Positions 1 through 64,000 of a DNA stretch of 64,000 bases are shown here, in pieces (position 1 is the first letter of the stretch; the number at the start of each line of letters is the position of its first letter). This DNA is from Variovorax boronicumulans (GTDB taxonomy: Bacteria > Pseudomonadota > Gammaproteobacteria > Burkholderiales > Burkholderiaceae_C). Location of the stretch: contig NZ_JAUSSG010000001.1 of the NCBI RefSeq assembly GCF_030812215.1, positions 1,178,001 to 1,242,000 on the forward strand, given 5' to 3'. The notes beneath the pieces were generated by a model, which saw only the letters and a program-made list of their open reading frames with translations, made no database searches and was not told the DNA's origin. The position numbers were made by a program, and so were the translations under genes.

Positions 1-188
1 CCGCGCGCCGCATGCTGCTGCAGGGCGATCCGCCGAGCCCCGCGAACCCGCCCTCGGGCTGCCGCTTTCACACGCGCTGCCCGATGGCGCAGGCCGTGTG
101 CAAGGAGAAGGTGCCGGCGCTGAGCGAACGTCCTTCGTCTTCCGACGGTGGCACCAGCACGCACCTGGTCGCCTGCCATTTCCGCTGA
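1..188 (+). CDS. Peptide-type ABC transporter ATP-binding protein (C-terminal end only)
   Basis: The reading frame is open from the left edge and stops at 186-188. The last 61 residues contain the GCRFHTRCP motif, the cysteine-rich C-terminal signature (oligo_HPY type) of the ATPases that energise dipeptide/oligopeptide importers (DppD/DppF, OppD/OppF). The Walker motifs lie outside the window, so the substrate cannot be judged from this piece. It ends 27 bases before a D-aminoacylase-type gene on the same strand, which suggests an operon importing and processing N-acylated or D-amino-acid-containing peptides. Family assignment is firm; the dppF/oppF distinction is not. Confidence 0.8.
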
Positions 189-215
189 ATTTCCGCTGAA
201 GAAAGAACCTCACCG

Positions 216-1673
216 ATGACCGACAAGACGCCCCACTACGACCTGCTGATCCGCGGCGGCACCGTCATCGACGGCACCAAGGCGCCACGTTTCGATGCCG
301 ACGTCGGCATCGTCGGCGGCCGCATCGCCGCCATCGGCAAGCTCGCGGGCCACACCGCCGACCGGACGCTCGATGCGACGGGCCGCATCGTCGCGCCGGG
401 TTTCATCGACTCGCACACGCACGACGACCAGGCCGTGCTCTCGCAGGCGCAGATGCCGTTCAAGGTGTCGCAGGGCGTGACCACGGTGGTGGCGGGCAAC
501 TGCGGCATCAGTGCCGCACCGCTGCGCATCGACATGGACCTGCCGATGCCGCTGAGCCTGCTCGATACGCCGGCCGAGGGCCGCTTCACCACCTTCGCGG
601 CGTACCTCGATGCGCTGCGCGCCACGCCGTCTTCGGTGAACGTGGCCGCGATGGTGGGTCACTCGACATTGCGCGCGGTGGTGATGTCCGACCTCGACCG
701 CCCCGCGAACGACGCCGAGATCGCCGCGATGCAGGCGCTGGTCGAAGAGGCGATGCAGGCTGGCGCGATCGGCCTCTCGACCGGTACGTTCTACCCGCCG
801 GCAGTGAAGGCGACGACCGAGGAAATCATCGAGGTCGGCCGCCCGCTCACCTCGCGCAAGGCACTTTATGTGACCCATATGCGCGACGAAAGCGACCGGG
901 TGATGGAGTCGCTCGAAGAGACCTTCCACATCGGCCGCGCGCTCGACATTCCCGTGGTGGTGTCGCACCACAAGGTGCAGAACGCGCAGAACTTCGGCAA
1001 GACGAAGGTGACGCTGCCCTTCATCAAGGAGGCGATGCAGCACCAGTGCATCGGCCTGGACTGCTACCCGTACACCGCGGGTTCCACCATGATCCGCACC
1101 GACCGCGGAATGATGGACGGCCGCGTGCTCATCGCCTCGAGCGTGCCGCACCCCGAATGCGCGGGCCGCGACCTGAAGGACATCGCGGCCGAATGGGGCG
1201 TGTCGGGCGAAGAGGCGGCGCAGCGGCTGCAGCCGGGCAGCGCGATCTATTTCATGATGGACGAGGACGACGTGCAGCGCATCCTCGCCTTCGACGACAC
1301 CATGATCGGCTCGGACGGCATCCCGCTCGGCGAGAAGCCGCATCCTCGCCTGTGGGGTACTTTTCCGCGCGTGCTCGGGCACTACAGCCGCGATGTCGGG
1401 CTGTTCCCGCTGGAGACTGCGGTGTGGAAGATGACGGGGCTCACTGCGCGCAACTTCGGCCTGCACGAGCGCGGCACGCTCAAGCCGGGCCACCACGCCG
1501 ACGTGGTGATCTTCAACGCGGCCACGGTGCGCGACACCGCGAACTACGAAACGCCGACGCAGCCGGCCGAAGGCATCGATGCGGTGATCGTGAATGGCGC
1601 CGTCACCTGGCAGCACGGCGTGCACAGCGGTGCGCGCAACGGGCAGGTGATCGTGCGGCGCGAAGCGGCCTGA
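216..1673 (+). CDS. N-acyl-D-amino-acid deacylase (amidohydrolase family)
   Basis: A 485-residue cytoplasmic amidohydrolase of the D-aminoacylase type, which hydrolyses N-acyl-D-amino acids to a D-amino acid and a carboxylate. The N-terminus has the small beta-sandwich start typical of the superfamily. The metal-binding SHTHDD motif follows at residues 66-71, the family motif GNCGIS with a metal-bridging cysteine at about 96, further histidines in YVTHMRDE and VSHHK, and the aspartate in MIGSDGIP near the C-terminus. Length matches the family (about 480-500). It follows the ABC ATPase gene by 27 bases and is probably co-transcribed with it. The acyl group and amino-acid preference are not visible. 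Other members of the family act on dihydropyrimidines or dipeptides, but the GNCGIS motif favours D-aminoacylase. Confidence 0.88.
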   Translation: MTDKTPHYDLLIRGGTVIDGTKAPRFDADVGIVGGRIAAIGKLAGHTADRTLDATGRIVAPGFIDSHTHDDQAVLSQAQMPFKVSQGVTTVVAGNCGISAAPLRIDMDLPMPLSLLDTPAEGRFTTFAAYLDALRATPSSVNVAAMVGHSTLRAVVMSDLDRPANDAEIAAMQALVEEAMQAGAIGLSTGTFYPPAVKATTEEIIEVGRPLTSRKALYVTHMRDESDRVMESLEETFHIGRALDIPVVVSHHKVQNAQNFGKTKVTLPFIKEAMQHQCIGLDCYPYTAGSTMIRTDRGMMDGRVLIASSVPHPECAGRDLKDIAAEWGVSGEEAAQRLQPGSAIYFMMDEDDVQRILAFDDTMIGSDGIPLGEKPHPRLWGTFPRVLGHYSRDVGLFPLETAVWKMTGLTARNFGLHERGTLKPGHHADVVIFNAATVRDTANYETPTQPAEGIDAVIVNGAVTWQHGVHSGARNGQVIVRREAA

Positions 1674-1679
1674 AGAAGA

Positions 1680-1892
1680 TCAGTCGGGCGCGTTCATCAC
1701 CCGGTCGAACTCTTCGTCCGCGGGAACGTTGTCGGCATCGAGCTCGCTGGCATCGGTGAGGTCGATGCCGGTTTCTTCCGAGAGGTCGTCCGTGACGTCG
1801 CTGTCGGTTTCCTCGAAATCGTCGGCTGGCGTGTTGTCGTCATCGTCTTCGGATGGCGAGGCGGAACGCGCGGTGGCGTCGACGTGATTCAT
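1680..1892 (-). CDS. Small, very acidic hypothetical protein (70 aa)
   Basis: The start is supported by a GAGGAG ribosome-binding site 6 bases before the ATG on the minus strand. About 40% of the 70 residues are Asp or Glu, including a run of four aspartates at about 16-19, and there are almost no hydrophobic stretches. It should be an intrinsically disordered, soluble, strongly negative protein. There is no signal peptide or membrane segment. It ends seven bases from the convergent D-aminoacylase gene and lies downstream of nothing obvious, so it seems to be transcribed alone. I do not recognise a family. Binding to a basic partner or to divalent metal is possible but speculative. Confidence 0.6.
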   Translation of the reverse strand: MNHVDATARSASPSEDDDDNTPADDFEETDSDVTDDLSEETGIDLTDASELDADNVPADEEFDRVMNAPD

Positions 1893-2028
1893 GATCGGCT
1901 CCTCGGCAGATGAATGCTGTACGGCCCCCTATGGTGCGCCTGTTTGGGCCGTTCCGGTTCATCCGATCGGCAGCGTCGGTGTCGGAAAGTTTCCCGCCCT
2001 GCCCTCACCCTGCGAAAAAACCGCGCCG

Positions 2029-2928
2029 TCAGTCCTTGTGGACGTGCCCGTGCTCGCCATGTCCGGGATCGTCGTGGCCGTGGTCATGGCCATGCTCGCC
2101 GTGCGCGAGCCGGCTCACCAGCGTGACCAGCACGATGCCCGCGACCAGCCACAGGATCTGCGCGGCGGTCTGGCGAGCAGGCAAGCGTTTTTGCAGTTGC
2201 GGAATCAGGTCGGCCAGCGCCACATAGACAAAGCTGCTGCCGGCCAGCACCAGGAAGTACGGCAGCCAGCCGTGCAACTGGTCGACCAGCCACCAGCCGG
2301 CGATGCCGCCGAGCATGGTCATGGTGCCCGCGAGCGAGACCTTGATGAGCGCCGCGCGCTGGTTGGCCGAACTCTGGCGCAACACGACGAGGTCGCCGAT
2401 GTGGTGCGGCACCTCGTGCGCGAGCACGGCAAGGGCGGCCACGAGGCCCAGGCGAATGTCGGCGATGAAAGCGGAAGCGATCAGGATGCCGTCGCCGAAG
2501 CAGTGCACGCTGTCGCCGGTGAGCACGGCCCAGCTGCCGCCGCCCTTGGGGGCGTGGTTGTGTGCATGACCGTGGTGGTCGTGCGCGTGGTCATGGCCGT
2601 TGTGCGCATCCGGCTTGTCGGGCGCGTCGCCATGATGGTGCTCGTGCCCGTGGTGCCACAGCTCGGCCTTGTCGAGCAGGAAGAAGAACACGAGGCCAAA
2701 GAGCAGCACCGCGAACAGCAGCGCGGGCTCGATGCGGCTTTCGAAGGCCTCGGGCAAGAGGTGCATGAAGGCGGTGGCGAGCAGCGCGCCGGCCGCCAGG
2801 CTCAACAGGTGCTGCGAATTCACCCCGCCGGAGCCGCTGCGCACGCCCACGCGAAGCAGCAATGCCGCCAACCAGACACTTCCGATGCCGGCGACCAGGG
2901 TCGCGGCGATGATCACTATCAAATTCAT
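2029..2928 (-). CDS. ZIP family metal transporter
   Basis: A 299-residue inner-membrane protein of the ZIP (SLC39-like) family, which brings divalent metals such as zinc into the cytoplasm. It has about eight hydrophobic helices. The metal-site motifs of helices IV and V are present as HCFGDG and HEVPHHIGD. A long histidine-rich cytoplasmic loop between helices III and IV (about residues 90-130) and a second His/Asp/Gly-rich tail at the C-terminus (about 275-299) look like metal sensors or buffers. The first codons fall inside a Comamonadaceae-type intergenic repeat motif. No adjacent metal regulator is seen. ZupT-like zinc uptake is the best guess, but the ion is not certain. Confidence 0.88.
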   Translation of the reverse strand: MNLIVIIAATLVAGIGSVWLAALLLRVGVRSGSGGVNSQHLLSLAAGALLATAFMHLLPEAFESRIEPALLFAVLLFGLVFFFLLDKAELWHHGHEHHHGDAPDKPDAHNGHDHAHDHHGHAHNHAPKGGGSWAVLTGDSVHCFGDGILIASAFIADIRLGLVAALAVLAHEVPHHIGDLVVLRQSSANQRAALIKVSLAGTMTMLGGIAGWWLVDQLHGWLPYFLVLAGSSFVYVALADLIPQLQKRLPARQTAAQILWLVAGIVLVTLVSRLAHGEHGHDHGHDDPGHGEHGHVHKD

Positions 2929-2942
2929 AGCTGCTTGCGCAA
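2915..2942. repeat. Short Comamonadaceae-type intergenic repeat motif (AGCTGCTTGCGC)
   Basis: The plus strand reads CACTATCAAATTCAT followed by AGCTGCTTGCGCA. I remember closely similar strings (ATCAAATTxATAGCTGCTTGCGCA) recurring between genes of Polaromonas, Acidovorax and Variovorax. Here the left half supplies the start codon and first four codons of the ZIP gene on the minus strand. Recognition is from memory and not from an alignment. Confidence 0.4.
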
Positions 2943-2984
2943 GAGGAGCGGTCGTCAGGACCGCGTACCGTTCATAAAAAGAGA

Positions 2985-3008
2985 AAGGCCGTCACACAGG
3001 ACGGCCTT
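2985..3008 (-). terminator. Rho-independent terminator of the dienelactone-hydrolase gene
   Basis: A perfect 9-bp stem (AAGGCCGTC / GACGGCCTT) with a 6-base loop. Read on the minus strand it is followed by TCTCTTTTT, so it terminates transcription arriving from the dienelactone-hydrolase gene that ends at 3038. Confidence 0.8.
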
Positions 3009-3037
3009 CGGCGGAGAGTGGCTACAAGGCGCCGTCG

Positions 3038-3937
3038 TCAGGCGACGCCATTGGCTTTGAACCAGGCCGTGGCGCGCTGCCAGCCGTCGTCCGCCGCGCT
3101 CTTTACATAGCTGGGGCGGTAGTCGGCATGGAACGCGTGGCCTGCTTCGGGATACACGACGAAGCTCGATGCCTTGGCCGCCGGAGTCCCATTGGCCAGA
3201 GCTGCTTTCATCTTATCAACCGTGTCAAGGGGGATCCCCTGGTCTTTTCCGCCGTAGAGGCCGAGCACCGGCGCCTGCAGGCTGGCGGCGATGTCGACGG
3301 GGTGCTTGGGGGTCAGATCGCTCGCCTGGCCGACCAGCCGGCCGTACCAGGCCACGCCGGCCTTGACCTTGCCGGTGGCCGCGTAGAGCCAGGTGATGCG
3401 CCCGCCCCAGCAGAAACCGGTGATGCCGGCCTTGCTGGTGTCGCCGCCGTTGGCCTTGGCATAGGCCAGCGCGCCGTCCAGGTCGGCGATGACCTGCGCA
3501 TCGGGCACCTTGCTGACGATGTCGGCCTGGAGCTTCGGGATGTCGGTGTAGCCGCGCGGATCGCCCTGGCGCGCATACAGCTCGGGAGCGATGGCGAGGT
3601 AGCCCAGCTTGGCGAAGCGGCGGCAGGTGTCGGCGATGTATTCGTGCACGCCGAAGATCTCCTGGATCACCAGGACGACCGGCAGGCCGGTCTTGCCGGC
3701 CGGGGCAGCGGCATAGGCTGGCACCTCGAAGCCGTTGACGGTGTACTTGATCGGCCCGGCCTTCAGGCCTTCGGCCGAGGTGGTGATGGCGGTCTGCGCC
3801 ATCACCGGCATCACGGCGGCTGCATAGCCGACGCCGATGGCGGCCTTCAGGGCGGTGCGGCGCGTGGCGCCCTGCTCGGTGCTGTCGCCGGGGCGAAGCG
3901 AATCGAAGTCGGAACGGCTGTCGTCGAGTTGGGACAT
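3038..3937 (-). CDS. Dienelactone-hydrolase family protein with Tat signal
   Basis: A 299-residue alpha/beta hydrolase of the dienelactone hydrolase (DLH) family. The chosen start gives a soluble N-terminus, then the twin-arginine RRTALK and a hydrophobic stretch ending MAQTA, which indicates Tat export. A longer reading frame exists upstream but would bury that signal. The nucleophile elbow is GFCWGG, with cysteine instead of serine as in true DLH enzymes, and the catalytic histidine sits in GHAFHADY near the end. Exported Tat-type DLHs are common in Burkholderiales and their substrates are mostly unknown; lactone or ester hydrolysis is the likely chemistry. The gene stands alone, between its own terminator and the racemase gene. 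Confidence 0.85.
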   Translation of the reverse strand: MSQLDDSRSDFDSLRPGDSTEQGATRRTALKAAIGVGYAAAVMPVMAQTAITTSAEGLKAGPIKYTVNGFEVPAYAAAPAGKTGLPVVLVIQEIFGVHEYIADTCRRFAKLGYLAIAPELYARQGDPRGYTDIPKLQADIVSKVPDAQVIADLDGALAYAKANGGDTSKAGITGFCWGGRITWLYAATGKVKAGVAWYGRLVGQASDLTPKHPVDIAASLQAPVLGLYGGKDQGIPLDTVDKMKAALANGTPAAKASSFVVYPEAGHAFHADYRPSYVKSAADDGWQRATAWFKANGVA

Positions 3938-4022
3938 TGGAGGGGCTCCAGTTGATCGTCGGACAAGGGGCGTTGCGCGAAAAAACGCACGCCGCAATGT
4001 AGGCGAAATCGACCGGGCGCCT

Positions 4023-4790
4023 CTATGTCCGGGAATTCAGTGGGGTCGGGGCGCCGCCCCCGTACGCGCGGCGGGCCAACGCGGCCGCCAGCACCGCTGC
4101 CGGATCGACCAGGCTCAGCCCGGCCACCGCGGCCGAGCCCTGAAGCCCGAGCGGCACCTCGGTGCAGCCCATGATGATGCTGACGGACCCGTGCCGCTCG
4201 GCCAGCCGCAGCGCGACCTCGGAGAAGCACCGCTCGGCCAGCGGCATGTTGCCGGCCTTCACGCCGTCGAAGATGCCGCGCATGATGGTCTGGCGCTCGT
4301 CGGCCAGCGGCACATGGCAGCCGAGGCCGGCTTCGGCCAGCGCCTGTTCGTAAAGACGCACGCGGTAGGTGCCTTCGGTGGCCATCAGCGCCACCTCGGT
4401 CGCGCCCCCTGCGGCCAGCTGCTGCGCGGTTTCGCGCGCCATGTGCAACAGCTCGATCTGCGGAAAGCGCTCTTGCAGGTTCGCGTGCCAGGCATGCGCT
4501 GTGTTGCAGGCGATGGCCACGGCGCGGCTCCCGAGCGCGGCCAGCCGGCCCAGCGCCTGCAGCATCGGCTCCAGCGGCTGGTGCGCGCCGCTCGTGTCCG
4601 AGGCCAGCGCGCCGGTGCGGTCGGGCACCGGCACCTGCGCGAGCCAGTGTTCGGGAAACGACTGGTCGCGCACCGGCTCGCCGCGCGCACGCATCTGCTG
4701 CGCGCAGGCCTGCACGAAGAGCCGGACGAAATCGGCGCCCGCCGCGGGGCCCATGCCCCCCAAGATGCCAACTACGTTCGTCGAGACCAT
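4023..4790 (-). CDS. Aspartate/glutamate racemase family protein
   Basis: 255 residues with the family start GILGGMGPAAG and two catalytic cysteine motifs, ACNTAHAW and MGCTEVPL. These are the two acid/base cysteines of cofactor-independent racemases of the Asp/Glu/hydantoin superfamily, which interconvert L- and D-aspartate or glutamate. The start at MVSTNVVG is chosen because the upstream in-frame extension runs through an intergenic repeat. The upstream neighbour on the same strand is a GltI-like glutamate/aspartate binding protein, separated by one copy of a hairpin repeat, which fits a role in acidic amino-acid use. The preferred substrate cannot be read from the sequence. Confidence 0.85.
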   Translation of the reverse strand: MVSTNVVGILGGMGPAAGADFVRLFVQACAQQMRARGEPVRDQSFPEHWLAQVPVPDRTGALASDTSGAHQPLEPMLQALGRLAALGSRAVAIACNTAHAWHANLQERFPQIELLHMARETAQQLAAGGATEVALMATEGTYRVRLYEQALAEAGLGCHVPLADERQTIMRGIFDGVKAGNMPLAERCFSEVALRLAERHGSVSIIMGCTEVPLGLQGSAAVAGLSLVDPAAVLAAALARRAYGGGAPTPLNSRT

Positions 4791-4805
4791 GATCTTTCTC
4801 TGTTT

Positions 4806-4906
4806 CAGGAATACCGCGGAACCGGCTTTGCCGGGCCGCAGGTATTGCCCCCGGTAGGGGGAAGGCGCGCGCGACACGAAGTGCGCGCAGCCTGGTGGCG
4901 AGCTCA
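4806..4906 (-). repeat. Intergenic hairpin repeat, copy A
   Basis: About 100 bases that are closely similar to 15007-15106. The shared core includes CCGGCTTTGCCGG, a CCCCC/GGGGG hairpin and GCGACACGAAGTGCGCG. The outer stem pairs AATACC with GGTATT and GCGG with CCGC around the CCGGC-TTT-GCCGG tip. Its edge includes the stop codon of the GltI-like gene on the minus strand, so it begins exactly at the 3' end of that gene. I recall this repeat as common after stop codons in Variovorax; a transcription-ending or mRNA 3'-end role is likely. Confidence 0.8.
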
Positions 4907-5794
4907 AGTGGCGGGTTTGTCGCTGAAGGCCTTGAGGTTTTCCTTCAGCTGATCGCTCATCGGCAGGTTCAGCGGCATGTTCTTCGGCGGAATCGGCTGC
5001 ATGAACCACTTGGTGTAGAGCTTCTCGAACTCGCCGCTCTTCATCATGTTGATGAAGGTGTCGTCCACCAGCTTCTTGAAAGCCGGGTCGTCCTTGGGCA
5101 GCATGCAGGCGTAGGGCTCGACCTGCAGCGATTCGCCCACCACTTCGTAGTCGGCCGGGTTCTTGGAGTTGGCGATCAGGCCGAACAGCAGGATGTCGTC
5201 CATGGCGAAGGCGACGGCGCGGTCGCTCTCGACCAGCAGGAACGCATCGGCGTGGTCCTTGCCGAGCACGATGTCCATGCCGAGGTTCTTGTCGGCGTTG
5301 TACTTGCGCATGACCAGCGCGTTGGTGGTGCCGGTGGTGCTGGCCACAGTCTTCTTGGCGAGGTCGGCGTAGTCCTTGATCTTGGAGGACTTCTTCGTCA
5401 GGAGGCGCGTGCCCGTGTAGAAGTGATTGACCGCGAAGGCCACGTCCTTGCCGCGCGCGGTGTTGTTGGTGGTGGAGCCGCACTCCAGGTCGACGGTGCC
5501 GTTGGTGATGAGCGGAATGCGGTTCTGCGAGGTGACCGGCATCAGCGCGACCTGCAGGTTGGGCTTGTTCAACTTCTTCTTCACCGCTTCGACCACGGCG
5601 TTGGAGAGTTCCACCGAGAACCCGATCGGCTTGTTGGGGCCGTCCAGGTAGCTGAAGGGCACCGACGACTCGCGGTAGGCGAGCGTGATCTTGCCGGATT
5701 CGGCGATCTTGGCGAGCGTGTCGGCGGCTTGCGCGCCGGTGGCGGTGAAGAGCACCGCGGCAGCCATGGATGCCATCAAGACGGAGAGTTTCAT
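4904..5794 (-). CDS. gltI: Glutamate/aspartate ABC transporter substrate-binding protein, GltI-like
   Basis: A 296-residue periplasmic SBP_bac_3 protein with a clear Sec signal peptide ending GAQAAD. The mature part closely resembles E. coli GltI: it contains SQNRIPLITNGTVDLECGST, a TTNN turn, KDHADAF, the AFAMDD ligand-site region and PIPPKN near the C-terminus. It binds L-glutamate/L-aspartate and delivers them to a polar amino-acid permease. No permease or ATPase gene lies next to it, so it is an orphan binding protein here. The start at 5794 is preferred because a GAAGG ribosome-binding site lies just upstream; 5806 is an in-frame alternative. The stop codon lies inside repeat copy A. The racemase gene follows on the same strand. 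Confidence 0.88.
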   Translation of the reverse strand: MKLSVLMASMAAAVLFTATGAQAADTLAKIAESGKITLAYRESSVPFSYLDGPNKPIGFSVELSNAVVEAVKKKLNKPNLQVALMPVTSQNRIPLITNGTVDLECGSTTNNTARGKDVAFAVNHFYTGTRLLTKKSSKIKDYADLAKKTVASTTGTTNALVMRKYNADKNLGMDIVLGKDHADAFLLVESDRAVAFAMDDILLFGLIANSKNPADYEVVGESLQVEPYACMLPKDDPAFKKLVDDTFINMMKSGEFEKLYTKWFMQPIPPKNMPLNLPMSDQLKENLKAFSDKPAT

Positions 5795-5867
5795 TCGAGC
5801 CTTCATTCGGTTGGATTGAACAGAAGCGCAGTGTAAGAAGGAGTGACACATCGCGACAATTCCAATT

Positions 5868-5905
5868 AACCCCGGGGTCATGCCCAAAGGTTATGGGCGG
5901 GGGTT
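5868..5905. promoter_or_regulatory. Nested inverted repeat between gltI-like gene and dadA-like gene
   Basis: In the 197-base divergent intergenic region, AACCCC (5868-5873) pairs with GGGGTT (5900-5905) and inside it GCCCA (82-86) pairs with TGGGC (94-98). It could be a cruciform or hairpin operator for either divergent gene. No recognised protein-binding consensus is matched. Confidence 0.4.
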
Positions 5906-5991
5906 CTTTTGGCATTTCCGGGCGGCGCGGGGCGCCCCTACAGTCGCAGGCAATCTCTTCAGTTTCTCTTCACTCCCCGAAAGTTGCCTTC

Positions 5992-7221
5992 ATGCATGTG
6001 TGTGTGCTCGGTGCCGGCATCGTAGGCCTGGCCACCGCCTGGCAGCTCGAACGCCGGGGCCACCAGGTCACTGTGATCGACCGCGCGGCGCCCGGTGCCG
6101 GCGCGAGCGGCGGCAACGGCGCGCAACTGAGCTATTCGTACGTGCAGCCGCTGGCCGATCCGTCGATCTGGAAGCAGTTGCCCAAGCTGCTGTTCTCGCC
6201 CACCTCCCCGCTCAAGCTGCGCCCGCAGCTCGACCCGCTGCAATGGCGCTGGGGCATTGAATTTCTCGCGGCCTGCAATGCGGGGACTTCGCGCGACACC
6301 ACGGCCAAGCTCCTGGCACTGGCCGCATCGAGCCGCACCGAGTTCGAGGCGATGCAGGCCGACATCGCACCCGACTGCGACTTCTCGGCCACCGGCAAAC
6401 TGGTGCTGTACGCCAGCTCCGCCTCGCTCGAGGGAGCGCGTGCGCAGCTCGAACTGCAGCGCACCATGGGCAGCGAGCAGCGCATCGTCTCGCCCGACGA
6501 GTGCATCGCCATCGAACCCGCGCTCGCGGGCTACCGCGGCCAGATGGCAGGGGCGGTCCATACGCCGAGCGAATGCGCGGCCGATTGCCTCAAGGTGTGC
6601 GCGGAACTGATGCGCGCGCTGCAGGCACGCGGCGTGCGCTTCCTGCTCGGCACCGACGTGCACGGCTTCGCGCGCAACGGCCACCAGGTCGCGGCGATGA
6701 ACACGAGCCAGGGCGACATCGAGGCCGATGCCTTCGTGATGGCGCTGGGCTCGGCCTCGCACAAGCTCGGCCGCGCGCTGGGCGCATACCTGCCGGTGTA
6801 CCCGCTCAAGGGCTACAGCATCACGGTGGAGGTCGATCCTTCGCCGGGCGCCGCGCCGACCGTGAACGTGACCGACAGCGCACGCAAGGTGGTGTTCGCG
6901 CGCATCGGCTCGCGCCTGCGCGTGGCGGGCATGGCCGAGCTGGTGGGGCACGACGCGAGCATTCCGGCCACGCGCATCGAGACGCTGGCAGCCGCCACGC
7001 GCGCCCTCTTCCCGCATGCGAGCCGGCTCGAAGAGCTGCATCCGTGGACCGGCATGCGGCCCGCCACGCCGAAGGGGTTGCCGATCATCGGCCGGCTGGA
7101 CAGCGCACCGTCGAACATGCTGTTCAACACCGGCCATGGTGCGCTGGGCTTCACGCTGGCCTTCGGCTCCGCGCTGCGGGTCGCACAGGCGCTGGTGGCG
7201 CCTTCCGCGCCGACGCCCTGA
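5992..7221 (+). CDS. dadA: D-amino-acid dehydrogenase (DadA-like FAD oxidoreductase)
   Basis: A 409-residue flavoprotein of the DAO family, probably the membrane-associated D-amino-acid dehydrogenase that oxidises D-amino acids to 2-oxo acids and feeds electrons to quinones. The FAD-binding GxGxxG is at the very N-terminus (VLGAGIVGLATAW), followed by the DadA hallmark GASGGNGAQLSYSYVQPLADP around residues 36-57 (split motif), and it ends with the FAD-binding MRPATPKGLPIIGR and NTGHGALGFTLA. The start at the ATG right before the dinucleotide-binding fold is chosen over an upstream one. It is divergent from the GltI-like gene. Its 3' end overlaps the convergent PepSY gene by about 70 bases. 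Confidence 0.87.
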   Translation: MHVCVLGAGIVGLATAWQLERRGHQVTVIDRAAPGAGASGGNGAQLSYSYVQPLADPSIWKQLPKLLFSPTSPLKLRPQLDPLQWRWGIEFLAACNAGTSRDTTAKLLALAASSRTEFEAMQADIAPDCDFSATGKLVLYASSASLEGARAQLELQRTMGSEQRIVSPDECIAIEPALAGYRGQMAGAVHTPSECAADCLKVCAELMRALQARGVRFLLGTDVHGFARNGHQVAAMNTSQGDIEADAFVMALGSASHKLGRALGAYLPVYPLKGYSITVEVDPSPGAAPTVNVTDSARKVVFARIGSRLRVAGMAELVGHDASIPATRIETLAAATRALFPHASRLEELHPWTGMRPATPKGLPIIGRLDSAPSNMLFNTGHGALGFTLAFGSALRVAQALVAPSAPTP

Positions 7222-8728
7222 GCTTGCGGCCCAGGCGCCGCCAGCCGATCACCACGCCGGTCAGGCTCAGCAGCGCACCGCCCAGACTCAGTGCCACGAG
7301 CAGCACGTCCCACAGGGGGCGGTGGTCGAGCAGCGGCAGCCAGTCCCAGCTGTGCAGCATCGCGAACAGCCAGCGGCTCAGCCGGCGCAGGTGGTCGGAG
7401 CGGCCGATCACCGCGCCGGTGTGCGGATCGACATGCACCCAGGTGGCATGCGCATCGGCGAACACCACGCGCCAGACCGGCAGGGGCTTGTCGGTGCCGC
7501 CTGTCATGGTGTGCGGCTCGCGCGTGTAGTAGTGGCTGTCGTAGGCGGTGAGGACGTCGATGCGTTCGACGGCATCGGGCAGCAGGCGGGCGGCCGCGGT
7601 GCGCAGCACCTCGGGGTCGGGCGTGTGCGGCTGGGCGCTTTGCGCGTCGCGCACCGTCGGCCGGCCAGTGCCCGCGCTCGCGAGCACCAGGGTCTGCCCT
7701 GCCACACGCACCCAGCGCAGTTCGCGCACGCCGCCGCCGGTGGCGGCCAGCAGCGCGGCGGGCGTTGCGCCCCCTGCGGCGACAACGAGCGGCCCGCCGT
7801 TCATCGCTTCGGTGCGCAGGGCCGGCGCGCCGCTGTCGAACACGCGCCAGGGGTTCATCGACATGAGCCCGCTGAAGATCCACGTCAGCGTCACCAGCGC
7901 GACGAGCAACCCGGTGATGTGATGCCACCGCATCATGAAGCCCTGGTACGGCGAGTGCGACCCGCTCTTGTAGGTGCGCCGGAAGCGCCAGCGCATCACG
8001 CCCACCACGGTGCCGGTGAGCGTGACGGCGATGCCGACGATGGAGAGCCAGTTGACGATGTCCGCCCAGTAGCGGTCCAGGCCCGTGCCGCGCAGCGGAT
8101 ACAGCCAGTGGATCCACGCGCCCGCATAGTTCCAGAGCCGCTCGGCGCGCGGCGCATCGCGCACCACCTCGCCGGTCTTGCCCGACACATAGAGCCGCGT
8201 GGCCTCCGCATCGCCGAGGTCGACCACATGCAGCGGGCGATGGGCGTCGAGCCCGCGCGAATGGGTGAAGGCGTCTTCGCCGATGGCGCCGCGGTAGTCG
8301 AGCGGCACGCCGGCACCCGCGTACGCCTGTGCGCTCGCGAGCACGCGGGCACGGTCCACCTCGCGCAGCACGGCGCCGGTTTCGGCATCGACCACCACCG
8401 TGCCGCTGCCCGGCGGCGCGCGGCGCCGGCCGGCCTCCGCCTCGCGGGCAGGCACCGCCAGGTACACCGCGCGCCCGCCGCTGGCCGCCGCCAGCCGCAG
8501 TTCGCGCAGCGGCCCGTCGATACCGGCGGCATCGAGCGCCTGCCGGGGTCCCAGCAAAGGCGCCGCCGCATCGAGCGGCGGCAGATGCTGCAGCCGCTCG
8601 GCCTCGGTGAGCTTCGGGTAGCCCACGTACATCATCACCACGCCCGAGACGAACCACATCGCGAAGAAGGCGCAGACGACCACGCCCAGCCAGCGGTGGA
8701 TCAGGAACAACCAGCGTTTGGCATGCAT
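7151..8728 (-). CDS. PepSY-associated TM helix protein (siderophore-uptake accessory)
   Basis: 525 residues with four to five membrane helices: one at the N-terminus (about 12-35, starting from HRWLGVVVCAFFAMW), a pair in the middle and more near the end. Periplasmic PepSY-type segments lie between them. Such proteins (PiuB/FegB-like) sit in the inner membrane and are thought to act as ferric-siderophore reductases or in membrane assembly of iron uptake. The start is set at MHAKRW, 16 bases after the TonB receptor gene, so the two form an operon. The C-terminus is rich in Arg/Ala/Pro and runs 71 bases into the convergent dadA-like gene. Confidence 0.82.
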   Translation of the reverse strand: MHAKRWLFLIHRWLGVVVCAFFAMWFVSGVVMMYVGYPKLTEAERLQHLPPLDAAAPLLGPRQALDAAGIDGPLRELRLAAASGGRAVYLAVPAREAEAGRRRAPPGSGTVVVDAETGAVLREVDRARVLASAQAYAGAGVPLDYRGAIGEDAFTHSRGLDAHRPLHVVDLGDAEATRLYVSGKTGEVVRDAPRAERLWNYAGAWIHWLYPLRGTGLDRYWADIVNWLSIVGIAVTLTGTVVGVMRWRFRRTYKSGSHSPYQGFMMRWHHITGLLVALVTLTWIFSGLMSMNPWRVFDSGAPALRTEAMNGGPLVVAAGGATPAALLAATGGGVRELRWVRVAGQTLVLASAGTGRPTVRDAQSAQPHTPDPEVLRTAAARLLPDAVERIDVLTAYDSHYYTREPHTMTGGTDKPLPVWRVVFADAHATWVHVDPHTGAVIGRSDHLRRLSRWLFAMLHSWDWLPLLDHRPLWDVLLVALSLGGALLSLTGVVIGWRRLGRKLRASARKAPPAPVRPAARSRRPA

Positions 8729-8744
8729 GGTGTCTGTCCCCGAA

Positions 8745-10925
8745 TCAGAACGCCACGCGCAGCGAGACGTCCGCCGTGCGCGGCGCACCGAGGTAGGCGA
8801 AGGTGCTGCCGACGTTCACGGCGTGGATGCGGTCCGTCGCGTTGCGGATGCGGCCGACCACGGTGACGGTGTTGCTCACCTTCCAGCTCAGCCCGAGGTC
8901 GAGCAGCGTGTAGCCCGGCCAGCTCGCGGTGTTCGCCGCATCGGCGTACACCTTGCCCACGTGCCGCACGCCCGCGCTGGCCGTGAGGCGCGGCGTGAAC
9001 GCGTACGACACCCAGAGGTTCGCGACCACGGCCGGCGTGTTGGTCGGCGTGCGGCCCGCGAGCGACACGCCGCCCTGCGTGAAGCGTTCGTAGCGCGCAT
9101 CGACATACGTGAGGTTGCCCTGCAGCGACCATTGCCGCGTCGGCTGCAGGCCCACCGCCAGCTCCACGCCCTTGGACGACTGCTCGCCGACGAGCACGGT
9201 GAGCGTGCTGTTGTTCGGGTCCTGCGACGCGATGTTCTTGCGGCGGATGCCGTAGGCCGCGAGCGTGGCCGTGCCCTTGCCCTGCCAGAAATCGAGCTTG
9301 GTGCCGATTTCCACCTGCCGGCCGGTGGTGAGCTCGCTGTTGTTGCGCACGTCGGCGAACGACGCGGTGGAGAGCACACCCGAGGGCGGATCGGCCGCCG
9401 TGGCGTACTGCGCATACAGGCTCGCGCCCGGCGCCACATCCCACACCAGCCCGATGCGACCGGTCGTGGGCTTGTAGCCGCGATGGAAGGTGGTGGGGTT
9501 GGCCGCATCCACCGTGCGACGGTTCACCAGGTCCAGGTCGATGCGCTCGTGGCGCAGCGCCGTGATCAGGTGCAGCGCAGGCATCAGGGCCGTGCGGTTC
9601 TCCAGGTAGAGCGCGGTGGTCCGCACCTTGTTGTCGCGGTCGGGCCGGAAGCCGGGCACCATGCCCTTCACTTCGAAGAAGCGCTCGACGGTGAAGGCAT
9701 ACGGGTTCACCGTGCTCACCGTGCCGGTCAGGCTGTTGGGAAAGCGCGTCTGCCGGTTCACGCTGAAGTCCAGCCCGAAGGACCAGTCGCTCTTCAGCTC
9801 GCCGAGCCGCCCCTTGTAGAGCCCCTCGATGCGGTTGCCCCACACGTCCTGGTCGTGCCGCTGCAGAAACGCGCCGGAGCGGATCACCGCGGTGTTGCCC
9901 GGGTTGTAGCGGTAGCTCTCGACGTTGCGGTAGTCGCGCAGCGCGTCGTAGGCATAGAAGGTGTTCTTCAGCTGCAGCGCATCGGTGGCCTGCCATTCGG
10001 TGACCGAGCGCAACCACTGCACGCGCTGCGCATAAAGGCCGTCGCTGCTGTTGAAGTTCTTGAAGCGGATGCCGGGGTCGATGCGCATCGTGCCGGCCAC
10101 CGGGTTGAGCACCGGTGTGCCCCAGTAGGGCCGGTCGACGCTCTCGTCCTGGAACTCGTAGGCCAGCGTGTGCCTGAGGCCGCCGCCAAGGTCCGAGAGC
10201 AGCGAGGCCGCAAGCTGCGTCGACCGGCTGCCGGTGCCGTCGGTCCAGCCGTTGGCATCGCGGTGGTTCACGTCGATGCGCGCGTAGTGGCTGCCCGCGC
10301 CGCCGTCGCCGGCCACGCGGCGGTTCAGCCCGAAGGAGGCTTCCTGCAGGTGCTGCGTGCCCAGGCGCAGCCGCGCCTCGGCGAAGTCGCTGCGCTCGGG
10401 CGTCTTGGTGATGTAGTTGATCGAGCCGCCCAGCGCGCCCGAGCCGAACAGGAAGCTCGACGGCCCGCCGATGGCCTCGACGCGGTCGTAGATCCAGCTG
10501 TCCACCGGCCGTGCAGCAATCGAATACTGCACGTTGATGCCGTTGAAAAGCTGGCCGATCGAGTTGGCGCCGAAGCCGCGGTAGCTCACGCCGATGTTGC
10601 CGGGCGCATCGTGTGCGGTCACGCCGGGAATGGCGCGCAGGATCTCCTGCGTGTTCTGCGCGCCGCGCGCATCGATGACCGAGCGGTTCACCACGGTGAC
10701 CGAGGCCGGCGTCTCGCGCGGCGTGAGGCCCAGGCGGCTCGCGGTGTCGGCGGGGGTGTCGAGGTCGAGCCGGCCGTTGGGGCTGGGCGCGTCGTCGGTC
10801 ACTTCGACCTGCGGCAGGGACCGTGCTGCCGCATCGGCTTCTTGTGCGACCGCGAGACCGGGCGCGCAGGCGGCGCCGAACAAGGCCGCGAGCCCCAGCG
10901 TGGGGGCGGAAGGAATACGGGACAT
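8745..10925 (-). CDS. TonB-dependent siderophore receptor
   Basis: A 726-residue outer-membrane receptor. It has a signal peptide ending GLAVAQ, a TonB-box-like LPQVEVTD right after it (about 36-43), a plug domain with RGFGANSIGQLFNGINV (about residues 119-135) and a 22-strand barrel that ends in phenylalanine (SLRVAF), as required for outer-membrane insertion. The family is TIGR01783-like siderophore receptors. It imports a ferric chelate with energy from TonB-ExbBD. It is flanked by a DUF2946 gene upstream and the PepSY gene downstream on the same strand, which together form a metal-acquisition unit. The ligand is unknown, and I see no clear Fur box upstream. Confidence 0.9.
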   Translation of the reverse strand: MSRIPSAPTLGLAALFGAACAPGLAVAQEADAAARSLPQVEVTDDAPSPNGRLDLDTPADTASRLGLTPRETPASVTVVNRSVIDARGAQNTQEILRAIPGVTAHDAPGNIGVSYRGFGANSIGQLFNGINVQYSIAARPVDSWIYDRVEAIGGPSSFLFGSGALGGSINYITKTPERSDFAEARLRLGTQHLQEASFGLNRRVAGDGGAGSHYARIDVNHRDANGWTDGTGSRSTQLAASLLSDLGGGLRHTLAYEFQDESVDRPYWGTPVLNPVAGTMRIDPGIRFKNFNSSDGLYAQRVQWLRSVTEWQATDALQLKNTFYAYDALRDYRNVESYRYNPGNTAVIRSGAFLQRHDQDVWGNRIEGLYKGRLGELKSDWSFGLDFSVNRQTRFPNSLTGTVSTVNPYAFTVERFFEVKGMVPGFRPDRDNKVRTTALYLENRTALMPALHLITALRHERIDLDLVNRRTVDAANPTTFHRGYKPTTGRIGLVWDVAPGASLYAQYATAADPPSGVLSTASFADVRNNSELTTGRQVEIGTKLDFWQGKGTATLAAYGIRRKNIASQDPNNSTLTVLVGEQSSKGVELAVGLQPTRQWSLQGNLTYVDARYERFTQGGVSLAGRTPTNTPAVVANLWVSYAFTPRLTASAGVRHVGKVYADAANTASWPGYTLLDLGLSWKVSNTVTVVGRIRNATDRIHAVNVGSTFAYLGAPRTADVSLRVAF

Positions 10926-11047
10926 GGAATCTCTCTGGCGGCGGCGCGCGCAAGCCCGACAGGGGCGACAACGCTGCGCCGGCCGCGGAACGACCGAAGG
11001 CCCACCGCGCGCCCGAAGGCCACGTCAGGTGGAGGAAGTGCGGGAGT

Positions 11048-11404
11048 TCAGGAGAGTGCGGGCGGCCCGCGCGCCGGCAGCGGCGAGGCCGTGGCTGCCG
11101 CGATGCGGGCAGCGGGAATCGATTGCAGCGCGCGGCCCAAAGGCAACGGCGTGGGCAGCGCCACCTGCGCGGCGGGAGGCGGCGGCGCGGAGACCATGCA
11201 CAGCGGACAGTCCATCGCCGCCATGCCCATCTCGGTGGGGCCATCGTCACCCTGCACGATGAGCTTGACGCTGCCGGTGGCGGAGCACACCAGCTCCATC
11301 GCCTGCGGGTTCACGAGGGGCGACGCCCCCGCGACCAGCAGCGAGGCCATGAACCATGCCAGCGCCAGGCGGCGCAGGAAGCAGAGGGTTCGAAGGACGT
11401 GCAT
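11048..11404 (-). CDS. DUF2946 family protein
   Basis: 118 residues with an N-terminal hydrophobic segment (signal peptide or anchor, about 10-28) and the family motif MDCPLCMV (about residues 68-75), a CxxC pair that could bind copper or iron. DUF2946 proteins are small secreted proteins often found next to TonB receptors and copper genes. The Pro/Ala-rich tail is poorly structured. It lies upstream of the TonB receptor on the same strand with 122 bases between them. A metal-binding or metal-handling job at the membrane is inferred from motif and neighbours only. Confidence 0.72.
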   Translation of the reverse strand: MHVLRTLCFLRRLALAWFMASLLVAGASPLVNPQAMELVCSATGSVKLIVQGDDGPTEMGMAAMDCPLCMVSAPPPPAAQVALPTPLPLGRALQSIPAARIAAATASPLPARGPPALS

Positions 11405-11448
11405 GGCGGCGGATTATGGCGCGGGCCGATGCCCGCTCCTTCGCTTCG

Positions 11449-11769
11449 TCAGTCGGCCGTGACCAGCTTCAGCCCGATCACACCCGCCAGGATGAGCGCG
11501 ATGCACAAGAGCCGCATCGGCGCGGCGGAGTCGCCCAGCACCACCATGCCCACGATCGCGCTGCCAGCCGCGCCGATGCCGGTCCACACCGCGTAGCCCG
11601 TGCCCATCGGCAGCGTGCGCATCGACAGGGCCAGAAGCACCACGCTCGACAAGCCGGCACCGACCGTGAACAGCGCGGGCACCAGCCGTGTGAAGCCTTC
11701 GGACGATTTCATCGCGAAGGCGAAGACGATCTCGAGAAGCCCGGCGATGCCGAGCAGGGTCCATGCCAT
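11449..11769 (-). CDS. SMR family transporter, SugE/Gdx-like
   Basis: 106 residues with four membrane helices, the usual length of small multidrug resistance proteins. The essential glutamate of helix 1 is present (GLLEIVFAFAMK, Glu13), and MRTLPMGTGYAVWTGIGAAG is the helix 2-3 signature. The sequence is closer to the SugE/Gdx branch, which exports guanidinium and some quaternary ammonium compounds as antiparallel dimers, than to EmrE. It is five bases downstream of the AhpD-like gene and is surely co-transcribed. There is no guanidine riboswitch that I can see. Substrate assignment to guanidinium is by family. Confidence 0.85.
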   Translation of the reverse strand: MAWTLLGIAGLLEIVFAFAMKSSEGFTRLVPALFTVGAGLSSVVLLALSMRTLPMGTGYAVWTGIGAAGSAIVGMVVLGDSAAPMRLLCIALILAGVIGLKLVTAD

Positions 11770-11774
11770 GGCGC

Positions 11775-12236
11775 TCAGGCCTCGGCAGCGGCCGTGGCTG
11801 CAGGCGTCGAGCGGAAGGTGACGCCGAAGCGGTTGAAGGCGTTCATCAGGCTGATCGCATAGGTGAGATCCGCCAGTTCCTTGTCGCCGAATTCGGCGGT
11901 GGCGGCTTCGTAGTCGGTATCGGGCACGCCCGTCTCGGCGACGCGCGTCACGGTTTCCGCCCAGGCGAGCGCCGCGCGCTCGCGGGCACTGAACACCGCG
12001 CCCGCGTCGTGCCACACCGGCACCAGCACCAGCTTGTCGACCGCGAGGCCGGACTTCAGCAGATCGCGCGAATGCATGTCGATGCAGTAGGCGCAGCCGT
12101 TGATCTGCGACACCCGCAGGTAGACCAGATCGACCAGTTGCTTGGGCAGGCCGCTCTTCTGGACGGTGACGTACACCCCGCCGAAGGCCTTGTAGACGTC
12201 GGGCGAAATCCTGGCGTAGTCGATGCGATTGCTCAT
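11775..12236 (-). CDS. Carboxymuconolactone decarboxylase / AhpD-like family protein
   Basis: 153 residues with the AhpD-type active site CAYCIDMH (Cys48, Cys51, His55), the redox-active CxxC that works as an alkylhydroperoxidase-like centre. The rest fits the all-helical CMD fold. Genes of this type are frequently controlled by a MocR or AraC regulator, and here a MocR gene lies directly upstream on the same strand with a 109-base gap containing inverted repeats. Followed by the SMR gene. A role in handling peroxides or reactive electrophiles is plausible; true carboxymuconolactone decarboxylation is unlikely given the CxxC. Confidence 0.83.
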   Translation of the reverse strand: MSNRIDYARISPDVYKAFGGVYVTVQKSGLPKQLVDLVYLRVSQINGCAYCIDMHSRDLLKSGLAVDKLVLVPVWHDAGAVFSARERAALAWAETVTRVAETGVPDTDYEAATAEFGDKELADLTYAISLMNAFNRFGVTFRSTPAATAAAEA

Positions 12237-12285
12237 GAGGAATCCTTGTATGTTTGCTGATTGGGAAGGACTCCATCGTCGGAGA

Positions 12286-12334
12286 TCTTGGTCCAGTTCA
12301 GAAGAGCCAAGAATGGCATTCGGTTCTAGACCAT
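12286..12334. promoter_or_regulatory. Inverted repeats in the promoter of the AhpD-like gene
   Basis: TCTTGG (12286-12291) and CCAAGA (12307-12312) form a 6-bp inverted repeat. TTGGTCCAGTTC (12289-12300) resembles ATGGTCTAGAAC read on the other strand (12323-12334). The spacing and the neighbouring MocR gene suggest an operator for that regulator. Confidence 0.45.
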
Positions 12335-12345
12335 GATTCCTCGGA

Positions 12346-13767
12346 TCACATCAGGGACAGGATGCGCTTTCCCAGCTTCTCGGCCGTGGCCCGCGAATCG
12401 ATGTTCGTGAAGTTGACGAGCAATGCCGAGGCGCCCTTCCCGCGCTGCGTCCATTCCGACAGCGCCTCCGCGAACAGGCCCTCCTCCCGCATGCGCAGCA
12501 TGAGCTTGCGGTCCGACTGGCGGCCGGAAAGCCGCAGGATGAGGTGCATGCCGCCGGGCAGCGCGTCGATGCGCACGCGCTTGCCCAGCACGTTTGCCAG
12601 GCCCGCGCTGGTCGCCTCGCGGCGTTCGGCGTAGAGCTTGCGCATGCGCTGGATGTGGCGCGCGAAGTGGCCCTCCTTGATGAAGGCCGTGACGATGGAC
12701 TGCGTGAGTTCGGGGCTGCCGCCCGCGAAGGTCTGGATGATCTGCTCGAAGCGCTCGACCTGCGCTTGCGGCACCACGAGGTACGCCAGCCGAAGGCTCG
12801 GAAAAAGCACCTTGCTGAAGGTGCCCGCATAGAGCACGCGCCCGTCGCGGTCCAGGCTCTTGAGCGCAGGCAGGGGGCGGCTCACATAGCGGTACTCGCC
12901 GTCATAGTCGTCCTCCACGATCCATGCGTTGTTCCGCCCCGCCCAGTCGAGCAGCGCGAGGCGCCGCTGCAAGGACAGGGAGACACCCAGCGGGCTCTGG
13001 TGCGCCGGCGTGACCACGGCCATGCGCGCACGCGGCGCCGAGCGGACGCCTTCGGCAACGACCATGCCGTCTGCGTCGACCGGCACCGGAACGGAGGCGA
13101 TCTGCATGTGCGCGAGCAATTCGCGCGTGGGCGGATAGCCCGGGTCTTCGAGCCAGACGCGGTCGCCCGCCTTCAGCAAGGCGAGCCCGATCAGCTCGAT
13201 GGAGTGACGGTATCCCGAGGTCACGAACACTTGCGACGCAGCGCAATGGATCCCGCGCGAGACCTGCAGGTAGGCGGCGATTTCCGCGCGCAATGCGGGC
13301 TGTCCGTAGACGGAGGGATGCGTCATGTCCGACGGCTGCATCGCCCGCGCGCACCGCGCGCCGAGGCGGGCCCATATCTTTCGGGGAAATTCGTCCAGCG
13401 CGGGCAAGCCCATCTGGAACGGAAGGATCGAATAGGGACGAAAGCCGATCGAGGAAGTCCCGTTGTCGATCACGGGCGACGGGATGGCCACGGGCGTGCG
13501 CGGCTTGAGGCCCGGCGTGACGATGGTGCCGGCCTGGCCGCGAGCCTGGATGTAGCCCTCGGCGGCCAGCAGGGAATACGCGGTGTCGATGGTGCCCCGG
13601 GCCAGGCCCAGCTCCTTGGTCAGCGCGCGCGCCGAGGGAATCCGGTCGCCGGGCTTGAGCAACCCGCCGGCGATGGCGCTGCGGAACCGCTCGTAGATCT
13701 GCCGGTAGTAAGGCTCGGCCGCGCCGGGGTCCAGGGGCGAGAGGTTGCTGGTCTTCCCGGCGGTCAT
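12346..13767 (-). CDS. MocR/PdxR-like transcriptional regulator (GntR HTH + aminotransferase domain)
   Basis: 473 residues. A winged-helix GntR domain occupies about 20-90 (IPSARALTKELGLARGTIDTA region), followed by a long linker and a class-I aminotransferase-like domain from about 130. The PLP lysine is present in GTFSKVLFPSLRLAY, so the protein probably binds pyridoxal phosphate and senses it or an amino compound, as PdxR and GabR do. It likely controls the downstream AhpD-like/SMR pair and itself. Two ATGGATC direct repeats lie in its own promoter region. The effector is unknown. Confidence 0.87.
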   Translation of the reverse strand: MTAGKTSNLSPLDPGAAEPYYRQIYERFRSAIAGGLLKPGDRIPSARALTKELGLARGTIDTAYSLLAAEGYIQARGQAGTIVTPGLKPRTPVAIPSPVIDNGTSSIGFRPYSILPFQMGLPALDEFPRKIWARLGARCARAMQPSDMTHPSVYGQPALRAEIAAYLQVSRGIHCAASQVFVTSGYRHSIELIGLALLKAGDRVWLEDPGYPPTRELLAHMQIASVPVPVDADGMVVAEGVRSAPRARMAVVTPAHQSPLGVSLSLQRRLALLDWAGRNNAWIVEDDYDGEYRYVSRPLPALKSLDRDGRVLYAGTFSKVLFPSLRLAYLVVPQAQVERFEQIIQTFAGGSPELTQSIVTAFIKEGHFARHIQRMRKLYAERREATSAGLANVLGKRVRIDALPGGMHLILRLSGRQSDRKLMLRMREEGLFAEALSEWTQRGKGASALLVNFTNIDSRATAEKLGKRILSLM

Positions 13768-13826
13768 GAAGGGCCTTCTTTCTCGGCCCGCTCGGGATGA
13801 ACGCGCCGTGGTGGTGACGGCAAATT

Positions 13827-13857
13827 ATGGATCAGTGCCAATCTTCATTCATGGATC
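13827..13857. promoter_or_regulatory. Direct repeats ahead of the MocR gene
   Basis: ATGGATC occurs at 13827-13833 and 13851-13857, 24 bases apart, each followed by a TGCCA or TGGCA. MocR regulators such as GabR and PdxR bind direct repeats, so this may be an autoregulatory site. Confidence 0.45.
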
Positions 13858-13870
13858 TATGGCATAGGCC

Positions 13871-14071
13871 ATGCGCTTCCTAGACTTCCGCTTTCACAAG
13901 AATCTGGAAGTGGTCGCAATGACGGTCATCCTGGCCCAGATCGGTTTGAAGGACCTGCACTTCTTCTCGGTTCAGGGAACGGGCCTCGGGCCGGAGATCC
14001 TGGAGAAATCGAGGCTGCGCGCCGACGAGGCGCTTCAGGCGTACTTCCCGTTGCGGACCCAAAGTATCTAA
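13871..14071 (+). CDS. Small hypothetical protein (66 aa), doubtful
   Basis: An open frame divergent from the MocR gene. Codon third positions are mostly G or C, as in real genes here, but no Shine-Dalgarno sequence is visible before the ATG at 13871 (a second ATG lies at 13919). The 66 residues have a short hydrophobic centre and no motif I recognise. Its end overlaps the convergent LysR gene by four bases. It could be a remnant of a larger gene or a chance frame in a regulatory region. Confidence 0.3.
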   Translation: MRFLDFRFHKNLEVVAMTVILAQIGLKDLHFFSVQGTGLGPEILEKSRLRADEALQAYFPLRTQSI

Positions 14072-14970
14072 AGCACTTCCTGGATCGCCTGCTGCATGCA
14101 GCGCGTGATGCCGCGCACCGCCACCGAATCGGGCCGGCCGGTGAAGCGCAGCGCGCGCACCGGCACCGGGATGTGCGGCTCGAGCGTGAGCACATCGACC
14201 TTTTCGCGATCCGCGGAACGCGCGGTGCAGCCGTCGACCAGCGCCACGCCGAGGCCGTGATGCGCCATGGCCAGCGCCGCGTGGTAGGTCTGCACCGTCA
14301 CCACGGCCTGCTGGAAGCCGACGCCAGCCTGTCGGCAGGCCTGGCTGAGACTCGTGCCGACCGGGTCGCGGCTGTCCAGGCCGATCACCGGGCGATCGAC
14401 CAGGTCGTGCAGCGCCACCGAACCGTTGCGCACCAGCGCGCGCGGCAGCAAGCCCTTGGGCGCGATGCACACCATGCGGCTGTCGGCCAGCGTCTCCTGC
14501 GTGAGCGAGGGATGCACCACGGGGCTGAAGGCGAAGCCCACGTCGGCTTCCTGCAGCAGCAGCGCCGACATGATCTGCGGCGAATGCAGCGACTCGACGG
14601 TGATCGCGTAGCCCGGATGCTTTTCGCGGAAGGCCTTGAGCGCGCGCGGCAATATCTCATAGCTCAGCGCGAGCACGCTCAGGATGCGCAGCTCGCCCGT
14701 GTCGCTGCCGGCCTTGAGGTTGGCGGCCAGCCGCTGCACTTCGTCGAGCTGCGCGAACAGGCGTTCGATGTGCGGGTACAGCGTGAGGGCCTCGGTGGTC
14801 GGCGAGAGCCGCCCCTTCGCGCGCTGGAACAGCGGAAAGCCCAGCTGCAGTTCCGCGTGCTGCAAGGTGCGGCTCACCGCCGGCTGCGTGATGTTGATGA
14901 GCCGCGCCGCAGCGCTCACGCTGCCGGTCAGCATGATCGCGTTGAAGACCTCGATGTGGCGCAGCCGCAT
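14068..14970 (-). CDS. LysR family transcriptional regulator
   Basis: 300 residues with the N-terminal LysR winged helix (LRHIEVFNAIMLTGSVSAAA, then the recognition helix in TQPAVSRTLQHAE) and a C-terminal periplasmic-binding-like effector domain from about residue 90. The start at MRLRHIEV is preferred; an in-frame TTG three codons upstream is possible. The next gene on the same strand downstream is none within 3 kb, and upstream lies repeat copy B, then the M20 carboxypeptidase gene on the same strand. The target is unknown; the neighbouring peptidase gene is a candidate. Confidence 0.86.
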   Translation of the reverse strand: MRLRHIEVFNAIMLTGSVSAAARLINITQPAVSRTLQHAELQLGFPLFQRAKGRLSPTTEALTLYPHIERLFAQLDEVQRLAANLKAGSDTGELRILSVLALSYEILPRALKAFREKHPGYAITVESLHSPQIMSALLLQEADVGFAFSPVVHPSLTQETLADSRMVCIAPKGLLPRALVRNGSVALHDLVDRPVIGLDSRDPVGTSLSQACRQAGVGFQQAVVTVQTYHAALAMAHHGLGVALVDGCTARSADREKVDVLTLEPHIPVPVRALRFTGRPDSVAVRGITRCMQQAIQEVL

Positions 14971-15006
14971 GACGATCAATCAGTGACAGCGGGTCATGCT
15001 CCCTTC

Positions 15007-15106
15007 CGGGAACACCGTGGAGCCGGCTTTGCCGGGCCACTGGTGTTGCCCCCGGAAGGGGTTGGCGAAAGCGACACGAAGTGCGCGAAGCCTGGGGATG
15101 AGCTCA
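15007..15106 (-). repeat. Intergenic hairpin repeat, copy B
   Basis: Closely similar to 4806-4906 and in the same orientation, again starting exactly at the stop codon of a minus-strand gene (here the carboxypeptidase). The outer stem pairs AACACC with GGTGTT and GTGG with CCAC around CCGGC-TTT-GCCGG. Compared with copy A, two base pairs have changed on both sides, keeping the pairing. A conserved folded element is therefore likely. Confidence 0.8.
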
Positions 15107-16378
15107 TTTTCCGCGCGAAATGTCCATCACCATGCGCGTGGCGAGATACAGGCGCGGCTCGATGGAATCGATCAGCACGTATTCGGCATCGGCCGAGTGC
15201 GCGCCAAAGCCCTGCAGGCCGAAGCGCTCGACAACGGGCGCCTTGGTCTTGAGCGAGGCGAAGGCGGCATCGGTGCCGCCACCGGCGGCCTTGTCGTCGG
15301 CGCCCAGCGGACGGCCAAGCTCGTCCTTGTAGATCGCCTGCGCATGCTTGGCGAACGCGATCGAGGCGGCGGTGGCCTCGAGCGGCGGGCGGCGGCGCTC
15401 GAACTTCAGCTCGACCTTGGCCTCGGGAATCAGCTGCTTCTTCACGCGCTCGTTGACCTGCTGCTCGATGCGGTCGTAGTCGGCCACCTTGAGCACGCGC
15501 ACGTCGGCGCTCGCTGTGGCCGATGCCGGGATCACGTTGCGGTTGGTGCCCGACTTGGAAATGGTCCAGTTCATCTTCAGGCCCGTAGCCGGGTCGGAGA
15601 GGTCTCGCATCTGCAGGATCTGGTGCGAGAGTTCGTACAGCGCATTCACACCCAGCTCGGGTGCCGAGCCCGCATGCGAGGCCTTGCCGGTGACGTTCAG
15701 CGTGACCGAGGCGATGCCCGCGGTGGCCAGCGAAAGCTTGTCGTCCTTGATGGAGGCGCCCTCGAACGACATCACCGCATCGTGCTCGCCGCCCAGCCGC
15801 GTGATGAGCGCGCGCGCGCCCGGCGAGCTGATTTCCTCGTCGCCGTTGATCAGCACGGTGAGCGTGCCGTATTCCTTGAACTTCAGCGCCTGCAGCATCG
15901 CCACCGTGTGGGTGATGACCGCCACGCCCTGCTTGTCGTCGGCGATGCCCAGGCCGTAGGCCTTGTCGCCCTCGATGCGGAACGGCTGCCGGTTGAGCAT
16001 GCCCACGGTGTAGACCGTATCCATGTGCGCAATGAGCATGATCTTCTTCGTGCCCATGCCCTTGAAGGTGGCGCGCACGACGCGACCGATTTTTTCGGGC
16101 GTGTCGTCCATGCGGTAGGCCTCGGCGCTCGGATCGATCAGCTCGACCTCGCCGCCCAGCGCCTTGAACTTCGCGGCGATGAGGTCGGAGATCTTTTCGA
16201 GGCCTTCGAGGTCGCGGCTGCCCGATTCGATGGAGACCAGCTCCTTGAGCGTGTCGAGCAGCGCGGGCTTTTCTTTCGCGGCGAGCGAAGCGATGCGGGC
16301 ATCGGGCGCTGCGAAGGCGGTGCCGAGGAAGGCGGCGCAGACGGCGGCAAGCAGGAATTTGCGGGGCTGGATTTTCAT
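15104..16378 (-). CDS. Exported M20 peptidase, carboxypeptidase G2-like
   Basis: A 424-residue zinc metallopeptidase with a Sec signal peptide (ending GTAFAAPD). It resembles Pseudomonas carboxypeptidase G2, which removes C-terminal glutamate from folates and peptides. Metal-site motifs are complete: HMDTVY (His118, Asp120), GLGIADDK (Asp at about 147), INGDEEISS (Glu181/182), the dimerisation-domain GKASHAGSAPELGVNALYE, GGGTDAAF, and FGAHSADAEY near the end. The start gives the signal peptide directly; an upstream extension would not. The stop codon lies in repeat copy B. Glutamate release in the periplasm fits the GltI-like importer elsewhere in the window, but the real substrate is open. 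Confidence 0.87.
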   Translation of the reverse strand: MKIQPRKFLLAAVCAAFLGTAFAAPDARIASLAAKEKPALLDTLKELVSIESGSRDLEGLEKISDLIAAKFKALGGEVELIDPSAEAYRMDDTPEKIGRVVRATFKGMGTKKIMLIAHMDTVYTVGMLNRQPFRIEGDKAYGLGIADDKQGVAVITHTVAMLQALKFKEYGTLTVLINGDEEISSPGARALITRLGGEHDAVMSFEGASIKDDKLSLATAGIASVTLNVTGKASHAGSAPELGVNALYELSHQILQMRDLSDPATGLKMNWTISKSGTNRNVIPASATASADVRVLKVADYDRIEQQVNERVKKQLIPEAKVELKFERRRPPLEATAASIAFAKHAQAIYKDELGRPLGADDKAAGGGTDAAFASLKTKAPVVERFGLQGFGAHSADAEYVLIDSIEPRLYLATRMVMDISRGK

Positions 16379-16407
16379 GGGTGCGATTCTTCTTGGGTCT
16401 TGTCTAT

Positions 16408-19224
16408 TCAGTGAGCCTTGTCCCAGTTGGGACCGATGCCGATCTCGGCGAGCAGCGGCACCTTGAGCGCCGCCACGCCGGCCATCAGGCGCGGGATTTC
16501 GGTGCGCACCCATTCGACTTCGGCCTCGGGCACTTCGAACACCAGTTCGTCGTGCACCTGCATGATCATCCGGGTGGCGCGCTTCTCTTCGTCAAGCACG
16601 TTCTGTACCTTGACCATGCTCAGCTTGATGAGGTCTGCCGCCGTGCCCTGCATCGGCGCGTTGATGGCCGCGCGCTCGGCGCCGCCGCGGCGCGGGCCGT
16701 TGGGCGAGTTGATCTCGGGCAGGTAGAGGCGCCGGCCGAACACGGTCTCGACATAGCCTTGTTCCTTGGCAAGCGCCTTGGTCTCGTCCATGTACGCCTT
16801 CACGCCCGGGTAGCGCGCGAAGTAGCGTTCGATGTAGGAGGCCGCGGCCTTGGTCTCGATGCCCAGGTTCTTCGCCAGGCCGAAGCTGCTCATGCCGTAG
16901 ATGAGCCCGAAGTTGATGACCTTCGCATAGCGGCGCTGCTCGCTCGACACCTGGTCGGGCGTGGAGCCGAACACTTCGGCGGCGGTCGCGCGGTGCACGT
17001 CGATGCCTTCGGTGAAGGCGCGCAGCAGCGACTCGTCGCCGCTGATGTGGGCCATGATGCGCAGCTCGATCTGCGAGTAGTCGGCGCTGGCGATCACGCT
17101 GCCCGCCGGCGCCACGAAGGCCTCGCGCACGCGGCGGCCTTCGGGCGTGCGGATCGGGATGTTCTGCAGGTTCGGGTCGTTGCTGCTGAGGCGCCCCGTG
17201 ACAGCCACGGCCTGCGCATAGTGCGTGTGCACGCGCCCGGTGCGCGGGTTGGCCAACTGGCCGAGCTTGTCGGTGTAGGTGCCCTTGAGTTTCGACAGGC
17301 CGCGGTGCTCGAGGATCTTGGCGGGAAGCGGATAGTCTTCCGCCAGTTTCTCCAGCACTTCTTCGTCGGTGCTGGGCGCGCCGCTCGGCGTTTTCTTGAC
17401 CACCGGCAGCCCCAGCTTGGTGAAGAAGATCTCGCCGATCTGCTTGGGCGAACCGAGGTTGAAGGGCTGGCCCGCGATCTCGTAGGCCTCCTGCTCCAGC
17501 GCCATGATGCGCGTGCCGAGTTCGTGGCTTTGCGCGGCGAGCGTGGCGCTGTCGATCATCACGCCGTTGCGTTCGACACGGTAAAGCGCCTCGCTCGAAT
17601 CCATCTCGAGCTGGTAGACGAAGCGCAGCTTCTCGTCGGCTTCGAGCTGGGGCCACAGCGTGCGGTGCACGTCCAGGGTCTGGTCGCTGTCCTCGCACGA
17701 ATATTCGGCGGCCTTGGCGATGTCGACCTGGCTGAAGGAAATCTGGTGCGCGCCCTTGCCGCACAGGTCTTCGTAGGAGATGCCGCTGCGGCCCAGGTGG
17801 CGCTCGGCCAGGGACGCGAGGCCGTGCGGCTTGTGCACTTCGAGCACATAGCTCTGCAGCATGGTGTCGTGCGCGTAGCCCTGCACCTCGATGCCGTGGT
17901 TGGCGAACACATGGCGGTCGTACTTGATGTGCTGGCCGAGCTTTTTCTTGTCGGGGTTCTCGAGCCAGGGCTTCAGCTTGGCGAGTACCTCGTCGATGGG
18001 CAGTTGCGCGGGCGCGTCGGGGTAGTTGTGCGTGAGCGGAATGTAGGCCGCCTCGCCGGGCTCGACGCTGAAGCTCACGCCGACGATCTGCGCGACCATT
18101 TCGTCCAGCGAGGTGGTCTCGGTGTCGATCGCTGCAAGCTCGGCGGCCTCGAGCCTTGCGAGCCAGCTGTCGAACTGCTCCCAGGTGGTGATGGTGTCGT
18201 ACTTGAGGTTGCTCGCGGGCGCGGCGGCATCGAGCGCGCTCAGGTCCGAAGGCTCGTCGAACAGGCCGCCCTGGTCGGTGTTGGCGGCCTTGGCAGACTT
18301 CTTCTTGGCGTTTTCCTCGATCAACTCGGGCGGAACTGCCTGCGCTTCGAGCGACTTGACGAGGCTCTTGAAGCCGAACTTCTCGTAGAAGGGCTTGAGT
18401 TCCTCGGTCTGCGGTGCGCCGACCGGCAGGCCTTCGAGCGACGGCAGGCCTGTGACGTGGCCGTCGAGGTCGCAATCGGTGCGGATCGTCACCAGACGCT
18501 TGCTCAGCGGCAGCTTGTCGATGGCGCCACGGAGGTTTTCGCCGGCGGCGCCCTTCACTTCCGCAGCGCGTTCGACCAGCGCGTCGAGCGAGCCGTATTC
18601 GAGCAGCCACTTGGCAGCAGTCTTGGGGCCGACCTTGGGTACGCCGGGCACGTTGTCGACCGAATCCCCCACCAGCGTCTGGTAGTCGACCATGAGGTTC
18701 GGCGGCACGCCGAACTCGGCCGTCACGCCGGCGACGTCGCGCTTCTTGCCATTCATCGTGTCGATGATGGTGATGTGCTCGTCGACCAGCTGGCTCAGGT
18801 CCTTGTCGCCGCTGGAGACGATCACCTCGATGCCCTGCCCGGCGGCAATCTTGGCGAGCGTGCCGATCACGTCGTCGGCCTCCACGTCGGGCACGCTGAG
18901 CACCGGCCAGCCCAGCAGTTTCACCACTTCGTGGATGGGGTCGATCTGGCTGCGCAGGTCGTCGGGCATCGGCGAGCGGTTGGCCTTGTATTCGGGGTAC
19001 CAGTCGTCGCGGAAGGTCTTGCCAGGCGCATCGAAGATGCAGGCCGCGTAATCGGCGCGCACCTCACGGCGCAGCGCCGTCATCATGTTGATCATTCCCC
19101 GGATGGCGCCGGTGGCCGGACTCTTCGGGTCGCCGGGCACGGCGCGCAGGTCGGGCATGGCGTGGAAGGCTCGGTAGAGATAGCTCGAGCCATCGACGAG
19201 CAGCAGCGTTTTCTTGTCGGTCAT
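16408..19224 (-). CDS. polA: DNA polymerase I
   Basis: 938 residues, the usual length. The order is an N-terminal 5' nuclease domain (VDGSSYLYRAFHAMP at the start, VPGVPKVGPKTAAKW at about 190), a 3'-5' exonuclease domain whose motif I AIDTETTSLD is intact (so proofreading is expected), and a polymerase domain with ASADYSQIELRIMA, the O-helix RRYAKVINFGLIYG and MQVHDELVFEVPE. It fills gaps in repair and removes RNA primers. The start at MTDKKTLLLVDGSSY is the only one that fits family alignments. It is divergent from the DUF2782-thrB pair, an arrangement known from many betaproteobacteria. Confidence 0.97.
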   Translation of the reverse strand: MTDKKTLLLVDGSSYLYRAFHAMPDLRAVPGDPKSPATGAIRGMINMMTALRREVRADYAACIFDAPGKTFRDDWYPEYKANRSPMPDDLRSQIDPIHEVVKLLGWPVLSVPDVEADDVIGTLAKIAAGQGIEVIVSSGDKDLSQLVDEHITIIDTMNGKKRDVAGVTAEFGVPPNLMVDYQTLVGDSVDNVPGVPKVGPKTAAKWLLEYGSLDALVERAAEVKGAAGENLRGAIDKLPLSKRLVTIRTDCDLDGHVTGLPSLEGLPVGAPQTEELKPFYEKFGFKSLVKSLEAQAVPPELIEENAKKKSAKAANTDQGGLFDEPSDLSALDAAAPASNLKYDTITTWEQFDSWLARLEAAELAAIDTETTSLDEMVAQIVGVSFSVEPGEAAYIPLTHNYPDAPAQLPIDEVLAKLKPWLENPDKKKLGQHIKYDRHVFANHGIEVQGYAHDTMLQSYVLEVHKPHGLASLAERHLGRSGISYEDLCGKGAHQISFSQVDIAKAAEYSCEDSDQTLDVHRTLWPQLEADEKLRFVYQLEMDSSEALYRVERNGVMIDSATLAAQSHELGTRIMALEQEAYEIAGQPFNLGSPKQIGEIFFTKLGLPVVKKTPSGAPSTDEEVLEKLAEDYPLPAKILEHRGLSKLKGTYTDKLGQLANPRTGRVHTHYAQAVAVTGRLSSNDPNLQNIPIRTPEGRRVREAFVAPAGSVIASADYSQIELRIMAHISGDESLLRAFTEGIDVHRATAAEVFGSTPDQVSSEQRRYAKVINFGLIYGMSSFGLAKNLGIETKAAASYIERYFARYPGVKAYMDETKALAKEQGYVETVFGRRLYLPEINSPNGPRRGGAERAAINAPMQGTAADLIKLSMVKVQNVLDEEKRATRMIMQVHDELVFEVPEAEVEWVRTEIPRLMAGVAALKVPLLAEIGIGPNWDKAH

Positions 19225-19309
19225 CGGGCCATTTTGCCGTGCCCGGACCGGCGCACAGAACCACGGCGCCATGCGCTGCGCACCGACACCCCTGGAGCGG
19301 GTGCGCGCC

Positions 19310-19315
19310 TACAAT
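19310..19315 (+). promoter_or_regulatory. Putative -10 element (TACAAT) close to the DUF2782 start
   Basis: TACAAT lies seven bases before the ATG at 19322, so transcription would begin at or next to the start codon and the mRNA could be leaderless. No good -35 hexamer is visible. Confidence 0.4.
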
Positions 19316-19321
19316 GAAGGC

Positions 19322-19687
19322 ATGCCTAGCTCCACACTCCTGATTGCCCGCCGCATCCTGCTGGCGCTGGCCTTTGCAGCCCCCTTCGCCGCCGCGCAGG
19401 CGCAGTCCGCGCCCGCTGCCACCCCGGCTCCGGCGGAGCCGCTACAAAATCAGGAGCGGGCCGACGGCCGCCGCAACCAGAAGATCGAGCACATCCACAC
19501 GGAAGACAGCGGCGCCTCGGTCGATGAAGTCCGCTACGGCGGCCGCACCCAGAGCATCAACGTCAAGCCGAAGTCGAACATGCCGGGCTACGAGGTGCTG
19601 CCCAACGACGCAGGCACCGCCCGCGGCTCGAACGACGCGAATTCCGGTGGCAGCGGTGCACGCGTCTGGAACGTGATGAAGTTCTGA
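19322..19687 (+). CDS. DUF2782 domain-containing protein
   Basis: 121 residues with a signal peptide ending AAAQAQS, an Ala/Pro linker and a C-terminal domain with VDEVRYGGRTQSINVKP (about 65-81) and a terminal WNVMKF. This matches DUF2782, a small secreted family encoded between polA and thrB in betaproteobacteria. Its function is unknown; the periplasm or membrane surface is the likely site. The start is fixed by the signal peptide. It precedes thrB by 55 bases on the same strand. No Shine-Dalgarno sequence is obvious, and a TACAAT box lies seven bases upstream. Confidence 0.82.
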   Translation: MPSSTLLIARRILLALAFAAPFAAAQAQSAPAATPAPAEPLQNQERADGRRNQKIEHIHTEDSGASVDEVRYGGRTQSINVKPKSNMPGYEVLPNDAGTARGSNDANSGGSGARVWNVMKF

Positions 19688-19742
19688 CCGTGCCGCCGTC
19701 GTTCCAGTCCCCCGCATTCCCGGCTCGTCGCTGAGCACCCCC

Positions 19743-20792
19743 ATGGCAGTTTTTACCGAAGTCGAGTTCGGCGAGGCAGACGCGCTCGTCCAGCGTCTGG
19801 GCATGGGCGCATTGCGCGACCTGCGCGGCATCGAGGGCGGCATCGAGAACACCAACTACTTCGCGACCACCGAGTCCGGCGAGTTCGTGCTCACGCTGTT
19901 CGAGCGCCTCCATGCCGAGCAGTTGCCCTACTACCTTTGCCTCATGAAGCACTTGGCGGCCCGCGGCCTCCCGGTGCCGGAACCCGTGGCCGACCCGGCC
20001 GTGGAAGCCCCCAAGGGCCACGCACTGACGGTTCCCGCCAATGCGCCCTGCGAGCTTCTGCACGTCGTGGCGGGCAAGCCGGCTGCGCTGGTGCAGCGCC
20101 TGTCGGGCCATAGCGAGCTCGCCCCGACCGCGGCGCACTGCGCCGAGCTGGGCGAGATGCTGGCACGCATGCACATCGCCGCGCGCGACTTCCCGCGCAT
20201 CCAGCCGAACCTGCGCGGCCTCGCATGGTGGAACGAGACCGTTCCGGTGGTGCTGCCCTACATCGACGAGCCGCAGGCCGCGCTCTTGCGCGCAGAGCTC
20301 GCCTACCAGAACCACATCGCCGAATCGTCGGCCTACGCGGCGCTGCCGCGCGGGCCGGTGCATGCCGACATGTTCCGCGACAACGTGATGTTCGCGACCG
20401 ACGGCGAGCCCGGCTCGGCACCTCGCCTGACCGGCGTGTTCGACTTCTACTTCGCCGGCACCGACACCTGGCTCTTCGACCTCTCGGTGTGCCTGAACGA
20501 CTGGGCCATCGACCTCGCCACCGGCGTGCACGATGCCGCGCGTGCCGACGCCCTGCTCTCCGCCTACGAGACCGTGCGCCCGCTGAACGCCTCCGAACGC
20601 GCCCTGCTGCCTGCGATGCTGCGCGCCGCGGCGCTGCGCTTCTGGATCTCGCGCCTGTGGGATTTCCACCTGCCGCGCGAGGCCAGCATGCTCAAGCCCC
20701 ACGACCCCACGCACTTCGAGCGCGTGCTGCGCTGGCGCGCCACCCATCCGCATGCCATGGCGCAGGCTCTCGAGCCGCTCATGGCCGCATGA
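19743..20792 (+). CDS. thrB: Homoserine kinase (APH-fold type)
   Basis: 349 residues of the ThrB type II family, which phosphorylates L-homoserine with ATP for threonine synthesis; it is unrelated to the GHMP-type ThrB of E. coli and has an aminoglycoside-phosphotransferase fold. Visible motifs are GGIENTNYF at the start of the ATP site, HADMFRDNVMF (catalytic loop, aspartate of Brenner motif) and DFYFAGTDTWLFDLSV (metal-binding aspartate). Length and the polA-DUF2782-thrB order agree with annotated betaproteobacterial thrB. The next gene starts 10 bases later and is likely co-transcribed. Confidence 0.94.
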   Translation: MAVFTEVEFGEADALVQRLGMGALRDLRGIEGGIENTNYFATTESGEFVLTLFERLHAEQLPYYLCLMKHLAARGLPVPEPVADPAVEAPKGHALTVPANAPCELLHVVAGKPAALVQRLSGHSELAPTAAHCAELGEMLARMHIAARDFPRIQPNLRGLAWWNETVPVVLPYIDEPQAALLRAELAYQNHIAESSAYAALPRGPVHADMFRDNVMFATDGEPGSAPRLTGVFDFYFAGTDTWLFDLSVCLNDWAIDLATGVHDAARADALLSAYETVRPLNASERALLPAMLRAAALRFWISRLWDFHLPREASMLKPHDPTHFERVLRWRATHPHAMAQALEPLMAA

Positions 20793-20802
20793 TCCGGACC
20801 CC

Positions 20803-21645
20803 ATGAAACTCAACCTCGTGCCGGCGCGAACCGGCGCCGCCTGGGTCCGCTCCGGACTCAAAACCTTCTGGCGACAGCCGCTCGCCTTCATCTCGCTGTT
20901 CTTCCTGTTCATGGCGGCGATCTCGATGGTGTCGGTGCTGCCGCTCATCGGCAGCGTGATCGCGCCGGTGCTGCTGCCCTTCATGACACTGGGCCTGATG
21001 GTGGCGACCTCGGTGGCGCACGAGGACGGCAACCCCGACGGCCTCAGCCGTGCGACCCGCCCCGGCGATCTGCAGCGGCCCACGGGCTCCGCGATGTTCG
21101 TCGAGGTGTTCGGTGCCATGCGCGCCGAATGGCGCTCGCTGGTGGTGCTGGGCGCGATCTCGGCGGTGTATTTCGTGTTCGCGGTGATGGTCACCGCGCT
21201 GGTCGACGGCGGGCAGCTCATGCGTGCCTACCTGCTCGACGACGCGATCTCGCCCGAGGTGATGGCCAGCAGCGATTTCCAGCTGGCCCGCGTGCTCCTG
21301 ATGTGCCTGAACCTGCCGCTGTCGCTGGCCATGTGGCACGCGCCGGCGCTGGTGCACTGGCACCGCGTGGAGCCGGTCAAGAGCATCTTCTTCAGCATCG
21401 TCGCGCTGTTCCGCAACTTCAGCGCCTACGCGTTGTTCGTGCTCGCGTGGTTCGGCGTGTTCCTGCTGGCCGGGATCGCGATGGGCCTGGTCGCCACCGT
21501 GCTGGTGGGCGTCGGCGCGCTGGGCGCGGGCGGCGCTGCCGTGGCGGTCGGAAACATCCTGATGATCGGCACGGCGCTGGTGCTGGCGGCCATGTCGCTG
21601 AGCTCGACCTGGTTCACCTTCCGCGACAGCTTCGATCCGAACTGA
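20803..21645 (+). CDS. BPSS1780 family membrane protein
   Basis: 280 residues with about six hydrophobic helices. The N-terminal ARTGAAWVRSGLKTFWRQPL is typical of the BPSS1780-like family, a group of inner-membrane proteins conserved next to thrB in Burkholderiales. Their function is not known. The start at MKLNLVPA lies ten bases after thrB, without a strong ribosome-binding site, which suggests translational coupling. It ends six bases before the convergent DUF3999 gene. Confidence 0.78.
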   Translation: MKLNLVPARTGAAWVRSGLKTFWRQPLAFISLFFLFMAAISMVSVLPLIGSVIAPVLLPFMTLGLMVATSVAHEDGNPDGLSRATRPGDLQRPTGSAMFVEVFGAMRAEWRSLVVLGAISAVYFVFAVMVTALVDGGQLMRAYLLDDAISPEVMASSDFQLARVLLMCLNLPLSLAMWHAPALVHWHRVEPVKSIFFSIVALFRNFSAYALFVLAWFGVFLLAGIAMGLVATVLVGVGALGAGGAAVAVGNILMIGTALVLAAMSLSSTWFTFRDSFDPN

Positions 21646-21651
21646 CCCCGG

Positions 21652-23139
21652 TCAGCCGTTCGCAGCCCTGTCCTTGCGCAGGCTCGCGAACAGCGACCAC
21701 GCCATGCCTGCAAGCAACAGCAGGCCGACCCCCAGCGCACCCCAGAGCCACCATTTGCGCGACGGATCGTTCGGCGCCGCCTCGGGAACGGGCGCAAGCG
21801 CGGCAGCGGCGACGGCAGCCTCCACCGCCGCCACAGGCAGGGTGACAGAAGCGTCGTCCGCCACGACGGGCTTGTCCGCGGCGTAGCCCGGGATCAGCGT
21901 CGACAACGCGAGCGGCGCGCCCGGCACCGTGCCTTGAACCGCGCCCTTGTCCGGTGCCGCGCTCCATGCCAGCGAGAACGGCGCGCCACCCTGTGCAAGA
22001 AACACCAGCATGCGCGGCGTGGCGCCCACCGCAATCGTCGGCGGCGTCGCGCCGAGCACGCTCACCGGGCCTGAAGTACGCAGCCTGAGGCGCGAATACA
22101 CAGCGCCGTCGAGCGCCAGCACCGGCGAACGCGCTTCGCCGCCCGCCTGCGCGAGGCGATACACCACCGTGTCGAGCAGCGGCGCCTCGCCCGGGCCAGT
22201 GGGCAACGGGGTCGTTCGACGCTGCGGGTGCCGCAACGCGTAGAGCGGGTTGCGCGGCACGAATTGCGGCGGCGTCGCCGATGCCGGCGCGGCATCGAGC
22301 AGGCCCGACACGCCGACCTGCGCCAGCGTGTTGATGTCGGGCAGGTCGATGCGCAAGCTCTGCACCGGCAAGCCGCGCGGCAGAACGTAGTCGCAGTAGT
22401 CCTCGGCGCAACGCTCCGGCTTCAGCGCGCCGGACCATTCGATCGGCGCCACCGGCTCGATCTCCTGCACGCTGTCGATCTCCACCTTGGCGAGCGGCGC
22501 GCCCTGTTGCGGATCGCTCCAGCGCAGGCGCAGGAAGCGCGTGCGCAGGTTGCCCAATTCAACCGCCATGCGCTCGATGGCCTGGCCGCCGTGGGCGAGG
22601 CGCACCAGTTGCTCTTCGCCGCCCACTGGACGCCACTGCCGGAGGTCGTCGCTGGCCTCCAGCCGGAAGGCGAACAGGCCGCGCGCATCGGGCGCGACCT
22701 CGAAGCGCGCCTGCAACAGGCTGCCTTTGACCTGGCTCACGTCGATGAGCCACTGCGTCGCATCGTTCGGCTTGGCGGTAGCCTTGTTGTCCAGCGCCAG
22801 CGAGCCGTCGGGTCGCACGGTGAACGCAAGCGCGGTGTCGCCTGTCGCGGCATTGCCGGGCAGCGCGAAGATCGGCACCGCCTGCGAAGCCGTGCGCGGC
22901 GCGGCGGCTTCGTTGCGCAGCCAGGCATAGGGCACCGCGTGCCCGGCCGCATTGCGGACCCGCAGGTCGCCGAGATCGCCATAGGCGGCACGGCCGTAGA
23001 TGGCGAGCGGCAGCGTGAGCCGGTGGTACGGCCCGGCACCCTGCAGCGCGATGGGGGCGGAAGTGACCGGCTGCGCCTGTGCCACGCCTGCCGCGGCTGT
23101 CAGCGCGGCGAGAACCACGCGAATCGAACGACCGCTCAT
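21652..23139 (-). CDS. DUF3999 family protein
   Basis: 495 residues. A signal peptide (ending GVAQAQP), a large extracytoplasmic region rich in beta-strand-like segments, and a single membrane helix near the C-terminus (about 462-484, WWLWGALGVGLLLLAGMAW) followed by a short basic tail. DUF3999 proteins are encoded with DUF2339 membrane proteins, as here, where the ATG overlaps the DUF2339 stop by four bases. The pair probably forms an envelope complex; no biochemical role is established that I know of. Confidence 0.85.
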   Translation of the reverse strand: MSGRSIRVVLAALTAAAGVAQAQPVTSAPIALQGAGPYHRLTLPLAIYGRAAYGDLGDLRVRNAAGHAVPYAWLRNEAAAPRTASQAVPIFALPGNAATGDTALAFTVRPDGSLALDNKATAKPNDATQWLIDVSQVKGSLLQARFEVAPDARGLFAFRLEASDDLRQWRPVGGEEQLVRLAHGGQAIERMAVELGNLRTRFLRLRWSDPQQGAPLAKVEIDSVQEIEPVAPIEWSGALKPERCAEDYCDYVLPRGLPVQSLRIDLPDINTLAQVGVSGLLDAAPASATPPQFVPRNPLYALRHPQRRTTPLPTGPGEAPLLDTVVYRLAQAGGEARSPVLALDGAVYSRLRLRTSGPVSVLGATPPTIAVGATPRMLVFLAQGGAPFSLAWSAAPDKGAVQGTVPGAPLALSTLIPGYAADKPVVADDASVTLPVAAVEAAVAAAALAPVPEAAPNDPSRKWWLWGALGVGLLLLAGMAWSLFASLRKDRAANG

Positions 23140-26100
23140 GTCGCACCTCCTTCGGCCGGCGCCGTTTTCGGCTCCGCCACTTCCTTCTTCGGCGGCACCG
23201 GCGCGAAGTACCCCACCAGCAACAGCAAGGCTCCGACGGCAATGAACGACACGATGCGGAACAGCCCGCCGCGGTCCGCCAGTTCGACGAAGAACAGCTT
23301 CAGCACCACCACGCCGAGCAGCGCGGCACCCGCGATCCACAACGTCCGCACCCGGCGTCCGTGGCCGAGCACCATCGCGACCACGCCGCAGATCGCCCAG
23401 GTGATCGACAGCGCCGCCTGCGTGAGCCACGAGGCGTAGAGCGCATCGAAGCGCCATTCCACGCCCGCGTAGTGATGGCAGGTGCGCAGCACCATGCCGG
23501 TCAGCAGCGCGAGGCCGGTGAAGCCGGCCGCGCCCTTGGCGACCATCGGCTGCACGCGCGCGAACGAGCCCGGCGGCAGCGCGCGCCACCAGAGCACCAT
23601 CGCGAACAGCACGAGCCATTGCGCGAGTTCGAGCGGGTTGAGCAGCGGCACATACGGCAACGGCGCCGCATCGCCGGGGCTCACCGCGTTGGTGACCCAG
23701 ACCCATGCGAACAGATACACCGCCACCGGCGTTGCGGCGAACTCCAGGTAGGCGCTGCGGTATTCATCGAGCGGCCAGCGCTGCAGCAGCACGCGAGAGC
23801 GCAGCGCCCACAGCACCAGCGCCGGCACGATGGCCCAGCCCAGCAGTTGCCAACTCGACCACTCGGCGGCGATGCGGCCGAACAGCCACTGGCATTCGCG
23901 TGCCGCGAGCAGCAGGAACAGCCAGAAGCCCGCGACATGGAATGGCGTCAGCGCCGAGACGTCGACCCAGCGTTTTTGCGTGCGCAGCAGGCGCAGGTGC
24001 CACACGAGCGCCAGCGGCCACGCGATCCAGCCGAGCGCGCTCGACGGCACGTAGAACAGCGTCGGCCCGCCTGCAATGCCATAGGCGGCGATCAAGCCGA
24101 AGCCCGGCAGCGTGGCCAGGGTCGCCCGGCCGAGCTGCGGCCAGTCGCGCCGGTGCGCCACGAGCGCCGACAGCACGGACGTCAGGAGCACGACCGCCAT
24201 CGCGACCGCGGGCACGTGGCTCGCCAGCGCATGGAGGTTCAGCACCCGGACGCTCTCGTCCAGCGCGCCGAACAGCCACCAGAACAGGCCCCAGACCACC
24301 GGCGTCCACAGCACCGCGGGAAGGGCACACCAGGCATTGACCCAGCGCTTGCGCGCCACGCCAGCGGGCTCGCCCGCGCGCGGGCGCGCTTCGTCGCGCA
24401 GCCAGTCGCCGGCCAGCAGCGCAGTGAGGCCCATCACCACCGGCGTCCAGAAACCAAGATGTCCGAAAGCGGGACGCAGCACGCGCATGTCGCCGCCCAT
24501 TTCCGCCAGCATGACGAAAAGAATCGCCGAGACCGCATGCAGCCCGCCCGCGAACGCCGCGAGCGGCAGGTGCGCCATGCGCAGCGCCACCCACAGCACG
24601 ACGGTGGCGGTCAGCGGCCACAGCAGCGCGGCCTGGCCGAAGCTGATCTGGAACAGCATCGCGAGATGCAGCAGGCCCACGCCCGCGATCACGCCCACCA
24701 CATTGCCGATCGACCACTCGGGCTGCACGCCGCGCGCCAGTGCCGCACGATGCGCCTGCAGCATCGACCAGGCGGCGCTGCCGAGCACGCTGAGCGCGAT
24801 CAGGCAGGCGGCCGCGGCGCCCTGCCAGCCGCTTTCGAGCGCCTGCCCGGCATCGAGGCCATCGCCTGTGCGGTGCAGCGTGGCAATGAAGCCCGCCACC
24901 GCCAGCGCCTGCATGCCGAAGCTCACGTAGGTGAGTGGCAGCAGCGCGAAGCGCACGGCGACCGCGAAGGTGACCGATGCGAGCACGGCCGTCGCCGCCG
25001 CGGCCCAGGGCGGCGTGAACCACTGCCACGGGAGCAGCGTGAGCGCGGCCATGCCGAGCCACGGCAAGGCGCTGCCGACGATGGCTTCGAGGCCGTTGCC
25101 GTCATCGAGCTTGGCGCGGCGGTGCATGGCCCACATCGCGAAGGCGCTCGCCGCCACCAGCAGCGGGCCGATCACCGAGCCTTGCAGCAGCGGATGCCCC
25201 GCCGCCCCGTCGAGTTGCGTGGCTTCGAGCAGTTTCCACACCGCGCCGGCGAACACCAGGAACGAGAAGGCCCGCGCATAGACACGCCCTTGCCGCGCGC
25301 CCAGCCAGTACATGCCGGCCGCTTCGACCGCCCATGCCGCGCCGGTCCACCGCCCCTCGAGGCCGAGCGGAATGGCGAGCGTGCCGAAGATCACACCGAC
25401 GATGGCATAGGCCTCCGCCAGCAGCGCCAGGCCCTTGGGCTGCGTGGCGAACACCAGCCGGCCCATCACGAGATAGAAGGCCGCGAGCACCATCGCCGAG
25501 AAGGCGGCGCCGTGTTCCCACGGGCGCATCAGCAGGTACTGCATGCCGAAGGCGACCATCGGCGTGCCGAACACCAGCGAACTGTCGACCCGGCCGGCGC
25601 GGCGCAAGGTGTCGAGCGCGCGCGTGGCCAGCGGCTGCGCAGGCTGCACCGGCGCATCGAACAACGTGCGGCGCGCGAAGAACAAGCCAATGTCTGTGAA
25701 GAGAAGGAAGAACACGACGAGGAACGGCTGCACGATGCCGTACTGGTCGTCGCTGTAGTACTTGTGCGCCCAGCCGGCCGCGAGGGTGAAGGTGCCCACG
25801 AAGCCGATCAGGTTGAGCACGCGCCAGGCCTTGAACCAGGCGATCAGCACGATGCCCACGTCGAGCACCAAGAGGTAGGTGAAGAGGCCGACCGGCTGGT
25901 TGGAGCCGGTCGATGCCAGCACCGGTGCCGCGAAGCCTTCGAGCGCCGCGACGATCGCGAGCAAAGGCGCGTTCTGGAGCACCGCGAGCGCGGCACTGAG
26001 CACCGCCACGCCGAAGAGGAACGCGAAGCCCACGCTGGCCGGCAGCAGTCCGCTCAGCTTCATGGCCGCGAGTGTCGTGAGATAGAAGACGCCGATGCCC

Positions 26101-26975
26101 GCGCCCTGCAATATCAGCGCATAGCCCGCGCGCTTGTGGCGCAACAGCCAGCCCAGCACCAGCAGGCCCGCGCCGACCAAGGCGACCGCGGCATAGCGCA
26201 GTTCGATCGGCACCGTGACGCGTTCGGCCGTGTAGCGCAGCAGGAAGGCCAGGCCGAGAAACAGGATCAGCACGCCGAGCTTGACCAGCATGTTGCCGCC
26301 GAAGATCAGATTGGCGATCGGTGCGGGCAGGTGGTCGCGCAACGGAACCGGTGGCGGCGGCGGCGGAGGGGGTGGCCGGCGAACCAGCGGCGGCACGGCG
26401 ACCGGCGCAGGGGCAGTGACGGTTTCCGGCGGACGTGGCGCGGCGGGTTTGTCGACAACGGGAATGGCGGATGCGGCCGGTGCTTCCGCAGCGGGCTCCT
26501 TGGCAACGACGACGGGCCGCGAAACCTGCATGGTCGAGATGCGGGGCCGCACCATTTCGTTGGCGCGTGCGGTCGCTGGTTGGCCCAGCGGCAATGAAGG
26601 CGACTCCGCAACCGGCGTGCTGGCCATGGAGGTGGCGAGATCGGCGACCGGCGCAGCAGCCGCTGGGGCGGCGGCCGCGTCGCCCACGCCCTGCGCGAGC
26701 CGGCGCTCGAGCTGGCTGACGCGCTCCTCGAGTTCGGTCACCCGCTGCTGCAGCTTCAGCACGCCGCCTGCGGGTGCGGTCGCGGCCGGCGTGCCGACAG
26801 CGCGGCCATCCGCCAGGCCGCCTTCAGCCTCGGTGCGCTGCGGCGCGTCCTTTTTCTTCTTGCCGAACAGCTGCGAGAACGCGTACGCGCCGACGAGTGC
26901 GAGAACCAGCGCCACCGGCACCGATTCGAACAGCGCCCCAATGAACAGGCCGGCCATCATGCCTATGAACCACAT
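23136..26975 (-). CDS. DUF2339 giant polytopic membrane protein
   Basis: 1279 residues. The first helix and a basic KKKK segment are followed by a coiled coil with LQQRVTELEERVSQLERRL (about 74-92), a Pro/Ala linker ending in a proline run before the membrane part, and more than 25 predicted membrane helices for the remaining 1000 residues. DUF2339 proteins are found in many Gram-negatives; their function is unknown, although wall or polysaccharide-related roles have been guessed. The gene is coupled by a four-base overlap to DUF3999. The size and helix count are normal for the family. Confidence 0.87.
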   Translation of the reverse strand: MWFIGMMAGLFIGALFESVPVALVLALVGAYAFSQLFGKKKKDAPQRTEAEGGLADGRAVGTPAATAPAGGVLKLQQRVTELEERVSQLERRLAQGVGDAAAAPAAAAPVADLATSMASTPVAESPSLPLGQPATARANEMVRPRISTMQVSRPVVVAKEPAAEAPAASAIPVVDKPAAPRPPETVTAPAPVAVPPLVRRPPPPPPPPPVPLRDHLPAPIANLIFGGNMLVKLGVLILFLGLAFLLRYTAERVTVPIELRYAAVALVGAGLLVLGWLLRHKRAGYALILQGAGIGVFYLTTLAAMKLSGLLPASVGFAFLFGVAVLSAALAVLQNAPLLAIVAALEGFAAPVLASTGSNQPVGLFTYLLVLDVGIVLIAWFKAWRVLNLIGFVGTFTLAAGWAHKYYSDDQYGIVQPFLVVFFLLFTDIGLFFARRTLFDAPVQPAQPLATRALDTLRRAGRVDSSLVFGTPMVAFGMQYLLMRPWEHGAAFSAMVLAAFYLVMGRLVFATQPKGLALLAEAYAIVGVIFGTLAIPLGLEGRWTGAAWAVEAAGMYWLGARQGRVYARAFSFLVFAGAVWKLLEATQLDGAAGHPLLQGSVIGPLLVAASAFAMWAMHRRAKLDDGNGLEAIVGSALPWLGMAALTLLPWQWFTPPWAAAATAVLASVTFAVAVRFALLPLTYVSFGMQALAVAGFIATLHRTGDGLDAGQALESGWQGAAAACLIALSVLGSAAWSMLQAHRAALARGVQPEWSIGNVVGVIAGVGLLHLAMLFQISFGQAALLWPLTATVVLWVALRMAHLPLAAFAGGLHAVSAILFVMLAEMGGDMRVLRPAFGHLGFWTPVVMGLTALLAGDWLRDEARPRAGEPAGVARKRWVNAWCALPAVLWTPVVWGLFWWLFGALDESVRVLNLHALASHVPAVAMAVVLLTSVLSALVAHRRDWPQLGRATLATLPGFGLIAAYGIAGGPTLFYVPSSALGWIAWPLALVWHLRLLRTQKRWVDVSALTPFHVAGFWLFLLLAARECQWLFGRIAAEWSSWQLLGWAIVPALVLWALRSRVLLQRWPLDEYRSAYLEFAATPVAVYLFAWVWVTNAVSPGDAAPLPYVPLLNPLELAQWLVLFAMVLWWRALPPGSFARVQPMVAKGAAGFTGLALLTGMVLRTCHHYAGVEWRFDALYASWLTQAALSITWAICGVVAMVLGHGRRVRTLWIAGAALLGVVVLKLFFVELADRGGLFRIVSFIAVGALLLLVGYFAPVPPKKEVAEPKTAPAEGGAT

Positions 26976-27056
26976 CCCTGACTCCCCGTGTTTTGGCGAG
27001 TCCGGAGTGTACGGCTGATCCCGGCTGAAACCGCTGTGGCGCCCGCCCGGCCTATG

Positions 27057-27083
27057 CTGTTAGCTATAGGTTTAGTAGCAGCA
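27057..27083. repeat. Possible second Comamonadaceae-type intergenic repeat fragment
   Basis: Read on the minus strand right after the uvrD stop: TGCTGCTACTAAACCTATAG then CTAACAGCA. It resembles the GCTACTAAAxxTATAGCT half of the repeat family seen at 2915. Weak evidence; recognised from memory only. Confidence 0.3.
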
Positions 27084-29525
27084 TCAAACCGGCGTGAGCT
27101 TGGCCACCGACAGCGCCAGCCACTTCACGCCGTGGCGGGTGAACTTGACCTGCGCTCGCGCGTCGTCGCCCGTTCCTTCGAGGGCCAGCACCGTGCCTTC
27201 GCCGAACTTGTTGTGGAACACCTGCATGCCCGAGCGCAGGCCATGCGAGGGCGCGGCCTTCTGCGGCGGCACCGGCGGACTCGCGAAGGTGTCCTTGCTG
27301 CCGCCGTAGCCACCACTTCCGCCGCCATAACCGCTGCTTCCGCCGCCATAGCTGCCACTGCCGCCGCGCGTGCTCGCGTAGCCGCCGCCATAGCCGAAGG
27401 CCGAGGGCGTGAAGCCCTGGTTCTTGGGCGTGAGCCACTTGAGCGCGCCTTCGGGCAGCTCGTCGAAGAAGCGGCTCTTGACGTTGTAGCGGGTCTGCCC
27501 GTGCAGCATGCGCGTCTGCGAATGGCTCAGGTACAGGCGCTTGCGGGCGCGCGTGATCGCCACGTACATCAGGCGGCGCTCTTCCTCCAGGCTCTCGAAA
27601 TCGCTCATCGAGTTCTCGTGCGGGAACAGGCCCTCTTCCATGCCGGTGATGAACACGCAGTCGAACTCCAGGCCCTTGGCGGCATGCACGGTCATGAGCT
27701 GCACCGCGTCCTGGCCGGCCTGCGCCTGGTTGTCGCCCGATTCGAGCGCGGCGTGCGTGAGGAACGCGGCCAGCGGGCTCAGCGTTTCGCCGGTCTCGGC
27801 GTCGGGGGCGAGCGGCTCGTCGAGCACCGGGCGGCTCGGATCGACCCCCTGGCTCGCGGGCGACTGGCGCAGTTCGTCAACCGGCAGCGCCACGGCATCG
27901 CGGCCGAAGCCTTCCTGCGTGACGAAGCTCTCGGCCGCGTTCACCAGTTCGTCCAGATTCTCCAGGCGGTCCGCGCCTTCGCGGTCGGCCTTGTAGTGTT
28001 CGACGAGGCCGCTGTGGTCGAGCACCAGCTCGATGATCTCGCGCAGGCTCACGCCCTGGGTCTGCTCGCGCAGCACGTCGATCTTGGCGACGAAGCCCGT
28101 GAGGTTCGCACCCGCCTTGCCGCCGACCACGCTGACCGCGTCGTGCAACGAACGCCCGGCCGCACGCGCCGCGTCCTGCAGGGTTTCGAGCGTGCGCGCG
28201 CCGATGCCACGCGGCGGGAAGTTGACGACGCGCAGGAAGCTCGTGTCGTCGTCCTTGTTCTCGAGCAAGCGCAGGTAGGCCAGCGCGTGCTTGATTTCGG
28301 CGCGCTCGAAGAAGCGCAGGCCGCCATACACGCGGTACGGCACCGAGGCATTGAAGAGCGCCGTTTCGATCACCCGGCTCTGCGCGTTGCTGCGGTAGAG
28401 CACGGCCATCTCCTTGCGGTCGAAGCCGTCGCGCACGAGCTGGCGCATTTCCTCGACCATCCACTGCGCCTCGGCGAGGTCGGTCGGCGACTCGTACACC
28501 CGCACCGGTTCGCCGGGGCCCTGGTCGGTGCGCAGGTTCTTGCCCAGGCGCTTCTTGTTGTGGCTGATGAGCTCGTTGGCGGAGTCGAGGATGTTGCTGT
28601 AGCTGCGGTAGTTCTGCTCCAGCTTGATCTGGTGCTGCACGTCGAACTCGCGCACGAAGTCGACCATGTTGCCCACGCGCGCACCGCGGAAGGCGTAGAT
28701 GCTCTGGTCGTCGTCGCCCACGGCGATCACGCTGTTGTTCGGGTTCGGGGTGAACTGGCCGCCGACGGTGTTGCCCGAGAGCATCTTGATCCACGCGTAC
28801 TGCAGGCGGTTGGTGTCCTGGAACTCGTCGATCAGGATGTGGCGAAAGCGCCGCTGGTAGTGCTCGCGCACCGGATCGTTGTCGCGCAGCAGTTCGTAGC
28901 TGCGCAGCATGAGCTCGCCGAAATCGACCACGCCTTCGCGTTGGCACTGCTCCTCGTAGAGCTGGTAGAGCTCGACCTTCTTGCGGTCGTCGTCGCTGCG
29001 GATTTCCACGTCCTTCGGGCGCAGGCCGTCCTCCTTGGCCCCGGCGATGAACCACTGGGTCTGCTTGGCGGGGAAACGCTCGTCGTCGACATTGAACTGC
29101 TTCATCAGGCGCTTGATGGCAGAGAGCTGGTCTTGCGTGTCGAGGATCTGGAAGGTCGAAGGCAGGTTCGCGAGTTTCCAGTGCGCGCGCAGCAGGCGGT
29201 TGCACAGGCCGTGGAAGGTGCCGATCCACATGCCGCGCACGTTGACCGGCAGGATCGCCGTCAGCCGCGTCATCATTTCCTTGGCAGCCTTGTTCGTGAA
29301 GGTCACGGCGAGGATGCCGCCGGCGGAGACCTGCCCGGTCTGGAGCAGCCAGGCGATGCGGGTGGTGAGCACCCGCGTCTTGCCGGAACCAGCGCCCGCG
29401 AGGATGAGCGCATTGCCCTGGGGCAAGGTGACCGCGGCGAGCTGTTCCGCGTTCAGGTTGTGCAGCAGCGGCAGGTCCGAAGGATTCGGGGAGTGGGCGT
29501 CAGCCGCAGGATCGTTAAACAACAT
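27084..29525 (-). CDS. uvrD: UvrD/PcrA-type DNA helicase
   Basis: 813 residues of superfamily 1A helicase, the 3'-5' motor of nucleotide-excision and mismatch repair. Motifs in order: LNAEQLAAVTLPQG (Q motif), ILAGAGSGKTRVLTTR (Walker A, about 45-60), IDEFQDTN (motif II), GDDDQSIYAFRGA (motif III), EQNYRS (motif IV), TVHAAKGLEFDCVFITG (motif V) and VAITRARKRLYL (motif VI). The C-terminus carries an unusual Gly/Ser/Tyr low-complexity stretch (about 700-750) before the final conserved domain with MQVFHNKFGEGTVL. The start at MLFNDPAA is preferred over an extension into the guaC leader. Confidence 0.94.
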   Translation of the reverse strand: MLFNDPAADAHSPNPSDLPLLHNLNAEQLAAVTLPQGNALILAGAGSGKTRVLTTRIAWLLQTGQVSAGGILAVTFTNKAAKEMMTRLTAILPVNVRGMWIGTFHGLCNRLLRAHWKLANLPSTFQILDTQDQLSAIKRLMKQFNVDDERFPAKQTQWFIAGAKEDGLRPKDVEIRSDDDRKKVELYQLYEEQCQREGVVDFGELMLRSYELLRDNDPVREHYQRRFRHILIDEFQDTNRLQYAWIKMLSGNTVGGQFTPNPNNSVIAVGDDDQSIYAFRGARVGNMVDFVREFDVQHQIKLEQNYRSYSNILDSANELISHNKKRLGKNLRTDQGPGEPVRVYESPTDLAEAQWMVEEMRQLVRDGFDRKEMAVLYRSNAQSRVIETALFNASVPYRVYGGLRFFERAEIKHALAYLRLLENKDDDTSFLRVVNFPPRGIGARTLETLQDAARAAGRSLHDAVSVVGGKAGANLTGFVAKIDVLREQTQGVSLREIIELVLDHSGLVEHYKADREGADRLENLDELVNAAESFVTQEGFGRDAVALPVDELRQSPASQGVDPSRPVLDEPLAPDAETGETLSPLAAFLTHAALESGDNQAQAGQDAVQLMTVHAAKGLEFDCVFITGMEEGLFPHENSMSDFESLEEERRLMYVAITRARKRLYLSHSQTRMLHGQTRYNVKSRFFDELPEGALKWLTPKNQGFTPSAFGYGGGYASTRGGSGSYGGGSSGYGGGSGGYGGSKDTFASPPVPPQKAAPSHGLRSGMQVFHNKFGEGTVLALEGTGDDARAQVKFTRHGVKWLALSVAKLTPV

Positions 29526-29597
29526 CCACCGATTGTAGAAACCACCGCGTATGCGGGTTATATGAAGAACTGGAAGACCTGCCTTCGGGACCCCGCG

Positions 29598-29640
29598 TAA
29601 AATCAATCACCGGGCCCAAGTTTCTTGCGCCCGGTTTTTT
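29598..29640 (+). promoter_or_regulatory. Promoter-like box followed by an intrinsic-terminator hairpin in the guaC leader
   Basis: TAAAAT (29598-29603) could be a -10 element. From 29609 a stem ACCGGGC-C-CAAG / CTTG-C-GCCCGGT with a TTT loop (to 29635) is followed by five more T's. On the plus strand this is a terminator about 90 bases before the guaC ATG, so it may attenuate guaC or end antisense transcription over uvrD. Confidence 0.6.
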
Positions 29641-29732
29641 GTGGGCGTTTTCTTTTTCGAGAAGCACCGCAAAGGCCGGCCGGACCAAGCGCTCATTCGT
29701 TTCTTTCAACGATTCCTTTCAGGAGCCTGGTC

Positions 29733-30710
29733 ATGCAAATCTTCGATTACGACAACATCCTTTTGCTTCCCCGCAAGTGCCGCGTGGAGAGCCGTTCGGA
29801 ATGCGATGCCAGCGTGACGCTGGGCGAGCGCACCTTCCGCCTGCCGGTGGTGCCGGCCAACATGAAGACGGTGGTCGACGAGTCGATCTGCCTGTGGCTC
29901 GCGCAGAACGGCTACTTCTACGTGATGCACCGCTTCGACCTGGACAACGTGAAGTTCGTCAAGGACATGCAGGGCAAGGGCGTGTTCGCCTCCATCTCGC
30001 TCGGCGTGAAGAAGCCCGACTACGAGACCGTCGACCAGTTGGTCGCCCAAGGACTCACCCCCGAATACATCACGATCGACATCGCGCACGGCCATGCCGA
30101 CAGCGTGAAGAACATGATCGGCTACCTCAAGGAGAAGCTGCCGAAGACCTTCGTGATCGCCGGCAACGTCGGCACGCCCGAAGCGGTGATCGACCTGGAG
30201 AACTGGGGCGCGGACGCAACCAAGGTCGGCATCGGCCCGGGCAAGGTCTGCATCACCAAGCTCAAGACGGGCTTCGGCACGGGCGGCTGGCAGCTGTCGG
30301 CGCTCAAGTGGTGCGCGCGCGTGGCGACCAAGCCGATCATTGCGGACGGTGGCATCCGCGACCACGGCGACATCGCCAAGAGCGTGCGTTTTGGCGCCTC
30401 GATGGTGATGATCGGCTCGCTGTTCGCGGGTCACGAAGAGTCGCCGGGGAAGACGGTGGAAGTCGATGGGGCGCTCTTCAAGGAGTACTACGGCTCGGCC
30501 AGCGACTTCAACAAGGGCGAGTACAAGCACGTCGAGGGCAAGCGCATCCTCGAACCCATCAAGGGCAAGCTGGCCGACACGCTGGTCGAGATGGAGCAGG
30601 ATGTGCAGAGCTCCATCAGCTACGCGGGCGGCCGCACGCTGATGGACATCCGCAAGGTCAACTACGTCACGCTGGGTGGCGACAACGCGGGCGAACACCT
30701 GCTGATGTAA
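29733..30710 (+). CDS. guaC: GMP reductase
   Basis: 325 residues of the IMPDH/GMPR family. It converts GMP to IMP with NADPH and releases ammonia, in purine salvage. The N-terminal [18 protein letters not shown] is typical, and the active-site loop reads [16 protein letters not shown] with the catalytic cysteine. There is no CBS domain pair, and the flap and [17 protein letters not shown] phosphate site fit GMP reductase rather than IMP dehydrogenase. The start at MQIFDYDN has AGGAG seven to eight bases upstream. A terminator-like hairpin sits in its leader. It ends 24 bases before a convergent hydrolase gene. Confidence 0.94.
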
Positions 30711-30734
30711 GCGCCCTGCCCCGGGCGCTGTCGT

Positions 30735-31601
30735 TCAGGCTTCGAGCAGTTGCACCGCGTGGCGGTGCAGCGAGTGGGCCGGATCGGCGAATGCATCGAC
30801 CACGCCGAAGTGGTCGAGGCCCGGAAGCACCTCGCACACCGGCACGGTGTTGCGCCCCCAGGCGTCGCGGATCATCGCGTTGTGACGGAGGAATTCGGGG
30901 CTCTCCTCGCCGCCGGCGACGGTGTAGAGCTGGCCCCGCGGCGGTGCGGGCCAGAGCGCAGGGCTCGCGCGGCGAGCGTCTGCGTCGGTCAGTTTCAGCG
31001 TGTTTTCCAGGAACGGTGTTCGCTGCAGCGGGCGCAGGTCGTAGAGGCCCGAGATCGAGAGCGCGTTGCGCACCAACTGTGCGGGCAGATCGGGCGAGAC
31101 CGCTTTCCAGCCGCACGCCAACAGCGCCGCCGCCATGTGGCCGCCGGCCGAATGACCCGCGACGGTGATGCGCGAGGGGTCGCCGCCATAGGCCGCGACG
31201 TGGCGCCAGGTCCACTCGAGCGCACGCACCATCTGCATGAGGATGCCCGGCACGGTGACGGGCGCCTCGACCGGTCCGGGACACAACGCGTAGTTGGGCA
31301 CGACGACGCAGATGCCGCGGTCGTTGAACGACGGTGCGATGAAGGAATGCTGACTCTTGTCCATCGCACGCCAGTAGCCGCCGTGGATGAAGACCAGGAC
31401 CGGCGCGTCGGGGATCGGCGCCGGAAAAATGTCGAGCGTTTCGCTCGGGTCCTTGCCGTAGCGAAGGTCGATCCGGCCGGGCAAGGCGTCGCGCACCGCC
31501 GCCGATTCGCGCGCCCAACGCTCGAAGTACACGGGGTGGTTTTTCACCCGCGCGAGATTGTTGTACATGCCTTCCAGCCAGGCGGGGTCGTACGAGGCCA
31601 T
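30735..31601 (-). CDS. Alpha/beta hydrolase, arylformamidase/KynB-like
   Basis: 288 residues. The oxyanion motif HGGYWR (about 74-79) and the nucleophile elbow GHSAGGH are those of the hormone-sensitive-lipase side of the alpha/beta hydrolases and match bacterial arylformamidase-like proteins that hydrolyse N-formylkynurenine or related amides. The catalytic histidine is in LDHFGVVD. The start at MASYDPAWLEGMYNNLA is chosen; 14 codons upstream is another ATG. No kynurenine genes are nearby, so the substrate remains open. It stands between guaC (convergent) and the tRNA-Ala gene (divergent). Confidence 0.82.
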   Translation of the reverse strand: MASYDPAWLEGMYNNLARVKNHPVYFERWARESAAVRDALPGRIDLRYGKDPSETLDIFPAPIPDAPVLVFIHGGYWRAMDKSQHSFIAPSFNDRGICVVVPNYALCPGPVEAPVTVPGILMQMVRALEWTWRHVAAYGGDPSRITVAGHSAGGHMAAALLACGWKAVSPDLPAQLVRNALSISGLYDLRPLQRTPFLENTLKLTDADARRASPALWPAPPRGQLYTVAGGEESPEFLRHNAMIRDAWGRNTVPVCEVLPGLDHFGVVDAFADPAHSLHRHAVQLLEA

Positions 31602-31692
31602 GCGATTGCTGCTCTTGGTTTTGCGAGGCGCGAATCTTGGCACGACACAACCTGCGGCGGCACGGGAGTCTGGTTAGAATTTACCCCGTGTT

Positions 31693-31768
<76 letters not shown>

Positions 31769-31777
31769 ACCGATTCG

Positions 31778-31812
31778 AAAGGCCTTGGCAACCGCCAGGG
31801 CCTTTTCTTTTT
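31778..31812 (+). terminator. Terminator of the tRNA-Ala gene
   Basis: Stem AAAGGCC-T-TGGC / GCCA-G-GGCCTTT with loop AACC, followed by TCTTTTT. It lies directly behind the tRNA and before the convergent SDR gene. Confidence 0.8.
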
Positions 31813-31817
31813 GGCGC

Positions 31818-32525
31818 TCAGGTATCGAGTGTCAAGTGCTGGCCATGCAACGCCGCCGCGGCGGGCGATGCGAGGAAGCCGATGGTCTGCGCCGCGACCG
31901 ACGTCGACACCCACTCTGCAGGATTGGCATCGGGCATCGCCTGGCGATTCGCCGGCGTGTCCAGCACGCTCGGCGCAACGCTGTTCACGCTGACGCCGTG
32001 CGGTGCGGCTTCGGCCGCCATCGCTTCCACCAGGCGTTGCAGCGCGCTCTTCGATGCGATGTACGCGGCCATTGCCGGCACGCCGCGTGCCGCGACCTTC
32101 GCCGTCACGGCGACGATGCGGCCGGCCTTGCGCTCAATCATCGAAGGCAGCACGGCCTGCGTCACCGCGACGAACGACCATGCGTTGAGATTCATCATGC
32201 GGTCCCAGCTTGCGCGCGACAGGGCATGCGTTGCCTCCCCCATTTCGAAACCGCCGGCGATGTGCACGAGTGCGTCGACCCGGCCAAAAGCCTTGAGCAC
32301 CTGGCTGGTCAGCTCAGCCATGTCGGGTGCAGAAGTCACGTCGCCTGCGAGCAGCAGGTGCTGCGAGTTGTCGAGCCCCGGAAAAACCTCGGTCAATCGC
32401 CCGGCATGGTGATCGACCAGTGCAAGGCGCGCACCCTGGTCAAGGAACTGCTGCGCCACAGCACGACCCAGCGCGCCCGCGGCACCGGTGATCACGACGT
32501 GCGGCGTGGTGTTTGCATCGCTCAT
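31818..32525 (-). CDS. SDR family oxidoreductase
   Basis: 235 residues of a classical short-chain dehydrogenase. The nucleotide-binding ITGAAGALGRAV is at the N-terminus, and the catalytic Tyr-x-x-x-Lys is in MAAYIASKSAL (about residues 150-160). A basic/acidic pattern after strand 2 (LALVDHH) suggests NAD preference, by inference. The substrate is unknown. It lies between two plus-strand tRNA genes and is convergent with tRNA-Ala and divergent from tRNA-Lys, so it is a single-gene unit. Confidence 0.85.
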   Translation of the reverse strand: MSDANTTPHVVITGAAGALGRAVAQQFLDQGARLALVDHHAGRLTEVFPGLDNSQHLLLAGDVTSAPDMAELTSQVLKAFGRVDALVHIAGGFEMGEATHALSRASWDRMMNLNAWSFVAVTQAVLPSMIERKAGRIVAVTAKVAARGVPAMAAYIASKSALQRLVEAMAAEAAPHGVSVNSVAPSVLDTPANRQAMPDANPAEWVSTSVAAQTIGFLASPAAAALHGQHLTLDT

Positions 32526-32599
32526 AAGAAAATGCTCCTGATTGAGGAGGGGCGTGGCCCCGTCGGTGGCGCATCCTAACGCCGCATTTCACAAATTTT

Positions 32600-32628
32600 T
32601 TGGACACCCGAAAATTCTGGGATATACT
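32600..32628 (+). promoter_or_regulatory. Sigma-70 promoter of tRNA-Lys
   Basis: TTGGAC (32600-32605), 17-base spacer, TATACT (32623-32628). Both boxes match the consensus well and the tRNA begins 39 bases after the -10 box. It is one of the clearest promoters in the window. Confidence 0.82.
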
Positions 32629-32667
32629 CGTGGTCTTGCCTGAAAACGCTAGTCGCTTACAGCGCAG

Positions 32668-32743
32668 GGGCTCTTAGCTCAGTTGGTAGAGCAGCGGACT
32701 CTTAATCCGTAGGTCGAGTGTTCGAGTCACTCAGGGCCCACCA
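32668..32743 (+). tRNA. tRNA-Lys (anticodon CTT)
   Basis: Acceptor GGGCTCT / AGGGCCC, D-arm AGCTC-AGTTGGTA-GAGC, anticodon stem GCGGA / TCCGT with loop CTCTTAA (anticodon CTT, reading AAG), T-arm GAGTG-TTCGAGT-CACTC, and encoded ACCA. Strong promoter upstream and terminator downstream. Confidence 0.95.
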
Positions 32744-32763
32744 CCAACATGGCGGAAACGCTG

Positions 32764-32799
32764 AAAAAGCCTGCTACCTCACCGGTAGCAGGCTTTTTT
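32764..32799 (+). terminator. Bidirectional terminator between tRNA-Lys and the 135-aa gene
   Basis: A perfect 15-bp stem, AAAAAGCCTGCTACC / GGTAGCAGGCTTTTT, with a 5-base loop. T-tracts occur on both strands, so it serves the tRNA on the plus strand and the hypothetical gene (end 32829) on the minus strand. Confidence 0.9.
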
Positions 32800-32828
32800 A
32801 TTTGTCCAACGGCATCACATGAACCCGC

Positions 32829-33236
32829 TCAGCCGTTGCGCGCGATCCAGTCGTCGACAAACCGCGTGAGCACGTCGCGCTTCTCCGCGACTTCCGCCAT
32901 CAGGTACTGTCGTGCATGCGTCTGCGCCAGTTCGTTCGACAAGAACCATTGCTCTCGCTCAGGACTGCCCTGCGGCGGTGGCGCGCCCCAGGCCGTGATG
33001 CTCTTACCGAGAAACGCCTCGGTGACTGGCAATCGCCCATCCGTCTTGCCGATGTCCGACAGCACATTGCGCGGCTCGCCGAGCGTGACGCGCACCCGGA
33101 CGATGTCTGCGTCCACATGAATGGAGGCACCAAGGCCGCCGGCCCGATGCACCTGCCAGAGCTGGTCTGCCGAAGCATGGCGGATCCAGCTTTCGAGCGC
33201 GCGGGCCAGGCTCTCAAGGATGATTTCTTGGTTCAT
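32829..33236 (-). CDS. Hypothetical protein (135 aa)
   Basis: A soluble protein of 135 residues, without signal peptide or membrane segment. The N-terminal half is helix-rich (ILESLARALESWIRHASADQ), the middle has strand-like segments (ADIVRVRVTLGEPRN) and the C-terminus is helical (AEVAEKRDVLTRFVDDWIA). I do not recognise the family. The start has no Shine-Dalgarno sequence; the sequence before it is AT-rich. A shared bidirectional terminator lies just after the stop. Codon use is like the rest of the chromosome. Confidence 0.6.
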   Translation of the reverse strand: MNQEIILESLARALESWIRHASADQLWQVHRAGGLGASIHVDADIVRVRVTLGEPRNVLSDIGKTDGRLPVTEAFLGKSITAWGAPPPQGSPEREQWFLSNELAQTHARQYLMAEVAEKRDVLTRFVDDWIARNG

Positions 33237-33390
33237 ATATGCACTATTTCACATTTACAGATGACGACTTCGGTCGACGATGCCCCGTATCCACAAAGTC
33301 CGATGCATGACATGGCATCTTGTACCCGCTGTCACACAGCACAACAACCAGGATTTCAGGGACATCACATCGAAGCAAAAAAGCTCGTTG

Positions 33391-33415
33391 AACCCGCTTC
33401 GGCGGGTTATTTTTT
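33391..33415 (+). terminator. Rho-independent terminator with no known gene in front
   Basis: AACCCGC-TTCG-GCGGGTT (33391-33408), then ATTTTTT. The UUCG tetraloop makes it very stable. On the plus strand nothing coding ends before it, so it may close a small RNA begun within 33237-33390. Confidence 0.78.
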
Positions 33416-33495
33416 GCCCTCCTGCATCCAGCGCGATCGGCGATGTCCGACGACAACACAATCCACGCCCGGGCAAAGTGATTTCCGGCCTGCGC

Positions 33496-33501
33496 TATAT
33501 T
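33496..33501 (+). promoter_or_regulatory. Putative -10 element (TATATT) of the 58-aa protein gene
   Basis: TATATT ends seven bases before the ATG at 33509. Transcription would then start at about the start codon, giving a leaderless mRNA; no Shine-Dalgarno sequence is present. Confidence 0.4.
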
Positions 33502-33508
33502 TCTTCCC

Positions 33509-33685
33509 ATGGAAAAGGCTTCCGACATAGGCAAACCCACCGTCCCCATCGACCTGATCGGGCCGGAACACTGGGGTCGCTCCAGGCGCGGCAATGGTCG
33601 GGTCACCAAAGTGCTCTGCATCATCGTCGGTGGCATTGCGGCTGCCGGGGTGATTGCCTATCGCTTCTTCGGCGTCGGGCGCTGA
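33509..33685 (+). CDS. Small single-helix membrane protein (58 aa)
   Basis: An ATG frame of 58 codons. The N-terminal 30 residues are polar with a basic patch (WGRSRRGNGR) and the C-terminal part is one membrane helix (about 35-54, from KVLCIIVGGIAAAGV to YRFF). The positive patch before the helix predicts an N-in, C-out topology. A TATATT box lies directly upstream, and a strong terminator (33706-33738) follows, so it is a complete monocistronic unit. I do not recognise a family. Promoter, terminator and coherent topology together support it as a real gene. Confidence 0.6.
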   Translation: MEKASDIGKPTVPIDLIGPEHWGRSRRGNGRVTKVLCIIVGGIAAAGVIAYRFFGVGR

Positions 33686-33705
33686 ACGCCCCATCCGCAC
33701 AATAC

Positions 33706-33738
33706 AAAGCCCGCCGTCCGAAGACAGCGGGCTTTTTT
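33706..33738 (+). terminator. Terminator of the 58-aa protein gene
   Basis: AAAGCCCGC / GCGGGCTTT stem with an inner GTC/GAC pair and a CGAA loop, followed by TTTTTT. Located 20 bases after the stop codon. Confidence 0.85.
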
Positions 33739-33774
33739 CTTGAGGGTCGAGCCAATGCACAGCAGCGCCCCCTT

Positions 33775-34338
33775 TCACTGAAGCCGCGAGCCCTTGGGAA
33801 GCCGCCTCGCCAGCCACTCGTGCACGTCTGCGCGGATGTTGCGGCCTTCGAGCAGGAAGTTCTCGAAGCGGCTCGGCACGTAGGGCAGATAGACCAGCGG
33901 CATGCCGGCTTCCTCCGGCGTGCGCGCGGCCTTCCTGTTGTTGCAGGCGGCGCACGCACTCACCAAGTTGGTCCAGGTCCACGGACCGCCGCGCGATTCG
34001 GGCAGGACGTGCTCGCATTGCAGGTCGCGCTCGTGGAACACGCCCGCGCAGTACGCGCAGGTGTAGCGGTCGCGACGCACCAGCTTGCCCTTGGTGACGC
34101 CGGGCACCACGTCGAACAGGTTGATCTTCGAGGCTCCGCGCAGCGCGATGATGGGCGCCACGTCGATGCGCGACTGCGCACCGCGCGCCACGTTGAAGCC
34201 GCCGCGTAGCGTGGCCAGCGGCAGGACGCCGTCTTCCCACGCGACCGAGCCGGTGGCGTAGTGCAGCACCGCCTGCTCCAGAGAAATCCAGGCTTGCGGC
34301 GTGCCCTGAATATCGAGTTGCAGGACGTGAGGGTGCAT
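33775..34338 (-). CDS. HNH endonuclease
   Basis: 187 residues. The C-terminal half is an HNH/zinc-finger nuclease domain: two zinc CxxC pairs (CAYC at 94-97 and CAAC at 129-132) frame CEHVLPESRGG (His110) and TNLVSA (Asn124) and the final NNRK. The N-terminal 85 residues are of a type often found in front of this domain in Burkholderiales. An excellent AAAGGAGG ribosome-binding site precedes the ATG. Upstream on the same strand are tRNA-His, a 65-aa gene and tRNA-Arg, which could form one transcription unit. HNH proteins of this size occur in phages, mobile elements and as solitary nucleases; the target is unknown. Confidence 0.85.
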   Translation of the reverse strand: MHPHVLQLDIQGTPQAWISLEQAVLHYATGSVAWEDGVLPLATLRGGFNVARGAQSRIDVAPIIALRGASKINLFDVVPGVTKGKLVRRDRYTCAYCAGVFHERDLQCEHVLPESRGGPWTWTNLVSACAACNNRKAARTPEEAGMPLVYLPYVPSRFENFLLEGRNIRADVHEWLARRLPKGSRLQ

Positions 34339-34400
34339 GGTGGCTCGCCTCCTTTCGCGGCGATAGGTGAATGGGTTGAAGAAGAAGTAAAAGAAAGCGA

Positions 34401-34475
34401 TGGGGTGCACGAACGGAATCGAACCGTCGTCAGCGGGACCACAACCCGCGGCTCTGCCGTTGAGCTACGCACACC
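34401..34475 (-). tRNA. tRNA-His (anticodon GTG), divergent form
   Basis: On the minus strand: G-1, acceptor GTGTGCG / CGTGCAC, D-arm AGCTC-AACGGCA-GAGC, anticodon stem GCGGG / CCCGC with loop TTGTGGT (anticodon GTG), T-arm GACGG-TTCGATT-CCGTT, C73 and encoded CCA. The G-1/C73 pair confirms histidine identity. The sequence differs from the usual proteobacterial form, which begins GTGGCTGTAGCTC, so it is probably an extra, acquired copy. Confidence 0.88.
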
Positions 34476-34499
34476 GTGAAAAGAAAACCGATCGGCCGG

Positions 34500-34697
34500 C
34501 TACCACTCGCCCACTTCGCGCACGCGCTGGTCGAGGTCGAGCACTTCGAGCAAACGCTCGCGGCCGGTCGAGGCGGACAGGCCATCAGTCGCGCGCCTGC
34601 CAATGCCGAAGCGTTGCGCCAATGCCAGCACCATGTGCCTGCGCGGCTGTGCCGGGCGCACGGTGATCATCCGGATCGGGGTGTTGCGCTTGCGCAT
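34500..34697 (-). CDS. Small basic hypothetical protein (65 aa) between two tRNA genes
   Basis: 65 codons with a good ribosome-binding site (GGAG, eight to nine bases before the ATG). The N-terminal half is strongly basic (MRKRNTPIRMITVRPAQPRR) and the C-terminal half acidic and helical (LLEVLDLDQRVREVGEW). No membrane segment or signal peptide. It lies 24 bases before the tRNA-His gene and 34 bases after tRNA-Arg on the same strand, so it is likely processed from one transcript with them. I do not recognise a family. The charge pattern would suit nucleic-acid binding. Confidence 0.6.
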   Translation of the reverse strand: MRKRNTPIRMITVRPAQPRRHMVLALAQRFGIGRRATDGLSASTGRERLLEVLDLDQRVREVGEW

Positions 34698-34731
34698 GGT
34701 GACTCCTTGGTTGTTGTGACGGAAAACAAAA

Positions 34732-34808
34732 TGGCCCCACGTGCACGACTCGAACGTGCAACCCCTTGCTTCGTAGGCAAGTGCTCTGATCCATTGAGCT
34801 AACGCGGG
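34732..34808 (-). tRNA. tRNA-Arg (anticodon ACG), divergent form
   Basis: On the minus strand: acceptor CCCGCGT / ACGTGGG, D-arm AGCTC-AATGGATCA-GAGC, anticodon stem CTTGC / GCAAG with loop CTACGAA (anticodon ACG), T-arm GCACG-TTCGAGT-CGTGC, G73, encoded CCA. The usual proteobacterial tRNA-Arg(ACG) begins GCGCCCGTAGCTC or similar; this one does not, so it is probably an additional copy brought by an accessory element. Confidence 0.88.
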
Positions 34809-35122
34809 ATGAAAAGCAAAGACAAAAAGTGTCCGGTTACGAGTTCCGGCGCCGCCCAATCTTTGCGGCCGGTTTCCGCGGAAGGACCATCTGCAATGGC
34901 CCGGTTCCGCTCGGGTTCGGTGCGAAAAAACGACTGACCGCTTTTCCATTTCGGTTGTGTCCTCACGCGACGGACAGCGCGCTGGGCGCTGCCCCGTACG
35001 ACGTCGCTGCACAGGAGGGATCAGTTCCTGCACATCCCGCCAGACCGTCTACGCGGTGGTTCCTGGCGGTGTGGTGAAGGCACACCCGAAATGGCAAGGC
35101 ACGGCAAACAAAAAAACAAAAC
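34809..35122. other. Intergenic stretch without a supportable gene
   Basis: No frame here has a convincing start, codon pattern or motif. It should contain the promoter of the minus-strand tRNA-Arg unit, but I cannot point to a clear -35/-10 pair. An A-rich run (35106-35129) leads into the terminator stem of the 67-aa gene. Confidence 0.5.
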
Positions 35123-35158
35123 AAAAAAAGGCCCGGAAACCTTTCGGTGTCCGGGCCT
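35123..35158 (-). terminator. Terminator of the 67-aa protein gene
   Basis: AGGCCCGG (35129-35136) pairs with CCGGGCCT (35151-35158), with an inner ACC/GGT pair. On the minus strand the stem is followed by TTTTTTTG, a strong terminator 30 bases after the stop at 35188. Confidence 0.88.
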
Positions 35159-35187
35159 CTGCTGGAGAGAGCTTGGAAGGTATGCGC

Positions 35188-35391
35188 CTATGCGCAACCT
35201 CCACCCGGTAGCACCTGATCCTCGAACTTGCCAACGCGCAGGCGGGCTGCGGTTTGCGTGGCATGCACGTAGTTCTGGCGCAGATTCGATTTCGACGACG
35301 GCATGCCGAACCCACCACCGCACGACCACACGCGCACGAACGCCCGGCCCGATGCGGGTCGAATGTTGGTGAGGGTCAATGCGGTGTTCAC
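35188..35391 (-). CDS. Small hypothetical protein (67 aa), divergent from an HTH regulator
   Basis: A GTG-started frame with an AGGA ribosome-binding site nine bases upstream, its own promoter (TTGACG-17-TACAGT) and its own terminator. The product has a Gly/Cys segment (WSCGGGFGMPSSKS, about 23-36) and ends LPGGGCA, otherwise soluble, with no signal peptide of normal form. I do not recognise a family. The divergent regulator gene and the palindrome within the promoter suggest that it is repressed by that regulator, as in phage or toxin-antitoxin style modules. A peptide-precursor role cannot be excluded. Confidence 0.6.
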   Translation of the reverse strand: MNTALTLTNIRPASGRAFVRVWSCGGGFGMPSSKSNLRQNYVHATQTAARLRVGKFEDQVLPGGGCA

Positions 35392-35471
35392 GATGGTTCC
35401 TGGGTCAAAAATTGCCGCTGTCGGCTGTGAGGGGTTGGAAAAAGGGACGGCCTAGGCCGCGAATGAGGGCA

Positions 35472-35513
35472 ACTGTAAATAGTGTTTACGGCGACGTCAA
35501 CAACCGGGACAAT
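35472..35513. promoter_or_regulatory. Overlapping divergent promoters with a GTAAA-N5-TTTAC operator
   Basis: Minus strand: TTGACG (35495-35500), 17-base spacer, TACAGT (35472-35477), driving the 67-aa gene. Plus strand: TTTACG (35485-35490), 17-base spacer, GACAAT (35508-35513), possibly driving the HTH gene. The palindrome GTAAA-TAGTG-TTTAC (35475-35489) lies over both, so a repressor there would control both directions. Confidence 0.6.
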
Positions 35514-35543
35514 CTTTTCTTGTCTTGTTGTTGTTTTTGAACA

Positions 35544-35927
35544 GTGCCCAATATCACCGTCGCGCGCCGTCGCAATGTCCTTGCGCTGCATCGCCGCTTT
35601 CTCGAGGGCGCCGTTGCTGCGGGCCTGCCAGCCAAGGGGCTGGACCAGGCCTTTGCGAAGAAGATCGAAATCTCTCCGAGCATGTGGAGCCAGATCAAGA
35701 GCTCTCGGCCCATCGGCGACAACCTCGCGCGGCAGATCGAGAGGCACTGCGACGTGGAGCCCGGTTGGCTCGACAAGGAAGACCGGCCCTCCGAGGTGCC
35801 CGATGCGGCGGAAGAGCGCTTCATTGCGGCCGCACGCGAGGCGTGGCGCTCGGCCAATGCCAAAGGGAAGCGAGAACTCAGCGGCTGGCTGAAGAAAACT
35901 GCGCAGGACGCCGACCCGGCGCCTTGA
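35544..35927 (+). CDS. HTH (XRE/Cro-like) transcriptional regulator
   Basis: 127 residues, GTG start. Residues about 30-80 contain a Cro/CI-like segment: an alanine-rich helix, ISPSMWSQIKSSRPIGDNLA as the turn and recognition helix, then RQIERHCDVEPGWLD, a pattern common in phage-like regulators of Burkholderiales. The C-terminal 45 residues are helical and charged (EERFIAAAREAWRSANAKGK). It is divergent from the 67-aa gene across an operator-like palindrome and is convergent with the thioesterase gene, four bases away. The target is probably its own divergent promoter region. Confidence 0.72.
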   Translation: MPNITVARRRNVLALHRRFLEGAVAAGLPAKGLDQAFAKKIEISPSMWSQIKSSRPIGDNLARQIERHCDVEPGWLDKEDRPSEVPDAAEERFIAAAREAWRSANAKGKRELSGWLKKTAQDADPAP

Positions 35928-35930
35928 AGT

Positions 35931-36395
35931 TCAACCCGCCAACACCGGCGCGTCGCGCAGGATCGCCGCGCGCATGTCGTCGGGAATGGCAACGGCGCGA
36001 TGGGTCTCCAGTGACGTCGTCACGATCACCTGCGTCATCTGCATGCGCACTTCACCGGACTCGGCACCGAAGCAGCGCACCGCCAGCGTCATCGAGCGCG
36101 AGCCCAGCCGTTCCACGGCGAGCCCGAGCATCACCGGATCACCCATGCGGCTCACGGCGCGAAAGTCCACATCGAGCTTCACGGTCGGCAGGCCGATGCG
36201 GCGCTGCGCCACGAGCCCGTGGTAGCTCAGGCCCAGCCCGTCGTTCACCCAGTCTTCGACGAGCCCGTTGAGCATCACGAAGTACTGCGGATAGAACACG
36301 ATGCCCGCCGGATCGCAGTCCGAAAACCGGATCAATCGCGGCCGCCGGAACTCCGCGCTCGGCGCCTCCAGGTCGACATGCGTGGCATCGCTCAT
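35931..36395 (-). CDS. Acyl-CoA thioesterase, 4-HBT hot-dog family
   Basis: 154 residues. The 4-hydroxybenzoyl-CoA thioesterase motif is visible as RFSDCDPAGIVFYPQYF (about 22-38) with the catalytic aspartate in DPAG, followed by the long hot-dog helix. Such enzymes hydrolyse aromatic or short acyl-CoA esters and could release a CoA-bound intermediate made by the upstream CoA ligases. It is the last gene of the long minus-strand catabolic run and starts two bases after the MarR stop codon, so it is co-transcribed with it. The actual substrate is unknown. Confidence 0.85.
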   Translation of the reverse strand: MSDATHVDLEAPSAEFRRPRLIRFSDCDPAGIVFYPQYFVMLNGLVEDWVNDGLGLSYHGLVAQRRIGLPTVKLDVDFRAVSRMGDPVMLGLAVERLGSRSMTLAVRCFGAESGEVRMQMTQVIVTTSLETHRAVAIPDDMRAAILRDAPVLAG

Positions 36396-36397
36396 GC

Positions 36398-36928
36398 TCA
36401 GCCCTCCTCGCCCGTCGCCTCACCGCGCATCACGTGCACGCGCAGCAGTCCGAGCTGGCTGTGCATCTGCTTGACCGTCTTCATGTCGAGGCCCGAGAAC
36501 ATTTCGAGGATCCACTGCTCGTGCTCGCTCGCCATCGTCTCGAAGGTGCGCCGCCCCGCGGGCGTGAGGCTCACGATCCATGCGCGGCGGTCGTCGGGGC
36601 TGGGTGCGCGCGCCACCATGCCTTCGCGCTCGAGTTCGTCGGTCAGGCCCGTCACATTGCCGCCGGTCACCATGAGGTAGCGCGACAGCACGCGCATCTT
36701 GAGCCCGTCCTTGTAGCGATAAAGCTGCGCCATGTAGTCGAAGCGCGCGAGCGAGATGCCGAAGCGCTCGCGCAGCCGGCGCCGGATCTCCGCTTCGATC
36801 TGCGTGGTGCTCGCGAGCATGCGCAACCACAGCTTGAGCATCGCGTGGTCTTCGTGACCGGCGCGTGCTTCATGACCGAGTTCTTCGGCGTCGCTGAGCG
36901 CGGCGTGCGAGGCGTCGTTGCGTGTCAT
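36398..36928 (-). CDS. MarR family transcriptional regulator, distal end of the catabolic cluster
   Basis: 176 residues with a MarR winged helix in the middle ([20 protein letters not shown] as recognition region, then the wing [20 protein letters not shown], about 100-120). The N-terminal 25 residues are acidic and extra compared with small MarRs. The ATG overlaps the SDR stop by four bases. In the Variovorax auxin locus I recall two MarR genes at the two ends; this one fits the second (the other is at 60748). Regulation of the local SDR-MarR-thioesterase unit is likely. Confidence 0.87.
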
Positions 36929-37701
36929 GTCACTTCTCCTCCCGAAACCGAAATCGACTGACCCGTGACCGACGCTGCACCTTCGCCGCACAGCCAGCGC
37001 ACCGTGTCGGCCACCTCGGACGGCTGCACGATGCGCTTCTGCGGGTTCACGCTGGAGAACTCCGCCAGCGCATCGGCCTCGCTGCGCCCGGTCTTGCCGA
37101 CCACGTTGGCGACGCTGTTGCGCAGGATGTCGGTGTCGGTGTAGCCCGGGCACACGGCATTCACCGTGATGCCCTTGCGCGCCACTTCGAGCGCCAGCGA
37201 GCGCGTGAGGCCGATCACGCCGTGCTTGGCGGCCGTGTAGGCCGAGACATAGGCATAGCCCTTCTGGCCCGCCGTGCTCGCGATGTTGACGATACGGCCC
37301 CAGCCCGCATCGAGCATGTCGGGCAGCGCCGCCTGCGCGCACAGGAAGCTGCCAGTGAGGTTCACCGCCAGCATGCGCTGCCAGAGCGCGACCGAGGTCT
37401 TCAGGAACGGCGCGCTCTCGGCAGCGCCAGCGTTGTTGACGAGGATCGCAATCGGCCCTCGCGCTGCGCGAGCCTGCGCGAAGGCGGCTTGCACGCCTTC
37501 CGGATCGGCCACATCGGCGGCGGCAACGCCATGCCCGCTGCCAGCGAGCGTATCGGCCACGCGCTGAAGCGCCTCACGGTCGCGCCCGAGCAGGGTCAGC
37601 ACGGCGCCCTCGGCCGCCAGGGTGCGCGCGATCTCCGCACCGATGCCGCGTGCAGCGCCGGTCACAAGCGCGTGCCGGCCAATGAGTAGATTTGACTGCA
37701 T
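36925..37701 (-). CDS. SDR family oxidoreductase (3-hydroxyacyl-CoA dehydrogenase-like)
   Basis: 258 residues, classical [15 protein letters not shown] at the N-terminus binds NAD(P), [11 protein letters not shown] is the NAG motif, and [14 protein letters not shown] carries the catalytic Tyr-x-x-x-Lys. The closest groups are 3-hydroxybutyrate dehydrogenases and 3-hydroxyacyl-CoA dehydrogenases. It leads the small unit SDR-marR-thioesterase, with direct CTGAATT repeats in its promoter. In the auxin context it could oxidise an alcohol intermediate; that is inference. Confidence 0.85.
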
Positions 37702-37703
37702 AC

Positions 37704-37725
37704 CTGAATTGTTTAGTTCTGAATT
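37704..37725. promoter_or_regulatory. Direct CTGAATT repeats upstream of the SDR-marR unit
   Basis: CTGAATT at 37704-37710 and 37719-37725 (15-base period) within the only AT-rich stretch of a 105-base gap. A likely operator for the MarR encoded in the same unit. Confidence 0.45.
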
Positions 37726-37806
37726 ATTTTAACGGCGCTCCACGACCGAGGCTGTCACCGCGTGAAACGCCCGCCATTCAGTTCCAGTGCTGCGGTGCGC
37801 ACGGGC

Positions 37807-39393
37807 CTATGGCCTCGCGGGCCGCCCATCCCAGGTCTGCGGCCCCACGCCGCGCTCGCGCAGCTTGAACTTCTGCACCTTGCCGTTCTCGGTGCGCGGC
37901 AGGTCGGGCAGCACGTCGATGTAGCGCGGCACCGCGAAGTACGGCAGGCGGCTCTCGCAGAAGCGCGACAGTTCCACGGGATCGATGCGCTCCCCGTCGC
38001 GAGCCACCAGCGCGGCCATCACCTCGTCCTCGGCCAGCTCGGAGCGCACGGGATACACCGCGCACGAAGCCACGCCGGGGTGACTCAGCAACACCTGCTC
38101 GACCTCGAACGAAGAGATGTTTTCCCCGCGCCGGCGGATCGCGTCCTTGATGCGGTCCACGAAGCGAAACGCGCCGTCTGCATCCCGCACCACGCGATCG
38201 CCCGTGTGAAACCACAGGTTGCGCCAGGCTTCGACCGTCTTCTCCGGCATGTTGAAGTAGCCGCTCGCAAAGGCGTAGGGCTCGTCCGCGCGCAGCAGCA
38301 GTTCACCGGCCTCGCCGGGCGGCAATGCCACGTCGTCCTCGTCAGCCACGCAGGCCTGGAAGCCCGGCCGCAGCCAGCCCATGACACCGCCGCGCGGCGA
38401 ATCGGGCGACGTGGCGATCGCGAAGTTGGTTTCCGTCGAGCCGTAGCCCTCGAGCAACGACACGCCCGTGCGCGCCTTGAACGCCTGCCCCGCCGTCGCG
38501 GGCACACCCGGCCCGAGCCCGATGCGCACGCGGTGATCGCGCTCGCCTTCGCCCTCGGGCTGCGCGAGCAGGATCGGCACCATCGCCCCCAGCAGGTAGA
38601 CCACGGTCGCGCCGTTCGCGCGCATCGACGGCCAGAAACCCGACGCCGAGAAGCGCGATTCGAAAACCACCTCGGCCCCGGTCAGCGCAGCCTGCGCGAA
38701 GGTGTTGAGCGCGTTGATGTGAAAGAGCGGCAGCGTGGTGCACAGCACGTCGTCTCGCCCCACGCCGAGCACCTCGGCGCTGTTCACGCCCCACCAGAAA
38801 TACTGCGCGTGCGGGCAAATCACGCCCTTGGCCGGGCCGGTGGTACCCGAGGTGTAGAGGATGGCGAGCGGGTCGCCCGGTTGCACCGCGGCGGGCGCGA
38901 TGGCCTCCGATCCTTGCGGGTAGACCGACACGCGCACGCCGGCAGGCGGCTCCCACTCAGCGCCGCCCTCGCCCACCACCCATACTTCTCGCAGGGCCGT
39001 GCGAGCGAGGTCCGCCGTCTTCAGACGTTCGAGAAAACCCGCCTCGATCACCAGCAACTTCGCCGTGCTGTTCTCGAGGAAGTACGCGATCTGCGGTCCC
39101 ATCGACGCCGTGTTCACCGGCACGACCGACGCGCCCATCCATCCCGCGCCAAGAAAGGTTTCGAGAAACTCGATGCGGTTGCCGCACATCACCGCGATGC
39201 GGTCGCCGCGCGCCACGCCGGCTTGCACGAGCGCCGCGGCACGCACCCCGGCAGCCTCGGCCGCATCGCCGTGCGTCCACTGCCGCCCCGCAATCCGCAG
39301 CAGCGGGCGACCGGCGAACAACGCCGACTGCCGCTGCAGCATCGCGGGCAGCGTGCGCTGCGCCGGCGGCAGTGCGCGCACCTCACTCGTCAT
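37807..39393 (-). CDS. AMP-forming acyl-CoA ligase (first copy)
   Basis: 528 residues of the ANL superfamily. The phosphate-binding [14 protein letters not shown] (about 175-188), the [11 protein letters not shown] motif and the hinge/C-terminal motif [21 protein letters not shown] followed by [12 protein letters not shown] are intact; the terminal lysine is in [14 protein letters not shown]. The closest groups are crotonobetaine/carnitine-CoA ligases and aryl-acetate CoA ligases. It ends the Liv transporter block and overlaps livF by eleven bases. It could activate an imported aromatic acid; substrate unknown. A second ligase is at 52400. Confidence 0.86.
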
Positions 39394-40114
39394 CGTGCGT
39401 GCCCCCGCCCAGATAGGTCGCCTGCACGCGCGGGTCGCTTGCGAGTTCGGCCGAGGCACCTGAGAGCGCGATCTCTCCGGTCTCCAGCACATAGCCCTCG
39501 TCCGAGCTTTCGAGTGCGGCGCGCGCGTTCTGCTCGACCAGCAGGATCGAGACGCCGTCGTCCCGCAGCTTGCGCACGATAGTGAGGATGTCCCGCACGA
39601 TCAGCGGCGCGAGGCCGAGGCTGGGCTCGTCGAGCATCAACAGGCGCGGCGCCGACATCAGCGCGCGCCCCACCGCCAGCATCTGCCGCTCGCCGCCCGA
39701 GAGCGTGTCGGCGCGTTGCGAACGGCGCTCGGCCAGCCGAGGGAACCGGTCGTACACCGACTGCAGCCGTTTCTTCATCGCATCGCCGCGCAGCCGCTTG
39801 GCATACGCGCCGAGCTGCAGGTTGTCGAGCACGGTGAGTTCGCCGAACAGCTCGCGCTTCTCGGGCACGAGGCACAGGCCGCGCTCCACGCGCGCTTCCA
39901 CGTCGAGCCCCTGCAGGTCTTCGCCCTCGAAGCGCAGCGTGCCCTTGCACGGCAAGAGGCCCATGGCCGCGGCCAGCAGCGTGGTCTTGCCTGCGCCGTT
40001 CGGTCCGATTACCGAGATGATCTGGCCGGGTTGCAAGTCGAGCGACACGCCGCGCACCGCCTCCACCTGCCCATACGACACATGCAGGTCACCGATCTCC
40101 AGCATCGCGGTCAT
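39383..40114 (-). CDS. livF: Branched-chain-type ABC transporter ATP-binding protein, LivF-like
   Basis: 243 residues. Walker [17 protein letters not shown] (about 38-53), signature [16 protein letters not shown], Walker [15 protein letters not shown]. It has the short LivF size and starts with the LivF-like [20 protein letters not shown]. It pairs with the ATPase half of the LivM-LivG fusion encoded directly upstream (four-base overlap). The transporter belongs to the aromatic catabolic cluster, so an aromatic acid or auxin is a better guess for the cargo than leucine. Confidence 0.9.
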
Positions 40115-41898
40115 ACAACGCTCCCCAGGTATGCAGCCTGCACGCGCTCGTCGGCGCGCACCGCCGACGGCACGCCCTCCACCAGCTTGGAGCCGAAATT
40201 CATCACCACCAGACGGTCCACCAGTTTCATCACGAAGTCCATGTCGTGTTCGACGATCAGGATGGTCACGCCCTCTTCGCGGAGCTTGCGCAACAGGTCG
40301 CCGAGCGCCATCTTTTCCTTGCGGCGCAAACCGGCCGCGGGCTCGTCGAGCACCAGCAGCACCGGGTCCGCGGTCAGCGCGCGCGCGATCTCCAGGATGC
40401 GCTGCGTGCCCAGCGGCAGGCTGCCCGCGAGCTCATGCGCGCGGTCGCCGAGACCGATGCGGTCGAGCTGGCGCTGCGCCTCCTGCAGGATCTGCATCTC
40501 CTCTTTGCGATCGAGCCTGAGGCCCGCCTTCAGGATGCCCGAGCGCGTGCGCGAATGCGCGCCGAGCGCCACGTTGTCGAGCAGGCTCATGTGCGGCCTG
40601 AGCTTCACATGCTGGAAGGTGCGTGCAAGGCCCAGCCGCGCCACCTGCCGCTGCGGCATGCCGGCGATGTCGTGGTCGAGAAAGCGCACCTGCCCCGAGG
40701 TCATCGGCAGCGTGCAGGTCAGCAGGTTGAACATGGTCGACTTGCCCGCGCCGTTCGGCCCGATCAGCCCGACGATCTCGCCGGCCTTCACGTCGAAGCT
40801 CACGTCGTTCACCGCCACCAGCCCGCCGAAGCGCTTGACCGCGCCGTTCACCGACAGCACCTGCGTGCCGCGCGCCGGCAGCTGGCGATGCGGCAGCGGA
40901 TCGACCGGAGGCGCCTCGTGGCGCGACGCGCCCTGCGCAGCGCCGCGCCTGCGCGTCCAGCGCCGCAGCAACCCCATCAACCCGCCGCGCGCAAAGTGCA
41001 GCAACAGGATGAAGAGCGCGGCAAAGGCCACGGCCTCCAGTTGCCCTGCGCGCTGCGTGAGCATCGGCAGCACGTCCTGCAAGCCGTTCTTCAATACCAG
41101 CACCAGCGCAGCCCCCACCAGCGCACCCGCCAGTTGCCCGAGTCCGCCGGCCACGGCCATCAGCAGGTACTCGATGCTCGCGCGCACGTCGAAGGGCGAC
41201 GGGCTCACGAAGCGGTTCATGTGCGCATAGAGCCAACCCGCCAGCCCCGCGAAGAGCGCCGCCGTGACGAAGAGCGTGAGCCGCACGCGGTACGCATCCG
41301 CGCCCACGCTCGCCAGCAGCGTCGCACCGCCGCGCAGCCCGCGGATCGCGCGGCCCGGCCGCGACTGCAGCAGGTTGTGGCTGAAGAGGCAGGCCAGCCC
41401 GACCACCACCCAGATCAGGTAATACATCGCGCGCGGATCGGCCAGCGACCAGCCCGCGACCTGCAACGCCGGAATGTTCGACAGCCCCGTGTGGCGGCCG
41501 AGCGCATCGACGTTGCCGAACAGCATCGCAATCGACAACCCCCACGCGATCGTGCTGAGCGGCAGGAAGTGTCCGCCGAGCCGCAGCGTGAGCATGCCGA
41601 TGGCGAGCGCCGAGAGGCCCGTGAGCAGCAGCGCGAACAAGAGGCCGATCCAGGGCGACATGCCTTGCGCCGTCGTGAGCCACGCGGTCGCGTAGGCCGC
41701 GATGCCCACGAAGGCCGCTTGCCCGAACGAAGTCGCGCCACCCACGCCCGTGAGCAGCACCAGCCCGAGCGCCACCAGCGCGCCGATGCCGATGTCGTTC
41801 AGCAGCGAAACCGTGAAGCTGCCCGCCACCGCCGGCACCAAGGCCAGCACGACGACCACCGCGGCGATCCACGTCATGCGCTTGCGGTTCGCACTCAT
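40111..41898 (-). CDS. LivM-LivG fusion: permease and ATPase in one protein
   Basis: 595 residues. Residues about 10-300 are a LivM-type permease with 8-9 helices (the conserved [18 protein letters not shown] near 60 and [19 protein letters not shown]). After a Pro/Arg-rich linker (about 310-340) a LivG ATPase follows, with [15 protein letters not shown] as Walker [16 protein letters not shown] as the LivG-type signature and [10 protein letters not shown] as Walker B. The fusion keeps one permease and one ATPase in fixed stoichiometry. Both neighbours overlap it by four bases, so translation is coupled along the operon. Confidence 0.9.
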
Positions 41899-42950
41899 TG
41901 GTCCACCTCGTCTTCTTCCTCTTCGGAATGCGCGGCCATGAAGGACCGCAGCATGAGCACCGGTATGAGCAGGCTGAACACGATCACGTCTTTCAACGCG
42001 CCGCTCCAGAACGAGGCAAAGCTCTCCACCACGCCGACCGCAAGCGCGCCCACGGCCGTCATCGGGTAGCTCACGAGCCCGCCGATGATCGCGGCCACGA
42101 AGGCCTTCAGGCCGATGATGAAACCCGAGTCGTAGTACATGGTCGTCACCGGTGCGATCAGCACGCCGATGAGCCCCGCCAGCAGCGAGGCGCAGCCGTA
42201 GGCCAGCAGCGCGGTGCGCACGGGCCGGATGCCGACCAGCCGCGCGCCCACCCGGTTCACCGCGGTCGCACGCAGCGCCTTGCCTGCTACCGTGCGCTCG
42301 AACACCAGGAAGAACAGGCCGCTCAGCACGATGGCCGCGCCCACCATCAACACCACCTGGCCGCTGACCGTGAACCCGTCGCCGAGCGTGAACACGGCGC
42401 TGGTGAGCGGCGTGGTGCGCGAACCCTCAGGGCCGAAGAACAGCAAGCCCAGGCCGGAGAGCAGGAAGTGCAGCGCCAGCGACACGATGAGCAGCACCAG
42501 CACCGAGGCATCGGCAATCGGCTGGAACACCACCCGCGCCAGCAGCGGCGCGATGGGCACCACCAGCAGCACCGCGACGGCGATGTGCACCGCCACCGGC
42601 ACGCCGGGCCGCGCCGCGAGCCATGCGAGCACGCACGGAATCGCGGGCAGCACGCCCCACATCAGCACCGCCTTCGGAATGCGCGCGCCCTCGCCGCGCC
42701 GCAACAGGCTGCCGATTTCCGTCGCCAACGCCAGCGCGGCGAGCACCGCGACCATGCCTATGGTGGCCGGCACGCGGCCGGTCTCGAAGGCCGCGAGCGA
42801 CAGCGCCGCGAAGGCCGCGATGTCGCCGAAGGGTACGAACACCACCCGCGTCACGGAAAAGATCAATACCAGCCCGAGCCCGGCCAGCAGATAGACGGCA
42901 CCGTTGGCAAGGCCGTCGGTGATGAGAATCAGCGCGACGTCCCACGTCAT
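41895..42950 (-). CDS. livH: Branched-chain-type ABC transporter permease, LivH-like
   Basis: 351 residues, longer than E. coli LivH (308), with 8-10 helices. It starts with the conserved ILITDGLANGAVYLLAGLGL, and the loop with TVAGKALRATAVNRVGARLVG (split: TVAGKALRATAVN and GARLVG) is the EAA-like contact region to the ATPase. The C-terminus is acidic (EEEEDEVDQ). It overlaps the LivMG gene by four bases. Together with LivMG and LivF it completes a full membrane translocator. Three SBP genes in the cluster can feed it. Confidence 0.88.
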   Translation of the reverse strand: MTWDVALILITDGLANGAVYLLAGLGLVLIFSVTRVVFVPFGDIAAFAALSLAAFETGRVPATIGMVAVLAALALATEIGSLLRRGEGARIPKAVLMWGVLPAIPCVLAWLAARPGVPVAVHIAVAVLLVVPIAPLLARVVFQPIADASVLVLLIVSLALHFLLSGLGLLFFGPEGSRTTPLTSAVFTLGDGFTVSGQVVLMVGAAIVLSGLFFLVFERTVAGKALRATAVNRVGARLVGIRPVRTALLAYGCASLLAGLIGVLIAPVTTMYYDSGFIIGLKAFVAAIIGGLVSYPMTAVGALAVGVVESFASFWSGALKDVIVFSLLIPVLMLRSFMAAHSEEEEDEVDQ

Positions 42951-43011
42951 AGGAAAACCTCAGGCGTAGCTTTCATCTTTTTTCTTGTCTTCTTCGGGAA
43001 CGGGGCGTCGA

Positions 43012-44175
43012 TCAAGGTGCAAGCTTCCATTGGCCGTTGTCCAGCTTGACGATCACGCGGGCGCGCTCGTCCACGCCGTAGAGACTGCCGGGCTTGAAGC
43101 TGTAGACACCGTGCGTGCCCACCACTTCCTTGGTGCTGAAGATCGCGTCGCGCAGCGCGAGGCGGAACTCGGCGGTTCCCGGCTCGGCTTTCTTCATGGC
43201 GCGCGAAGCGGCATCGGCGAACACCAGCCAGCCGTCGAAGGAATAGGCCGAGAAGGCGTCGCTGGTCGGCGCGTTGTTGACCTTCTGGAACACGGCGCGG
43301 AAGTCGGTCGCGATCTTCTTGGTCGGGTAGTTGTCGGGCAGTTGCTCGGCAACGATCACCGGGCCGGTGGGCATCAGCGCGTTTTGCCCCGCCGCGCCGA
43401 CCACACGCACGAAATCGGGGTTGATGAGCCCGTGCTGCCCGTACACGCCGCCCTTGTAGCCGCGCTCCTGCAGCGCGAGGAACGGCAGCGCACCCGGCGT
43501 GCCGGCGCCGCCGGTCATCACCGCGTCTGGGCGCAGCGCCACGATCTTGAGCACCTGGCCCGTTACAGACGCATCGGCGCGCGCATAGCGCTCGTTGCTC
43601 ACCACCTTGATGCCGGCGCCGGGCGCGGCCTTCATGAGCGCGTCGTACACCAGGTCGCCCCAGGCGTCGGTGAAGCCGATGTAGCCCACGGTCTTGACGT
43701 TGTTGCGCTTCATGCGCTCGACCACCGCATCGATCATCAGCTGGGTGGGCTGCGCCACCGTCATGACCCACGGGTTTTCGTTCGGATCGAGCAGGATGGG
43801 CGTGAGGCCGATCATCGGCGTCTTCGCATCGCGGCCGACCTGCGCCATCGCGATGGCAGCTGGCACGCCCGACGTGCCCATGAGCACATCGACCTTTTCC
43901 TCTTCGACGAGCTTGCGCGCATTGCGCCCGGCCGTGGTCGGATCGGAGCCGTCGTCCAGCACGATGAGCTGTACCTTGCGGCCGTTGATCTCGGGCCTGT
44001 AGGCGAGCGCCGCCTGCATGCCCTTCGCGTAGGGCACGCCCAGCGAAGAGTTCGGCCCCGAGAGCGACACGCTCAGGCCGACCTTCAGGTCGGCCGCCAG
44101 CGCGCTCGCAACACCACAGGCGGTCAGCGCCGCGGCGATGGCACCGCGCGTCAGGGTCAGCATCAGGCTCTTCAT
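43012..44175 (-). CDS. Periplasmic substrate-binding protein, Liv/AmiC type (copy 1)
   Basis: 387 residues with a signal peptide ending ASALAAD. The mature protein is of the Peripla_BP_6 family: LSLSGPNSSLG-type start, GRKVQLIVLDDGSDPTTAGR, GTSGVPAAIAMAQVGR, and TVGYIGFTDAWGDLVYDAL. It is one of three close paralogues in the cluster (others at 46021 and 47201). It precedes the livH gene by 61 bases. Aromatic-acid ligands are typical of such proteins encoded with ring-cleavage genes. The three copies differ most in the ligand-side loops of the second lobe. Confidence 0.89.
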   Translation of the reverse strand: MKSLMLTLTRGAIAAALTACGVASALAADLKVGLSVSLSGPNSSLGVPYAKGMQAALAYRPEINGRKVQLIVLDDGSDPTTAGRNARKLVEEEKVDVLMGTSGVPAAIAMAQVGRDAKTPMIGLTPILLDPNENPWVMTVAQPTQLMIDAVVERMKRNNVKTVGYIGFTDAWGDLVYDALMKAAPGAGIKVVSNERYARADASVTGQVLKIVALRPDAVMTGGAGTPGALPFLALQERGYKGGVYGQHGLINPDFVRVVGAAGQNALMPTGPVIVAEQLPDNYPTKKIATDFRAVFQKVNNAPTSDAFSAYSFDGWLVFADAASRAMKKAEPGTAEFRLALRDAIFSTKEVVGTHGVYSFKPGSLYGVDERARVIVKLDNGQWKLAP

Positions 44176-44215
44176 GTCGTAGCTCCGGTGAGGATGGTTG
44201 GAATGAACAGGTAAC

Positions 44216-44680
44216 TCAGATGAACAACTGGATCGCCGGCAATGCGCGTGCGGCGTTGAGCAGGTCGATGCGCTTCTGGCGGATGGCCCAGCCCGAAGGC
44301 GTGCGCACGAGGTGGTGGCGGGCCGTGCCGCTCAGCAGGATCTGGGACTCGCCGCGCGCCTCGACGTAGAGGAACGGCGTGCGCAGATGCACCTCGTCCC
44401 CGGTCTCGCTCTCGATGCGCGAGGGCTGCAGCACATGCTGGCTGTGGCTCGCGGGGTGCTGCGAATGGGCGCGCGGATTCTTCAGGCGATCGACGCGCAA
44501 CTGCAGCAACAGGCGGTCCTCGAAAGCCAGCGAGTTGTGCGAGAACGGATCGGCCTGCGCGGCGCCGAGCAGCGGCACCCAGTAGTGGCCGTCCTCGGCG
44601 AAGAGGGCGAGCCAGTCGTCGAAGCGCCGCTCGTCGAGCAGGGCAGCCTCATGAGCAATGAAATCGCGCGGATCGTTCAT
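44216..44680 (-). CDS. Rieske dioxygenase beta subunit, second pair
   Basis: 154 residues of the ring-hydroxylating dioxygenase small-subunit family (SnoaL-like cone fold). The motif ALFAEDGHYWVPLL (about 24-37) and the C-terminal IRQKRIDLLNAARALPAIQLFI (two pieces: IRQKRIDLLN and LPAIQLFI) match the other beta subunit at 54033, which also ends in PAVQLFI. It forms an alpha3beta3 complex with the alpha subunit whose gene overlaps it by four bases. The start at MNDPRDF is set by that overlap. It is probably structural rather than catalytic. Confidence 0.88.
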   Translation of the reverse strand: MNDPRDFIAHEAALLDERRFDDWLALFAEDGHYWVPLLGAAQADPFSHNSLAFEDRLLLQLRVDRLKNPRAHSQHPASHSQHVLQPSRIESETGDEVHLRTPFLYVEARGESQILLSGTARHHLVRTPSGWAIRQKRIDLLNAARALPAIQLFI

Positions 44681-45996
44681 GCCGCGACCTCCGTGGCCAT
44701 CGCCTTCGCCCACGCACGGAACTGGTTGCGCATGAGCAGCTCGTTCGTGCCGTTGGTGGTGACGGTCGATTGCGCGAGCTCGGCCGCGTCGTAGTTGCGG
44801 TGCAGGCTCACCCATTCGTTGCCGCCGGCGCGCAGGCCCTGCTGGATGCTCTCGAACAGGTGCACGTCGTCGTGCGCGACCACCGACATCGGCGAAAACA
44901 CGAGCCGGTTGTAACTCATCGCGCGCTCGAAGAGCAGCGCGGGCGCACCGGCCGCGCGAAAGCTCCAGGCCTCGATCAGCGTGCGGTCGGCAGCGAGCGG
45001 GCGGATCACGCGGATCGCCTGCGGCGAGCCCTTCACCGACAGGCTCGGATAGAAGACCGAGTTCTGCGGCGAGCGCTGCAGGATGTCGGCCGCGCGCTCG
45101 ACCCCGTGCGCGGCCTGCATTGCGGCCTCGTACTCGGGAAGCTGCGCATAGTTGGAGTGGATGCTGAAGTTCACGCCCAGCACGCTGTGTCCGTTGGCGA
45201 ACACGCGCCCGCCCATCCTGTCGAAGAACTCGTAGCCGGAGCCGAAGGGCAGGATCTGCTCCATCGCCATCGGCTTGGGATCAGAAGGCCCATGGCCTTC
45301 CCACAGCGCCTCGGCCGCCTTGGTGGCCGACTCGTGCGTCGACATCGGATGCACCGTGTCGTTGATGTTCTCCAGGTACATCTTCCAGTTGCAATGGACG
45401 ATGTTGCGCAGCACGCCACCGCCCACGGTGAGCTTGCCCTCGGGCGAACGGTCGACCATGTTGTCGATGGCGCCGAGCACTTCGCCGAAGTAGTCCTCGA
45501 ACGTGGGGCCGATGTCGGAGAGCCGCACGAACACGAAGTCGCGGTAGACCTTCACGTGCTTGACCACCGACAGCCCCTGCCCCGATTCGCAGGCCTTGAG
45601 CTGCGTGCCGTCGTAGCCCGCCTTCAACGGCAGGCCGAGCGGCGCGCCGTCGAGCTTGTAGGTCCACGCGTGGTACGGGCAGCGGAAGAAGCGGCCGGTG
45701 TTGCCGCTCTCGTCCGTCACCAGCTGCGTGCCCTTGTGGGCGCAGCGGTTGTACATGACGTGCACCGCGCCATCGGGCTGCCGCACCATCAGGAGCGGCC
45801 GGCCCGCGACCTCCTGCGTCACGAAGTCGCCCGCCTCCGGCACCTGGCTCGCATGGCCGAGGAAGACCCAGGTGTTCGCGAACAGGCGCTCCTGCTCGAG
45901 CGCGAAGATCTCTTCGCTCAGGTACAGGTCGCGGTGCACGCGGTCGTCCTGCACCAGGGCGGCGATGCGGTCGGGATGATGGCGGTAGCTGGTCAT
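44677..45996 (-). CDS. Rieske dioxygenase alpha subunit, second pair (iadD paralogue)
   Basis: 439 residues. The Rieske [2Fe-2S] ligands are Cys85/His87 (NRCAHKG) and Cys106/His109 (FRCPYHAW). The mononuclear iron site is ENINDTVHPMSTH with Asp213 (bridge), His216 and His221. It aligns almost without gaps to the alpha subunit at 54533, beginning with the same MTSYR, so the two arose by duplication. The enzyme adds O2 to an aromatic substrate with electrons from a ferredoxin reductase, probably the shared one at 55866. The substrate could be a related auxin or a later intermediate. Confidence 0.9.
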   Translation of the reverse strand: MTSYRHHPDRIAALVQDDRVHRDLYLSEEIFALEQERLFANTWVFLGHASQVPEAGDFVTQEVAGRPLLMVRQPDGAVHVMYNRCAHKGTQLVTDESGNTGRFFRCPYHAWTYKLDGAPLGLPLKAGYDGTQLKACESGQGLSVVKHVKVYRDFVFVRLSDIGPTFEDYFGEVLGAIDNMVDRSPEGKLTVGGGVLRNIVHCNWKMYLENINDTVHPMSTHESATKAAEALWEGHGPSDPKPMAMEQILPFGSGYEFFDRMGGRVFANGHSVLGVNFSIHSNYAQLPEYEAAMQAAHGVERAADILQRSPQNSVFYPSLSVKGSPQAIRVIRPLAADRTLIEAWSFRAAGAPALLFERAMSYNRLVFSPMSVVAHDDVHLFESIQQGLRAGGNEWVSLHRNYDAAELAQSTVTTNGTNELLMRNQFRAWAKAMATEVAA

Positions 45997-46020
45997 CGGC
46001 GGGCGCTCAGGCTGCTTCTT

Positions 46021-47166
46021 TCAGGGGACCAGCTTCCACTGGCCCTTGTTCATCTGCACGATCACCACGCCGCGCTGGTCGGAGCCGTAGCGGTCGTCGG
46101 GCTTGAAGGTGTAGATGCCGTGCGTGCCCACCAGCTCGCGGGTAGCCACGATGGCATCGCGCAGAGCCGTGCGGTACTGCGGCGTGCCCGGCTCGCCCTT
46201 GGTGCGCGAGGCGGCGTCGGCCAGCAGCAGGTAGGCGTCGTAGGTGTACGAGGAGAACGCGTCCGTCGGCACCGCGCCGTTCACCTTCTGGTAGGCCGCG
46301 CGAAAGCCCATCGACACCTTCTTGATGGGGTTGCTGTCGGGCAACTGGTCCGCCACCAGCACCGGGCCGCTGGGCACCTGCAGGCCTTCGATGGAGGCGC
46401 CGCCCACGCGCACGAAGTCGGCGTTGATGAGGCCGTGCGTGCCGTAGATCTTGCCCTTGTAGCCGCGCTCGGCGAGCGCGATGTAGGGCAGCGCGCCGGG
46501 CGTGCCGGAGTTGCCCGCGAACACGGCGTCGGGCCGTGCCGCGACGATCTTCAGGATCTGCCCGGCCACCGACGAATCGCTGCGCGCATAGCGCTCGTTC
46601 GCCACCACCTTGATGCCGGCCGTGGCTGCGCTTTTCACCAGCGAGTCATAGGCCAGGTCGCCCAGCGCATCGGAGAAGCCGATGAAGGCCACCGTCTTCA
46701 CACCCGACTTCTGCATGCGCTCGACCACGCCCGCGACCATGAGCGGGAACGGCTGCGACACCGTCACGGTCCACGCGCCTTCGGGGCCGGCGATGGTCAC
46801 CGGCGTGGGCGAGATCAGCGGCGTGTTCAGTTCGCGTGCCACCGAGGCGATAGCCATCGCGCCCGGCACGCCCGAGGTACCGATCAGCACATCGACCTTG
46901 TCCTCCGTCACCAGCTTGCGCGCGTTGCGGCCGGCGGTGGTGGGGTCGGAGGCGTCGTCCAGCACGATCAGCTGGACCTTGCGGCCGCCGATCTCGGGAT
47001 GCTCGGCGATGGCGGCGCGTATGCCCTTTTCGTAAGGCACGCCGAGTGCGGCGACTGGGCCCGACAGCGAGCTGATGAAGCCGATCTTGAGATCGGCGGC
47101 CATCGCCTGTGCGGCGGCCAATGCGACCGCGGTGAGGCCGAGGATTCGGGCCAGGTTCTTTTTCAT
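46021..47166 (-). CDS. Periplasmic substrate-binding protein, Liv/AmiC type (copy 2)
   Basis: 381 residues with a signal peptide ending AQAMAAD. Same domain pattern as the copies at 43012 and 47201 (FISSLSGPVAALGVPYEKG, then VLDDASDPTTAGRNA, then GFSDALGDLAYDSLVK). It differs from copy 1 by SGPVAALG at the ligand side of the first lobe. It lies 35 bases after copy 3 on the same strand and is followed by the second Rieske pair. Gene duplication with divergence of ligand range is the likely reason for three copies. Confidence 0.88.
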   Translation of the reverse strand: MKKNLARILGLTAVALAAAQAMAADLKIGFISSLSGPVAALGVPYEKGIRAAIAEHPEIGGRKVQLIVLDDASDPTTAGRNARKLVTEDKVDVLIGTSGVPGAMAIASVARELNTPLISPTPVTIAGPEGAWTVTVSQPFPLMVAGVVERMQKSGVKTVAFIGFSDALGDLAYDSLVKSAATAGIKVVANERYARSDSSVAGQILKIVAARPDAVFAGNSGTPGALPYIALAERGYKGKIYGTHGLINADFVRVGGASIEGLQVPSGPVLVADQLPDSNPIKKVSMGFRAAYQKVNGAVPTDAFSSYTYDAYLLLADAASRTKGEPGTPQYRTALRDAIVATRELVGTHGIYTFKPDDRYGSDQRGVVIVQMNKGQWKLVP

Positions 47167-47200
47167 TGAGATTGCTCCAGCGTGTGTTGTGTGCGTTGTT

Positions 47201-48370
47201 TCAGGGAACCAGCTTCCACTGGCCCTTTTCCAGCTTCACGACCACACGCGAGCGCTCGTCCGACCCGTAGCGATCGGTCGGCTTGAAGTTGTAGACGCTG
47301 TGCGTGCCCACCAGCTCCTTGGTGCTGACGATGGCGTCGCGCAGTGCAAGCCGAAACTGCGGCGTGCCCGGCTCGGCCTTGGTGGCGAGCGCGCGCTGGG
47401 CCGCATCGAGGTACAGCAGCCAGGCGTCGAAGGTGTAAGCCGAGAAGGCATCGGTCGGCGGGGCGCCGTTGGCCTTCTGGTAGGCGGCGCGGAAGTCCAT
47501 CGACACCTTGCGGATCGGGTTGTCGTTGGGCAATTGCTCCGCCACGATCACCGGGCCGGTGGGTGCGAGCATGCCTTCGACGGCCGCACCGCCCACGCGC
47601 ACGAAGTCGGGGTTGATGAGCGCGTGCATGCCGTAGATCTGGCCCTTGTAGCCGCGCTCCGACAGCGCGAGATACGGCAGCGCGCCGGGCGTGCCCGAGG
47701 TGCCGGTGATCACCGCATCGGGGCGCAGCGCCACGATCTTCAGCACCTGCCCGGTCACCGACGAATCGGCGCGCGCATAGCGCTCGTTCGACACGATCTT
47801 GATGCCCGCCGGCTCCGCGCTCTTCTGCAACGCGTCATACACCAGGTCGCCCCATGCGTCAGAAAAGCCGATGTAGCCGACCGTCTTCACGCCCGACTTC
47901 TTCATGCGCTCGACCACCGCGCTCACCATCAGCGGTGCGGGCTGAGGCAGCGTGACCATCCACGAGCCTTCTTCGCCGGGCAGGTTGGCGTTGGCGATGG
48001 AGATGAGCGGCGTCTTGGTCTCGCGCGCCACGCCGGCAATGGCCAGCGCACCGGGCGAGCCCGCGGTGCCGATGATGACGTCGACCTTGTCCTCGTCGAT
48101 CATCTTGCGGGCATTGCGGGCGGCCGTGGACGGATCCGACGCATCGTCCAGTTGCACCAGCTGGATCTTGCGACCGCCGAGGTCGGCCTTGTAGGCGAGC
48201 GCGGCCTTCATGCCCTTCTCATAGGGAATGCCGAGCGACGACACCGGCCCCGAGAGCGACGTGATGAAGCCGACCTTGAGATCGGCGGCCCACGCGCCAG
48301 CCACGGCGCTCAGGGCGCCGAGGCCCACGGCGATGCCCGCGAGGGCACGGAATCGGTTCAGGACTTTCAT
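47201..48370 (-). CDS. Periplasmic substrate-binding protein, Liv/AmiC type (copy 3)
   Basis: 389 residues, signal peptide ending AGAWAAD. FITSLSGPVSSLGIPYEKGM and TVGYIGFSDAWGDLVYDALQ make it intermediate between the other two copies. It ends KLEKGQWKLVP, as copy 2 ends KGQWKLVP and copy 1 GQWKLAP. It is encoded 52 bases after the SDR gene in the direction of transcription and is the first binding protein of the run. In the published auxin locus, binding proteins are part of the operon; transport of indole-3-acetate is inferred. Confidence 0.88.
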   Translation of the reverse strand: MKVLNRFRALAGIAVGLGALSAVAGAWAADLKVGFITSLSGPVSSLGIPYEKGMKAALAYKADLGGRKIQLVQLDDASDPSTAARNARKMIDEDKVDVIIGTAGSPGALAIAGVARETKTPLISIANANLPGEEGSWMVTLPQPAPLMVSAVVERMKKSGVKTVGYIGFSDAWGDLVYDALQKSAEPAGIKIVSNERYARADSSVTGQVLKIVALRPDAVITGTSGTPGALPYLALSERGYKGQIYGMHALINPDFVRVGGAAVEGMLAPTGPVIVAEQLPNDNPIRKVSMDFRAAYQKANGAPPTDAFSAYTFDAWLLYLDAAQRALATKAEPGTPQFRLALRDAIVSTKELVGTHSVYNFKPTDRYGSDERSRVVVKLEKGQWKLVP

Positions 48371-48422
48371 GGCGATGCTCCAGAGGTGATGTTTTTTGAA
48401 CGGAACGGAACGGGACTGAAAA

Positions 48423-49154
48423 CTAGAGGGCCAAACTGCCGACGCTGGTGCCGCCGCAGACGTAGAGCACCTGGCCGGTGACGAAGCTGTTGTCGGCGTC
48501 GGCGAAGAACCGCACGGCGCGTGCCACGTCGGTCGATTCGCCCAGGCGCTTGACGGGCACGGAGGCTGCGAGCGATCTCTCCTTCTCGCTGCCGGCTTCG
48601 ACGACGTCGTAGAACATGTCGGTGCGGATCGGACCGGGCGCGACCACGTTCACCGTGATGCCATCCGCCGCGAGTTCCAGTGCCCAGGTGCGGGCCATGC
48701 CCAGCATGCCGGCCTTGGTCGCGGAATAGCTGGTGCGGGTCGCAAGACCCAGCGCCGCGCGCGACGACAGCAGCACCACGCGGCCGAAGCGTTGCGCGCG
48801 CATGGCGGGCAACGCGCCCTGCACGAGCTGGATCGCGCAGCCCAGGTGCAGGTCGACCAGTGCGTCGAGATCGTCGAGCTTCACTTCGGGCAGCAGCGCG
48901 GCACGAATCACGCCGGCGTTGTGGACGATGGTGGTCGGCGCAAAGCGCCCGACCAGCTCGCGCACCGCCTCGCCCGTGGCGGCGCGGTCGCTCAGGTCGA
49001 CCTCGATGCTGTGCAGCTTCGGGTGATCGATCTCGGCCTTGCGGCGCGCGAGCGACACCACCTCGTAGCCTTGCGCGAGCAGGTCTTCGCAGATCGCCTT
49101 GCCGATGCCGGCGCTGCCACCGGTAACGGCCGCGACCTTGGGTGCCGTGGTCAT
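48423..49154 (-). CDS. SDR family oxidoreductase of the auxin cluster
   Basis: 243 residues, a classical and apparently active SDR: TGGSAGIGKAI for cofactor, IVHNAGVIRAA as NAG motif, LSSRAALGLATRTSYSATKAG with catalytic Ser and Tyr-x-x-x-Lys, and PGPIRTDMF. IacE, the SDR of the iac auxin pathway, is a plausible relative. Its ATG overlaps the cyclase-family stop by four bases, so both are translated together. A role in oxidising or reducing an oxindole intermediate is possible; no residue points to one substrate. Confidence 0.87.
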   Translation of the reverse strand: MTTAPKVAAVTGGSAGIGKAICEDLLAQGYEVVSLARRKAEIDHPKLHSIEVDLSDRAATGEAVRELVGRFAPTTIVHNAGVIRAALLPEVKLDDLDALVDLHLGCAIQLVQGALPAMRAQRFGRVVLLSSRAALGLATRTSYSATKAGMLGMARTWALELAADGITVNVVAPGPIRTDMFYDVVEAGSEKERSLAASVPVKRLGESTDVARAVRFFADADNSFVTGQVLYVCGGTSVGSLAL

Positions 49155-49963
49155 GCCGAAGCTCCCACCAGCGCCAGCACGCGCAGCGGGCTGCCGCTGC
49201 CCTTCTCGATCTTGAGCGGCGGACAGATCAGCACCGCGCCCGACGGCGGCAGCAGGTCGAGGTTGCTCAGGCACTGCAGCCCATAGCGCCCGGCGCCATG
49301 CATGTAGTAGTGGCACGGATACGGCGGACGCAGGTGATAGCCCTGCCCGGCATCGGTGCCGATGGCTTCCGAGCCGAAGCCCAGCACGTCGCGCTGCTCC
49401 ACCAGGAAGCGCACGGCCTCGGTGCTCGGGCCGGGCGTGTGCTGGCCGGTCTCGTCGAAGTTCTGGTATGCCTCGGGATCGGTGCGCTTGGACCAGTCGG
49501 TGCGCATCAGCACCCACGCACCCTTCGGGATTCGGCCGTGCACGGCTTCGTAGGCCTCGATGTCTTCCAGCGTCAGCAGGTAGTCGGGGTCGTCCTTCAC
49601 CTGCGGAGAACAGTCGATCACACAGGCAGGGGCCACGAAGTTCTGCACCGGAATCGTGTCGACCGAATTGTTCGGCAGGTCGCGGCCAGAGATCCAGTGG
49701 ATCGGCGCATCGAAGTGCGTGCCCGTGTGCTCGCCGCAGGAGAAGTTGTTCCAGTACCAGCCCGGGCCGCGCTCGTCGTACTTGGACACTTCCTCGATGC
49801 GGAAAGGCCAGCACTGGCCCATCTCGGGCGGCAGCGCGATCTGCGGGAACTCGGGCGTGAGCGTCTGGGTGAGGTCGATCACGCGGATGCGGCCGCTGGC
49901 CATCGCGGTCACGAGGCCGCCGAGGATTTCGGCGGCGGACATCAGTTCGGTTGTCGTGGTCAT
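49151..49963 (-). CDS. Cyclase-family metal hydrolase, candidate isatin hydrolase
   Basis: 270 residues of the cyclase/kynurenine-formamidase-like family. The metal-binding motif HTGTHFDAPIHW (His79, His83, Asp85, His89) is complete. Known members include KynB arylformamidase and the manganese isatin hydrolase of Labrenzia, which opens the lactam ring of isatin to isatinate in a bacterial auxin pathway. Tryptophan and phenylalanine residues before the motif (WYWNNFSCG) would line an aromatic pocket. Given its place among auxin genes I favour isatin hydrolase. It starts 17 bases after the DUF35-SDR gene. Confidence 0.82.
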   Translation of the reverse strand: MTTTTELMSAAEILGGLVTAMASGRIRVIDLTQTLTPEFPQIALPPEMGQCWPFRIEEVSKYDERGPGWYWNNFSCGEHTGTHFDAPIHWISGRDLPNNSVDTIPVQNFVAPACVIDCSPQVKDDPDYLLTLEDIEAYEAVHGRIPKGAWVLMRTDWSKRTDPEAYQNFDETGQHTPGPSTEAVRFLVEQRDVLGFGSEAIGTDAGQGYHLRPPYPCHYYMHGAGRYGLQCLSNLDLLPPSGAVLICPPLKIEKGSGSPLRVLALVGASA

Positions 49964-49980
49964 TCGTGTGGCTCCTGTTC

Positions 49981-51234
49981 TCAGCCGCCTGCCGCGAGTT
50001 CACGCTCGAGCACCTTCGGGTTGTCGCGCCAGCGCTCCAGCCACTCCTGCGCGACGTCGCCCGGGTAGACGTCTTCCACGCCATCGCGCAGCGCCTTCAC
50101 GATGGCGTTGGCCAGCGCGGCAGGCGCCAGCTTGGGCGGCGGTGTGTGCTGGTTCCATTCGTCGTCGATGGGGCCGGGGAACACGTTGATCACGCGGATG
50201 CCCGCGGGCCGCATCTCGGCGCGCAGGCACTGCGCGAGTGAATGCGCCGCCGCCTTCGATGCGCTGAAGGTGCCGTGCGGCGGAAAGTTGCTGAGCGCGT
50301 AGATCGACAGCAAATTGACCCACGCGGTCGCGCCGGTCGCGCCATCGGCCGAGCGGCCCTTGAGCGCCGGGCCGAACTCCTGCGCGAGGCGCAGCAGGCC
50401 GAAGTAGTTGATGTCCATCTCGGCCTTGGCCACGTCGGTGCCACGGCGCGCGCCGATGCCGAAGGTGCGGTGCACCTCGGCGTTGTTGATCACGATGTCG
50501 ACCTTGCCGCCGATGGAGCCCGCAAGCTCGGTCACCTGGCGACCGTTGGTGAGGTCCAGCGGCACCAGCGTCACCTGCGGCAGCGCCGAGATGTCGTCCA
50601 GCCCGTCGCCCATCTTCTTCCAGGGCTCGGCATGGCCGACCCAGACGATGTCGGCGCCGGCCTTCACCAGCGCGCGCACGATGGCCTGGCCGGTCTCGGT
50701 CTTGCCGTCGGTCACCAGCGCCTTGCGGAACTTGGGGTCGCTGGTCATTTCACGCAGCATCTTGTCGTCGGCCATGTGGGCACTCCCTTCATTCGGAAAA
50801 CCAATGAGAACGGCCTGGCCGGCGCGGTCGAGCCGGGCGCCCACGCGCACGCGCTGCGGCGCATCGCCGACCTCGCCGTGCAGGTGGACCATGAGCGTCG
50901 GCCCTGCATCCAGGTGTACGAGGCCCAGCCGCCAGGGCAGCCGCTCGCGGAAGAACAGGTCGTTGCTGTGATGCAGCGTGGTGCTGCCGAGCAGTTCGCC
51001 CTCGCCGCTCTGTGCACGCCAACGCAGCGCGGCGGAAAGGCACTTGTGGCAGACCTCGCGCGGCGGGTACTGCACGGTGCCGCAGTCCTCGCAGGTCTGC
51101 AGCTCGAACCGGCCCTCGGCGGCGGCGGCCGTGAGGCCGAGCGCGACGCGGCCGCGCGCACCGGGCGGCAGGTTCATCTGCCGGGTGCGCAGCACCGGGT
51201 TCTTGCGCGGGGGGCGCATCATCGGCATGGTCAT
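49981..51234 (-). CDS. Fusion of a DUF35 zinc-ribbon/OB protein with a degenerate SDR
   Basis: 417 residues in one frame. Residues 1-150 are a DUF35 protein: zinc ribbon Cys48, Cys51, Cys62, Cys65 (CEDCGTVQYPPREVCHKC), then an OB-fold. From about 155 an SDR-like domain follows, but the cofactor loop reads VTDGKTETGQ instead of TGxxxGxG, and the catalytic tyrosine is phenylalanine (GTFSASK, Phe323, Lys327). A second ATG at Met154 (position 50775) has its own AAGGGAG ribosome-binding site, so the SDR part may also be made alone. DUF35 proteins are obligate partners of thiolase-like lyases; the partner gene overlaps by four bases. Confidence 0.85.
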   Translation of the reverse strand: MTMPMMRPPRKNPVLRTRQMNLPPGARGRVALGLTAAAAEGRFELQTCEDCGTVQYPPREVCHKCLSAALRWRAQSGEGELLGSTTLHHSNDLFFRERLPWRLGLVHLDAGPTLMVHLHGEVGDAPQRVRVGARLDRAGQAVLIGFPNEGSAHMADDKMLREMTSDPKFRKALVTDGKTETGQAIVRALVKAGADIVWVGHAEPWKKMGDGLDDISALPQVTLVPLDLTNGRQVTELAGSIGGKVDIVINNAEVHRTFGIGARRGTDVAKAEMDINYFGLLRLAQEFGPALKGRSADGATGATAWVNLLSIYALSNFPPHGTFSASKAAAHSLAQCLRAEMRPAGIRVINVFPGPIDDEWNQHTPPPKLAPAALANAIVKALRDGVEDVYPGDVAQEWLERWRDNPKVLERELAAGG

Positions 51235-52403
51235 GCGGGTCTCCCCAAGATGACGGCGCCTGTGCACAGGCAGCGGTCGTAGGTCACCATGCCGAAGCCG
51301 GCGACGAGACCGAGTTGCGCATCGGGCACTGCGCGCGGTCCGGCCTGGTCGGTCAGTTGGCGGATCGCCTCGACCATGCCGAGGAAGCCGCCCGCCGCAC
51401 CCGCCTGCCCGGCCGAGAGCTGGCCGCCGCTGGTGTTGTTCGGAAAGCTGCCATCAAAGGTCATGGTGTGCGACTGCACGAAGGCCGGGCCCTCGCCCTT
51501 CTCGCAGAAGCCCAGGTCCTCGAACTGCATCATCACGATGACGGGGTAGTCGTCGTAGGTCTGCACGAAGTCGAGCGCGGCGGGCTGGACGCCGGCCTGC
51601 GCGTAGAGGTCGTCGCGGTCCTTGCGCCAGCCGCCCTGCACCATCACCGGGTCTTCTGCGTAGGCGTTGTGACGCTCGATGGCGCCGCGGATCACGACGT
51701 GGGCCAGGCCCAGGTCGCGTGCGCGCTCCTCGCTCATCACGAGGAAGGCGTCGGCGCCCGCGCAGGGCATCACGCAGTCGAAGAGGTGGATGGGGTCGGA
51801 GATGGGGCGCGCGGCCATGTACTCGTCCAGCGTCAGGCCCTTCTTGAACATCGCGTTCGGATTGCCGAGCGCGTTGGTGCGCTGGTCCACGCAGATGCGG
51901 CCGAAGTCCTCGCGCTTGGCGCCGTAGGTGCGCATGTAGTTGGCGGTGATGAACGCGAAGATCGAGTTCGGTCCGCCCGAGCCGTAGGGATAGCTCGCAT
52001 CGCGCGCGAAGTTGCTGAAGCTGCCGAGCGTCTGGCGGAAGGAATCGACGTGGTTGGTGTCGGCGCCCACGCAAGCCACGATGTCGGCATCGCCCGCCTG
52101 CACGGCACGTGCGGCACGGCGCAGGCACATCACGCCCGATGCGCCACCCGTGGGCACATGGTCGAGCCAGCGCGGCGAGAGCCCCAGGTGCTGCGTCACG
52201 CCCACGGCCGTGTCGGGCGCGAGCGAGAAGCTGCTGAGGCACAGGCCGTCGATCTGCTCCTTGGCGACGCCGCTGGCTTCGACCAGCGCCTCGATGGCCT
52301 GTCCGATGAACCAGTGCGCGGTGCGCGTGGAGTAGCGCACGTAGGGCACGGTGATCGGCACCGCGACCGCAACGCCTTCGTAGGAGAGTCGGTTGCGGAT
52401 CAT
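51231..52403 (-). CDS. Thiolase-fold protein without catalytic Cys/His, candidate retro-aldolase
   Basis: 390 residues of the SCP2-thiolase-like family. At the place of the nucleophilic cysteine (usually CxSG) the sequence is VPTGGASGV, so Gly87 replaces it. The usual GHP histidine motif near the C-terminus reads SAGQAGAAGG with Gln333. Thiolysis is therefore unlikely. Ltp2-type enzymes of steroid side-chain breakdown have the same losses, pair with a DUF35 protein and cleave tertiary beta-hydroxyacyl-CoA esters by retro-aldol, using tyrosines; QTYDDYPV (Tyr283, Tyr286) is a candidate here. The DUF35-SDR gene overlaps its 3' end and the CoA ligase overlaps its 5' end. Confidence 0.86.
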   Translation of the reverse strand: MIRNRLSYEGVAVAVPITVPYVRYSTRTAHWFIGQAIEALVEASGVAKEQIDGLCLSSFSLAPDTAVGVTQHLGLSPRWLDHVPTGGASGVMCLRRAARAVQAGDADIVACVGADTNHVDSFRQTLGSFSNFARDASYPYGSGGPNSIFAFITANYMRTYGAKREDFGRICVDQRTNALGNPNAMFKKGLTLDEYMAARPISDPIHLFDCVMPCAGADAFLVMSEERARDLGLAHVVIRGAIERHNAYAEDPVMVQGGWRKDRDDLYAQAGVQPAALDFVQTYDDYPVIVMMQFEDLGFCEKGEGPAFVQSHTMTFDGSFPNNTSGGQLSAGQAGAAGGFLGMVEAIRQLTDQAGPRAVPDAQLGLVAGFGMVTYDRCLCTGAVILGRPA

Positions 52404-54025
52404 GCCTGCCTCTTTTTCATTGCACGCGTGTCGATGCAGTGCCCCTGCCCCGGCAGCGACTGCGCCATCTCGCGCAGTTGCCCGCGCTGAATCTTTTGCG
52501 AAGGCGTGAGCGGCAGCGCATCGACGAAGGCGATGTAGCCCGGCGCCTTGTAGTAGGCGAGCTGGTCGAGCGCGTGCTGGACGATGCTCGCGGCGATCTG
52601 CGCGCGCTGCGAGGCATCGGCGCCCTCGCGCACCACGATGCAGGCCAGCACTTCGTCGCCGCGCACCGCATCGGGCGTCGCGGCCACGGCCGAGGTCTTC
52701 ACGGCCGGGTGCTGGTTGAGCACGCTCTCGACCTCGACGGCCGAGATGTTCTCGCCACTGCGGCGGATCACGTTCTTCTTGCGGTCCACGAAGAAGAAGT
52801 TGCCCTCGGCATCGCGGCGCACGAGGTCGCCCGTGTGGAACCAGCCGTCGGCCCAGGCTTCGCGCGTGGCCTCTTCGTCTTTCAGGTAGCCGGAGAAGAA
52901 GTAGCGCTGCGGGTCGCTGCCGGCCGAACGCACGAGCAGTTCGCCCGGTGCATCGGTGCCGACGTCGTTGCCGTCTTCGCCCACGAGGCGGAGTTCGACG
53001 AAATCTTCCTGCCGGCCGAAGCAGCTCGTGCCCACGAGGCGCGGTTCGCGGTTGGCCATGATGCAGGCGGCCGCGCCGGTCTCGGTCATGGCCCAGGCCT
53101 CGACCAGCGGAAAGCCGAAGCGCTCCTCGAAGGGTGCGTGGTTCTTGCGGTCCACGCCGGCACCGAAGCCCCAGCGGATCGCATGGTCGCGGTCGGCGGC
53201 AGACGGCGGTGCGGACAGCAGCATCGCGGGCATCACACCGAGGTAGTGCACGATGGTCGCACCGCTTTCGCGTGCGCTGGCGAGCCACGTCTTCGGATGG
53301 AAGCGGTCGAGCTGCACGAGGCAGCCGCCCGCCACCAGCACCACCATGGTGGAGAACGCCATCGCGTTCATGTGGTTGAGCGGCAGCGGCGTGATGACGC
53401 GCTCGGCATCAGGCCGGATGCTGCAGACGCCATCGAGCGCGGCATACCACTCGCCTGCGCGCAGGAAGTAGGCATTGCTCAGGATGCAGCCCTTGGGGCG
53501 TCCGGTGGTGCCCGAGGTGTAGAGCAGGCCGCATTCGGTGTCGACGCCGATGGGCGCGTGCGCACGCGGCGCAGCGGTCTTCGCGCTGGGCACTGCGTCG
53601 TCGGGGCCCATCGTCTCGAAGGCCACGCCGGCTTGTGCCGCGGCTGCACGCAAGTCGGCGGCGCGCTCGGGCAGCGTGACGGCAAGGCCGATTTCGCTGT
53701 GGCCGATCAGGTAGACCAGTTCAGCCGAGCGCATCTCGGCATTGATTGGCACCACGCTCACGCCCAGTGCATTGAGCGCGAACCAGTGGAAGAGGAATGC
53801 AGGCCGGTTCTCCAGCAGCAGGCCGACGCGGTGGCCATGCCCGTAGCCGGCGTGCGCATAGGCCGCGCGTAGCCGCTCTACCTCGGCAGCAGCTTCGCCC
53901 CAGTGAATGGCGCCGGCTGCGACGCCATAGGCGGCCGCAGTCACCGATTCGGTGAACATGAACTCGGCCTGCGGCGTGCGCTGCGCGGTCGCCGCGAAGA
54001 CCTGATGGACGGTGGTGTGTGGCAT
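52400..54025 (-). CDS. AMP-forming acyl-CoA ligase (second copy)
   Basis: 541 residues of the ANL superfamily: [14 protein letters not shown] (about 168-181), VEAWAMTETGAAA, WFHTGDLVRRDAEGNFFFVDR (split: WFHTGDLV and FFVDRKKNVIRRSGENIS) and the C-terminal LTPSQKIQRGQLR with the adenylation lysine. It lies between the first Rieske pair and the thiolase-like gene, with a four-base overlap to the latter. I infer that it activates the dioxygenase product as a CoA ester. The ATG at 54025 is preferred; a GTG one codon earlier is in frame. Confidence 0.87.
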   Translation of the reverse strand: MPHTTVHQVFAATAQRTPQAEFMFTESVTAAAYGVAAGAIHWGEAAAEVERLRAAYAHAGYGHGHRVGLLLENRPAFLFHWFALNALGVSVVPINAEMRSAELVYLIGHSEIGLAVTLPERAADLRAAAAQAGVAFETMGPDDAVPSAKTAAPRAHAPIGVDTECGLLYTSGTTGRPKGCILSNAYFLRAGEWYAALDGVCSIRPDAERVITPLPLNHMNAMAFSTMVVLVAGGCLVQLDRFHPKTWLASARESGATIVHYLGVMPAMLLSAPPSAADRDHAIRWGFGAGVDRKNHAPFEERFGFPLVEAWAMTETGAAACIMANREPRLVGTSCFGRQEDFVELRLVGEDGNDVGTDAPGELLVRSAGSDPQRYFFSGYLKDEEATREAWADGWFHTGDLVRRDAEGNFFFVDRKKNVIRRSGENISAVEVESVLNQHPAVKTSAVAATPDAVRGDEVLACIVVREGADASQRAQIAASIVQHALDQLAYYKAPGYIAFVDALPLTPSQKIQRGQLREMAQSLPGQGHCIDTRAMKKRQA

Positions 54026-54032
54026 CACGTCC

Positions 54033-54533
54033 CTAGATGAAAAGCTGCACGGCCGGGAGCGCCGCGTCGCAATTGAGCAGGTTGACGCGCTTGAGCGTCA
54101 TGCGCAGCGCACCGTCCTGCACCGTGAGGTGATGAAAGAAAGTGCCGACGTAGAACTGCAGCTCGTCGCCCTGCGATTCGGTGTAGTGGAATCCGGTGCG
54201 CACCACGAAGCGGTTGCCCTCGGCGTCGAAGGTCTCGACCACCGGCACCTGCAGCAGGTGGTGGCAGCGGCTCGGCGGCTGCTGCGAAAACGCGCGCGGG
54301 CTCTTCAGGCGCTCGATGCGCAAGTCGCGCAGCAGCTTGTCTTCGTAGAGGTGCGAGGTGTGGTTGAGGCCGTCTTCCTGGTCGGGCACGAGCGGCACCC
54401 AGTAGAAGGCGTCGTCGGTGAAGAGCGCATTCCACTCCTCGTAGCGGCGCGTATCGAGCAGGTGTGCTTCGTTCACGACGAAGTCGACGAGGTCCTGGCG
54501 GGTGACTTCGGCGTTGGTGTCGGTGCCGGTCAT
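54033..54533 (-). CDS. iadE: Auxin (IAA) Rieske dioxygenase beta subunit
   Basis: 166 residues of the small-subunit family, with ALFTDDAFYWVPLVPDQED and a C-terminus ALPAVQLFI like its paralogue at 44216. With the alpha subunit upstream (stop and start share one base, TGATG) it forms the hydroxylating dioxygenase. In Variovorax, iadDE has been shown necessary and sufficient for indole-3-acetate degradation. The letters fit: counting from the divergent MarR, reductase, alpha and beta subunits are genes 3, 4 and 5. Identification rests on gene order and family, not on a sequence comparison. Confidence 0.85.
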   Translation of the reverse strand: MTGTDTNAEVTRQDLVDFVVNEAHLLDTRRYEEWNALFTDDAFYWVPLVPDQEDGLNHTSHLYEDKLLRDLRIERLKSPRAFSQQPPSRCHHLLQVPVVETFDAEGNRFVVRTGFHYTESQGDELQFYVGTFFHHLTVQDGALRMTLKRVNLLNCDAALPAVQLFI

Positions 54534-55846
54534 CACATCGTCTCCGTCATGCGCTCGACCCAGCTGCGGTACTGGTTGCGCATCGGCAGCTCGTTGGTGC
54601 CACCGGTGGTGATCTCGCCGCCCTTCAACTCTGACGCGTCGTAGTCGCGGTGCAGGCTCACCCACTCGTTGCCGCTCGCGTGCAGGCCGGCCTGCATGCC
54701 GCGATACGCCTGCAGGTCGTCGTGCCCCACCACCGAGAACGGCGAATTGATGAGCCGGTTGTACATGGTGGTGCGCTGCAGCAGCTCGGGCGGCGCGCCC
54801 TTCAGGCGAAAGGTCCAGCTCTCGATCAGCGTCTTGTCCGCCGAGATCGGCTTCACCACGCGAATCGCCTGGATCGCACCCTTGATCGTGAGGTTCGGGT
54901 AGTACACCGTGTTGTGCCGCGCCATGCCCAGGATCTGCGCGGTCTTCTCTTCGCCGTAGCGCGCCTTCATGGCGTCGTCGTACTCGGGGATCGCCTTGTA
55001 CTTGCTGTGGATGCTGAAGTGCACGCCCGTGAAGCTGTGGCCGTGGTCGTAGGTGCGGATGCCCATGTCCTCGAAGAACTTGTAGTCGGACATGAAGGGC
55101 ACGAACTGCTCGACCGCCATCGGCTTGGGTTCGTCTGCGGGCTTGTCGGCCCACATGCGCTTGGCGGTGCCGGCCGAGGACTCGTGCGCCACCATCGGGT
55201 GCATGGTGTCGTTGAGGTTCTCCACGAACATCTTCCAGTTGCACTGGTGCATGAAGCGCAGGCACCCACCGGCGATTTCGAGTTCGCCTTCAGGCGAGCG
55301 GTCGGCCATGTTGTCGATGGAGCTCAGCGAGTCGCCGAAGTACGCCTCGAAGTCGGGGCCCGCGTCGTTGATCTTCACGAAGATGAAGCCGCGGTGGCTG
55401 CGCACGTGCTTGAGCGTCGTCAGGCCCTTGGCCGATTCGCACTCGTGCAGCGCGGTGTTTTCGTACCCGGTCTTCAGCGGGATCGCCAGCAGCGAGCCGT
55501 CGGTCTTGAAGGTCCAGGCGTGGTACGGGCAGCGGAAGAACTTGCCGGTGTTGCCGCACGGCGCGCTCACGAGGCGCGACCCCTTGTGCGCGCAGCGGTT
55601 CATCATCGCGCGCACGCTGCCGTCGGTGTGGCGCACCACGACGAGCGGGCGGCCTGCAATCTCGTTGCTGATCCAGTCGCCGGGCTTGGGCAACTGGCTT
55701 TCGTGGCCGACGTAGTTCCAGGTGTTGGCGAAGAAGTGCTCCTGCTCCAGCTCGAAGAGTTCCTGGCTGGTGTACAGGTCGCGGTGCACGCGGTCGTTCT
55801 GCACGAGCGCGCGCACGGCATCGGGGTTGTCTCGGTACGAGGTCAT
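54533..55846 (-). CDS. iadD: Auxin (IAA) Rieske dioxygenase alpha subunit
   Basis: 437 residues. Rieske ligands Cys85/His87 (NRCAHKG) and Cys106/His109 (FRCPYHAW). Mononuclear iron site ENLNDTMHPMVAH with bridging Asp213, His216 and His221; a further carboxylate ligand lies in the C-terminal third. It should dioxygenate the indole ring of indole-3-acetate to dioxindole-3-acetate, with electrons from the reductase encoded next to it. Nearly collinear with the paralogue at 44677. Fourth gene of the operon starting at 60588. Substrate assignment is by locus architecture. Confidence 0.87.
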   Translation of the reverse strand: MTSYRDNPDAVRALVQNDRVHRDLYTSQELFELEQEHFFANTWNYVGHESQLPKPGDWISNEIAGRPLVVVRHTDGSVRAMMNRCAHKGSRLVSAPCGNTGKFFRCPYHAWTFKTDGSLLAIPLKTGYENTALHECESAKGLTTLKHVRSHRGFIFVKINDAGPDFEAYFGDSLSSIDNMADRSPEGELEIAGGCLRFMHQCNWKMFVENLNDTMHPMVAHESSAGTAKRMWADKPADEPKPMAVEQFVPFMSDYKFFEDMGIRTYDHGHSFTGVHFSIHSKYKAIPEYDDAMKARYGEEKTAQILGMARHNTVYYPNLTIKGAIQAIRVVKPISADKTLIESWTFRLKGAPPELLQRTTMYNRLINSPFSVVGHDDLQAYRGMQAGLHASGNEWVSLHRDYDASELKGGEITTGGTNELPMRNQYRSWVERMTETM

Positions 55847-55865
55847 GGTCTGGCGGCTCCTGGCT

Positions 55866-56858
55866 TCAGAGGTCGAGCACCAGGCGCGCACCCTTGGCGC
55901 GCGAGATGCAGATCTGCATGACGTTGCCCTCCGCCTTCTCGCGGGCGGTGAGCACGTAGTCGCGGTGTTCGATCTCGCCCTCGATGACGGGCACGGCGCA
56001 CACGCCGCATTCGCCGCGCTTGCAGTCGAACATCGGGTCGCAGCCGTGCTCGATGAGGCAGTCGAGGATGCTCTGGTCGGCCGGCACGGTGAAGCGCTGG
56101 CCCGACTGGGCGAGCTCGACCTCGAAGGGCTGGTCGCCTTCTTCCGCAACCGGTTCGGTGAAGAGTTCGAAGTGCACGCGGTCGTGTTCCCAGCCGCGTG
56201 CCTGGGTACGGGCGAGCACGGCGTCGAGCATGACCTTGGGGCCACAGACGTAGAGGCGGTCGCCGGCAGGCACGTCGTCCAGCAGTGCATCGATGTCGAG
56301 TGGCGCACCGGCTTCGGCGTCGGTGTGCACGCGCAGGTCGTCGCCGAGCAGCGCCTGCAACTCGGGCAGGAACGCCATCAGCTCGCGGTTGCGGCCGGCG
56401 TAGTGCATGCGCACCGGCGCCTCCTCGGCGCGGCGGCGCGCAGCCATGGTGGCGAGCGGGGTGACGCCGATGCCGCCCGCCACCAGCACCGAGCCGCCGG
56501 GGCCGGTGTGCAGGGGGAAGTCGTTCTTCGGCGCCTCGATGGCGAGCGTGTCGCCTTCGTTCAGTCCCTCATGCATGAAGCGAGAGCCGCCGCGGCCTTC
56601 GGCCTCCTTGCGCACGGCGATCACGTACTCGGTCGGCGCATTGGTGGCGTTGCGCGCGGTCGCGAAGTTGATCAGCGAGTAGTGGCGCCAGTCGGTCTTG
56701 CCGTCGGGCAGCGACACCTGCACGCGGATGTGAGCGCCAGCCGCGAAGCCCGGCAACGGTCGGCCGTCTTCCGCGCTGAGGCGCAGCATGCGGATCAGCG
56801 GATTGAGTTGGCGCGCTTCGGCGACGCGAAGCTGGAGCGTGGCGGTGGGAGCGGTCAT
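55866..56858 (-). CDS. iadC: Ferredoxin reductase (PDR/VanB type) of the dioxygenase
   Basis: 330 residues in the order FMN/FAD-binding barrel (RHYSLINF at about 78-85), NAD-binding domain (VLVAGGIGVTPLATMA at about 128-143) and C-terminal plant-type [2Fe-2S] ferredoxin (FDCKRGECGVC, then CISRAKG). It passes electrons from NADH to the Rieske centre and so makes a two-component system with iadDE. IacF of the iac pathway is an equivalent. Only this reductase is in the window, so it may serve both Rieske pairs. It starts 21 bases after the IorB-like stop. Confidence 0.88.
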   Translation of the reverse strand: MTAPTATLQLRVAEARQLNPLIRMLRLSAEDGRPLPGFAAGAHIRVQVSLPDGKTDWRHYSLINFATARNATNAPTEYVIAVRKEAEGRGGSRFMHEGLNEGDTLAIEAPKNDFPLHTGPGGSVLVAGGIGVTPLATMAARRRAEEAPVRMHYAGRNRELMAFLPELQALLGDDLRVHTDAEAGAPLDIDALLDDVPAGDRLYVCGPKVMLDAVLARTQARGWEHDRVHFELFTEPVAEEGDQPFEVELAQSGQRFTVPADQSILDCLIEHGCDPMFDCKRGECGVCAVPVIEGEIEHRDYVLTAREKAEGNVMQICISRAKGARLVLDL

Positions 56859-56879
56859 CGTGCGTCCGTCGTTGTCTCT

Positions 56880-58391
56880 TCAGGCCAGTGCGTGCTGCGC
56901 CAGCGCGGCTTGCAGCTTGTGGCCGTGTTCGTCGGCGAGCGCCGCATCGCGCAGCTCCCGCAAGGTGGCGGGTGCGAGCTGCGCGCCGGCGCGCTCGACC
57001 GCGCGCATCACGGTGTCGTAGTTGCGGATGCCGCGCTCGTGCGTGTCGCTGTAGCCCTTGACCAGGCGCTGGCACTGCGCGAGTTCGACGGCCAGCTCGG
57101 GATTGCGCTGCGCGGTGGCGGCGATGCGTTGCAGCCACTCCTCGATGCGGCGGTTTTCTTCGGCATAGCGCATCGTGGAGAGGCGCCAGCGCTTCATGGC
57201 GGCCACGGTGCGCAGCATCAGGTAGCCGCGCAGCGAGCTGGTCTGGATCACGCGGCCGTGCTGGGTGAAGCGCTCGACGATCTTCTTGGGCCACCTGGAA
57301 TTCATGAGCCAGCGGCCGATGCCGCCCGGCAGCGTTTCGCAGATTTCCTGCAGGCGCGGGTGCATGTATTCGTTGATCGCGAGCACCTGGCCGGGCTGCA
57401 CGCGGGCCTCGCCGCGTACGCGTTCGAAGCGGGTGGCGCGGGTCTTGAGCGCGGCGACGCGGGCGGTGTCTTCGTAGGACATCCAGAGCGCAAGGTGGCG
57501 AGCGGTTTCGCGCAGGAGGCGGTGGTCGTCATTGCTCGGAAGCGTGGCGACGGCCGCCATGCGGTCGAGGTACAGGCCGGCATAGGCCACGTCTTGGTAG
57601 TCGATGAGGCGGCGTACGCCTTCGAGCAGGAAGTCGTGCGCGGCAACCGGAAAGTCGTGCTGCACACGTTCGACAAGTGCACGCACGGCCGTGTGACGGG
57701 GCTGCGGCGTTGGCACGGCCGCTGCGGGTTCCGGCGGTGCCTCGCCGTCGTCGCCGGCCTGCGCGCGGGCGAACGCACCGCCGAAGGCCTTCAGGCTGGG
57801 CTTCACGCCCACGCCGCCGCGCTCGATGGTCGCCTCGAATTGCGCACGGCTGAACGGCAGCACACCCGAGCCCGCCAGCGCACCGAAGAGCACCGCACTG
57901 ATGACGCTGCCCGATGCTTCGGCGGCTTGTGCCATGTCGAAGCGGATGAAGCGCTTGGCGGCCTTGGCCGTGTGCGCGAGCAGTTGAGCACTGTCGACGC
58001 GGCCATCGCCCAGCGCGCTCTTCTCGGCGATGGAGAACACGCGGTGCGTCGAGGCAATCAACGTGGTGCGGTCGTTCGTGACGAGACCGCGCTGCACCGC
58101 GCGGCCAGCCTCCATGAGTTCGGATGCAAGGACCACATCCACGTCCCCCGGCAGCGGCATCAACGCCAGCACGGGATGGCCGCCGTCCGCTTCGGCTCGC
58201 GCGATCGGATAGAGCTCGACGTAGTAGATGGTCGCGCCCGTGCGCTGGGCCACGCCCGGCACGGAGGTAGTCTGGGCCACATAGCCGTTCGCCTCGCCCA
58301 TGTCGATGATCCAGTCGGCCAGCACGCCGCCGCCCTCCCCGCCCATGGCGAGGATCGCGATCTTGATGGGTTGCGCCCTGGTGTTCGTCAT
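56880..58391 (-). CDS. Indolepyruvate oxidoreductase beta-subunit family protein with long C-terminal domain
   Basis: 503 residues. The first about 200 are the gamma/IorB-type domain of 2-oxoacid:ferredoxin oxidoreductases (ILAMGGEGGGVLADWI, then VPGVAQRTGATIYYVE). The remaining 300 residues are a helical DUF6537-like extension, with EVRG-type ARFERVRGEARVQPGQ in its centre, which classical 200-residue IorB proteins lack. It pairs with the TPP subunit encoded four bases upstream. An earlier in-frame ATG at 58406 is possible. If lettering follows the operon, this would be iadB. I infer an aromatic 2-oxo acid, perhaps isatinate, as substrate. Confidence 0.82.
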   Translation of the reverse strand: MTNTRAQPIKIAILAMGGEGGGVLADWIIDMGEANGYVAQTTSVPGVAQRTGATIYYVELYPIARAEADGGHPVLALMPLPGDVDVVLASELMEAGRAVQRGLVTNDRTTLIASTHRVFSIAEKSALGDGRVDSAQLLAHTAKAAKRFIRFDMAQAAEASGSVISAVLFGALAGSGVLPFSRAQFEATIERGGVGVKPSLKAFGGAFARAQAGDDGEAPPEPAAAVPTPQPRHTAVRALVERVQHDFPVAAHDFLLEGVRRLIDYQDVAYAGLYLDRMAAVATLPSNDDHRLLRETARHLALWMSYEDTARVAALKTRATRFERVRGEARVQPGQVLAINEYMHPRLQEICETLPGGIGRWLMNSRWPKKIVERFTQHGRVIQTSSLRGYLMLRTVAAMKRWRLSTMRYAEENRRIEEWLQRIAATAQRNPELAVELAQCQRLVKGYSDTHERGIRNYDTVMRAVERAGAQLAPATLRELRDAALADEHGHKLQAALAQHALA

Positions 58392-58395
58392 CGCT

Positions 58396-60588
58396 TCAGA
58401 AGGCATAGGCTTCGCGGCGGCGTGCTTCGCCGCGCTGCAGCCAGCCAATGACGGCGGAGCGCACGCGCTCGCGCAGCTTGTCCCAGCCGGTCGGGTTGCT
58501 CACGATCTGCGCCTTGTAGAACGAGGGGCACAGCACCGCGGCGTGCGAGACCTCGCCGCACACGCCGCAGCCCACGCAGCTGTCGAGCACGGTTGCGACC
58601 GGGTCGGTGCGCAGCGGATCGGGGTTGGGCTTGATGGAGAGCGACGGGCAGCCCGACAGGCGGATGCACGAGTGGTCGCCGGTGCAGGTGTCGGAATCGA
58701 CGCCGAACTTCTCGCGCACCATGCGCTTGCCATCGGCGATGGCCTTGCGCACCAGCGGCTTCTCGCGGCGCTGCTTGTTGAGCATGCACTCCGACTGCGC
58801 GATCAGGACCTTGGGGCCCTTCTTCGTGGTGGTGAGCGCCTCTTTCAACGCATCCCGCATGCCGGCGACGTCGTAGGTGCGGCGCAGCGTCTTCACCCAC
58901 TCGACGCCCACGCCGCGCACGGCGCGTTCGATCTCGTGGCCGGTGCTGCGCGTCTTGTTGACGGCGTTCGACGAGAGGATGTCCTGCCCGCCGGTGGCCG
59001 AGGTGTAGTTGTTATCGACGACGATGGTGAGGTTGTCGCTCTTGTTGAAGACCGAATTCGCCACGCCGCTGGTGAGGCCGTTGTGCCAGAAGCCGCCGTC
59101 GCCCATCATCGAGATGGCGCGCTTGCCCGCCGGTGCATTGAGCGCCGAGGCGCCCGCGCCACCGAGGCCGTAGCCCATGGTGGTGTTGCCGATGTTGAAG
59201 GGCGGAAGGATCGAGAACAGGTGGCAGCCGATGTCGGCGCTGACATGGTGTGCGCCGAGTTCTCGTTCGACCAGTTTCATCGCGCTGAAGATCGGCCGTT
59301 CCGGGCAGCCGGTGCAGAAGCCCGGCGGGCGGGCGTGCACGACATCGCCGAGGGCTGTGGATGGCATGGCCGGCTCAGGCGCGGCATCGATGCCAATGAC
59401 GGCCACTTCCTTCAGCGGGATCACCTTGCGCACCGGCGCGGGCACCGGCAGCGGCGCGAGGCGTTCGTAGCGCTCGCAGAAAGTGCGCGCGCCCTTCAGC
59501 AATTCAGATGACGTGTACTCGCCGGCGACTGGCAGCATGTCCTTGCCGTGCAGCGCGGTGGTGGAGCCCGCCTGGCGCAGGATGGTTGCGAGATTCTGCT
59601 CGACGAAGTTGGGCTGGCCTTCTTCGACGATCAGCACCGCGCGCTTGCCTTCGCAGAAGCGGATGACTTCGCTCTCGATGACCGGATAGGCCACGTTCAT
59701 CACGTAAAGCGGCACCTTGGTGTTGCCGTACACGTCGGCGAGATCGAGCCGCTCCAGTGCGCGCAGCAGCGTGTTGTAGCTGCCGCCCTGCACGATGATG
59801 CCGATGTCGTCGGCGTCCTCGGAGAAGAACTCGTTGAGCTGGCGCTCTTCGATGAAGCGCACGGCGGCGGGCCAGCGGTCCTTCACCTTTTCCTGTTCGT
59901 GCACGAAGCTCGCGGGCGGCAGCACGATGCGGCTGACGTCGCGCTGCGGGTTCTCGAGCGCCTCTTGCAGCGTGAACTTGGCGCGCTTGTTGTCGCCGGC
60001 GATGAAGTGGCCGTGCACGTGGCAGGCGCGGATGCGCAGTTGCAGCATCACGGGCGTATTGCTGGCCTCGGAGAGATCGAAACCCGTCTTCACCGCATCC
60101 ACGATGCTTGGCAGGTTGGGGCGTGGATCGAGCAGCCAGATCTGCGACTTCATCGCGAACGCATGGCTGCGCTCCTGCATGATCGACGAGCCTTCGCCGT
60201 AGTCCTCGCCCACGATGATGAGCGCACCGCCAGTCACGCCGCCCGATGCGAGATTGGCCAGCGCGTCCGATGCGACGTTGGTGCCCACGGTGGCCTTGAA
60301 GGTGACGGCGCCGCGCAGCGGGTAGTTGACCGAAGCCGCAAGCGTGGCGGCGGCGGTGGCTTCGCTCGCGCTGTTCTCGAAGCGAATGCCCTGCTCGGCG
60401 AGGATGTCCTGCGCGTCGGCCAGCACATCCATCAGGTGCGAGATGGGGGCCCCCTGGTACCCGGCCACATAGGAAACCCCGGATTCGAGCAAGGCCTTGG
60501 TGACCGCCAGAATGCCTTCGCCACGAAATACATCTCCGCCGGAAAGCCGCAGCTTCTTGACTTCTTCGACGAACGAACGCTCAGCCAT
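58396..60588 (-). CDS. Indolepyruvate:ferredoxin oxidoreductase alpha-subunit-like protein
   Basis: 730 residues, with pyruvate-ferredoxin-oxidoreductase domains and TPP site: GYQGAPISHLMD near the start, GEDYGEGSSIMQERSHAFA, a TPP/Mg motif GDGGFWHNGLTSGVANSVFN (exact end of the pyrophosphate site), and two iron-sulfur motifs near the C-terminus. The second is complete (CVGCGVC...CP). The first reads CTGDHSCIRLSGCP, where aspartate replaces the second cysteine. The enzyme decarboxylates aryl 2-oxo acids to acyl-CoA with reduction of ferredoxin. First gene of the operon (iadA if lettering follows order), AAGGA ribosome-binding site, divergent from the MarR gene. Confidence 0.85.
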   Translation of the reverse strand: MAERSFVEEVKKLRLSGGDVFRGEGILAVTKALLESGVSYVAGYQGAPISHLMDVLADAQDILAEQGIRFENSASEATAAATLAASVNYPLRGAVTFKATVGTNVASDALANLASGGVTGGALIIVGEDYGEGSSIMQERSHAFAMKSQIWLLDPRPNLPSIVDAVKTGFDLSEASNTPVMLQLRIRACHVHGHFIAGDNKRAKFTLQEALENPQRDVSRIVLPPASFVHEQEKVKDRWPAAVRFIEERQLNEFFSEDADDIGIIVQGGSYNTLLRALERLDLADVYGNTKVPLYVMNVAYPVIESEVIRFCEGKRAVLIVEEGQPNFVEQNLATILRQAGSTTALHGKDMLPVAGEYTSSELLKGARTFCERYERLAPLPVPAPVRKVIPLKEVAVIGIDAAPEPAMPSTALGDVVHARPPGFCTGCPERPIFSAMKLVERELGAHHVSADIGCHLFSILPPFNIGNTTMGYGLGGAGASALNAPAGKRAISMMGDGGFWHNGLTSGVANSVFNKSDNLTIVVDNNYTSATGGQDILSSNAVNKTRSTGHEIERAVRGVGVEWVKTLRRTYDVAGMRDALKEALTTTKKGPKVLIAQSECMLNKQRREKPLVRKAIADGKRMVREKFGVDSDTCTGDHSCIRLSGCPSLSIKPNPDPLRTDPVATVLDSCVGCGVCGEVSHAAVLCPSFYKAQIVSNPTGWDKLRERVRSAVIGWLQRGEARRREAYAF

Positions 60589-60640
60589 GTCGGTCCTTCT
60601 TCTTTCTCGTGGGAGGATGCGCTTCAGGTGCCACATCACG

Positions 60641-60690
60641 CTTTCTATAATGTTGACAAATGAATGTATCCACAATCATGAATTACCCTA
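60641..60690. promoter_or_regulatory. Divergent promoter/operator region between the iad operon and marR
   Basis: The only AT-rich part of the 159-base gap. On the minus strand TTGTGG (60670-60675) and CATTAT (60646-60651), 18 bases apart, may form the operon promoter. On the plus strand there is TTGACA (60653-60658). The 23-base span 60653-60675, from TTGAC to CCACAA, is an imperfect inverted repeat, and it overlaps both boxes, as expected of a MarR repressor site. Confidence 0.5.
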
Positions 60691-60747
60691 GACATGCAAG
60701 CTGCGTGCCCACGGCTGGTTTGACGTGCCTGGCTGAGAGGTGCCTTC

Positions 60748-61236
60748 ATGGCTGAACAAGACCAACCGACCGAATCGCATCGCTTCGTCGACGACTACCT
60801 GCCGGCGCTGCTCGCGCAGGCGAGCCAGCTGATCTCCTCGGAGTTCCACGAGGTGGCGCGCCAGCAAGGGTTCTCGGTATCGGAGTGGCGTGTGATGGCC
60901 TCGCTCGCGGGCAGCGAGCCGATCAGCATCGGCCAGCTCGCGCAGGTGACCGTGACCAAGCAGCCGACGGTCACGCGCCTGCTCGACCGCATGGAATCGC
61001 GCGGACAGGTCGAGCGCCTGCCCCACGAAAGTGATCGCCGCATCACGCTGGTGCGCATCACGCGCAAGGGGCTGAAGGCCGTCGAGCACCTGATGGAACT
61101 CGCACGCGAGCACGAGCGGCGCGTGCTCGAACCCTTCGGCCTCCGGCGGGCCGAGGAGCTCAAGCAGACACTGCGGCGGATGATCGAACTGCACGTGCAT
61201 GTGCCGCTCGAGGAATCGGAGCCGGAAGAAGACTGA
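60748..61236 (+). CDS. MarR family repressor of the auxin operon
   Basis: 162 residues. The winged helix includes ISIGQLAQVTVTKQPTVTRL (recognition helix) and LPHESDRRITLVRITRKG (wing), with dimerisation helices at both ends. In Variovorax the MarR protein divergent from the iad operon binds indole-3-acetate, which releases it from DNA; position and family of this gene fit that regulator. The very acidic C-terminus (EESEPEED) is distinctive. The stop lies six bases before a convergent gene. Ligand identity is inferred from the locus. Confidence 0.88.
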   Translation: MAEQDQPTESHRFVDDYLPALLAQASQLISSEFHEVARQQGFSVSEWRVMASLAGSEPISIGQLAQVTVTKQPTVTRLLDRMESRGQVERLPHESDRRITLVRITRKGLKAVEHLMELAREHERRVLEPFGLRRAEELKQTLRRMIELHVHVPLEESEPEED

Positions 61237-61242
61237 AGCGGA

Positions 61243-62118
61243 CTACGGTATGAGCACCGCGCGGCCACGATGGCCGCGCTGCGAGATCCAATCGAGCGCA
61301 ATGGCGGCGTCGGCCAGTGCGAAGCTTTGCACCTCGAGGTGCAATCGGCCATCCGCCAATCGGGCGAGCAGTTCAGGCGCGGCGGCACGGCCAGCGGCCT
61401 CCTGCCTGAACATGTTGAGCGGCAACAGCGCAACGTCACGCTGCAGGAAGTGCGCGATGTCCAGTTGCAGCGTGGAGCCTGCGGTATAGCCGATCAGCAC
61501 GGCGCGACCGCCGGGCCGCACGGCAGGCAGAGACGCTGCGAGGACGTTGCCGCCAACCGTGTCGATGAGCAGGTCGGCGCTGGAAACAGCGGGCGCGATG
61601 CTCGGATTGACCTGCGCCACCGCGCACCCTGCATCGCGCGCAAGCTGTATTGCAAGAGAGCCCACCGCACCGCTCGCACCCGTCACCAGGACTTGCTCCC
61701 CGGCCTGCAGCTTCGCGACTTCGTGCAGCGCCACCCATGCCGATGTGGTGGGCGAGAAGAACGCGGCGCCGAGTGTCATCGGCAACGCGTCGGGCAAGAG
61801 CCCGAGTGCTTCGTCAGGCGCATCGATCAGCTCGCACCAAGTGCCGTCGAACAGTGTGCCCAGGCCGCTGCCGCGCAGCCACACGCGTTGCCCGACCTCG
61901 TAGCGTTCGCTTGCGACGACGATGCCCGCAGCCTCGACACCGGGCGTATAGGGCAACGGTAGATGCCGCAGGAAACTGCCTCGCCACACGGTGCGATCGA
62001 TATGGCCGACCGTGGCAGCCTGCATGCGAACGATGGTGCGGCCGGGGCGAGCAACGGGGTCCGCCACCTCTTCCAATACGGGCACTGCATCGAAGCCGTG
62101 GATGCGGATGGCTTTCAT
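61243..62118 (-). CDS. MDR-type zinc-free oxidoreductase (quinone reductase-like)
   Basis: 291 residues of the medium-chain dehydrogenase/reductase superfamily, somewhat short. The cofactor motif VTGASGAVGSLAIQLARDAG (about 143-162) points to NADPH, and the zinc-binding cysteines of alcohol dehydrogenases are lacking, so quinone oxidoreductase-like chemistry is expected. PYTPGVEAAGIV is the conserved substrate-domain motif. It is the last of a four-gene unit (overlap of four bases with the hydrolase gene). The substrate is not evident. Confidence 0.84.
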   Translation of the reverse strand: MKAIRIHGFDAVPVLEEVADPVARPGRTIVRMQAATVGHIDRTVWRGSFLRHLPLPYTPGVEAAGIVVASERYEVGQRVWLRGSGLGTLFDGTWCELIDAPDEALGLLPDALPMTLGAAFFSPTTSAWVALHEVAKLQAGEQVLVTGASGAVGSLAIQLARDAGCAVAQVNPSIAPAVSSADLLIDTVGGNVLAASLPAVRPGGRAVLIGYTAGSTLQLDIAHFLQRDVALLPLNMFRQEAAGRAAAPELLARLADGRLHLEVQSFALADAAIALDWISQRGHRGRAVLIP

Positions 62119-62915
62119 GGCAGCGTCGAAAGAAAGTCGAGTACGGTCTGCGCGAAGGCTTCCGGCATCTGGTCTGGCAAGGGCACCATGCCGCCTTCGA
62201 TGTCAACGATGCGCGCTTGCGGCAGATGGTGTTGCAGTTCGATGGCATGCGGTGCGGCGAACGGATCGTCGGTGGCGCGGATGATGAGCACGGGTTGCGT
62301 CACGCGGCCGATGCGGTCTTCCATGCGATATGACGCGACGGCGCGATGGCCCTCTTCCACGCGATGGCCGACCTTCAGCGCATCGCGCACGAGGGCTTCG
62401 AGCAAGTCGGGGCGCCCCGCCGGATAGAAGCCCTGGCGCTTTTGCCACAACGCGGCGAGATGGCTTCCGTCTTCGCTCGGCGCAACCTCGTCGATGGGCG
62501 GTCGCTGCTCCCGTGCGATGCGAAAGGACTCGTCGGTGTATGGCGTGGATGACAGCACCAGGCCGTGCACTCGATCCGGAAATGCAGCCGCCAGTTCGAC
62601 TGCGACCACACCGCCCGTGTGATGCCCCACGACATTGGCCTGCCGGATGCCCAGCGCATCGAGCAGCTCGCACGCCACGCGCGCCCATTGCTCGATGCTC
62701 GCTGGCACGCCGCCATCCGAGGAATCGCCAAAGCCCGCGGTGTCCATCGCGATGGCACGGTACCGCGCACCGATCAGCGGAAGCACCTCGCGGTACTCGG
62801 CCCAACTGCGCGGCGACTGGTGCAGCAGCAGCACGGGAGGCGCATTCGCATCGCCACACGCTGCGTAGTGCACCTGCCCCACCGACAGGTCGGCAAAGGC
62901 GCGGCGGATCGTCAT
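62115..62915 (-). CDS. Alpha/beta hydrolase-fold protein with altered catalytic triad
   Basis: 266 residues. The oxyanion region LLLHQSPRSW and the overall fold are normal. The nucleophile elbow reads GHHTGG (residues 97-102), which puts His99 where Ser/Cys/Asp is expected, and the C-terminal histidine position reads EGGMVPLPDQMP (Met243). Thus two of the three triad members seem to be missing. It could be a non-hydrolytic member, such as an isomerase, a cofactor-free oxygenase-like or a lyase, or use other residues. Overlaps both neighbours by four bases, so it is expressed with the MDR and 3-hydroxyacyl-CoA dehydrogenase genes. Confidence 0.8.
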   Translation of the reverse strand: MTIRRAFADLSVGQVHYAACGDANAPPVLLLHQSPRSWAEYREVLPLIGARYRAIAMDTAGFGDSSDGGVPASIEQWARVACELLDALGIRQANVVGHHTGGVVAVELAAAFPDRVHGLVLSSTPYTDESFRIAREQRPPIDEVAPSEDGSHLAALWQKRQGFYPAGRPDLLEALVRDALKVGHRVEEGHRAVASYRMEDRIGRVTQPVLIIRATDDPFAAPHAIELQHHLPQARIVDIEGGMVPLPDQMPEAFAQTVLDFLSTLP

Positions 62916-63916
62916 GAGAGCGTCCCGTCGACAGGTGCGCGCCAGAGGCCCGCGTGCTTCAGCTCGCCCAGCGTGCGGGAGAGCACGTCGCGCCGATAGG
63001 CAGCGACGTCACGGCCCTCGTAGTCGTAGAAGCCGCTGCCGCTCTTGAGTCCAAGCCGCCCTTCCTCAACCATGCGATCGACGATGGCCGGTGCGGTGTA
63101 GCGGCCCTTGTCGATCGAGGAGGACATCTCGCGGCTTGCGTGATACAGGATGTCGCAGCCGCCGAAGTCGATGAACTCGACCACGCCGAGCGCGGCGAAG
63201 CGCAGGCCGAGGCCGTAGCGCGTGGCCTTGTCGATTTCCTCGGCGGTGGCGGCGCCCTCCTCGATCATGCGGGCCGCCTCGTTCATCACCAGCGCCTGCA
63301 GGCGCGGCACGATATAGCCGGGCGAAGCACCGCAGACCACGGGCAGCTTGCCGATCTCTTCCATCAGCGCCTTGGTGCGAGCAAGCACGGCGGTGTCGGT
63401 GGCCGGGTGGCAGCTCAGTTCCACCACGGGGATCACATAGGCCGGGTTGAGCCAATGCATGTTGAGAAAACGTCCCGGCAAACGCACCAACGCCGCGAGC
63501 TGCGTCACGAGGATGCTGCTGGTGGTCGAGGTGAGGATCGCGTCGTCGCGGCAATGGCGGTTGAGGTGCTCGAAGGCTTCGCGCTTCGCTTCCAGGGTTT
63601 CGGGCACGCCTTCGAACACCAGCTCGGCGGCGGCCAATGCCTGTGGAGCGCCAGCCGCGCTCACGAAGTCCACGCGCGCGGCGATGGGCTGGATCTGCGC
63701 CACATCGATCACGCCGAGTTGCGCGAGGCCTGCAAGGCTGGCCTCGATCTCCGTCTTCGCTTCTTCGCGGAGGCGCTGCCAAGCCTCGTCGCTGCGCGGG
63801 CGCAGGTCGATCAGCGAGATACGGTGGCCGGCATACGCGAACGCGATCGCAATACCGCGCCCCATGCGACCGGCGCCCACGGCTGCGAAGCGGGGTCGCG
63901 CGGACTCATTCGCCAT
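62912..63916 (-). CDS. 3-hydroxyacyl-CoA dehydrogenase family protein
   Basis: 334 residues. The NAD-binding VGAGRMGRGIAIAFAYAGH (about 12-30) is at the N-terminus, the catalytic histidine is in NMHWLNPAYVIPVVEL (about 155-170), and the C-terminal helical domain contains RYGLGLRFAALGVVEFID and LGLKSGSGFYDY, typical of the single-domain 3-hydroxybutyryl-CoA dehydrogenase group and of carnitine or gulonate dehydrogenases. It oxidises a beta-hydroxy acyl or acid substrate. It overlaps the upstream gene (partial here) by eleven bases and the hydrolase gene by four. Confidence 0.88.
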   Translation of the reverse strand: MANESARPRFAAVGAGRMGRGIAIAFAYAGHRISLIDLRPRSDEAWQRLREEAKTEIEASLAGLAQLGVIDVAQIQPIAARVDFVSAAGAPQALAAAELVFEGVPETLEAKREAFEHLNRHCRDDAILTSTTSSILVTQLAALVRLPGRFLNMHWLNPAYVIPVVELSCHPATDTAVLARTKALMEEIGKLPVVCGASPGYIVPRLQALVMNEAARMIEEGAATAEEIDKATRYGLGLRFAALGVVEFIDFGGCDILYHASREMSSSIDKGRYTAPAIVDRMVEEGRLGLKSGSGFYDYEGRDVAAYRRDVLSRTLGELKHAGLWRAPVDGTLS

Positions 63917-64000
63917 CGTGCAGCCTCTGTTTGAGCTGCGCCGCGCTCAGGTCCGCAAGGCCCAGGCTTTCGAAAGTGCGTGGGCCGTGGCGCAGGTCGC
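63906..64000 (-). CDS. C-terminal end of an unidentified gene
   Basis: The frame is open from the right edge to a TGA at 63906-63908. The visible tail of 30 residues includes DLRHGPRTFESLGLADLSAA and ends KQRLHDGE. It overlaps the start of the 3-hydroxyacyl-CoA dehydrogenase gene by eleven bases, so it is part of the same operon. The tail is too short for me to name a family. Confidence 0.65.
   Translation of the reverse strand, partial: DLRHGPRTFESLGLADLSAAQLKQRLHDGE

Follow-up and report, generated by a model that had tools for sequence, protein, structure and literature searches.

The ten genes at positions 48423 to 60588 of the window (the whole 64,000-nucleotide stretch of DNA that was analysed) belong to the iad locus, by which soil bacteria of the genus Variovorax break down auxin, a plant hormone, and genome comparison suggests that IadAB, encoded by the two marker genes, turns isatinate into anthraniloyl-CoA. 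Since the locus and the overall route from indole-3-acetic acid (IAA) through isatin to anthranilate are already published, the locus in itself brings no novelty; what the present data suggest anew is a role for iadAB and a different chemistry, by IadG and IadH, for the side-chain cut. The route that we favour, and hold to be probable, leads from dioxindole-acetate formed by IadJ through its ester (IadF), a retro-aldol cut (IadG and IadH) and IadI to anthraniloyl-CoA (IadAB). To a wider proposal we give about an even chance, namely that IadAB is a CoA-acylating isatinate oxidoreductase, that IadI and IadAB, supplying an anthraniloyl-CoA monooxygenase/reductase (ACMR), form an auxin-independent isatin cassette to which the IAA-specific genes iadCDE, J, F, G and H were added, that the true product of the iad locus is anthraniloyl-CoA with anthranilate as a leak, and that IadG-IadH is a third kind of DUF35-dependent retro-aldolase, with a Tyr-Asp pair. 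If the suggested roles hold, free anthranilate would be a by-product and strains engineered to degrade auxin should include iadAB, which neither of the cassettes in print (iadCDE, iadC-K2) contains.

Ten ORFs lie in the order given by the original prediction, iadA to iadJ, all on the minus strand from 60588 to 48423, with Pfam families that fit their labels, and the operon is the iad locus, IadD being alignable end to end with the solved Variovorax protein (Table 1). PMC12633357 (a 2025 preprint), PMC10374108 and PMC11630574 are cited here for excerpts of their text.

Table 1. Features of the iad locus and its surroundings in the window
Feature	Position	Strand	Assignment
iadA	58396..60588	-	IOR-alpha-like TPP/Fe-S subunit; Pfam TPP_enzyme_C; proposed isatinate:acceptor oxidoreductase, CoA-acylating
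iadB	56880..58391	-	IOR-beta-like subunit; POR + DUF6537; NF006179 741.4 bits (cut-off 348)
iadC	55866..56858	-	FAD/NAD/2Fe-2S reductase (Pfam); IAA oxygenase reductase per PMC10374108, PMC12633357
iadD	54533..55846	-	Rieske oxygenase alpha; full-length PDB 9o71 (V. paradoxus IadD), E 7e-299
iadE	54033..54536	-	Rieske oxygenase beta; Pfam Ring_hydroxyl_B
iadF	52400..54025	-	AMP-binding; CoA ligase, proposed substrate dioxindole-3-acetate; deletion phenotype in PMC12633357
iadG	51231..52403	-	Thiolase fold; proposed Ltp2/Sal-like retro-aldolase
iadH	49981..51234	-	zf-ChsH2 + OB_ChsH2_C + adh_short in a single chain; DUF35 fused to degenerate SDR; proposed IadG partner
iadI	49151..49963	-	Cyclase PF04199; isatin hydrolase by PDB matches and active-site residues
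iadJ	48423..49154	-	SDR; dioxindole-3-acetate formation, step from PMC12633357
iadK2	47201..48370	-	Peripla_BP_6 periplasmic binding protein; IAA-specific per PMC10374108
iadR	60748..61236	+	Pfam MarR; repressor role from PMC9613470; divergent from iadA, 159 bp gap
second acyl-CoA ligase	37807..39492	-	Far end of the iad co-directional run; NF004808 860.5 bits (cut-off 722)

With the starts chosen, spacing between iadA and iadJ is -10 to +22 bp, and the co-directional run extends beyond iadJ to ~37.8 kb through substrate-binding proteins, a second Rieske pair, branched-chain-type ABC transporter genes and the second CoA ligase, which shares 57% identity with a ligase near the ACMR-type gene in locus L019. 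A promoter and terminator scan of 60500-60850, around the iadA-iadR gap, found nothing. The iadA/iadB markers (as in PMC9613470) occur together with iadCDE, iadF-J and the divergent MarR gene, and the genes are those of V. paradoxus CL14, where MarR is also divergent from iadA (PMC9613470); nothing within the studied part sets the two loci apart, and the locus has been reported for Achromobacter and Bradyrhizobium too. Conversion of IAA to anthranilate was shown in CL14 (PMC9613470, PMC12633357) and is predicted for the present strain. An unrelated pathway was rejected on the IadD match. Among the best 80 of 562 IadG loci, 20 of which are shorter than 20 kb, hits of at least 40% identity place H in 79/80, I in 77/80, D and J each in 71/80 and A in 60/80; the gene order is conserved across loci and is not due to chance.

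The cyclase-family protein had been expected to give isatinate, and the PDB matches of IadI, which are isatin hydrolases (5nna, 5nmp, 5nnb and 4j0n, E 3.2e-111 to 1.2e-82), bear this out. Residues were counted in ORFs covering >85% of the window protein, which gave 87 IadG, 86 IadH, 86 IadI and 74 IadJ sequences drawn from the 90 loci L017-L106. Some strains are represented twice, e.g. by L018/L035, whose contigs are equally long, and by L060/L061, both strain E41. The match to the Labrenzia and Ralstonia enzymes (5nna, 5nmp, 4j0n) is near full-length, and the five active-site residues H, H, D, H and W (an HxxxHxD metal site, then His-Trp) are kept in 86/86, with no difference at the residues checked. 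Kynurenine formamidase was rejected as an assignment, the score on the arylformamidase model TIGR03035 (24.9 bits) being far under its cut-off of 223.05. Judged by sequence, IadI is an isatin hydrolase, which would open isatin to isatinate.

Co-occurrence and adjacency support the suggestion that isatinate is the substrate of the IOR-like pair, with exceptions (5/29 IadA genomes lack IadI). In a phylum draw of 398 genomes, the IadA clade and IadI were each found in 25 genomes and together in 23 (Fisher p 7e-33), and outside the IadH genomes IadA was accompanied by IadI in 15/17 (p 4e-23); because genomes are related these p-values are not true probabilities, and a single genus supplies eight of the 25 IadA genomes. 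Counted by genus, 15 have IadA, 15 have IadI and 13 are common to both. Three IadI hits at 37-39% identity were excluded from the 25 IadI genomes, as were two SDR-only IadH hits (G345, G194) from the eight IadH genomes, which all have IadA and IadI. When this draw was pooled with an order draw, 24/29 IadA-clade genomes had IadI, and in the order draw by itself two of six had it and four did not; the five genomes without it are G262 and G019 (phylum draw) and G455, G428 and G507 (order draw), G507 being 78% complete with a partial IadA hit. IadI occurs without IadA in G327, where it adjoins an ACMR-type gene, and in G237. Genomes with only paralogue-type IadA have IadI in 0/4 cases (phylum draw) and 0/10 (order draw, in which G496 was classed by identity alone and not placed in the tree). 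Of the 15 genomes that have both A and I and no IadH, 13 show the two genes 10-2778 bp apart and two have them on separate contigs, and L110, L111 and L112 carry A-B-I or I-A-B cassettes with no iadC-H hit within 20 kb. Six iad loci have no A in view; all six genomes carry it elsewhere, in five beside a second isatin hydrolase.

An ACMR-type gene is present in 25/25 IadA genomes of the phylum draw and in 46/373 others, and it adjoins A-B in L119, L121 and L126. Since IadA tracks and mostly adjoins isatin hydrolase, and the ACMR-type gene accompanies it in all 25 of these genomes, IadAB most likely converts isatinate to anthraniloyl-CoA; this would be an oxidative decarboxylation with TPP and Fe-S clusters, most likely onto CoA, whose product would feed a monooxygenase/reductase with its gene at another place in the genome; free anthranilate would then be a side or hydrolysis product. 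In the own genome of the window, the ACMR-type gene is followed by hydratase, acyl-CoA dehydrogenase, CoA ligase and RidA-type genes, and no anthranilate dioxygenase scored above its cut-off. The putative ACMR-type protein of this genome exceeds the NCBI salicylyl-CoA 5-hydroxylase cut-off (1362.3 vs 1078), and those of L019 and L111 are under it, which weakens the case for anthraniloyl-CoA as the substrate. The 2-oxoacid oxidoreductase superfamily normally transfers its acyl product to CoA, and this habit, together with the constant ACMR-type gene, argues against a decarboxylation of isatinate that releases free anthranilate or 2-aminobenzaldehyde, which we consider rather unlikely. Such a release would suit anthranilate as the published end product and the C7H7NO seen in PMC12633357; however, C7H7NO accumulated there in strains without iadAB.

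PMC12633357 describes deletions of iadCDE and of each gene from iadF to iadJ, so the earlier statement that only iadDE and the MarR repressor are established is out of date, and loss of F, G, H or I lowered anthranilate. The decrease was significant for the ligase and the thiolase-like gene, so that the refuting outcome named with the original prediction, a wild-type rate in these mutants, did not occur. The iadC-K2 segment restored anthranilate without iadAB (PMC12633357), which speaks against iadAB being strictly required; another route exists, by an IadA paralogue or by chemistry. In favour of isatinate as the IadAB substrate, the complemented deletion without iadAB strongly accumulated C8H7NO3, the formula of isatinate; overexpression may be the cause of this build-up. 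C8H7NO2, the formula of dioxindole, built up in the iadI deletion and in a construct without iadI, and the excerpts of PMC12633357 report no isatin among the accumulations in iadI-less strains, a point against the favoured route. Those excerpts make no mention of iadA or iadB, PMC9613470 gives only their marker status and family name, and no role for iadAB is assigned in the excerpts of PMC10374108 and PMC11630574 or in searches of the open-licence PMC literature, where no paper joining phenylglyoxylate, isatin and oxidoreductase was found either. Nor do these papers give IadG and IadH the parts proposed for them here.

For the side-chain cut, the top PDB match of IadG is the CtSal aldolase 9myr, with 4u4e and 6ok1 (Ltp2) also matched. 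The YDDY and GGAS motifs occur in 87/87 sequences, the former keeping the catalytic-base Tyr of Ltp2 (YDHF) and Sal (YDCY), and both Gln of Sal are retained in 87/87. With these and the following columns counted by hand, IadG has Gln, like Sal, at Ltp2 Tyr344 and Asp at Sal Cys304 (87/87 each), and the second catalytic residue of either enzyme is absent from all 87. Thus placed, IadG resembles both subfamilies and is, by its residues, a member of neither. A true thiolase was rejected: the nucleophilic Cys is missing (87/87), Gly standing at the Cys column of 7yvy and the Cys of 7pxp falling within a two-residue insert, and Tyr replaces the HDAF-type His of both. The DUF35 partner is encoded alongside, with four zinc Cys in 86/86 IadH sequences. 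The SDR half of IadH lacks the classical TGxxxGxG and YxxxK signature, having Phe for the catalytic Tyr in 68/86 (Tyr in 14/86) and TD for TG in 83/86; this half is degenerate while IadJ, of the same operon, is intact.

Because IadG lacks the thiolase Cys and has the aldolase base Tyr, and the IadH SDR half is degenerate, a retro-aldol cut is favoured, in line with the predicted sequence of ligase and then cleavage to isatin and acetyl-CoA. IadF would make the CoA ester of dioxindole-3-acetate, and IadG, partnered by the DUF35 portion of IadH, would cleave it after the model of the Ltp2/Sal aldolases, which act on steroid side chains. The pair is like Ltp2-ChsH2 and Sal-Shy in thiolase fold, DUF35 partner, base Tyr and absence of the thiolase Cys; it differs in YDDY, in its presumed substrate and in that DUF35 is joined to an SDR-like domain and theirs to a MaoC hydratase. 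Against an aldolase stands the Asp of IadG at the position of a His in Ltp2 and a Cys in Sal, replacement of the Sal Cys by Ala, Ser or His (the only three tried) having left no activity; the SDR Tyr that remains in 14/86 counts against degeneracy. Thiolases do not act on tertiary beta-alcohols, which weighs, as do the missing Cys and His and the aldolase Tyr, against IadG as a ketothiolase. That assignment belongs to the scheme of PMC12633357, in which IadG and IadH, an alcohol dehydrogenase, act with IadF in reductive acetyl removal, dioxindole is a pathway intermediate, IadI serves as a broad amidase and iadAB is dispensable. This scheme agrees with the lowered anthranilate in the F, G, H and I deletions, C8H7NO2 without iadI and the complementation by iadC-K2 (PMC12633357), but the degenerate SDR half, the nearness of IadI to solved isatin hydrolases, its low TIGR03035 score and the paper's own statement that annotation was its fallback for these steps make it quite unlikely.

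Returning to IadAB as the proposed isatinate oxidoreductase, the pair has the TPP domain and cluster cysteines of the 2-oxoacid oxidoreductase superfamily, the GDG motif and seven C-terminal Cys of IadA being invariant in 25 aligned sequences. A comparison system is phenylglyoxylate:acceptor oxidoreductase, also with TPP and Fe-S; isatinate is 2-aminophenylglyoxylate. IadA scores 288.9 bits on TIGR03336 (IOR_alpha), far under the curated cut-off of 650.9, and a plain IOR assignment was rejected. IorAB (indolepyruvate:ferredoxin oxidoreductase) is likewise made of TPP and Fe-S subunits, but IadA differs in forming a clade separate from the paralogues and in its link to isatin hydrolase. In a tree made by a quick method with a single support measure, three short IadA pieces excluded and group labels assigned by the author, the IadA clade and the paralogues separate with support 100. 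Paralogues at 51-52% identity occur in the own genome (G000:C3, 51%) and in G379, and G000:C3 and its kin, clustering apart, served as the control set. Action on another 2-oxoacid, e.g. indolepyruvate to indole-acetyl-CoA, which would bring auxin precursors into the locus, accords with the family name and with the 5/29 IadA-clade genomes that lack isatin hydrolase; it seems to us improbable given the IOR_alpha score and the position of the clade, mostly beside isatin hydrolase, in IadH-less genomes.

The first steps are taken from PMC12633357, in which deuterium and 18O-water tracing and an iadJ deletion indicate that IadCDE is a monooxygenase, oxidising IAA to C10H9NO3 with one O2-derived oxygen, and that the SDR IadJ completes dioxindole-3-acetate. 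This contradicts the claim that IadCDE alone makes dioxindole-3-acetate, which, although the addition of two oxygens would be in keeping with a Rieske dioxygenase, is hardly credible in view of that tracing and of IadJ, an intact SDR with catalytic Tyr and Lys in 74/74. The original prediction had given IadJ no step.

The operon for degradation of the auxin IAA, iadA-J, has in the window the ten genes, order and families named by the original prediction, as confirmed by ORF positions and Pfam families (gene starts of iadB, iadD and iadG were adopted at 58391, 55846 and 52403 after inspection of upstream sequence), and the MarR repressor gene iadR is divergent from iadA across a gap of 159 bp. 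In the comparison with Variovorax CL014 that had been proposed, IadD gave a full-length alignment to PDB 9o71, the IadDE of V. paradoxus CL014 (preprint PMC12633357), which identifies the stretch by sequence as a Variovorax iad locus. The window spans positions 1178001-1242000 on contig C1 of its own genome (G000). The same-strand run extends beyond the iad genes to ∼37.8 kb and includes three substrate-binding proteins (one assigned by Pfam, the other two by their identity), a second Rieske pair, permease and ATPase genes and a second CoA ligase. Among the best 80 of 562 IadG loci, the second Rieske alpha was found at ≥40% identity in 49.

Features of the iad region, with window coordinates
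Feature	Position	Setting	Identity
iadA-J (ten genes)	60588 to 48423	minus strand
Three related substrate-binding proteins	43012-48370	one operon	63-70% to each other
Second Rieske alpha/beta pair	44216-45996	same co-directional run	alpha 57% to IadD
Second acyl-CoA ligase	37807-39492	same co-directional run
4HBT thioesterase	35931-36395

The cyclase-family enzyme IadI had been predicted to open isatin to isatinate, and it was indeed nearest to solved isatin hydrolases (E 3.2e-111 to 1.2e-82, PDB), with the counterparts of Labrenzia His69, His73, Asp75, His79 and Trp80 (PMC6117287), matched by motif, kept in 86/86 sequences. PMC12633357 annotates IadI as kynurenine formamidase, perhaps a broad amidase; on the arylformamidase profile it scored 24.9 bits versus a cut-off of 223.05.

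IadAB probably acts on isatinate, and its product is somewhat favoured to be a CoA ester, as suggested by gene association. The same 398 genomes drawn from the phylum were searched with IadH, IadA, IadI and the ACMR-type protein (2-aminobenzoyl-CoA monooxygenase/reductase-like), with thresholds of ≥64% identity for the IadA clade and ≥48% for IadI. Full-length IadH was found in 8 genomes, all carrying both IadA and IadI, while the IadA clade and IadI were each found in 25, with 23 in common (by genus, n = 212: 15 and 15, with 13 in common). Outside the IadH genomes, IadI was present in 15/17 IadA genomes (p = 4e-23, kinship not being allowed for, and one genus supplying 8/25 IadA genomes); in 13 of these 15 the A-I gap was 10-2778 bp, and in the other two the genes were on different contigs. 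Three-gene cassettes, A-B-I in locus L110, A-B-I with an ACMR-type gene nearby in L111 and I-A-B in L112, had no iadC-H match within the 20 kb, and no IadH in those genomes. Among the best 80 of 562 IadG loci, IadA was visible at 53 of the 60 longer than 20 kb. Six of the remaining seven were traced to genomes, all with an IadA-clade gene elsewhere (65-69%), which in 5/6 directly adjoined a second isatin hydrolase; the seventh (L085) shows IadB at the margin of the retrieved sequence. Locus L078 is cut by a contig end, and IadA is also present in its genome. A tree of 52 IadA-like proteins split the IadA clade (35) from paralogues (17) at a support of 100, and members from iad loci and from isatin cassettes were intermingled.

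Against this association, the order draw (130 genomes) gave the IadA clade in 6 genomes but IadI in only two of them, the two being exactly those with IadG; with both draws pooled, IadI was in 24/29 IadA-clade genomes. Four of the five exceptions were placed in the tree and were scattered, and those neighbours of IadI-less IadA genes that were inspected offered no explanation. Two genomes had IadI without IadA, one of them (L123) with IadI adjoining an ACMR-type gene, and in several genomes a further gene separated A from I, at a distance of ∼2 kb (L113).

Other arrangements were also seen. An IadAB paralogue of the own genome (L017, contig C3; IadA 51%) had no isatin hydrolase match in 20 kb. 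The locus of Castellaniella caeni (L091) reads R-A-B-G-H-I-K2; at 40% identity, C, D, E, F and J were all absent from its 21 kb. In another class of the phylum (L019-L023, L127, L151) G-H-I blocks lie apart from CDE-J, the second block being A-B-C-D-E-J in L127 and L151, and L125 and L126 (genomes G392 and G265) have two isatin hydrolases each, of which one accompanies G-H and the other lies close to A-B. MAGs named Verrucomicrobia (L087) and Fonsibacter (L098) contain iad pieces, with IadG 78% and 75% identical to that of the window, by either transfer or mis-binning.

In the published deletion strain genes 77-53 are missing, a range that includes iadA (gene 72) and iadC (gene 70) (PMC9613470), thus the complementing iadC-K2 segment (K2, binding-protein gene) is without iadAB. 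Strains overexpressing iadC-K2 strongly built up C8H7NO3, the formula of isatinate, and C7H7NO (PMC12633357); a missing isatinate-consuming enzyme would predict this build-up, and overexpression could be the cause instead. The segment also restored anthranilate (PMC12633357), hence iadAB is not the sole route in that strain.

The ACMR-type protein joins a flavin monooxygenase and an old-yellow-enzyme half in one chain and falls in NF006101, named salicylyl-CoA 5-hydroxylase at NCBI, to which 2-aminobenzoyl-CoA monooxygenase/reductase presumably belongs. The own-genome protein scored 1362.3, above the cut-off of 1078, and those of L019 (1053.7) and L111 (999.5) scored below it. In the phylum draw the gene was present in 25/25 IadA genomes versus 46/373 others (at a threshold of E 1e-150), and it adjoins A-B in L119, L121 and L126. 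Downstream of it in the own genome, in the same orientation, come genes for a hydratase, an acyl-CoA dehydrogenase and a ligase of the benzoate-CoA-ligase type (369.8 bits versus a cut-off of 375.25), and a RidA-type gene, which suggests an amino substrate; a 2-aminobenzoyl-CoA route is described in PMC6221969. No anthranilate dioxygenase exceeded the cut-off in the own genome, the best match (168.4 versus 671.9) being, by position, IadD itself. The second ligase of the window is a candidate anthranilate-CoA ligase, 57% identical to the L019 ligase adjoining a thioesterase and an ACMR-type gene, and 55% to the L020 ligase near G-H-I genes. For the 4HBT thioesterase, hydrolysis of the CoA ester to free anthranilate is a possible role; a thioesterase 54% identical to it is encoded in L121, with the ACMR-type gene on one side and iadB on the other.

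The original prediction was right in part. Its locus and overall route were already known, most other steps having been tested genetically in PMC12633357, and two enzyme steps are newly re-read here. Loss of iadCDE or of F, G, H, I or J lowered anthranilate; C10H9NO4 (dioxindole-3-acetate) built up without F, G, H or I, and C8H7NO2 without IadI, and the authors themselves resorted to annotation for the F, G and H steps (PMC12633357). The predicted formation of dioxindole-3-acetate by IadCDE was wrong in detail, because that source gives C10H9NO3 for IadCDE and assigns C10H9NO4 to IadJ. Its available text makes no mention of iadA, iadB, retro-aldol cleavage or DUF35.

For IadG, the best solved relatives were 9myr (CtSal), 4u4e and 6ok1 (Ltp2). 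A thiolase is not tenable by sequence: the nucleophile region reads GGAS in 87/87 sequences, its second Gly aligning with the Cys of thiolase 7yvy, the Cys of 7pxp lies in a two-residue insert, and the HDAF His of both aligns with the motif Tyr of IadG. Named residues are Tyr294 of YDHF and Tyr344 in Ltp2, and Tyr302 and Cys304 of YDCY, with Gln347 and Gln352 nearby, in Sal (PMC12329534). IadG has YDDY instead and keeps both Gln, each in 87/87, but has Asp where Sal needs Cys. The predicted retro-aldol cut thus keeps the motif, the Gln pair and the lack of a thiolase signature in its favour, and an aldolase reading is tenable with the Asp as caveat.

IadH carries the DUF35 partner, with zinc Cys in 86/86. 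Its SDR half has TD instead of TG in 83/86 and Glu for the Gly of NNAG (NNAE or NTAE-like) in 82/86, and its catalytic Tyr is replaced by Phe in 68/86 (Tyr in 14/86), while IadJ keeps catalytic Tyr and Lys in 74/74, which makes a dehydrogenase role for IadH doubtful. Reduction of isatin by other enzymes may account for the dioxindole that appears when IadI is missing.
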